IMG/VR virus record: IMGVR_UViG_3300042691_033377
Span: 1 to 24,004 of that record
Direction: 5' to 3' (one strand)
DNA length: 24,004 bases
DNA from: a virus
The notes beneath the pieces are model-generated. The model was not told the DNA's origin. It saw nothing but the letters and a program-made list of their open reading frames with translations, and searched no databases. Shown piece after piece: positions 1 through 24,004 of the stretch (within the stretch, counting starts at the first letter, position 1; each line of letters starts with the position of its first letter). The translations under genes were made by a program, and so were the position numbers.

Positions 1-1
1 A

Positions 2-211
2 TCGCACCGCAATCGGTTCGCAGAAGGTACCATGTATTCAGTGTATGACCATGAGCGAGAAGAATGGCGTCACGCGGTGTTTGTTGGACATCATTCGGCT
101 GACGATGAATATGTGTTTGTAACTGGCGGTAAAAAGGGCGGGGGCGATGTGATAGTGGTACCTGCGGAATACACTGAAACTGACACGAAACGAGTTAAGC
201 GCGCAAAGTAA
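2..211 (+). CDS. Partial hypothetical protein (C-terminal 69 residues)
   Basis: An open frame enters from the left edge and ends at TAA 209-211. The visible 69 residues have no recognised domain. The end is basic (KRVKRAK), and before it lie a Gly/Lys-rich turn (GGKKGGGD) and alternating hydrophobic residues (VIVVPAEY) that suggest beta strands. Codons are richer in G and C (GCG, GGC, CGC) than in genes after about 1250, as in the next two genes. An internal ATG at 32 could be the start of a 59-residue protein, but no good ribosome binding site precedes it, so a longer gene truncated by the window edge is more likely. No function can be given. Confidence 0.5.
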   Translation, partial: SHRNRFAEGTMYSVYDHEREEWRHAVFVGHHSADDEYVFVTGGKKGGGDVIVVPAEYTETDTKRVKRAK

Positions 212-261
212 CAGGCTGTGAATCGTTTCAAGCATTTATGCGGAAACAAATATATATTAAT

Positions 262-612
262 ATGATACGACTACGAGATTTACTAACAGAATCTAACGCA
301 GGTTCACACCAATTACCTAATTTAGCATATTGGGAAAATATATGGCATCTGTTACGCAAACAATCGGTCAGTTTCAACACACCCGATCACAACACTTTTG
401 CATTCGGCGGACTATTTTTCTTTTTGGATGAAGACGAAGGCGTTTTGGAATTGCCTCCACAAAAATTATCGGATTGGCGTGATGTCCCGGACCAAGCTCG
501 CACCGTGTTAAACAACTATGTGAAGCGCATTCAATCTGCATTGGTAGAATTAGATGATGATGTACGTTTAGAAGTGGATGCTGACTATAGCATGAAAATA
601 CGCAAGGCATAA
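262..612 (+). CDS. Small hypothetical protein with capsid-targeting-like N-terminus
   Basis: A 116-residue protein of unknown function. I chose ATG 262 over the in-frame ATG at 238 because it gives the N-terminus MIRLRDLLTE, nearly the same as the next gene (MIRLKQLLSE) and the - strand gene starting at 13250 (MIRLSKLLAE). This leader of basic and hydrophobic residues ending in L-T-E at residue 10 resembles the T4 internal-protein leader cut by the gp21 protease after (L/I)-x-E. The rest is mixed and acidic, with aromatic patches (AFGGLFFFLDEDEG) and a C-terminal amphipathic stretch. The stop is one base before the next ATG, so the two genes are translationally coupled. An internal head protein is inferred from the leader only. 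Confidence 0.65.
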   Translation: MIRLRDLLTESNAGSHQLPNLAYWENIWHLLRKQSVSFNTPDHNTFAFGGLFFFLDEDEGVLELPPQKLSDWRDVPDQARTVLNNYVKRIQSALVELDDDVRLEVDADYSMKIRKA

Positions 613-613
613 C

Positions 614-1129
614 ATGATACGATTAAAACAACTTCTCTCGGAAATCTCTTTAGGCGGGGTGCAACCATATGCCACGCAGTTTACCTGGTCTCCCGAAGGG
701 CAAGGTGTATTCGAATGTAACATTGACGCGGACGGACATCGCATTGTTTTTTCCATGGTGTTAACTGCGACTCGCATGGGACGTGAATATGCGTTTGCCA
801 TGTTAGCTCAAGATCGCAGCAAAGAGGGTTTCACCGTAGCACACCATCGCAGTGAGGCACGGGGTCAAATCAATTATCTGCGTTTGTTGAGCACGGCGGC
901 AGAGGCAATTCTGGATTTTGTGAGTGTGCATGCACCGGTGGCGGTGGATGTTACCGGATCGGACACGCGAAGTCAAGAAAAAGATTTACAAAAGACTCGC
1001 ATCTATCGGGGCTTATTAAGTGCAAATGCTGCTAGATTGGCGACTGCTGGATACACTGTATTAGATAGAAGCGGTAAGCTCTATATAGTGCGTCGTAGCA
1101 CGGCGGATAGCACTGGTATAGCAGATTGA
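614..1129 (+). CDS. Hypothetical protein with capsid-targeting-like N-terminus
   Basis: A 171-residue protein starting MIRLKQLLSE, with a predicted (L/I)-x-E type prohead-protease site after residue 10. The body has alternating beta-type segments (GHRIVFSMVLTATRMGREYAFAML), then a helix (STAAEAILDFVSVH) and a segment GSDTRSQEKDLQKTRIYRGLL followed by a helix and GYTVLD. I recall similar 'GSD..KTRIY..LL' endings in small proteins of other large phages but cannot name the family. It lies one base after the preceding gene, so both are probably translated from one message. Codon use is GC-richer than in the downstream genes, suggesting a different recent history. Packaging into the head is inferred. 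Confidence 0.65.
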   Translation: MIRLKQLLSEISLGGVQPYATQFTWSPEGQGVFECNIDADGHRIVFSMVLTATRMGREYAFAMLAQDRSKEGFTVAHHRSEARGQINYLRLLSTAAEAILDFVSVHAPVAVDVTGSDTRSQEKDLQKTRIYRGLLSANAARLATAGYTVLDRSGKLYIVRRSTADSTGIAD

Positions 1130-1160
1130 AACGGCCTGGAGATTCGGGTTATGCGAGATC

Positions 1161-1217
1161 TGTGCGGCCCGGTGAAGATAAACATGGCGATCGATGTGCG
1201 GCCCTGGAAGGGCGCAC
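1161..1217 (+). other. GC-rich intergenic element: direct repeat and hairpin
   Basis: In the gap 1130-1285 the 10-mer TGTGCGGCCC occurs twice (1161-1170 and 1195-1204). The second copy forms the 5' arm of a strong hairpin, GTGC-G-GCCCT / GGA loop / AGGGC-GCAC, at 1196-1217, with one bulged G. It is followed by TTATATATAA rather than a clean T-tract, so it may be a weak terminator, a processing signal or a structured RNA. The spacer is much richer in GC than the sequence after it. A 31-codon frame (1151-1246) crosses it, but I see no support for its translation. Confidence 0.4.
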
Positions 1218-1261
1218 TTATATATAATCTGGTTACATCGTACTAACGTTCTATGTTGGTC

Positions 1262-1277
1262 TATATTTATACTAAAA
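1262..1277 (+). promoter_or_regulatory. Putative phage late promoter element
   Basis: TATATTTATACTAAAA, followed at once by the ribosome binding site AAAGGA and the GTG start at 1286. It matches the ATATTTATA-TAAA element that recurs before other genes in this window. No TTTG lies about 19 bases upstream. Confidence 0.45.
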
Positions 1278-1285
1278 GGAATAAC

Positions 1286-1633
1286 GTGATAAAACTTAAA
1301 TCAATACTTGGCGAAGGATTTGCCTGGGAACGTAAGGCTGATGGGTCTTTGCCTACGATTGCTGATACTACCGCGGCATATCAATCTAAACTACGAGAAC
1401 AAGAAGAACTAGAAATGCCGGAAGAGGACGAAGAAGAACCAGTTGAAGAAGGTGCTAAGCCGGATTTTTTAGATTTAGATAAAGATGGTGATAAAGAAGA
1501 ATCAATGCGTGATGCTGCTGCAGAAAAAAAAGATGTAAACGAATCGTTTCTTATATCGAAAGCAGGTGAGCAACAAATACGAAATCGCCCGTTGCTTGAA
1601 AGAATTACAAAAAATCTTTATGGTAATAAATAA
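1286..1633 (+). CDS. Acidic protein with EF-hand-like loop and capsid-targeting-like leader
   Basis: A 115-residue protein. I chose GTG 1286, which has AAAGGA at 1275-1280, rather than ATG 1253, because the recurrent promoter element at 1262-1277 would otherwise lie inside the gene and because the result, (M)IKLKSILGE, fits the leader family with L-G-E ending at residue 10. The middle is very acidic (runs of E and D), followed by KPDFLDLDKDGDKEESM. This contains D-x-D-x-D-G, a calcium-binding EF-hand/dockerin-type loop. I have seen similar 'DFLDLDKDGD' segments in proteins of T4-like marine phages, but have no named function. A strong terminator follows the stop. Candidates are an internal head or scaffold-associated protein. 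Confidence 0.65.
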   Translation: MIKLKSILGEGFAWERKADGSLPTIADTTAAYQSKLREQEELEMPEEDEEEPVEEGAKPDFLDLDKDGDKEESMRDAAAEKKDVNESFLISKAGEQQIRNRPLLERITKNLYGNK

Positions 1634-1665
1634 TATTCGACTGCTACCTTAGTCGTTTTAGTTAG

Positions 1666-1695
1666 AGTGCTAGCAGAAATGTTAGCACTTTTTTT
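1666..1695 (+). terminator. Rho-independent terminator
   Basis: A 10-bp stem (AGTGCTAGCA / TGTTAGCACT, one G-T pair) closes a GAAA tetraloop and runs straight into TTTTTTT. This is a classic intrinsic terminator for the transcript of the gene ending at 1633. Confidence 0.9.
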
Positions 1696-1701
1696 ATGCG
1701 C

Positions 1702-1717
1702 AATATTTATATAAAAA
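1702..1717 (+). promoter_or_regulatory. Putative phage late promoter element
   Basis: AATATTTATATAAAAA sits directly after the terminator and 12 bases before ATG 1729. It is one of the best matches to the recurrent element and shows that the ferritin-like gene begins a new transcription unit. Confidence 0.5.
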
Positions 1718-1728
1718 TGTAAGAAACT

Positions 1729-2232
1729 ATGCAAGTAAAATCACCAAACAAATTAAATGATGAGTCGTTCCGTATCTTAACGGCTCGTTTAGCAGATGAA
1801 TATGCTGCACATTATTTTTATCGAAATGCAACAAATTGGTGTCAAGGTGTAGGTTATGTGAAGGCTGCTGCGTATTTTGCGGAAGAAGCTGAAACTGAAT
1901 TGAAACACGCAGAAGGCATTCAGCGATACATAACAGATTGGAACCGATATCCACAGCTTCCTAGCATTAAACCGGTTATTTCATTTTCCAATTTAATTGA
2001 CATTGTTAATAAAGCGTATGCAATGGAATATGCATTGTGGGAATCATATTGTTCAGATTCTAAACAATTGTTTGAGACGGATATTAATACATTTGATTTT
2101 ATGACTGCATACCGGGTTTCACAAAATCAATCCGTAATTGAGTATTCAGATTTATTGAATGCAGCTGAGTTAGTAGATGTAGATGATAACTATCAGATTC
2201 TGTATTATGAACAAACATATTTTACGGTATAA
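1729..2232 (+). CDS. Ferritin-like di-iron protein
   Basis: A 167-residue four-helix protein resembling non-haem ferritin (E. coli FtnA is about 165). Helix A contains DEYAAHYFYRNATNWC, with E24 in the position of the first iron ligand. Helix B has AEEAETELKHAE, where E57 and H60 form the E-x-x-H pair. A helix C Glu is E100 (AMEYALWESY). By eye the helix D ligands of FtnA (Q127/E130) align with non-ligand residues near 133-136, so the second iron site may be incomplete. Ferritins oxidise and store Fe(II) or protect DNA. The gene stands alone between a terminator and its own late-type promoter, so it is probably expressed with virion genes. A Dps-like or purely structural role cannot be excluded. 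Confidence 0.8.
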   Translation: MQVKSPNKLNDESFRILTARLADEYAAHYFYRNATNWCQGVGYVKAAAYFAEEAETELKHAEGIQRYITDWNRYPQLPSIKPVISFSNLIDIVNKAYAMEYALWESYCSDSKQLFETDINTFDFMTAYRVSQNQSVIEYSDLLNAAELVDVDDNYQILYYEQTYFTV

Positions 2233-2233
2233 A

Positions 2234-2250
2234 TTATATTTATAATAAAG
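2234..2250 (+). promoter_or_regulatory. Putative phage late promoter element
   Basis: TTATATTTATAATAAAG begins two bases after the ferritin-like gene's stop. It runs into the AAAGGAAATG ribosome binding region of the 42-residue gene. It matches the recurrent late-type element. Confidence 0.5.
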
Positions 2251-2256
2251 GAAATG

Positions 2257-2385
2257 ATGAAAGCAGTTATAGGATTTTTTGTTGGTTGTGTCACATTATG
2301 TATCATTCCTTGGGTTTGTGTATATGAGTTAATAGTACCCCAGGAGCAAAACTATGGCAGCTGTGAAAAAAGTAAAGTCAAATAA
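2257..2385 (+). CDS. Tiny membrane protein
   Basis: A 42-residue frame starting at the second of two adjacent ATG codons, with AAAGGAAA just upstream and a late-type promoter element before that. Residues 3-25 (VIGFFVGCVTLCIIPWVCVYELI) are hydrophobic enough for one transmembrane helix, followed by a short polar tail ending KSKVK. It overlaps the next gene by 32 bases in another frame. No family is recognised. Small late membrane peptides of phages often act in lysis or superinfection control, but nothing here decides that. Confidence 0.6.
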   Translation: MKAVIGFFVGCVTLCIIPWVCVYELIVPQEQNYGSCEKSKVK

Positions 2386-2506
2386 TGTTAAATTGCATAT
2401 TAAAAAACCAAAAGTAAGACGTCCCGGTATTCATGCCAAGACAAAAACAAGTCGTAGCAAAAACGCTACTAATTATGCAAAACCTTATGTAGCGCAAGGA
2501 AGATGA
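2354..2506 (+). CDS. Tiny basic protein (GIHAKTK...NYAKPYVAQGR type)
   Basis: A 50-residue, very basic protein. The ribosome binding site is CAGGAG at 2341-2346. The N-terminal half is Lys-rich (VKKVKSNNVKLHIKKPKVRRP), and the rest reads GIHAKTKTSRSKNATNYAKPYVAQGR. I recall small phage proteins with the same 'GxHAKTK-SxxKNSxNYxKxYxGQGR' signature, including in Bacteroidota phages, but their role is unknown. The charge suggests nucleic-acid binding or a virion minor component. The stop overlaps the next start as ATGA, so it is coupled to the lysozyme fusion gene. Confidence 0.7.
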   Translation: MAAVKKVKSNNVKLHIKKPKVRRPGIHAKTKTSRSKNATNYAKPYVAQGR

Positions 2507-3831
2507 GACATCAAAAAAACATATTACGAGAACAAGAAGAACCAAAAAAACTTCGAGTGTTATTCATGGGAGATTCGCAGACTGCGATGTCTTCTATTAG
2601 TTATGCATATAAACTGATACGAGATGGTGTTGTAGATGGTAATGTAGTAGCTAAAGGCGGAGCTAATACATCGAAAATATTATCAATGATGCGTAATGCT
2701 ATAGACGATACATATGATGTTGTTTGTATTTTAGCTGGTAGCAATGATGCATGGCGCAAAACTGCAGATGTATCTGCAAAGAATTTATCAGCTATGTATA
2801 ATTTAGCACATCAGAATGGTGCTTTAGTAATTGCAATAACAAATCCTACAAAAAGACACACCAAAGATCCGAGTAAATATCCAGGTGCTAACGTAATTGC
2901 TGAATGGATACGATCTCAAAATATATCTGACTTCGTCGTCGATGCTCATTTATTAACACAGGACCGATCGAATTTCTTAGGAGACCGTATACACTTCAAT
3001 CAAAATGGGCAACGTATAATTTATGCAGAAGTAAAACAAATACTTAATAAATTGCAAGGTAGAAATACTCCGGAAACTGCTGAAGTACGTAAAACACAAG
3101 CAAAATTACAACGATTAGGATTTGATTTAGGTAAAGAAGCAGAGATTGGCGTAGCTGGCCCTAAAACAAAACAAGCTGTTGAAAAATTAAATAACAAATA
3201 TCAAAAGGCAAATGCTACAAATTCATGGTCTGACAAGGCAATGATATTCGCTGGTGGTATTTTATCAGTAGGATTTGTAAAAGATGCATTAGGATATATT
3301 GGGGTTGACACACAAAAACTTCAACAACGATGGATTGGGGGTGAAACTTCTAAAAAAACTACTACTCCAGAACCAAAAACTTCGGTAAGTCAGCTGCCTA
3401 GTAGTCAAATGGGACAATATATTGTAGATTTTTTCAAGAAAAAAGGTTTAACAATGTCTCAATCGGCTGGTATTGCTGGAAATCTTAAATTAGAATCTGG
3501 ATTTAAGCTTACTATTTTAGGAGATAATGGTACTTCGTTTGGATTAGCACAATGGCATAAGAATAGATGGGATAATTTAAAAAGTTGGTGTCAGAAAAAA
3601 GGATTGGATTATCGATCGGCCGACGGTCAATTGGAATTTTTATGGCATGAATTAAATACAGCTGAGCGAAATGCTTTAACACAATTAAAAAAACAAAAAA
3701 ACCCAGCAGATGCTGCATATGCATTTGCTAAATATTTCGAACGACCATCTGAAATTTCACAAGCACGAATGAAATATGCTGAAGAAATATATGACGATGC
3801 TACTGAAAGTGTATTAAACCGAATTGTATAA
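2503..3831 (+). CDS. SGNH hydrolase / peptidoglycan-binding / phage lysozyme fusion with capsid-targeting-like leader
   Basis: A 442-residue modular cell-wall enzyme. Residues 1-10 are MRHQKNILRE, a possible prohead-protease leader. Residues 17-185 look like an SGNH esterase/lipase: G-D-S at 23-25 (nucleophile S25), G-S-N-D at 80-83, and D162-x-x-H165 before FNQNG. Residues about 195-232 resemble a PG_binding_1 module (VRKTQAKLQRLGF...G-P-K-T-K-Q-A-V). Residues about 303-435 match the Phage_lysozyme2 type: SAGIAGNLKLESGF with probable catalytic E332, then SFGLAQWH and QLEFLWHEL. A likely role is hydrolysis and deacylation of host peptidoglycan. The leader suggests that it is packaged in the head and ejected, rather than being a cytoplasmic endolysin. 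That is inference; an endolysin or tail lysozyme is the alternative. Confidence 0.85.
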   Translation: MRHQKNILREQEEPKKLRVLFMGDSQTAMSSISYAYKLIRDGVVDGNVVAKGGANTSKILSMMRNAIDDTYDVVCILAGSNDAWRKTADVSAKNLSAMYNLAHQNGALVIAITNPTKRHTKDPSKYPGANVIAEWIRSQNISDFVVDAHLLTQDRSNFLGDRIHFNQNGQRIIYAEVKQILNKLQGRNTPETAEVRKTQAKLQRLGFDLGKEAEIGVAGPKTKQAVEKLNNKYQKANATNSWSDKAMIFAGGILSVGFVKDALGYIGVDTQKLQQRWIGGETSKKTTTPEPKTSVSQLPSSQMGQYIVDFFKKKGLTMSQSAGIAGNLKLESGFKLTILGDNGTSFGLAQWHKNRWDNLKSWCQKKGLDYRSADGQLEFLWHELNTAERNALTQLKKQKNPADAAYAFAKYFERPSEISQARMKYAEEIYDDATESVLNRIV

Positions 3832-3851
3832 CATAAAAAATGATTTGACTT

Positions 3852-4421
3852 ATGAAATTATTTAATTTTAAAAATCCGAGGCATTTGCAAATTCTTAAAG
3901 AAGAATTAAATCGCGCAAAAATGTTGTTAGAATACAACGAAGCCGAAGAATGGAAAAAAATGCCGGATAAACTACGTAGAGTTGCATTAATGTCAGCTGA
4001 TACAGAAATGGGAAAAGATTTTGCAGAAGAATACGTAGATGCTAACTGGTTAGATATTCCAGATACCATTACTAATCGTATCAAATTATCCGATTTTGCA
4101 TTGCCAAAAAAGATTTCTAAAAGTGCATTGGCAAGTTGGATTGAAACTAATCGATCTAAATTAGGAGATGGTGTATTATATCGCGGTACTGCTACGCATA
4201 AAACTTCAGATGTAATTAGATTTTTGCGTGAAGGCAATCCATCTCAATATTATATGGCTGAAGTTATTGCGTGCATACTAAAACGAGGAATTCCTATGAA
4301 TTTTCGAGAATTAGAAGATACGTTTACCCCATCAGCTAATACTCCATTTATACCGACACAATCAGATCCATATAAAACCGTAAGTGGTCGACCATCGCGC
4401 GGCGGATGGACGGGAGATTAA
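3852..4421 (+). CDS. Hypothetical protein, possible internal head protein
   Basis: A 189-residue protein of unknown function, 20 bases after the lysozyme fusion gene and overlapping the next start (TAATG). The first 30 residues are basic and helical and contain two possible (L/I)-x-E sites, L15-K-E17 and L25-L-E27, so it may belong to the leader-bearing set, with a longer leader than the 10-residue ones. The middle holds an acidic helical segment (SADTEMGKDFAEEYVDANWLDIP). Later comes GDGVLYRGTATHK, which faintly recalls the R-G start of ADP-ribosyltransferases, but no STS or E-x-E motif follows. The C-terminus is Pro/Gly/Arg-rich and probably disordered. Confidence 0.6.
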   Translation: MKLFNFKNPRHLQILKEELNRAKMLLEYNEAEEWKKMPDKLRRVALMSADTEMGKDFAEEYVDANWLDIPDTITNRIKLSDFALPKKISKSALASWIETNRSKLGDGVLYRGTATHKTSDVIRFLREGNPSQYYMAEVIACILKRGIPMNFRELEDTFTPSANTPFIPTQSDPYKTVSGRPSRGGWTGD

Positions 4422-4612
4422 TGAGCTCATGTAAATTTATATCAATTAACGTGTACCAATCCGATGGATCATGCAAACAACAATTTATAAATTGCGCACA
4501 TATCCAACGAATATTCGAACACGATGATATTATTTACATAGAATTAACAGATTATACAACGTTAGAAGTACACGACGAACATTTATTAAATTTTATGGAC
4601 CGTTTTGTGTAA
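4421..4612 (+). CDS. Small hypothetical protein
   Basis: A 63-residue protein. ATG 4421 shares its A with the previous stop (TAATG) and has GGGAG upstream, so I prefer it to ATG 4406. The sequence alternates hydrophobic and polar residues (KFISINVYQSDG, QQFINCAHIQRIFEHDDIIYIELTDYTTLEVHDEHLLNFM). It looks like a small all-beta fold with a C-terminal helix, similar to small phage 'LytTR-like' or KOW-like beta proteins. No family assignment is safe. Confidence 0.6.
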   Translation: MSSCKFISINVYQSDGSCKQQFINCAHIQRIFEHDDIIYIELTDYTTLEVHDEHLLNFMDRFV

Positions 4613-4614
4613 TT

Positions 4615-4630
4615 AGATATTTATATTAAA
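4615..4630 (+). promoter_or_regulatory. Putative phage late promoter element
   Basis: AGATATTTATATTAAA lies 16 bases before the histone-like gene, with AAAGAGG as ribosome binding site between them. It fits the recurrent late-type element. Confidence 0.5.
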
Positions 4631-4646
4631 ATAAAAAGAGGTTAAT

Positions 4647-4832
4647 ATGACATCACAAGAAATTTATGAAGTAATGGAATCACATTGGTTAGCATTCAAA
4701 GAAAATCATGAAAGATTTACAGACAAACAAGTAAAAGCTGCTGGGGTACGAGCTAGAAAATCAATTAATGAATTAAAAAAATTGGCAAGCAAATATCGTT
4801 CTACACAATTAGCCGAATCAAAATCTGAATAA
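4647..4832 (+). CDS. Histone H1-like (Hc1-type) DNA-binding protein
   Basis: A 61-residue basic helical protein. The core HWLAFKENHERFTDKQVKAAGVRARKSINELKKLASKYR closely follows the pattern of Bacteroidota/chlamydial Hc1-like histone H1 proteins ('F..F...-nKAAGtRaRKaL.eLKKLa.eyR'). These bind DNA without sequence specificity and condense nucleoids. The gene has its own late-type promoter element and AAAGAGG site, and its stop overlaps the next ATG (TAATG), coupling it to the 526-residue candidate internal protein. It lacks an L-x-E leader. Plausible roles are compacting phage DNA or remodelling the host nucleoid. The family match is by eye; the role is inferred. Confidence 0.75.
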   Translation: MTSQEIYEVMESHWLAFKENHERFTDKQVKAAGVRARKSINELKKLASKYRSTQLAESKSE

Positions 4833-6412
4833 TGAAACGTTTAGACTATATCATTGAAAATGCGATTATGAAGTTAATCGAACAAGATGTACCGCCTGAG
4901 GGGGGTGATGCCGCGGATGTTGGTAAAAAGAAAGAAACTGATAATGCTCCGTCGGATGCCGAAGTTTCGCCATTTACCCCAGCTGAAGAAAAATTTCTTG
5001 GAAAGTTTGATGCATATGGTACTACACACTTAGGAATTATTTATTCTCCTACTGATATTGGAATTCGAGAATTTTTAGGTAGATCGGGAAATGACTTAAA
5101 TTGTACGCCTGGTATACTTTTAAAATTATTACGAAATAAAATTATTAAAATAGTTCCATATACCGGATTTGGTCGTAATACTGACTATACTATAGAATTG
5201 CAATTATCGTTAGACGATGTTAAGGGGTTAGGTAAAGAGGATAAAGAAAAAGCCGAAGCTGGTTCTAGTGCTAGTGGCGCTCCGGCTGGCGGTGGTGAAG
5301 CTGCTGCCCCTGCACCTGAAGTAGCGTGGTTTGTACCTAAAGGCACGTTAATCCGCGAAACAAATACCAATGAGTTTGATGAGTTTATTAAACTACTAGC
5401 AGAAGCTAAAGATACAGAAATTAAACCTGGTAAAGAAAAACAATATCTAATTAGCAAGTATCCTGGTATTGATCTTTATGTAGATAGAGCTTTGAATTTT
5501 TGGAATGACTCAGCACAGTATATACCGTCGGTTACCGTATTTGGTAAATGGAATTGGGATGAATCGGAGTTTACAAAGTCAGTTGATGATAATTTATTAA
5601 AAGGCGGACAGCGTCAGGCTATGTATATTGATGCAATTGGTCAAATTATTAAAGATTCTACATCGACTATAGATGACATTGCAGAACCAGCAGTAAAGTT
5701 TTTATTGCAGTTTCAAGGCAGTGATTATGATGTAGTATTGAATTTATCAGTGTTAGGTGACCGAGCATACCGTTTAAAATATTTATTTGATAATGAACTT
5801 TTATATAGTGTGTTTGATGATGATCCTAACTGGTTTAAAAAGTTTAAATCAGTAATACAATCATCAAAAATTGGTTATTTTACAGAAACTACTAGAAATA
5901 TGGTTAGAAAAGATGATGGCGGTAAAGAAATAACATTTGCTCAACAATTCTATCCAGCATATTCAGAAGCACAGATTTCTGCTTTAGTTAATAAAATTTT
6001 AACTCCATATAAATTAATAATAAAACGAGGTAATAAAAAAGTTGATACAACGAAAATATCACTTCGAGATACCTTAACAAATACACAAATAAAATCGCGT
6101 GCTAAATATGCTAAGTCTTTAATCAATAAAGATATAAAAAAATATTTTACAGGATATAAACCTAAAGGACTCGAACTTGGGAATATGGATTGGCCAAACA
6201 TCGAAGATATTCCTTTTTATAAAGGTGCATGGGTTGATAAAGATGGATTTGGATATGTATGGTTTCAAATTGATACTGCAACAAGTGCTAGATTATATCC
6301 ATCTAAAAAAGGCGTATTAGCAAATACCAAAACTGGAAAAATTACAAAAACCGGTAAATGGAATTTGATATGGGATCGTAGTAAACAACGATGGGGTATA
6401 CAAGTACAATAA
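4832..6412 (+). CDS. Large hypothetical protein, candidate internal head protein
   Basis: A 526-residue protein with no recognised catalytic domain. The N-terminus MKRLDYIIENAIMKLIEQD holds two (L/I)-x-E sites, I7-I-E9 and L15-I-E17, consistent with prohead-protease processing. Residues 20-45 are acidic and disordered. About 50-130 form a small folded domain (EEKFLGKFDAYGTTHLGIIY...), then an Ala/Gly/Pro linker (145-163) leads to a large mixed domain. The C-terminal 60 residues (YKGAWVDKDGFGYVWFQIDTATSARLYPSKKG...WNLIWDRSKQRWGIQVQ) are aromatic and beta-rich, like a carbohydrate-binding or SH3-like module. It follows the histone-like gene with overlapping stop/start. It could be delivered with DNA, but function is unknown. 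Confidence 0.65.
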   Translation: MKRLDYIIENAIMKLIEQDVPPEGGDAADVGKKKETDNAPSDAEVSPFTPAEEKFLGKFDAYGTTHLGIIYSPTDIGIREFLGRSGNDLNCTPGILLKLLRNKIIKIVPYTGFGRNTDYTIELQLSLDDVKGLGKEDKEKAEAGSSASGAPAGGGEAAAPAPEVAWFVPKGTLIRETNTNEFDEFIKLLAEAKDTEIKPGKEKQYLISKYPGIDLYVDRALNFWNDSAQYIPSVTVFGKWNWDESEFTKSVDDNLLKGGQRQAMYIDAIGQIIKDSTSTIDDIAEPAVKFLLQFQGSDYDVVLNLSVLGDRAYRLKYLFDNELLYSVFDDDPNWFKKFKSVIQSSKIGYFTETTRNMVRKDDGGKEITFAQQFYPAYSEAQISALVNKILTPYKLIIKRGNKKVDTTKISLRDTLTNTQIKSRAKYAKSLINKDIKKYFTGYKPKGLELGNMDWPNIEDIPFYKGAWVDKDGFGYVWFQIDTATSARLYPSKKGVLANTKTGKITKTGKWNLIWDRSKQRWGIQVQ

Positions 6413-6413
6413 C

Positions 6414-6450
6414 TTTGAATCGAAAAATATATTTCTTATATTTATATAAA
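6414..6450 (+). promoter_or_regulatory. Composite promoter: host-like -33/-7 plus late-type element
   Basis: TTTG (6414-6417), 19 bases, then TATATTTA (6437-6444) fits the Bacteroidota -33 TTTG / -7 TAnnTTTG pattern. The -7 part lies inside TTATATTTATATAAA (6436-6450), the recurrent late-type element. The DUF4494 gene could thus be expressed both early and late. Confidence 0.5.
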
Positions 6451-6474
6451 AGTTATAAACCAAATTAAAAAACA

Positions 6475-6684
6475 ATGAGTTATTACGTAGCAAAAATTCA
6501 ACTCCAACAAGAAGTTGATACGCCTAAAGGTGTAAAAATCAAAAAAATTACAGAAACGTATCTAGTAGAGGCTCTGTCAGTAACTGAAGCTGAGGCAAAG
6601 GTAATTACCGACTTTACCGGATATCAATTTGATTTTGAAGTAAAATCAGTAACTGCAAGTAAAATCATTAAAATCTTAGAATAA
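6475..6684 (+). CDS. DUF4494-family small protein
   Basis: A 69-residue protein whose pattern (MSYYVAKIQLQQEVDTPKG..KKITETYLVEALSVTEAEAKVI....FDFEVKSVTASKIIKILE) matches my memory of DUF4494, a family of small proteins in Bacteroidota and their phages, with the hallmark 'KKVTETYLVDALSFTEAEARI'. The function of the family is unknown. The predicted fold is beta strands plus the TEAEA helix. The gene is preceded by a composite promoter and overlaps the next start (TAATG). It is one of the better host indicators in the window. Confidence 0.75.
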   Translation: MSYYVAKIQLQQEVDTPKGVKIKKITETYLVEALSVTEAEAKVITDFTGYQFDFEVKSVTASKIIKILE

Positions 6685-6959
6685 TGGCATTTCGACCAGG
6701 AGACACTGTAATTGTTACAACACATCAAAAGAATTGTGTAGGAGTAATTTTAAATCAATTAATTGTTAATAAACAAGTTGTATATGACGTATTATTAGAA
6801 AGTAGATCTGCATTAACAATGGTTCCTACGGCTACTTCCAAGAATACTTATATTAATAAGTCATTAACTGCAAAACTTTGTGATACTGGAATTATTGAAA
6901 CTACAGTGCCATACAAGACTTTGTTAGAACAAGATTTATTACCTATCTGTCGTGCTTAA
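6684..6959 (+). CDS. Small hypothetical beta-barrel protein
   Basis: A 91-residue protein coupled to the DUF4494 gene by a TAATG overlap. The N-terminus MAFRPGDTVIVTTHQKNCVGVILNQLIVNKQVVYDVLLESRSALTMV has the look of an SH3/KOW-like barrel: G-D-T-V, then V-G-V-I, then V-V-Y-D-V. A C-terminal part follows with a YINKSLTAKL segment. Such domains in phages often bind RNA or proteins. No specific family is recognised. Confidence 0.6.
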   Translation: MAFRPGDTVIVTTHQKNCVGVILNQLIVNKQVVYDVLLESRSALTMVPTATSKNTYINKSLTAKLCDTGIIETTVPYKTLLEQDLLPICRA

Positions 6960-6969
6960 CATTTGATGT

Positions 6970-7623
6970 ATGCAAACAAAAGATTTACAAACAAAAATTG
7001 AATCTGCTTTAAATAATTCTGATGCTGAATTTGACCGGTGGGATAACTTAGACCCAGCAGATCCAGATTATATGTTATATAGTCCTAAACCGGTAGGATA
7101 TCATACAACGGCAGAACAACATTATTTGTTTCAGAATTTATTGGTAGGGTATAGTCCATCTAGTATATTAGATATCGGCTGCGGTCGAGCAGACTTATGC
7201 GATTTTATTACAAAGTTTTATAATGAACCAGCTGGTTATTATGGAATTGATCATAATCCGATTATGGCTGATGTGGCCAATCAAAAGTATGGCTTTGATA
7301 TTACACTTGGTGCTTTTGAAACTACTAAGTTACCAACTGCCAATTGGGTAGTTGCAAGTGGGTTATTCACACAACGTCGGTGCAATACAGAAGATGCTGA
7401 TCTAGTTAAACTGTTTGAAGATGTGGATCGTATGTATGAATTAGCTGATTCTGCAGTATCATTCAATCTATTATCGCCAATTAACAATAAACACCATGAA
7501 GGTTTCTTTTATGTGCACCCAGGCCTGGTGTTGGACATGTTAATTGAAAAGTATCGATATGTATCTTTGCGACACAATTATTCACCGGACGTATACACAG
7601 TAACAATATTAAAAATAAAATAA
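6970..7623 (+). CDS. Class I SAM-dependent methyltransferase
   Basis: A 217-residue protein with a Rossmann-type methyltransferase core. Motif I is ILDIGCGRADL (66-76), the SAM-binding loop. Motif II is YYGIDHNPIM (90-99), with acidic D94 likely to bind the SAM ribose. A motif IV-like strand is WVVASGLFT (126-134). The substrate is not evident: there is no DPPY/NPPY or PC motif typical of DNA methylases, so a small-molecule, protein or RNA target is more likely. It is 10 bases after the preceding small gene and 2 bases before the next, within one operon. Confidence 0.8.
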   Translation: MQTKDLQTKIESALNNSDAEFDRWDNLDPADPDYMLYSPKPVGYHTTAEQHYLFQNLLVGYSPSSILDIGCGRADLCDFITKFYNEPAGYYGIDHNPIMADVANQKYGFDITLGAFETTKLPTANWVVASGLFTQRRCNTEDADLVKLFEDVDRMYELADSAVSFNLLSPINNKHHEGFFYVHPGLVLDMLIEKYRYVSLRHNYSPDVYTVTILKIK

Positions 7624-7625
7624 CT

Positions 7626-8018
7626 ATGACAACAAGTATTAATCATCCATGGGCGATCAGTGATAAATTCAGAAAGCGTTATGGAACTACCTGGAGTGAA
7701 ATTGATTTTGTATTTCATTCTAAAATTTCAAAAGAAAACTTTAAAACAGAACCGATGGCTACATCAATTGGTAATTTGCAAATCGCCGGCCAAGAATTAA
7801 ATATGCGATATCGAGACTTGCTTTCTTATGCAAAATCATTGGATGTATTATCAATGAATTTATATTCAGAGCGTGTTAGTAAAACCGAAACCTTCGAGGT
7901 TAATATCAAAGGCAGAAACTTCATGTTGAATTGTCAAGAAATAGCCCGGGTAGCAGAAACAGTAGCAGAAGCATCGACATCTGCATTAAGAGCATATGAA
8001 GTAGGCTTATATTTATAA
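7626..8018 (+). CDS. Hypothetical helical protein
   Basis: A 130-residue protein two bases after the methyltransferase gene. The N-terminal part (INHPWAISDKFRKRYGTTWSEIDFVFHSK) is followed by long helical stretches (ELNMRYRDLLSYAKSLDVLS; LNCQEIARVAETVAEASTSALRAYEVG). It has no signal peptide or membrane span. The final codons are also part of the promoter element before the next gene. I do not recognise a family. Confidence 0.6.
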   Translation: MTTSINHPWAISDKFRKRYGTTWSEIDFVFHSKISKENFKTEPMATSIGNLQIAGQELNMRYRDLLSYAKSLDVLSMNLYSERVSKTETFEVNIKGRNFMLNCQEIARVAETVAEASTSALRAYEVGLYL

Positions 8019-8023
8019 TAAAG
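8007..8023 (+). promoter_or_regulatory. Putative phage late promoter element
   Basis: TTATATTTATAATAAAG overlaps the last codons and stop of the previous gene and lies 6 bases before ATG 8030. It is identical to the element at 2234-2250, a 17-base match between two unrelated gene borders. Confidence 0.5.
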
Positions 8024-8029
8024 AGCCGT

Positions 8030-8209
8030 ATGAAAACATATGTGTATTTTTTCCGACGAGATGCTACACAGGAACCAATTGGGCGAATAAAAGCAAATAC
8101 CGAAGTGGAGGCTCGAGAATTAATTAAGTTTCGAAAACAACTAAGTGACAATAAGTTTGATAAATTGTTTGAAATTAAAGAAGAGTCAAATCATGAAAAC
8201 AACTTTTGA
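8030..8209 (+). CDS. Small hypothetical protein
   Basis: A 59-residue protein starting MKTYVYFFRRDATQEPIGRIKANTEVEARELI. It reads as two short beta strands followed by a helix (EVEARELIKFRKQLSD). The 'I.A.t..EA...' arrangement resembles the small strand-strand-helix phage proteins such as the DUF4494 one, but a family match is not claimed. It is preceded by a late-type element and overlaps the next gene by 17 bases. Confidence 0.6.
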   Translation: MKTYVYFFRRDATQEPIGRIKANTEVEARELIKFRKQLSDNKFDKLFEIKEESNHENNF

Positions 8210-8639
8210 TTACATAGCAGTTAATTATGCTGAATATAGCTATTTTATTAAATTGCCAAAACATGAAAAGATAGCATTCATGTTTGAAATATATGAAGCG
8301 GCCGAGATTCGGGAAAACGGACTTGATTTGTCTAAAGTATTTGGGATGTTTAAAGAATCTATAGATGAATATCCAGAAGATACCGAACAAGAAGTTACCG
8401 AATATGAATATGACGTCAATGATGTTGAAAAAGTAGATGTAATAATCGATGATGAAAATGTCATGATTGAATCTAATAGTTTAATTGCATTGCGTCATAT
8501 TGTATATAAATTCTTTGAATCTGGATATATAATGATTCGTGATAAAAACACTGAGAAGATGTTTCGCAAAGACAAAGTAACTAAATACTTACGGGTATTT
8601 CGCATAGTAAAACAAAGTAATACTTTATGCACTAATTGA
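8193..8639 (+). CDS. Acidic hypothetical protein
   Basis: A 148-residue protein. I chose ATG 8193 (MKTTFDYIAVNYAEY) because it has GAAGAG upstream and is the first ATG of the frame; an open stretch back to 8145 uses only non-ATG codons. The middle is very acidic (DEYPEDTEQEVTEYEYDVNDVEKVDVIIDDE), flanked by helical ends, the C-terminal one basic (RDKNTEKMFRKDKVTKYLRVFRIVK). It could be a DNA-mimic or partner-binding protein, but this is only a charge pattern. The stop overlaps the next start (TGATG). Confidence 0.6.
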   Translation: MKTTFDYIAVNYAEYSYFIKLPKHEKIAFMFEIYEAAEIRENGLDLSKVFGMFKESIDEYPEDTEQEVTEYEYDVNDVEKVDVIIDDENVMIESNSLIALRHIVYKFFESGYIMIRDKNTEKMFRKDKVTKYLRVFRIVKQSNTLCTN

Positions 8640-9217
8640 TGGCAAAACGACAACAGATATCAGACAAATTACAAACCAAATTTAATAAGCCGCAGTTCCG
8701 AATAGGAGATGCGGTTTTCTTTTCTTGGTTAGGACAAAAACAATATGGACATGTTATACGTATTAAACAAGCTTCGTGGGGCATACAATACAGTGTGCAA
8801 GCAGCTTCAGGCACTAAGTACCCGTGTGGTATTCAAATTCAGGGGCAAAAGACCCCATATAACACAGGTTACATCTACCTTGAAGACACAAGAACCATTG
8901 GCGCGGAAGAGTTGGAGAGACGCATCCAAACCGATGTCAACGTACCCAGATCTACAACAGTTGTTAGAAACCCCGTACGGGAAACGAGTGAAAGCCGAGA
9001 CAACGATCCGGGTAGCAGAACAAATGATGCAAAGCATAGTGATACGACTACACCAAACCGAACCAAGCGACCTAGCAAATCAAATGCTAATGCATCTAGC
9101 ACTGGAAGAAATGGTACAACTAGTACAAAGAAACGAAAAGATACTACAAAGTCAGAGTTAAACAATGCAATTCAAAAGCAACGAGATTTTTTAAACGGAT
9201 TTGTTAAAAAAGATTAG
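8639..9217 (+). CDS. Hypothetical protein with SH3-like N-terminus and basic low-complexity tail
   Basis: A 192-residue protein starting at ATG 8639, overlapping the previous stop as TGATG. Residues about 20-85 (FRIGDAVFFSWLGQKQYGHVIRIKQASWGIQYSVQAASGTKYPCGIQ) look like a small SH3/Tudor-like barrel. From about residue 100 to 170 the chain turns into a basic Ser/Thr/Asn/Arg-rich, probably disordered tail, ending with a short helix (SELNNAIQKQRDFLNGFVKK). The disordered part coincides with a second open frame at 8934-9161, which may explain its odd composition. Function unknown. Confidence 0.6.
   Translation: MAKRQQISDKLQTKFNKPQFRIGDAVFFSWLGQKQYGHVIRIKQASWGIQYSVQAASGTKYPCGIQIQGQKTPYNTGYIYLEDTRTIGAEELERRIQTDVNVPRSTTVVRNPVRETSESRDNDPGSRTNDAKHSDTTTPNRTKRPSKSNANASSTGRNGTTSTKKRKDTTKSELNNAIQKQRDFLNGFVKKD
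8934..9161 (+). CDS. Possible nested gene in the +1 frame
   Basis: A 75-residue frame inside the preceding gene. From ATG 8934 it reads MSTYPDLQQLLETPYGKRV..., then ETTIRVAEQMMQSIVIRLHQ and LANQMLMHLALEEMVQLVQRNEKI. These are well-formed amphipathic helices with normal composition, more protein-like than the low-complexity tail encoded by the enclosing frame. No clear ribosome binding site precedes it. The region is poor in T, so stop codons are scarce in several frames and the - strand is open too, which weakens the case. Alternatives are a frameshift fusion product or chance. Confidence 0.35.
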   Translation: MSTYPDLQQLLETPYGKRVKAETTIRVAEQMMQSIVIRLHQTEPSDLANQMLMHLALEEMVQLVQRNEKILQSQS

Positions 9218-9224
9218 AGGTTGG

Positions 9225-9253
9225 TTGGATATTTTCATAATTCTTCTTATATT
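9225..9253 (+). promoter_or_regulatory. Putative host-type promoter for the secreted protein gene
   Basis: TTGG (9225-9228), 19 bases, TATATT (9248-9253). The spacing is identical to the elements at 6414 and 13317, and all three share the string TTCTTATATT around the -7 box. It lies 41 bases before ATG 9295, which has AAAGAG upstream. Confidence 0.45.
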
Positions 9254-9294
9254 AATAGTATAATAATAGTTATTAATTAAAAAGTTAAAGAGTT

Positions 9295-9720
9295 ATGAAA
9301 AAGTTATTGTTTATTGCTATTCTTGCATCGGTTAATGTTTCTTTTGGTCAATTCAAACACGATGTACAACTTCCACAAAATAAAAAATTCAAAAAACTAG
9401 GTTATTGGACAATTCACGACAGTTTAAATCTAAATCAAACTGGTAAAGTTCAATTGGAATGGGCTGAGTTCCATGTATCAGTATCTGAAATGAGTAATAT
9501 GGATTCATATATGGGAACCGTAGATAATGTTTCTGATATTTTAACTAAATTTGGACATCCATCTTCTGATATCGTAGTTGGGGCTAATGTTAAAAAGTTT
9601 CGCGGATTATCAGGTTTTTATTATTGTGTAGTTATTCCATCCACAATCAGTAAAAATGATGCACGAAAGGATCCAATATTATATATTGCATATCCCCGTA
9701 CGGATGTAATAAAATTTTAA
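9295..9720 (+). CDS. Secreted or periplasmic hypothetical protein
   Basis: A 141-residue protein with a clear signal peptide: MKK, hydrophobic core LLFIAILASVNVS, then FG|Q, so the mature end would be Gln. Cleavage before Gln is common in Bacteroidota exported proteins, and there is no lipobox Cys. The mature part is mixed alpha/beta, with no recognised domain (YWTIHDSLNL, VQLEWAEFHVSV, GHPSSDIVVGANVKKFRGLSGFYYCVVIP). It has its own host-type promoter and a terminator, so it is a single-gene unit. Phage-encoded exported proteins often alter the envelope or block superinfection; here that is only a possibility. Confidence 0.7.
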   Translation: MKKLLFIAILASVNVSFGQFKHDVQLPQNKKFKKLGYWTIHDSLNLNQTGKVQLEWAEFHVSVSEMSNMDSYMGTVDNVSDILTKFGHPSSDIVVGANVKKFRGLSGFYYCVVIPSTISKNDARKDPILYIAYPRTDVIKF

Positions 9721-9739
9721 ATGTTTTAACGAACAAGAA

Positions 9740-9765
9740 AAAAGGGCATGTAATAATGCCCTTTT
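9740..9765. terminator. Bidirectional terminator between convergent genes
   Basis: A perfect 10-bp stem, AAAAGGGCAT / ATGCCCTTTT, with a 6-base loop. The A-run on one side and T-run on the other allow it to work in both directions. It sits between the + strand gene ending at 9720 and the - strand gene ending at 9785. Confidence 0.88.
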
Positions 9766-9784
9766 ATACGTTTAAATAAATTAT

Positions 9785-10912
9785 TTATTGTTTTGTCGGT
9801 GCTATTTCACCTTCTTTACCAGTAATCGATGTACTAGTAGATACAGCTCCACTTACAGCACCAGATCTGGACGTAGTATTACTATATAGTATAAATAATT
9901 TATCTGTTGCTTCTTTTGTATATGTAGAAATATTTTGCGTTTTTGAATATGAATTAATCAATGCATTTAATGAAGTTAATGCATCTAATGGAACTCCAGC
10001 TGCCTCACAACGCATTGCAATATATTTTTTAAACTTAGATACAAATCTGCTAATCCATAAACTAAAGTATATTCGACAAAAACTTTCTACTGCGGGTTTA
10101 GCTGCATCTGTATTATTAATTCGCTTTCCGTTGTATTGAAAAGTTGATATATCTATTGGATCCATATTCTGAAATACCGAGTCTTCTTCAGTTGTTATAT
10201 CTGCTATACTAGGTCTCGCGGAGTATCCGAATATACGAGAAATTTCAGAAATACCTTTAGATCTACGTTCCATCCCGGGTTTCACTAATGATTCTTCATT
10301 TGTCGCTGTAGGTTGTAATGCTGCTGATGCAATCATTGTACGAATCACATCACTTCCAAAGTCATTTGCCGCATCTTGAAATCCAGTTTTAACATTGAAA
10401 AAACTAGCAATAACTTTGGTTGTGTTCAATGTAATTGATAGGCCGGAAGTAAGTGTTAATCCGAAACGTTTCTTTTCAGAATTTGCTGTAACTGCTCTAC
10501 CTAAAGCAAATATACCATTACCAGATGCTTCGATTGATTGACCGACTAAATCGGCAAATGTAATAATCATCGATGATGGAGCAGTACCACTAATTACTTT
10601 TTCTCCAATTTTTAAATAGTGAGCCTCATTCACTGTTTTTGGTCCGACTGCATAAACTTTCGCAGTTGCACCAGCTGCTTTCTTGATGCAGGTAGTTGAT
10701 GAAATAGTACCATTTACAGTATAGCCAGCTTTTATAAATGCAGCAACTGCAGCAGCATTAGTTGTGTTTGATTTAGTAGCACCAACAACTGCGCAACCAT
10801 CGGTTATATTTGCTAAAGCGTCTTCAGTTAATAATTGCAATGCATGTTTCTGCGATTCAGTTAAATTCTTTACTCCAAATCTAAGTAAATTTTCTGCTAA
10901 AATATTTTTCAT
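9785..10912 (-). CDS. Candidate internal head protein, paralog 1 of 3
   Basis: A 375-residue protein starting at 10912 (AAAGGAAATA-ATG). The leader MKNILAENLLRFGVKNLTESQKHALQLLTED has L-x-E sites at residues 7, 19 and 30. The next region, DGCAVVGATKSNTTNAAAV..FIKAGYTVNGTISSTTCIKKAAG, is shared with its two neighbours, as are HYLKIGEKVISGTAPSSMIITF and GNGIFALGRA. A later helical part (FVSKFKKYIAMRCEAAGVPLDAL) precedes an S/T/G-rich tail ending GKEGEIAPTKQ. No enzyme motif is visible. It is closest to the adjacent 376-residue paralog. An abundant packaged or structural protein is inferred from leader, duplication and late-type promoter. Confidence 0.7.
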   Translation of the reverse strand: MKNILAENLLRFGVKNLTESQKHALQLLTEDALANITDGCAVVGATKSNTTNAAAVAAFIKAGYTVNGTISSTTCIKKAAGATAKVYAVGPKTVNEAHYLKIGEKVISGTAPSSMIITFADLVGQSIEASGNGIFALGRAVTANSEKKRFGLTLTSGLSITLNTTKVIASFFNVKTGFQDAANDFGSDVIRTMIASAALQPTATNEESLVKPGMERRSKGISEISRIFGYSARPSIADITTEEDSVFQNMDPIDISTFQYNGKRINNTDAAKPAVESFCRIYFSLWISRFVSKFKKYIAMRCEAAGVPLDALTSLNALINSYSKTQNISTYTKEATDKLFILYSNTTSRSGAVSGAVSTSTSITGKEGEIAPTKQ

Positions 10913-10924
10913 TATTTCCTTTTA

Positions 10925-12055
10925 TTATTTTTGTCCGCTAGCACCTGTAATTGAGCCTTCTTTACCAGCAATAGATGTGCTAGTAGCTCGAGCACCAACT
11001 GAACTTCCGGATGTTACGGTTACGTTTGTATATATAAGACTTGCTGCTTTCACTGCTTCATCAGTATATGTGGTAATGTTTTGTATTGTTGCATATGAAT
11101 CGATAATTGAATTCAATGTAGCCAAAGCATCTACTGGCACGCCGGCTGCTGTACATTTTAATTCAATATACTTTTTAAACTTAGCAGCAACACTATTAAC
11201 ATATTGTTTAAAATATCGGTTACAAAACGCAGTAACATATGGTTTTGCAGCACTGAAACTATTAATTTTTCGTCCAATATCTGGATCGGATGAAGAATCA
11301 AATGATCCAACTGTTTTTATAGCTTCTTTGTCAGCATCTGTCATATCCGATAAAGAAGGCCTAGCAGTGCTTGAAAATATTTCTGAATTTCTAGCGGTAC
11401 TAAATTCTCTTCGCTTCATCCCGGGTTGAATTAAAGTAGACCCGGTTCCGGTAGGTTGTAATATAGAATATGCAATCATTTGTCGAATAACATCACCGGC
11501 AAACCGATTCGAAGTGTCTTGAAACCCGGTTTTAACATTAAACATACTAAGCATAACTTTACTTGTGTTCAATGTAATTGATAAACCAGCTGCCATAGTT
11601 AAACCAAATTGTGCAGCAGATGATTTAGCTTTGAGTGCCCGTCCTAATGCATATATTCCGTTACCAGCTGCTTCGATTGCTTGACCTTTTAAATCACTAA
11701 ATAAAATGATCATGGATGATGGAGCAGTTCCTTGTATTATTTTATCTCCAATTTTTAAATAATGTGCTGCATTCACTGTTTTTGGGCCAACTGTATATGA
11801 ATTAGAGATTCCCCCGGCAGCTTTCTTGATGCAGGTAGTCGACGAAATGGTACCAGCAACTTTATATCCGGCTGTAATAAATGCTTCTACGGCACCTGCA
11901 TTTGTTGTGTTAGATTTAGTAGCACCAACTACTGCACATCCATCAGTTACTCCTGATAATACCTCTTCGGTTAATAACTGTAATACTTGTTTCTGCGATT
12001 CAGTTAAATTTTTTGCTCCAAATCTAAGCATGTTTTCTGCTAAAATATTTTTCAT
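10925..12055 (-). CDS. Candidate internal head protein, paralog 2 of 3
   Basis: A 376-residue protein. I chose the start at 12055 (AAAAGGAAACA-ATG) since it gives MKNILAENMLRFGAKNLTESQKQVLQLLTEE, almost identical to paralog 1; an open stretch further upstream overlaps the neighbouring gene and is not needed. It shares the DGCAVVGATKSNTTNA block, SSTTCIKKAAGG, HYLKIGDKIIQGTAPSSMII, GNGIYALGRA, FNVKTGFQD, and the tail GKEGSITGASGQK. Nucleotide identity persists in patches, for example CTTTCTTGATGCAGGTAGT in both, indicating fairly recent duplication. It lies 12 bases from paralog 1 and 25 bases from paralog 3, in one - strand operon. Function unknown. Confidence 0.7.
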   Translation of the reverse strand: MKNILAENMLRFGAKNLTESQKQVLQLLTEEVLSGVTDGCAVVGATKSNTTNAGAVEAFITAGYKVAGTISSTTCIKKAAGGISNSYTVGPKTVNAAHYLKIGDKIIQGTAPSSMIILFSDLKGQAIEAAGNGIYALGRALKAKSSAAQFGLTMAAGLSITLNTSKVMLSMFNVKTGFQDTSNRFAGDVIRQMIAYSILQPTGTGSTLIQPGMKRREFSTARNSEIFSSTARPSLSDMTDADKEAIKTVGSFDSSSDPDIGRKINSFSAAKPYVTAFCNRYFKQYVNSVAAKFKKYIELKCTAAGVPVDALATLNSIIDSYATIQNITTYTDEAVKAASLIYTNVTVTSGSSVGARATSTSIAGKEGSITGASGQK

Positions 12056-12080
12056 TGTTTCCTTTTTATATTCTTTTTTA

Positions 12081-13250
12081 TTATTTGGGTTTAATTGGTG
12101 AAATTTCACCTTCTTTACCACCACCGGCAGCACCACCGGACATTGCACCAACCGTTGTTCTAGTACCGCCAGCAACCTTTTGTGGAGTGAAAAAGTATTC
12201 TTTAACAGCTTCGTTAGTAGAAGCTAAATATGTATCTTGTTTCTGTGAAGCAACCCAAGAATCGATATATGTTTTAATAGGAAATGCAGCATTTGCTGAC
12301 ATTCCATACGCAACTGCTTGATCTTCACACCATTTTTTAAATCTTTCGCCCAATGAAGTTATCCACGTTTTAAAATATGTATCAGTAAATTTTTTCATTG
12401 ATGCAGCTGCTTCAGACTGTGTAGTAAAATTTTTCCCGGCATCTTGAAATGCAGATGTATCTGGTACTGGGCTAACTGATTCGTATTTTGATTGATCAAA
12501 CCCCGATGTACTAATCTGCGGCATTGCTCTTCTATTTAGTAAACTACCACCAGTTCCTTTAGCTTTAAGATTGTTTCCAATAGCATTGGATTGATTATTA
12601 AAATTATTTGGTTTTACAGCACCAATTGCAACTAACGTAGCAGATGCTGCAAATGCCCATGATTGAATTGCATTTTGAAATCCGGTGTCAATTTTAAACC
12701 AAGCCCCTCCAACTGGTTTAGGAGCATTTAATTCAATTATCAAAGCAACATTAGCAAATTTCATGCCTTGACCTTTCATTGCCGATCTAGTAACATACGC
12801 TCGACCTAAAGCAAATATACCATTTCCAGCTGCCTCAATTTCTTGTGATTGCAAATCTAATGGGGTAATTCGCATTAGTGATGATTGAGTTCCTTGAATT
12901 ATTTTATCACCGATTTTTAAATAATGCTGTTGATTAATCGATTTAGCTGCAGGAACATATGGTCCATCACTACCAGCTGCTTTTTTAATGCATTGTGTTT
13001 CAGTTACAGTTCCATTAACAGCAACGCCAGCTGCTTTAATTGCCTCTACAGCTTTAGCAGTACTTGTAAAAGTTTTTGATGCACTTGCGAATCCGGCGCC
13101 AACTATAACATCGGATATTCCTGATTGTTGTTCTGCTAAAAATATTTGTTCTGCTAAATGTTTGGCACGCAATTTATCTTTTTTAGATAATTTTTTACTT
13201 TGACTAACAGAATCTAATCCTTCTGCTAACAATTTTGATAAACGTATCAT
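12081..13250 (-). CDS. Candidate internal head protein, paralog 3 of 3
   Basis: A 389-residue protein, the promoter-proximal and most diverged member of the triplet. The leader MIRLSKLLAEGL matches the 10-residue leader form of the genes at 262 and 614, and further L-A-E sites occur at residues 34 and 40. Shared blocks are VNGTVTETQCIKKAAGSDG, HYLKIGDKIIQGTQSSLMRI, AAGNGIFALGRAYV, FKIDTGFQNA, a KFTDTYFKTWITSLGERFKKWCE helix region, and the tail GKEGEISPIKPK. A late-type element lies about 30 bases upstream on the - strand. The combination suggests successive duplication of one packaged protein followed by divergence. Confidence 0.7.
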   Translation of the reverse strand: MIRLSKLLAEGLDSVSQSKKLSKKDKLRAKHLAEQIFLAEQQSGISDVIVGAGFASASKTFTSTAKAVEAIKAAGVAVNGTVTETQCIKKAAGSDGPYVPAAKSINQQHYLKIGDKIIQGTQSSLMRITPLDLQSQEIEAAGNGIFALGRAYVTRSAMKGQGMKFANVALIIELNAPKPVGGAWFKIDTGFQNAIQSWAFAASATLVAIGAVKPNNFNNQSNAIGNNLKAKGTGGSLLNRRAMPQISTSGFDQSKYESVSPVPDTSAFQDAGKNFTTQSEAAASMKKFTDTYFKTWITSLGERFKKWCEDQAVAYGMSANAAFPIKTYIDSWVASQKQDTYLASTNEAVKEYFFTPQKVAGGTRTTVGAMSGGAAGGGKEGEISPIKPK

Positions 13251-13279
13251 TTAAAAATCCTTTTTAATAGATATAATTC

Positions 13280-13296
13280 TTTCATATAAATATTAA
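13280..13296 (-). promoter_or_regulatory. Putative late promoter for the - strand triplet
   Basis: Read on the - strand, TTAATATTTATATGAAA points toward the start at 13250. It has the same orientation relative to its gene as the + strand copies, which supports a directional promoter rather than random AT-rich sequence. Confidence 0.5.
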
Positions 13297-13316
13297 GTTC
13301 ATAAAAAAACACAGAT

Positions 13317-13347
13317 TTTGAATTACGAATAAAATTTCTTATATTAT
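13317..13347 (+). promoter_or_regulatory. Putative host-type promoter of the UV endonuclease gene
   Basis: TTTG (13317-13320), 19 bases, TATATTAT (13340-13347). This fits a Bacteroidota -33/-7 promoter and lies 12 bases before ATG 13360. It is divergent to the - strand late-type element, so the 109-base gap holds two promoters of different type. Confidence 0.5.
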
Positions 13348-13359
13348 AAAAAAAATCCT

Positions 13360-14391
13360 ATGATTAGATTCGGTTATTGTTGTATCAATATGCAACTATC
13401 AAAGCAAAGCATCCGTACGGGTCGCACTATGATTGATCGCAAATTCCGTCAAGGCGGTATGCAACTTGCTTCAGACATTTCATTGGCTAATGCCCGTGAC
13501 TTGTTAACTATCTTGCAGTGGAACGAGCAGCAAGGCATTCGTTTGTATCGAATCGGTAGCGAGATATTTCCTAGGTGGAATCATTATGAGCTAGCAGATT
13601 TACCTGACATTGCTGAGATTGCTAAGCATCTTCGAGCTGCCGGTGACTTTGCTCGTGCACACGGTCATCGTCTTACTACTCATCCTGGCCCGTTTCATAT
13701 CTTAGGTAGTCCAGATCCTGTAGTTGTAGAAAATTCGATTGTTGGTCTTGAACGGCATAGCGAGATGTTCGATCTTATGGGCTATGCTCCTAGCTTTGAC
13801 AATCTTATCAATATTCACGTTGGTGCTACCTATGGTGATAAGATTGGTACTACTCAGCGCTGGATTCAGAATTGGCATCGACTATCCGATTCTCTTAAGT
13901 CCCGTCTCGTGTTAGAAAATGATGACAAAGCATCTATGTATTCGGTGCGTGACTTGTATGAGTTAGTTCATTCCGAAACTGCTGTTCCTATTACATTTGA
14001 TTATTGGCATCACACTTTCAATACTGGTGACTTAACCGAACGAGAAGCATTCTTTCTAGCTCGCGGTACCTGGGAGAAACACGGTGTTACTCAGTGCACT
14101 CATTACTCAGAATCTCGCCGACGCGAGCAGCAACGACTTATTGAAGGCATTTGTGCCAATCATGGCATCCCATTCGAAGATCTTCCCAATTGGCCTACTT
14201 TTGCTAAGATGTACAAAGAGTTTAGCAAGATCAAAGAGCAGGCTCATGCTGACTATATTTTAGCATTACCTGACACTTACGGTGTAGATAATCTAGATGT
14301 CGAAGTAGAAGCTAAGGCCAAAGAACTAGCAATTCAGAATGTTGGAATTGATTGTTGGGCGGGCAATACAAATAAGCAGTTAATTTTATAG
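13360..14391 (+). CDS. uvsE: UV DNA damage endonuclease (UvdE/UvsE)
   Basis: A 343-residue TIM-barrel endonuclease that nicks DNA 5' of UV photoproducts to start repair. Family hallmarks appear in order: FGYCCIN at the N-terminus, LYRIGSEIFP (62-71), RLTTHPGPFHILGSPDP with H108, SIVGLERH, NIHVGATYGDK with H153, RLVLENDD with E186, ITFDYWHHTF with D214, H217 and H218, and THYSES with H248 and E251. These match the metal-binding His/Glu/Asp set of the family, so the enzyme looks intact. Codon use is visibly richer in GC (CGC, GGC, CTT) than in neighbouring genes, suggesting separate acquisition. A host-type promoter suggests early expression to repair the infecting DNA. Confidence 0.93.
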   Translation: MIRFGYCCINMQLSKQSIRTGRTMIDRKFRQGGMQLASDISLANARDLLTILQWNEQQGIRLYRIGSEIFPRWNHYELADLPDIAEIAKHLRAAGDFARAHGHRLTTHPGPFHILGSPDPVVVENSIVGLERHSEMFDLMGYAPSFDNLINIHVGATYGDKIGTTQRWIQNWHRLSDSLKSRLVLENDDKASMYSVRDLYELVHSETAVPITFDYWHHTFNTGDLTEREAFFLARGTWEKHGVTQCTHYSESRRREQQRLIEGICANHGIPFEDLPNWPTFAKMYKEFSKIKEQAHADYILALPDTYGVDNLDVEVEAKAKELAIQNVGIDCWAGNTNKQLIL

Positions 14392-14393
14392 TA

Positions 14394-14414
14394 GTATATT
14401 TATTATTAAATAAA
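14394..14414 (+). promoter_or_regulatory. Putative phage late promoter element (variant)
   Basis: GTATATTTATTATTAAATAAA starts three bases after the uvsE stop and lies 29 bases before ATG 14444. It is a variant of the recurrent element, with TATTTATT in place of TATTTATA. Confidence 0.4.
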
Positions 14415-14443
14415 ATAATATTAATTAATAAAAGTAAATTGTT

Positions 14444-14623
14444 ATGGCGTATTACAAATACAAAGCAAAAATTACCGATGATATTGAGGATGCTCGTGAA
14501 ATTATCCGTAATGTAGGTCGAACCATCAATGAAGGTAAAACTGATTATCATTCGGTACTAAACAACTTAGCAATCGCTTTAAAGAAATTGGATTCTGCTC
14601 GTTATTATATTGACCGAGAATAA
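14444..14623 (+). CDS. Small hypothetical protein
   Basis: A 59-residue protein, MAYYKYKAKITDDIEDAREIIRNVGRTINEG..., reading as one strand followed by two amphipathic helices (DIEDAREIIRNVGRTI; YHSVLNNLAIALKKLDSARYYIDRE). It is preceded by a late-type element and ends 6 bases before the membrane protein gene, so they are probably co-expressed. No family is recognised. Confidence 0.6.
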   Translation: MAYYKYKAKITDDIEDAREIIRNVGRTINEGKTDYHSVLNNLAIALKKLDSARYYIDRE

Positions 14624-14629
14624 AAATCA

Positions 14630-15616
14630 ATGAATCGTATTTTTCCGTATGTTGTATTAATAGCAGCATTTGCACTTGCTGGAAGTGCTGCCTATTATAG
14701 CGTGTTTGGACTAAGCAAATTATTTTCATCCCAAGCCGGCGCAATTATTATACTTGCTGGTACATTAGAAGCATCCAAACTTATTTCTGCATCGTATTTG
14801 CATCGTTATTGGGAACAGATAACTTGGACTATCAGAATCTATTTAATGATTGCGGTGTTTATTTTAATGTGTATAACTTCCCTAGGGATATATGGATTTC
14901 TAGTATCGGCTTATCAAGATACTGCTAACCGTTATGCAAATCAAGAAGTTATCATTGAAAATTTGCAAGATAAAAAATCTAGATTCGAAACACAATTAAC
15001 ACAGATTAATCAGGAAAAACAAACGGTTACTGATAATATTAATAAACTAACCGGGGCATTGTCTAACAATGTTATTCAGTACACTGACCGTCAGGGCAAT
15101 CAAGTAATACGTACCAGCGCTGAGAATCGTAAAGCATATGAAATTCAATTAACGAATGCCAATGCCAGACTTGTAGATATAAACACAAAACAAACATCCT
15201 TATCAGATTCAGTTACTGCAATAGATTTAAAAATAACAGATTTACGAACTACATCAGATATTGCTGCTGAAATTGGTCCATTAAAATATATTGCTAAAAT
15301 AACTAATTCTACAATGGATAGTGTGGTAAATTGGTTGATTATTTTATTAATAATAGTTTTTGACCCATTGGCAATCGTATTATTAATTTCAGCAAATAAA
15401 GCACTAGGATTTAGTAATACACCTAAAATACAGCAACCAGAGCCTATAATAGAAACTATAATCGAAGAACAGCCACAAGTTGAAATTATAGAACCAGATT
15501 CACCACCTATACCTGAGCCAGATATAACACCGGAACCACCTAAACAAACATTGAACCCAGAAATATTGTCTTATTGGAATAAAATTAGAAATGAACGTAC
15601 GAACAAAAAAAGGTAA
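14630..15616 (+). CDS. Multi-span membrane protein with coiled coil
   Basis: A 328-residue integral membrane protein. Hydrophobic spans lie at about residues 5-27, 36-54 and 67-94, followed by a long Gln/Asn-rich coiled coil (about 100-200: ENLQDKKSRFETQLTQINQEKQTVTDNINKL, ANARLVDINTKQTSLSDSVTAIDLKITDL). A fourth span (about 231-257, VVNWLIILLIIVFDPLAIVLLIS) leads to a Pro/Glu-rich C-terminal tail. With four spans the tail and N-terminus lie on the same side, and the coiled coil is presumably on that side or in the periplasm depending on orientation. Similar unnamed membrane proteins occur in T4-like phages. It may act at the host inner membrane in lysis control, exclusion or replication anchoring; nothing here decides which. 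Confidence 0.7.
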   Translation: MNRIFPYVVLIAAFALAGSAAYYSVFGLSKLFSSQAGAIIILAGTLEASKLISASYLHRYWEQITWTIRIYLMIAVFILMCITSLGIYGFLVSAYQDTANRYANQEVIIENLQDKKSRFETQLTQINQEKQTVTDNINKLTGALSNNVIQYTDRQGNQVIRTSAENRKAYEIQLTNANARLVDINTKQTSLSDSVTAIDLKITDLRTTSDIAAEIGPLKYIAKITNSTMDSVVNWLIILLIIVFDPLAIVLLISANKALGFSNTPKIQQPEPIIETIIEEQPQVEIIEPDSPPIPEPDITPEPPKQTLNPEILSYWNKIRNERTNKKR

Positions 15617-15761
15617 TAAACCACCAGTTGGTTTTAAAAGATTGCAATGCAAATATTGTGATACTGTGTCAGAACGAGTAGATGAGAAAGCAACTGCAGT
15701 TACATGTTGGAAATGCACTCAAAAATTAGTCAATGGTGAAACATTGGAACTTAGAAAATAA
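15591..15761 (+). CDS. Small zinc-ribbon protein
   Basis: A 56-residue protein whose start overlaps the end of the membrane protein gene by 26 bases. It has two Cys pairs, C-K-Y-C and C-W-K-C, about 20 residues apart, typical of a four-Cys zinc ribbon. The N-terminus is basic (MNVRTKKGNKPPVGFKRL). Small zinc ribbons of this type in phages usually bind nucleic acid or regulate transcription or translation. Its place upstream of the HD protein and the late sigma factor is compatible with a regulatory role, but this is inference. Confidence 0.7.
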   Translation: MNVRTKKGNKPPVGFKRLQCKYCDTVSERVDEKATAVTCWKCTQKLVNGETLELRK

Positions 15762-15764
15762 TAC

Positions 15765-15781
15765 ATTATATTTTTAATAAA
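15765..15781 (+). promoter_or_regulatory. Weak late-type promoter element
   Basis: ATTATATTTTTAATAAA lies two bases before ATG 15784. It has TATTTTTA instead of TATTTATA and leaves little room for a leader, so it may be chance. Confidence 0.25.
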
Positions 15782-15783
15782 CT

Positions 15784-16560
15784 ATGTTAGAAGCAGAAAA
15801 AATAAAAACAAACTGGGAAATGTATCGGGCTATTGTTAATACTACATTTCCTACCCGTAAAGATGCATTAAATAAAATGTATGATGATTTTGAAGATCGT
15901 ATTGCATTAATGCCGGCTTCATCTATTGCACATTTTCATAATGCATTTGCCGGAGGTTATGTTGATCATATACTTCGTGTTATTGATTGCACTAAAGCAT
16001 TGTATGTAACATGGAAGTCGATGGGGGCTGATATGTCAGGTTATACTGAGGAAGAAATGATATTTGCAGCAATGCATCATGATTTAGGTAAAATAGGATT
16101 TCCAGGCGATGGTAATGAAGTGTATCAAGTAGAAACATCGGATTGGCATCGAAAGAATCAAAACAAGATGTACAAACACAATGAAAACATTCCATTCTCA
16201 ATGGTACCAGATCTTTCTATTTGGTTGCTACAAGAATATGATGTTAAAATGTCTTGGAATGAATATCAAGCAATTAAGATACATGATGGTATGTATGATG
16301 ATTCTAATAAACCATATTTTGTCGCTCGTTCAGCTCAAGCTAAATTAAAAACAAATCTTCCTATTTTATTGCATCATGCCGACCATATGGCTGCTCAGAT
16401 TGAATATGAACGATGGAGGAACCGCAACGCATCGACACCAAAGCCGGTTGCTGAAAAAAGCAAGGTAACTAAAAGTAACGGACTTAAAAACCTAGCAGAA
16501 AATAATCCAGATGTGGAAAAGACATTAACAGATATTTTTAGTGCATTTAACCAGGATTAA
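15784..16560 (+). CDS. HD-domain phosphohydrolase
   Basis: A 258-residue protein with HD-superfamily metal ligands: GGYVDH (H62), AAMHHDLGKIG (H98/H99 and D100), IKIHDG (H167, D168) and LLHHADHMA (H197/H198, D200). The order H...HD...D is that of HD phosphohydrolases acting on nucleotides or cyclic nucleotides. The substrate is not determined; dNTP, (p)ppGpp-like or cyclic signalling nucleotides are possible. The C-terminal 45 residues are polar and probably disordered. It is 2 bases before a small membrane protein gene, which overlaps the late sigma factor gene, so all three are likely on one transcript. It may tune nucleotide pools or host second messengers during infection. Confidence 0.8.
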   Translation: MLEAEKIKTNWEMYRAIVNTTFPTRKDALNKMYDDFEDRIALMPASSIAHFHNAFAGGYVDHILRVIDCTKALYVTWKSMGADMSGYTEEEMIFAAMHHDLGKIGFPGDGNEVYQVETSDWHRKNQNKMYKHNENIPFSMVPDLSIWLLQEYDVKMSWNEYQAIKIHDGMYDDSNKPYFVARSAQAKLKTNLPILLHHADHMAAQIEYERWRNRNASTPKPVAEKSKVTKSNGLKNLAENNPDVEKTLTDIFSAFNQD

Positions 16561-16562
16561 TT

Positions 16563-16862
16563 ATGTTGATTACATTTATAATACTATTTGTTATAGCATT
16601 AGGATCTGCAATATATATTGGATACCGGGCTTATTATCTAGCCGGTAAAATTGCCGATGCCTTAGAATACATTGAGGAATTAGAATTAACTAATGAATAT
16701 ATGTATGGTAAAATTGTGCAATCACACGATATCATGCAGCAAATAGACCGATTAGGTTCGTTTGAAGCAGAAGATGAAGCTGGCACTACATTCCAATTAT
16801 TAAATGAAGTTATAACTGAACTTAAAGAACAATTTGATGGCACGACGCAAGAAGAAAAGTAA
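16563..16862 (+). CDS. Small single-span membrane protein
   Basis: A 99-residue protein with one N-terminal membrane span (LITFIILFVIALGSAIYIGY) followed by a helical, acidic cytoplasmic or periplasmic segment (IADALEYIEELELTNEYMYGKIVQSHDIMQQIDRL) and a Glu-rich end. It is a likely coiled-coil partner protein. Its 3' end overlaps the late sigma factor gene by 26 bases, coupling the two. No family is assigned. Confidence 0.65.
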   Translation: MLITFIILFVIALGSAIYIGYRAYYLAGKIADALEYIEELELTNEYMYGKIVQSHDIMQQIDRLGSFEAEDEAGTTFQLLNEVITELKEQFDGTTQEEK

Positions 16863-17535
16863 TATTTATTTTACTAAGATAACAGATATTGCAATATCAG
16901 CATATAATAAAGCAGATAAACCTGTAACCCGAGAAAAAATATATCGTAGATTTATCTATCCAGCTTTCATGAAGTTAGCAGAAAACTTAATTAATAAAGT
17001 AAAACCTACTTATATTGATTCAAGTTTTTCTGATTTACAAACCGATTTAGTTACATTTTTAACTGAACGTTTAAATAAATTCAATCCAAATGCAGGTAAA
17101 GCATATTCATATTATACCAGAACTTCATTTAATTATTTAATTGCAGAAAATCAAAAAGCATATTCAAAACTTAAATCGGATATGCAAGAAATTGATATAG
17201 ATGAACAGCGAAATATCATAACAGAAATTCATAACGATGAAATGCGCGAAACACTACATTATTTTATGAATGGTTATGTAGAATATTGTTATGATAACTT
17301 GAATTTTATATTTAATAATCCTGTAGATATTCATGTAGCTGATTCAGTATTACATATTTTCGAAACCAGAGAAAATATTGAAGATTTCAATAAAAAAGCA
17401 TTGTATATTTTTATACGAGAGCGTACGGGTTTAGAAACAACTAACATTACCAGAGTTATAAAAGTATTGAAACAAATATACGAAGAAAAATTTTTAGCAT
17501 ATGAACGTAATAATTTCGTAAATCTCCCTTTTTAA
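16837..17535 (+). CDS. gp55-like sigma factor for late transcription
   Basis: A 232-residue protein resembling the T4 gp55 late sigma family, a minimal sigma with mainly a region-2-like domain. It starts at ATG 16837 (MARRKKKSNIYF) inside the previous gene. The core segment SFSDLQTDLVTFLTERLNKFNPNAGKAYSYYTRTSFNYLIAENQKAY (about 68-115) matches sigma region 2: helix, 'FDP..G.....Y....', then helix. In T4, gp55 with RNA polymerase core, gp33 and the gp45 clamp reads TATAAATA promoters. The hydrophobic C-terminus (NNFVNLPF) could be a clamp-contacting tail. The recurrent ATATTTATA elements in the window are its likely targets. The family call is by eye and the identity is moderate. Confidence 0.75.
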   Translation: MARRKKKSNIYFTKITDIAISAYNKADKPVTREKIYRRFIYPAFMKLAENLINKVKPTYIDSSFSDLQTDLVTFLTERLNKFNPNAGKAYSYYTRTSFNYLIAENQKAYSKLKSDMQEIDIDEQRNIITEIHNDEMRETLHYFMNGYVEYCYDNLNFIFNNPVDIHVADSVLHIFETRENIEDFNKKALYIFIRERTGLETTNITRVIKVLKQIYEEKFLAYERNNFVNLPF

Positions 17536-17549
17536 TATTTATTATTAAA
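17533..17549 (+). promoter_or_regulatory. Putative phage late promoter element (variant)
   Basis: TAATATTTATTATTAAA begins at the stop of the sigma gene and is followed by AAAGGA and ATG 17561. It would drive the tail block starting with the 144-residue gene. Confidence 0.45.
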
Positions 17550-17560
17550 GGATTTACGTT

Positions 17561-17995
17561 ATGGACAAGAATGATGAATTATTTAAAGGTACCACATTCG
17601 CGGACCTAATGTCCGATGTGTATCATAATTCTAAAAAAAAAGATAGGCAAATCAATCAATTGATTGCTCAGTTACAACCACTAATTCGCAATGCATCAGA
17701 TGCTACTATCATTGTACCTTTAATTAAAGAGTACTTAGATGTAGCTGTAAAGAATGATGATCATCTTGTTAAATTAACAGCAATCGTTCAGCGATATATT
17801 TCGACTAAACAGACAATATCTGGTGCTGATAGTTTATTATCAGAAGAAGAAAAAAATCAATTATTAAAAATTGCTGAAAAAACTTTATCTGATGAATTAA
17901 CAGATGAGATTGATAATATTACACATGAAGATGAACTATTAAAACAAAAAATAGCTATAGCAAAAAGCAAAGTGGAAAAGGGTACGAATGAATAA
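17561..17995 (+). CDS. Hypothetical helical protein next to the late sigma factor
   Basis: A 144-residue, mostly helical, acidic protein (DRQINQLIAQLQPLIRNASDATIIVPLIKEYLDVAVKNDDHLVKLTAIVQRYI...LLSEEEKNQLLKIAEKTLSDELTDEIDN). It is located between the gp55-like gene and the baseplate hub gene and overlaps the latter by 8 bases. A late co-activator role (T4 gp33-like) would fit the position, but I see no motif to support it. A virion assembly factor is equally possible. Confidence 0.6.
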   Translation: MDKNDELFKGTTFADLMSDVYHNSKKKDRQINQLIAQLQPLIRNASDATIIVPLIKEYLDVAVKNDDHLVKLTAIVQRYISTKQTISGADSLLSEEEKNQLLKIAEKTLSDELTDEIDNITHEDELLKQKIAIAKSKVEKGTNE

Positions 17996-18992
17996 CATTC
18001 AATTTCACATTGGAGAAGTAGTAGCAGAACCTAGGGTTAAAACATACGAATATTCTGACAAAAATAATTTTCAAATATTTGTAAAAACATATACTGATTA
18101 TTACAATCAAGAAGAAATACGAGCGATTCCTCTTAATTCTAATATAAAACAAATACCTAGAGTAGGGGAACATGTTTTATTAGTTAGTGGATTAGATGTA
18201 GAAAATGATTCACAAACCATGTATACGAAATGGTATTATGTTTCTACATTCTCGGTATTATCAGATGTTAATAGTGACTTTTTACAGGGAGTAGCAAAAT
18301 ATACAAATACATATACGCCGCCATCATCATTTATAGAACGAGAAGTTTCTTTTTTACAGCCATATGAAGGCGATAGTATTTTTGAAGGTCGTTTTGGAAA
18401 TACTATTAGATTAGGTAGTACAATTGTAGGCGGCCAATATCAAAATCCTACATCCTGGAAAGGATTGAATTCAGGTGATCCGATAATAGTTATATCAAAC
18501 GGAGCTCCATATAAAAAAAATTCATATATTGTAGAAAATCCAGAAACAGACCAATCATCTTTATATTTAACTAGCACACAGAATATACCTAGTTTACTAT
18601 TAGGAGATAAAAATTCTAGAAATCCATTAAACTGTTTTTTACCTAATGAATCTAAATTTTCAAAATCACAGTTTATCGGAGTTGCAGACCGTATTATATT
18701 AAAAGCAAAAACTGACGTTGCAGTAATTGATTCTCCTACGGCAATTATTTTGAATACCACTGGCGATGTTAGAATTGGATCTGATGAAGCAGATCAATCC
18801 ATGGTGCATGGCGATGTTTTACTTAATATTATACAATTATTAATTACGCAAATGTTATCTGGAGTACAGATTGGCGATACATATGCCCCATCTGGGGGGT
18901 ATGCTAATAGCGGTACATATGCACAACAAGCACAAACGCTACTTAAAGATTTACTAAGTTCTACATATTTTATTAAGAAAAATACATATTAA
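17988..18992 (+). CDS. Baseplate hub/spike OB-fold protein (gp5 N-terminal/gpV-like)
   Basis: A 334-residue virion protein. Residues about 35-85 have OB-fold character (KTYTDYYNQEEIRAIPLNSNIKQIPRVGEHVLLVSGLD), as in the N-terminal domain of T4 gp5 and related hub spikes. Residues 117-140 include PYEGDSIFEGRFGNTIRLGS, a segment I associate with T4-like hub proteins. The C-terminal part (DVAVIDSPTAIILNTTGDVRIGSDEADQSMVHGDVLLNIIQLL) resembles the end of gpV-type spike domains. Unlike T4 gp5 it has no lysozyme domain; wall lysis may be supplied by the fusion enzyme encoded at 2503-3831. It heads the tail gene block. Confidence 0.75.
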   Translation: MNNIQFHIGEVVAEPRVKTYEYSDKNNFQIFVKTYTDYYNQEEIRAIPLNSNIKQIPRVGEHVLLVSGLDVENDSQTMYTKWYYVSTFSVLSDVNSDFLQGVAKYTNTYTPPSSFIEREVSFLQPYEGDSIFEGRFGNTIRLGSTIVGGQYQNPTSWKGLNSGDPIIVISNGAPYKKNSYIVENPETDQSSLYLTSTQNIPSLLLGDKNSRNPLNCFLPNESKFSKSQFIGVADRIILKAKTDVAVIDSPTAIILNTTGDVRIGSDEADQSMVHGDVLLNIIQLLITQMLSGVQIGDTYAPSGGYANSGTYAQQAQTLLKDLLSSTYFIKKNTY

Positions 18993-19000
18993 GGAAAGTT

Positions 19001-19843
19001 ATGGCATCTATAGTACCACCATTAGATTTTATACCAAAATTACCAGGTATTGGCGCTGAATTAGTTGGTGAACAATTAAATAAACAGCTAGATCAGTTTA
19101 CGCAAATAGCATCACAAACTATACAAGATTCAGTAAAATTACCAATCGATTGTAAATGTGATGATCCTCGTATTAAAAAAATAAAAGAACAATTAGCAGA
19201 GGTACAAAAACAAATAACAACCATACAAGAAAATATTCCAAAAATACAACAAACAATTAATCAAGTTAAACAAGTTGTTAATACGGCACAAAGTATAAAA
19301 GCAACAATAGCAGCTGCTCAATTATCAAATCCAGTTACTGCTCCGTTATTTATAGCACAACAGTTAACTGCAATACAAGATGCTACTATAGTTAATGCAA
19401 TCAATTCGTTATCACAATTTTCTACGTTGCCTACTCAACTTACAGGTCGTTTACAAACATTAGTTCCACCGCTTATATCGGCATTAACAAAAGTCGATAA
19501 TGCATGTAGCGGTACCGGAGATACTACTTCATTAATAATTCCAGAATCATTGACTGATTTGAATTTAGATAATTATAATGATTTAGCTTCAAGTGAATTC
19601 TACAATGAATTAAATGTATCTGATGCAGATTTACGAGATCGATCCAACCAAATTGAATCGTTAATATCGAGACAACAAAATTTGTTAGAATCATTGCAAG
19701 AAGCTCCTAGTCAAGTTTATCAGGATCAAGGACTACCAGATTCTGAATTAGGAAAAACTGGAGATTATTATATAGATTTAACTACGAGTCAAATTTATGG
19801 ACCTAAACTAACAGCAACAGATTGGGGACAGCCCATAAATTAA
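19001..19843 (+). CDS. Tail or baseplate-associated coiled-coil protein
   Basis: A 280-residue protein with a good site AAGGAAAG before the ATG. A Cys-rich spot (DCKCDDPR, about 50-57) is followed by a long Gln-rich coiled coil (IKKIKEQLAEVQKQITTIQENIPKIQQTINQVKQVV). The last 40 residues, ending SELGKTGDYYIDLTTSQIYGPKLTATDWGQPIN, match a recurrent 'GDYYID..T..IYGPK....WG' end found on many phage fibre or fibre-tip proteins. It lies between hub and wedge genes and is presumably a virion component. Exact role unknown. Confidence 0.65.
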   Translation: MASIVPPLDFIPKLPGIGAELVGEQLNKQLDQFTQIASQTIQDSVKLPIDCKCDDPRIKKIKEQLAEVQKQITTIQENIPKIQQTINQVKQVVNTAQSIKATIAAAQLSNPVTAPLFIAQQLTAIQDATIVNAINSLSQFSTLPTQLTGRLQTLVPPLISALTKVDNACSGTGDTTSLIIPESLTDLNLDNYNDLASSEFYNELNVSDADLRDRSNQIESLISRQQNLLESLQEAPSQVYQDQGLPDSELGKTGDYYIDLTTSQIYGPKLTATDWGQPIN

Positions 19844-19849
19844 TATTTA

Positions 19850-19867
19850 CAATATTTATATAAAAAG
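19850..19867 (+). promoter_or_regulatory. Putative phage late promoter element
   Basis: CAATATTTATATAAAAAG lies 6 bases before ATG 19874 and repeats the 1702-1717 element almost exactly. It would drive the gp25/gp6-like operon. Confidence 0.5.
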
Positions 19868-19873
19868 TATAAT

Positions 19874-20371
19874 ATGGATTCAAAAACGTTGATAAAAGCA
19901 CTTAAATTAGCAGTGCGAGATGTTATTAAAGAAGAATTAACTGATATTCTTCGCGAAGGGTTACAATCTACAATAACGGAAATGAAACAACCTAAAACGA
20001 CATTACCAAAACAAAAAATTAATACTTCGACTACAGCAAAAAGACCGGTAAAATTCGAAGAAAACCGATGGGCATCTATACTAAATGAAACAGATCCGTT
20101 ATCTGAACAAGCGCCATTAGCAATGAATAGTTTTAAAGATATGATGCACGAAGGAATGGAAGAAATTCGAATGTCTTCTAAAGATGCACAAGGATTTAGT
20201 TCAATGCGGCAGAATATGAAATCTGCAATGGGTTTAGCACCAGAAGTACCACAAGTAATGGAAGATCCGGAAACTGGTAAAACATATGAAGTAGCCCCAG
20301 AAGTGCAACAAGCATTAACTAGAGATTATTCGTCGTTAATGAAGGCAATAAATAAAAAGAAAGGTAATTAA
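19874..20371 (+). CDS. Hypothetical virion-region protein
   Basis: A 165-residue protein with a basic amphipathic N-terminal helix (MDSKTLIKALKLAVRDVIKEELTDILREG), containing I18-K-E20 and L26-R-E28, so it may be processed by the prohead protease. A Thr/Lys/Pro-rich linker (about 37-60) follows, then Met-rich acidic helices (SFKDMMHEGMEEIRMSS) and MEDPETGKTYEVAPEVQQALTRDYSSLMKAI. It overlaps the gp25-like gene (TAATG). A core or baseplate assembly factor is possible; I recognise no family. Confidence 0.6.
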   Translation: MDSKTLIKALKLAVRDVIKEELTDILREGLQSTITEMKQPKTTLPKQKINTSTTAKRPVKFEENRWASILNETDPLSEQAPLAMNSFKDMMHEGMEEIRMSSKDAQGFSSMRQNMKSAMGLAPEVPQVMEDPETGKTYEVAPEVQQALTRDYSSLMKAINKKKGN

Positions 20372-20844
20372 TGCCATATCAGGTAGCAAATATAAATCAA
20401 ACTAGTAATCCAAACACGGCATTAGGAATCACATTACCTTTTAATGGCGCTAATGGGTTGTTTTCGTCTACCTACACAACACAACAACAAGCAATTAGCA
20501 ATTTAAAAAATTTATTGTTAACTGTTAAAGGCGAACGTGTACAACATCCTAAATTTGGTACAGATTTAGTTAGATTGTTATTTGAGCCTAATACCGATGT
20601 TATAAAACAAAATGTAAATGAAGTTATAACAGAACCAGTTAGTCGGTGGTTACCATACATTAATATAATTGAAATTAAAACTATAACCGCTGAAGAAGAT
20701 CCAAATTTGGATCATAATATTTCTATATCAATTACATTTAATCTCGTTGACAATTTATTAAAAGAAGATGATTTAACTACGATAACGTTAAATGCATCTA
20801 ATAATCAAATAACGATATCGGATTCTGCTACAAATGGAAACTAA
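20371..20844 (+). CDS. gp25-like baseplate wedge protein
   Basis: A 157-residue protein of the GPW/gp25 family, a conserved wedge component that joins the baseplate to the tail sheath initiator in contractile tails. The middle segment TTQQQAISNLKNLLLTVKGERVQHPKFGTDLVRLLFEPNTDVIKQNVNEVITEPVSRWLPYINIIEI has the family pattern: a helix, the 'GER...P.FG..L..llFEp' block, then the helix leading to 'RW.P.i.i'. It overlaps the gp6-like gene by 11 bases, the same gp25-then-baseplate-J order seen in many contractile phages. Confidence 0.88.
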   Translation: MPYQVANINQTSNPNTALGITLPFNGANGLFSSTYTTQQQAISNLKNLLLTVKGERVQHPKFGTDLVRLLFEPNTDVIKQNVNEVITEPVSRWLPYINIIEIKTITAEEDPNLDHNISISITFNLVDNLLKEDDLTTITLNASNNQITISDSATNGN

Positions 20845-22714
20845 AAAAGATATATCATATTTAGGTAAAGATTTTAATCAATTTCGAAAGAATCTGATTG
20901 ACTTTACTAAACAATATTTTCCACAAACATATACTGATTTTAATGAATCATCGCCTGGTATGATTTTCTTAGAATTAGCTTCATATGTGGGAGATGTATT
21001 ATCATATTATGCTGATAATAATTTAAGAGAATCATTTTTAGAGCAAGCATCGGAAAGAACTAATATATATGATTTAGCAAAATCTTTAGGATATGTTCCT
21101 AATAATGTTGTTCCTGCATATGTTACTTTAGATATTTTTCAATTGCTCCCAGCAACAGGGACTGGAGTTAACGTACAACCAGACTATAGTTATGCACTGT
21201 CAATCAAACCAGGAATGCGTATTAAACAAAACAATGGTTCTGCGATATTCCGTACATTAGACAGTGTAGATTTTGAATTTTCATCATCATATGATACAAC
21301 TGAAGTTACTGTGTATGAAAGTGATGAAGTAACAAAATTACCTACATATTATTTATTAAAAAAACAAGTACGTGCTGTATCTGGCGATGTAAAAGTTGGT
21401 TCATTTGATTTTACAACTCCAATTGCATATGATAAAATTATACTTCCAGAAAGTAATATTATTGAAGTATTATCCGTTGTAGAGTCAGATGGGGATAACT
21501 GGTATCAAGTTCCATATTTAGCACAAGATACAATATTTGAAGACGTACCTAATTTAGCAGAAAATGACCCGGATTTATCTGTATATCGGTCATCAGTTCC
21601 TAGTTTATTAAAACTTAGAAAAACAGCTAAACGATTTATTACTAGATTACGTAGTGATAATCGTTTGGAAATACAATTTGGCGCCGGGATATCGGATAAT
21701 AACGATGAAGAAATAATACCTAATCCTACAAATGTAGGAAATGGATTAAGTTCATTTAGAAGATCTGTTGATATTGATATAGATCCATCGAACTTTTTAT
21801 ATACTAGAACATATGGACAATCTCCATCTAATACGACATTAACAGTTACATATACTATAGGAAATGGTATTATAGACAACGTGCCAGCAAATACGTTAAC
21901 AGATATTAGTTTTTTAGAATATAATGATGATGTCAATGCTACTACAAATGCCGGATTAGTTAATTTTGTTAAATCTACAGTTGCAGTAAATAATCCTAGT
22001 CCAGCCGCCGGAGCTAAAACAGCAGATACAATACAAGATATAAAAAACAATGCTTTAGCTAATTTTGCTACTCAAAACCGTTTAGTAACAAGAGAAGATT
22101 ATATTATACGTGCATATTCATTGCCAGCAAAGTATGGAAGTGTATCAAAAGCATATATTGTTCCAGATGATCAAATATCACAACAAGATTACGAAGAATC
22201 TAGAATACCTAATCCATTAGCAATGAACATGTATGTGTTAGGATTTAATGATTCTAAACAACTAGTAGCATTAAATCAGGCTATAAAAGAAAACTTAAAA
22301 ACATATTTAGGATATTATAGAATTTTAACAGATGCTGTTAATATTAAAGATGCTTTTATTATTAATATAGGAGTTGATTTTGAAATTTCAGTGTTACCTA
22401 ATTATAATAGTAATGAAGTTTTATTAAATTGTATTAATGTATTAAAATCATTTTTCGATGTCGACAGATGGCAAATTAATCAACCTATAATAAAATCTGA
22501 TATTACTACTACAATATCTAATGTAAAAGGCGTACAATCTGTTATCGGAATAACTTTAAAAAATTTATATGATACAGATTTTGGATATTCTGGTAACATA
22601 TATGATTTAACTACGGCAACAAAAAATGGAGTAATTTATCCATCTTTAGATCCAAGCATATTTGAAATTAAATTTCCGACTCGCGATATAAAAGGCCGAG
22701 TAGTAAATTATTAA
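20834..22714 (+). CDS. gp6-like (baseplate J) wedge protein
   Basis: A 626-residue protein, close to T4 gp6 (660), the ring-forming wedge subunit. The N-terminus FNQFRKNLIDFTKQYFPQTYTDFNESSPGMIFLELASYVGDVLSYYADNNLRESFLEQASERTNIYDLAKSLGY is the typical start of T4-type gp6/baseplate J proteins ('F..sd.gm.llel.ayv.d.l.Yy.d...nE.fl..A..R..v..la..lGY'). The C-terminal third contains RLVTREDYIIRAYSLPAKYGSVSKAYIVPD, another baseplate J hallmark. Its place after gp25 confirms the call. Confidence 0.9.
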   Translation: METKKDISYLGKDFNQFRKNLIDFTKQYFPQTYTDFNESSPGMIFLELASYVGDVLSYYADNNLRESFLEQASERTNIYDLAKSLGYVPNNVVPAYVTLDIFQLLPATGTGVNVQPDYSYALSIKPGMRIKQNNGSAIFRTLDSVDFEFSSSYDTTEVTVYESDEVTKLPTYYLLKKQVRAVSGDVKVGSFDFTTPIAYDKIILPESNIIEVLSVVESDGDNWYQVPYLAQDTIFEDVPNLAENDPDLSVYRSSVPSLLKLRKTAKRFITRLRSDNRLEIQFGAGISDNNDEEIIPNPTNVGNGLSSFRRSVDIDIDPSNFLYTRTYGQSPSNTTLTVTYTIGNGIIDNVPANTLTDISFLEYNDDVNATTNAGLVNFVKSTVAVNNPSPAAGAKTADTIQDIKNNALANFATQNRLVTREDYIIRAYSLPAKYGSVSKAYIVPDDQISQQDYEESRIPNPLAMNMYVLGFNDSKQLVALNQAIKENLKTYLGYYRILTDAVNIKDAFIINIGVDFEISVLPNYNSNEVLLNCINVLKSFFDVDRWQINQPIIKSDITTTISNVKGVQSVIGITLKNLYDTDFGYSGNIYDLTTATKNGVIYPSLDPSIFEIKFPTRDIKGRVVNY

Positions 22715-22723
22715 AGGTAATCA

Positions 22724-23842
22724 ATGTTTAGAATATTTTATGCCGAAAAAGATGCAACATTATACGAAGCATATCCTGATTATAATACCGGATTAGATGA
22801 AGTATTAGAAATAGGAAAACGTTTAGGAACAGACGGAGCTACGTTATTAAAGTCTAGGGCTGTTATACAATTTGATATGACAGAGATTTCTGCATCTCTT
22901 TCAAAGTATAGTAAAACGGTTAATGACTGTAAATTCATAATGCAGTTATATACATCTCATGCAAAAAATTTACCATCCGACTATGCGATATATGCAAAAT
23001 TAGTAGGTGAAAATTGGATAAATGGTACTGGGTATCTATCTAGTTTAACAACAGATGGAGTTGCCTGGAGTGGTTCGCAATCTGGATCTGCTTGGATATC
23101 ATCAAGTCAGCAAATACAAGTAGGAAGTAGTACATTATATATTTCTGGAAGTGGTGCTGGAGGATCGTGGTTATATCAGTCAGCATCTGCAGGAAGTACT
23201 GCTGGATTAATATCATCTGAATCATTTTCGTATCGGGTTACTGATATTAATATGAATGTTACAGATGCAATTAAAATTTGGTTAAGTGGTAGTGGCGGTG
23301 CTTCAATTCCAAATTATGGATTTTTATTACAATTTGCAGATTCTGATGAAGCAAATACTTCTAAAGCTGGGTATGTAAGATATTTTAGTAGAGATACTCA
23401 TACTATATATGTTCCTAAAATTATAATGTACTGGGATAACAGTGCATTTACAACAGGATCGTTAACAGCCGCTGATACTGAATCATATACAATATATACA
23501 CAAGTAAAACCTGAATATAAAGATACTGAGGTTGCTAAAATTAGAATTTATGCTCGAGATAAATATCCTAGAAAATCGCCGACAAATTTATTTCCAATTG
23601 AAACAGTAAAATATTTACCAACTACTTCTTATTATGCTGTATTCGATGCACATACAGATGAAGCCATAATTCCGTACGATAATATTTATAACAAAGTTAG
23701 TTGTGATAGTACTAGCAATTATATTTACATCGACATGAATAGTTTTATGCCAGAACGTTATTATCGTTTAGAATTTAAAATTGTAGATGGAATTACGGAA
23801 CAGTACATCGATAACGACATTTATTTTAAAGTAGTTAGATAA
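22724..23842 (+). CDS. Baseplate or tail protein with DNRLRE-like N-terminus
   Basis: A 372-residue protein immediately after the gp6-like gene, where T4 has other wedge genes. The N-terminal part (YAEKDATLYEAYPDYNTGLDEVLEIGK...LKSRAVIQFDMTEI, about 5-55) resembles DNRLRE-type beta domains of surface and tail proteins ('D..l....p..N.G....l.ig....KsR.ll.Fd.s.i'). The middle is Ser/Gly-rich (SGSQSGSAWISSSQQ, SGSGAGGSWLYQSAS) and probably loop-rich beta structure. The C-terminal part is again beta-rich. It is presumably on the virion surface, where it could contact fibres or the host. Not clearly homologous to T4 gp7 or gp8. Confidence 0.6.
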   Translation: MFRIFYAEKDATLYEAYPDYNTGLDEVLEIGKRLGTDGATLLKSRAVIQFDMTEISASLSKYSKTVNDCKFIMQLYTSHAKNLPSDYAIYAKLVGENWINGTGYLSSLTTDGVAWSGSQSGSAWISSSQQIQVGSSTLYISGSGAGGSWLYQSASAGSTAGLISSESFSYRVTDINMNVTDAIKIWLSGSGGASIPNYGFLLQFADSDEANTSKAGYVRYFSRDTHTIYVPKIIMYWDNSAFTTGSLTAADTESYTIYTQVKPEYKDTEVAKIRIYARDKYPRKSPTNLFPIETVKYLPTTSYYAVFDAHTDEAIIPYDNIYNKVSCDSTSNYIYIDMNSFMPERYYRLEFKIVDGITEQYIDNDIYFKVVR

Positions 23843-24004
23843 TGGCAAATCGAATATCTATAAATAATGAAAATATACCAGTAACAACGGATACTAATAG
23901 TATATCTCGTACTTTTATACCTACGAGATTAGATCCAGTTGAACAACAAATACAATCAAAATATAGATCTGAAGGATTAACTTATATATCTAATAACAAT
24001 GATA
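23842..24004 (+). CDS. Partial hypothetical tail-region protein (N-terminal 54 residues)
   Basis: A frame starts at ATG 23842, overlapping the previous stop as TAATG, and runs off the right edge after 54 residues (MANRISINNENIPVTTDTNSISRTFIPTRLDP...). It has no signal peptide. Too little is present to assign it. Overlap and orientation place it in the baseplate/tail operon. Confidence 0.6.
   Translation, partial: MANRISINNENIPVTTDTNSISRTFIPTRLDPVEQQIQSKYRSEGLTYISNNND

Follow-up and report, generated by a model that had tools for sequence, protein, structure and literature searches.

A T4-type capsid-targeting leader predicted on an SGNH-lysozyme fusion enzyme of an uncultured phage

Gene content of the window

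The stretch of DNA analysed here (the window, 24,004 nucleotides of an uncultured virus) carries on its plus strand an ORF of 442 aa, the ATG start of which overlaps the stop of the upstream gene (ATGA). The enzyme gene and its immediate surroundings are organized as follows (positions refer to the window):

2236..2243, plus strand: candidate late promoter, ATATTTAT motif, upstream of the 2354-3831 gene pair
2354..2506, plus strand: gene for a 50-aa basic protein, translationally overlapping the enzyme gene and kept beside it in the related contigs G002 and G018
2503..3831, plus strand: leader-SGNH-PG_binding-Phage_lysozyme2 gene (442 aa ORF, Pfam)
2503..2532, plus strand: predicted capsid-targeting leader MRHQKNILRE, predicted cut after Glu10 (PSSM score 11.3)
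2563..3018, plus strand: SGNH/GDSL hydrolase domain, residues 21-172 (Lipase_GDSL_2, PF13472, E 1.2e-10, Pfam)
3079..3186, plus strand: PG_binding_1 motif, sub-threshold, residues 193-228 (PF01471, E 2e-4)
3415..3795, plus strand: Phage_lysozyme2 domain, residues 305-431 (PF18013, E 6e-32), presumed catalytic Glu331

The fusion of an SGNH domain, a PG-binding element and a Phage_lysozyme2 domain, which the initial annotation had proposed for 2503-3831, was recovered by Pfam with its catalytic residues present. The window protein covers positions 4-138 of the 140 in the PF18013 profile, a near-whole-domain match, and among solved structures that of the phi29 gp13 lysozyme domain (3csr, E 8e-9) comes closest to the ORF, with Glu331 aligned to Glu45, the catalytic residue of gp13. 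By profile and catalytic Glu the enzyme is thus assigned to the Phage_lysozyme2 family as a predicted muramidase. This domain family is shared with phi29 gp13 and the Phage_lysozyme2 tail lysins, which, in contrast, are tail-tip or tape-measure proteins with neither a capsid leader nor an SGNH domain. The SGNH blocks are likewise intact (GDS 23-25, GxND 79-82, DxxH 161-164), and the full set of blocks (GDS, Gly, GxND, DxxH) was found in the window enzyme and in the orthologues of G002, L204 and L205. The PG_binding_1 motif scored 21.8 bits, under the Pfam gathering cut-off of 23, and is absent from the L204 and L205 orthologues; what had been described as a PG-binding repeat is a single, weak motif. 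The AlphaFold model of the enzyme had a pLDDT of 43.6, too low for fold comparison.

Near the enzyme gene lies a ferritin-like protein gene (1729-2232, PF00210, E 1e-16), the place of which is taken in G002 and G018 by a gene for a 124-aa protein of other sequence. Contig G004 (33,839 bp, IMGVR_UViG_3300008450_000213) overlaps the window at 16092-24004, with all sampled 40-mers identical, and continues it by about 26 kb downstream, up to a terminase gene.

The ATATTTAT motif, followed by an A/T-rich stretch, is strand-specific and mostly located 20-35 nt 5' of start codons. Its sites in the window are:

1263, 1703, 2236, 4617, 6438, 8009, 14396, 17535 and 19852, plus strand: ATATTTAT sites
13293, minus strand: ATATTTAT site

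It stands upstream of 39 genes of G002, compared to 3.2 expected, including those for the portal, the sheath, the tail tube and GroEL, and is regarded as a candidate late promoter that differs in type from the T4 late promoter TATAAATA, for which no enrichment upstream of genes was detected. The link of the motif with leader genes is modest only (7/16 vs 31/195, p 0.012).

Leader sequence and orthologous slot

Three contigs in IMG/VR encode a protein 68% identical to the window enzyme. One of these, G002 (159,977 bp), contains a T4-type head module with a gp20 portal (PF07230), an S77 gp21-type prohead protease (PF03420, E 1e-32) and gp23 (PF07068, E 1e-74), and also encodes a contractile sheath. 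The nearest cultured relatives of its gp23 are those of Flavobacterium phage immuto (57.5%) and then of a Microcystis phage (54%). The gp21-type (S77) protease and gp23 were found in G002, G003, G005, G015 and G018; the 24-kb window itself contains no head genes. Among the cultured phages of the collection there was no full-length relative of the enzyme, its lysozyme domain alone giving matches, mostly to tail lysins and tape-measure proteins. A match in cyanophage S-RIM44 was rejected as a full-length relative, as this protein is large, leaderless and encoded in the tail region.

In T4 the first ten residues of IPIII are enough for packaging, residues 4 and 7 of this leader controlling targeting and residues 8 and 10 processing, and the prohead protease gp21 cleaves after L/I-X-E (PMC9026906). 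T4 IPII and IPIII start with MKTYQEFIAE/A (here and below a slash marks the cut, which is predicted for all the sequences of the present phages). The window enzyme (MRHQKNILRE/Q) and its orthologues (MIRLKDLLSE, MIRLKSLLFE, MKHIKLIE) begin with a comparable leader, about 10 residues long and with L/I-x-E at its end, and residues 7, 8 and 10 of MRHQKNILRE agree with both the T4 CTS and the leader family of the phage itself. Residue 7, Ile, fits, and residue 4 is a Gln at a position that is hydrophobic in the leader family and Leu or Ile in the orthologues. The likeness to T4 IPI-III and Alt thus includes the leader length, the L/I-x-E ending with its Glu as residue 10, the hydrophobic nature of residues 7 and 8, and the gp21-type protease, gp20 and gp23 of the relatives, whereas the consensus differs (MKTYQEFIAE in T4 vs MIRLKxLLxE here).

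A position-specific matrix (PSSM) built from the G002 leaders, without that of the enzyme, gave MRHQKNILRE a score of 11.3, a value reached by 6.9e-5 of internal 10-mers, i.e., above 99.993% of them. In G002, 16 proteins have the motif h[LI]xE (h, hydrophobic) with its Glu as residue 10, compared to 0.58 expected from internal motif frequencies (p 2.5e-18), and the excess is confined to residue 10, neighbouring Glu positions in this genome not showing it. Excesses were also observed in G018 (11 vs 0.69, p 1.9e-10) and G005 (6 vs 0.37, p 2.4e-6). The proposal that MRHQKNILRE is a leader was therefore upheld, as a match beyond chance in the matrix and as a member of a family in excess in three genomes, and noise from N-terminal composition was discarded as its source by the specificity for Glu10. 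The same motif count gave no excess in RM378 and a weak one in Mel-JY01 and in immuto; the Glu10 excess is not general to T4-like relatives.

Other leader-bearing ORFs were located in the window:

262..612, plus strand: ORF with leader MIRLRDLLTE/S
614..1129, plus strand: ORF with leader MIRLKQLLSE/I
1286..1633, plus strand: ORF from a GTG start with leader MIKLKSILGE/G (G002 orthologue MIKLKNILAE/G)
4832..6412, plus strand: ORF with longer leader MKRLDYIIENAIMKLIE/Q (orthologues end TITE/Q and IIAE/Q)
9785..10912, minus strand: paralogue with leader MKNILAENLLRFGVKNLTE/S
10925..12055, minus strand: paralogue with leader MKNILAENMLRFGAKNLTE/S
12081..13250, minus strand: ORF with leader MIRLSKLLAE/G

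The three minus-strand genes at 9785-13250 form a tandem trio of paralogues of 375-389 aa, each leader-tagged; two of them were scanned and gave no Pfam match. The ORF at 4832-6412 belongs, with its orthologues in G002, L096 and L204, to a second leader type in which [LI]xE is followed by Gln at residue 14-18 (KLIE/Q, TITE/Q, IIAE/Q). The leader of the G002 enzyme, MKHIKLIE/Q, is two residues shorter than that of the window and scores low on the 10-residue matrix; [LI]xEQ is enriched 3.9-fold at the N-termini of G002 proteins.

Orthologues were sought with a degenerate DNA scan for the leader, in which 120 of the 123 matches listed sit near an ORF start, and with a search using the SGNH domain. 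L204 and L205 encode 360-aa SGNH-Lysozyme2 proteins starting MIRLKDLLSE/QTEPKKLRVLFVGDSQT (MIRLKDLLSE/QTEPKKLRVLF across the predicted cut). The L096 protein has the same leader, but the Asn of GxND is missing from its SGNH domain and its C-terminal region is different. In the G018 orthologue (589 aa, MIRLKSLLFE/D) the SGNH domain is devoid of its catalytic Ser, and Phage_lysozyme2 is accompanied by an additional domain at the C-terminus. Flanking genes are common to the window, G002, L096, L204 and G018. The presence of the canonical leader on orthologues no more than 48% identical indicates that MRHQKNILRE is a diverged copy of that leader.

The leader and Phage_lysozyme2 occur together in four of the five lineages and a catalytic SGNH domain is kept in three; the leader is thus more constantly associated with the lysozyme than with the esterase. 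The genomes G002, G003, G005 and G018 contain exactly one Phage_lysozyme2 domain each, which invariably lies in the slot of the enzyme. Removal of O-acetyl groups by the SGNH domain, as suggested in the initial annotation, is plausible for the proteins with a complete catalytic set; as two lineages have lost catalytic residues and still keep the leader, the system cannot depend on the esterase. The SGNH domain has its fold family and catalytic blocks in common with the Ape1-type peptidoglycan O-acetylesterases, to which the match is a distant one at superfamily level, so this activity is a prediction.

Leader-bearing wall enzymes and the candidate hub

The same leader is found on unrelated muralytic families (GH24, other Phage_lysozyme2 proteins, SleB) and these are enriched over neighbouring genes. 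G002 has a second tagged muralytic gene, encoding a GH24 lysozyme with MIHLKSILSE/A (PF00959, E 2e-7); this protein has 40 matching loci in IMG/VR, with Glu10 in 27 of 28 distinct start-complete sequences. The nearest cultured-phage relative of the leader-bearing GH24 is a lysozyme domain within the virion RNA polymerase of an N4-like phage, which is packaged in the head and ejected. In a sample of loci from the leader scan, comprising at least 63 non-redundant leader-bearing proteins, there were at least five with Phage_lysozyme (GH24), at least three with Phage_lysozyme2 and at least one with SleB, whereas none of these domains appeared in the best 25 of 69 families listed for 126 leaderless neighbours. 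As the control covers 25 of the 69 families and single-member muralytic families could be hidden among the remainder, the Fisher p value ranges from 3e-5, if none is hidden, to 0.003, if three are. In T4 the cargo of this type of leader consists of anti-restriction and ADP-ribosylating proteins (IPI-III, Alt), in contrast to the predicted wall-degrading enzyme described here.

Two further leader-bearing proteins were recorded. A tagged 294-aa protein (L162:5694-6578), the C-terminal region of which matches a PHROG of baseplate hub/tail lysozymes (E 2e-6), is a candidate further lysozyme with the leader. A common protein of 178-188 aa with GxGDNGRVYEIDGEDKxFKIT (L084, L100, L101, L113, L133, L137 and many more, as well as G004:16167 and G002:45633) looks like a small protein-kinase-like fold and is predicted to be head cargo.

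The tail genes were inspected for a lysozyme of the kind carried by T4 gp5, which the initial annotation had reported to be lacking from the hub protein at 17988. The ORF concerned is:

17988..18992, plus strand: putative baseplate hub/spike, from its position upstream of gp25/gp6-like genes

No lysozyme was detected in this ORF with Pfam, PHROG, NCBIfam or PDB. Its identity as a hub is putative, taken from gene order only, as no match to T4 gp5 was obtained by hhalign, Pfam or PDB; the AlphaFold model (pLDDT 35.5) is too poor for fold comparison. The large tail proteins of G002 also gave no lysozyme match, and in this genome a holin-like gene adjoins one for an endolysin-like, PG-binding protein. 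M23, Amidase_2, M15_4 and SleB were searched for in G002-G005 and G018 and none was found; G018 has one SLT gene, outside the tail region.

T4 gp5 and the enzyme have in common that a virion lysozyme is proposed to open the peptidoglycan at entry. They differ in that gp5 is at the tail spike, whereas here a separate leader-bearing protein with another lysozyme family accompanies a candidate hub without lysozyme. In P1, gp5 is a T4-like spike without lysozyme and muralytic activity resides elsewhere in the virion, as proposed here, but in the tape measure protein Sit (PMC9024508) and not in a predicted head protein.

Proposed route of entry and its alternatives

Based on the available evidence, it is somewhat probable that the window gene encodes a late wall-degrading enzyme which would be sent to the prohead core by a T4-type leader, packaged in the head and ejected with the DNA, as one member of a cargo class. 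The enzyme would be a late product, with the ATATTTAT element at 2236 as its possible promoter, and MRHQKNILRE would bind the scaffold core. A gp21-type protease, the gene for which is taken from the relatives and not from the window, would then cut after Glu10, leaving Q11-EEPKK... in the head, and the mature enzyme would be ejected along with the DNA. During transit through the periplasm the Phage_lysozyme2 domain may cut peptidoglycan, to which the PG-binding motif would hold it, and O-acetyl or other esters may be stripped by the SGNH domain; the domains are seen in the protein and their activities are predicted. The head targeting put forward in the initial annotation has good comparative support from the Glu10 excess in three genomes, the canonical leaders on syntenic orthologues, the other tagged muralytic enzymes and the gp21-type protease of related genomes, and the head location itself stays a prediction.

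The main difficulty of this model is delivery into the cytoplasm. T4 internal proteins and Alt end there (PMC9026906), where a muramidase has no substrate, so the enzyme would end up across the membrane from the peptidoglycan unless it acted in transit. Such action at the wall has been proposed for the lysozyme domains of polyvalent virion proteins (PMC5512222).

The same fate of IPs and Alt (PMC9026906) favours an alternative in which the enzyme is head-packaged by its leader for a purpose other than entry: it might act inside the new host, on the wall from inside at a later time (lysis aid, superinfection block), or on another sugar ester or glycan. The many leader proteins resembling takeover factors (e.g., kinase-like proteins, a zeta-toxin-like ATPase) and the lysis cassette that G002 already has also speak for this role, but it is considered unlikely, as the cytoplasm offers no peptidoglycan to a muramidase and the repeated acquisition of the leader by several unrelated muralytic families fits a wall barrier better. 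That the protein is an ordinary endolysin or tail-associated lysozyme, with a non-functional likeness to the leader, would agree with the typical occurrence of Phage_lysozyme2 in tail lysins and tape-measure proteins and with the off-consensus residue 4. This is judged quite improbable in view of the syntenic orthologues with canonical leaders and the Glu10 excess in three genomes; moreover, in G002 the enzyme gene is away from the baseplate and tail genes and a separate endolysin-like gene has a holin-like neighbour. A signal for a target other than the prohead, e.g., another phage assembly or the membrane, is highly improbable: the leader start is short, amphipathic and basic, is found on many proteins of unknown function, and its cleavage rule comes from T4 and not from the gp23 of this phage, but the features that matter in the T4 CTS (PMC9026906) recur in it, namely the length, the hydrophobic positions 7 and 8 and Glu10, and the genomes carrying it encode a gp21-type protease.

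Head packaging for entry, the reading preferred here, can be extended to the clade. The chances seem evenly balanced that in these T4-like phages the task of penetrating the peptidoglycan has passed from the tail spike to the head, with unrelated wall hydrolases (SGNH-Lysozyme2 fusions, GH24, Lysozyme2, SleB) being leader-tagged, processed by the protease and ejected with the DNA as an exchangeable module.

The initial annotation had regarded the head as an unusual location for wall degradation in a T4-like phage. For T7 gp16, wall action in transit has been proposed, a precedent for a head-packaged wall enzyme. N4-like virion RNA polymerases and other polyvalent proteins contain lysozyme domains that are likewise head-packaged and proposed to breach the wall at injection (PMC5512222), but they are giant multidomain proteins of podoviruses or prophages, whereas single CTS-tagged enzymes of T4-like phages are concerned here. 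Head-packaged wall enzymes have precedents in other phage groups, and for the T4-like CTS case the open literature gave no account of a tagged wall hydrolase (subscription journals were outside the search). Each element has been described before (the CTS, lysozymes in virions, wall hydrolases packaged in heads); their combination on several unrelated hydrolases in T4-like phages was not found described in that literature.

T4-like phages are the model of contractile-tail entry, in which a tail-tip lysozyme cuts the wall. If the proposal is true, membrane puncture would be separated from wall digestion in these relatives and the CTS would be a general cargo address. Head cargo of uncultured phages could then be predicted simply by looking for the leader in their sequences, and the neo-N-termini expected right after Glu10 may be sought in existing virome proteomics.
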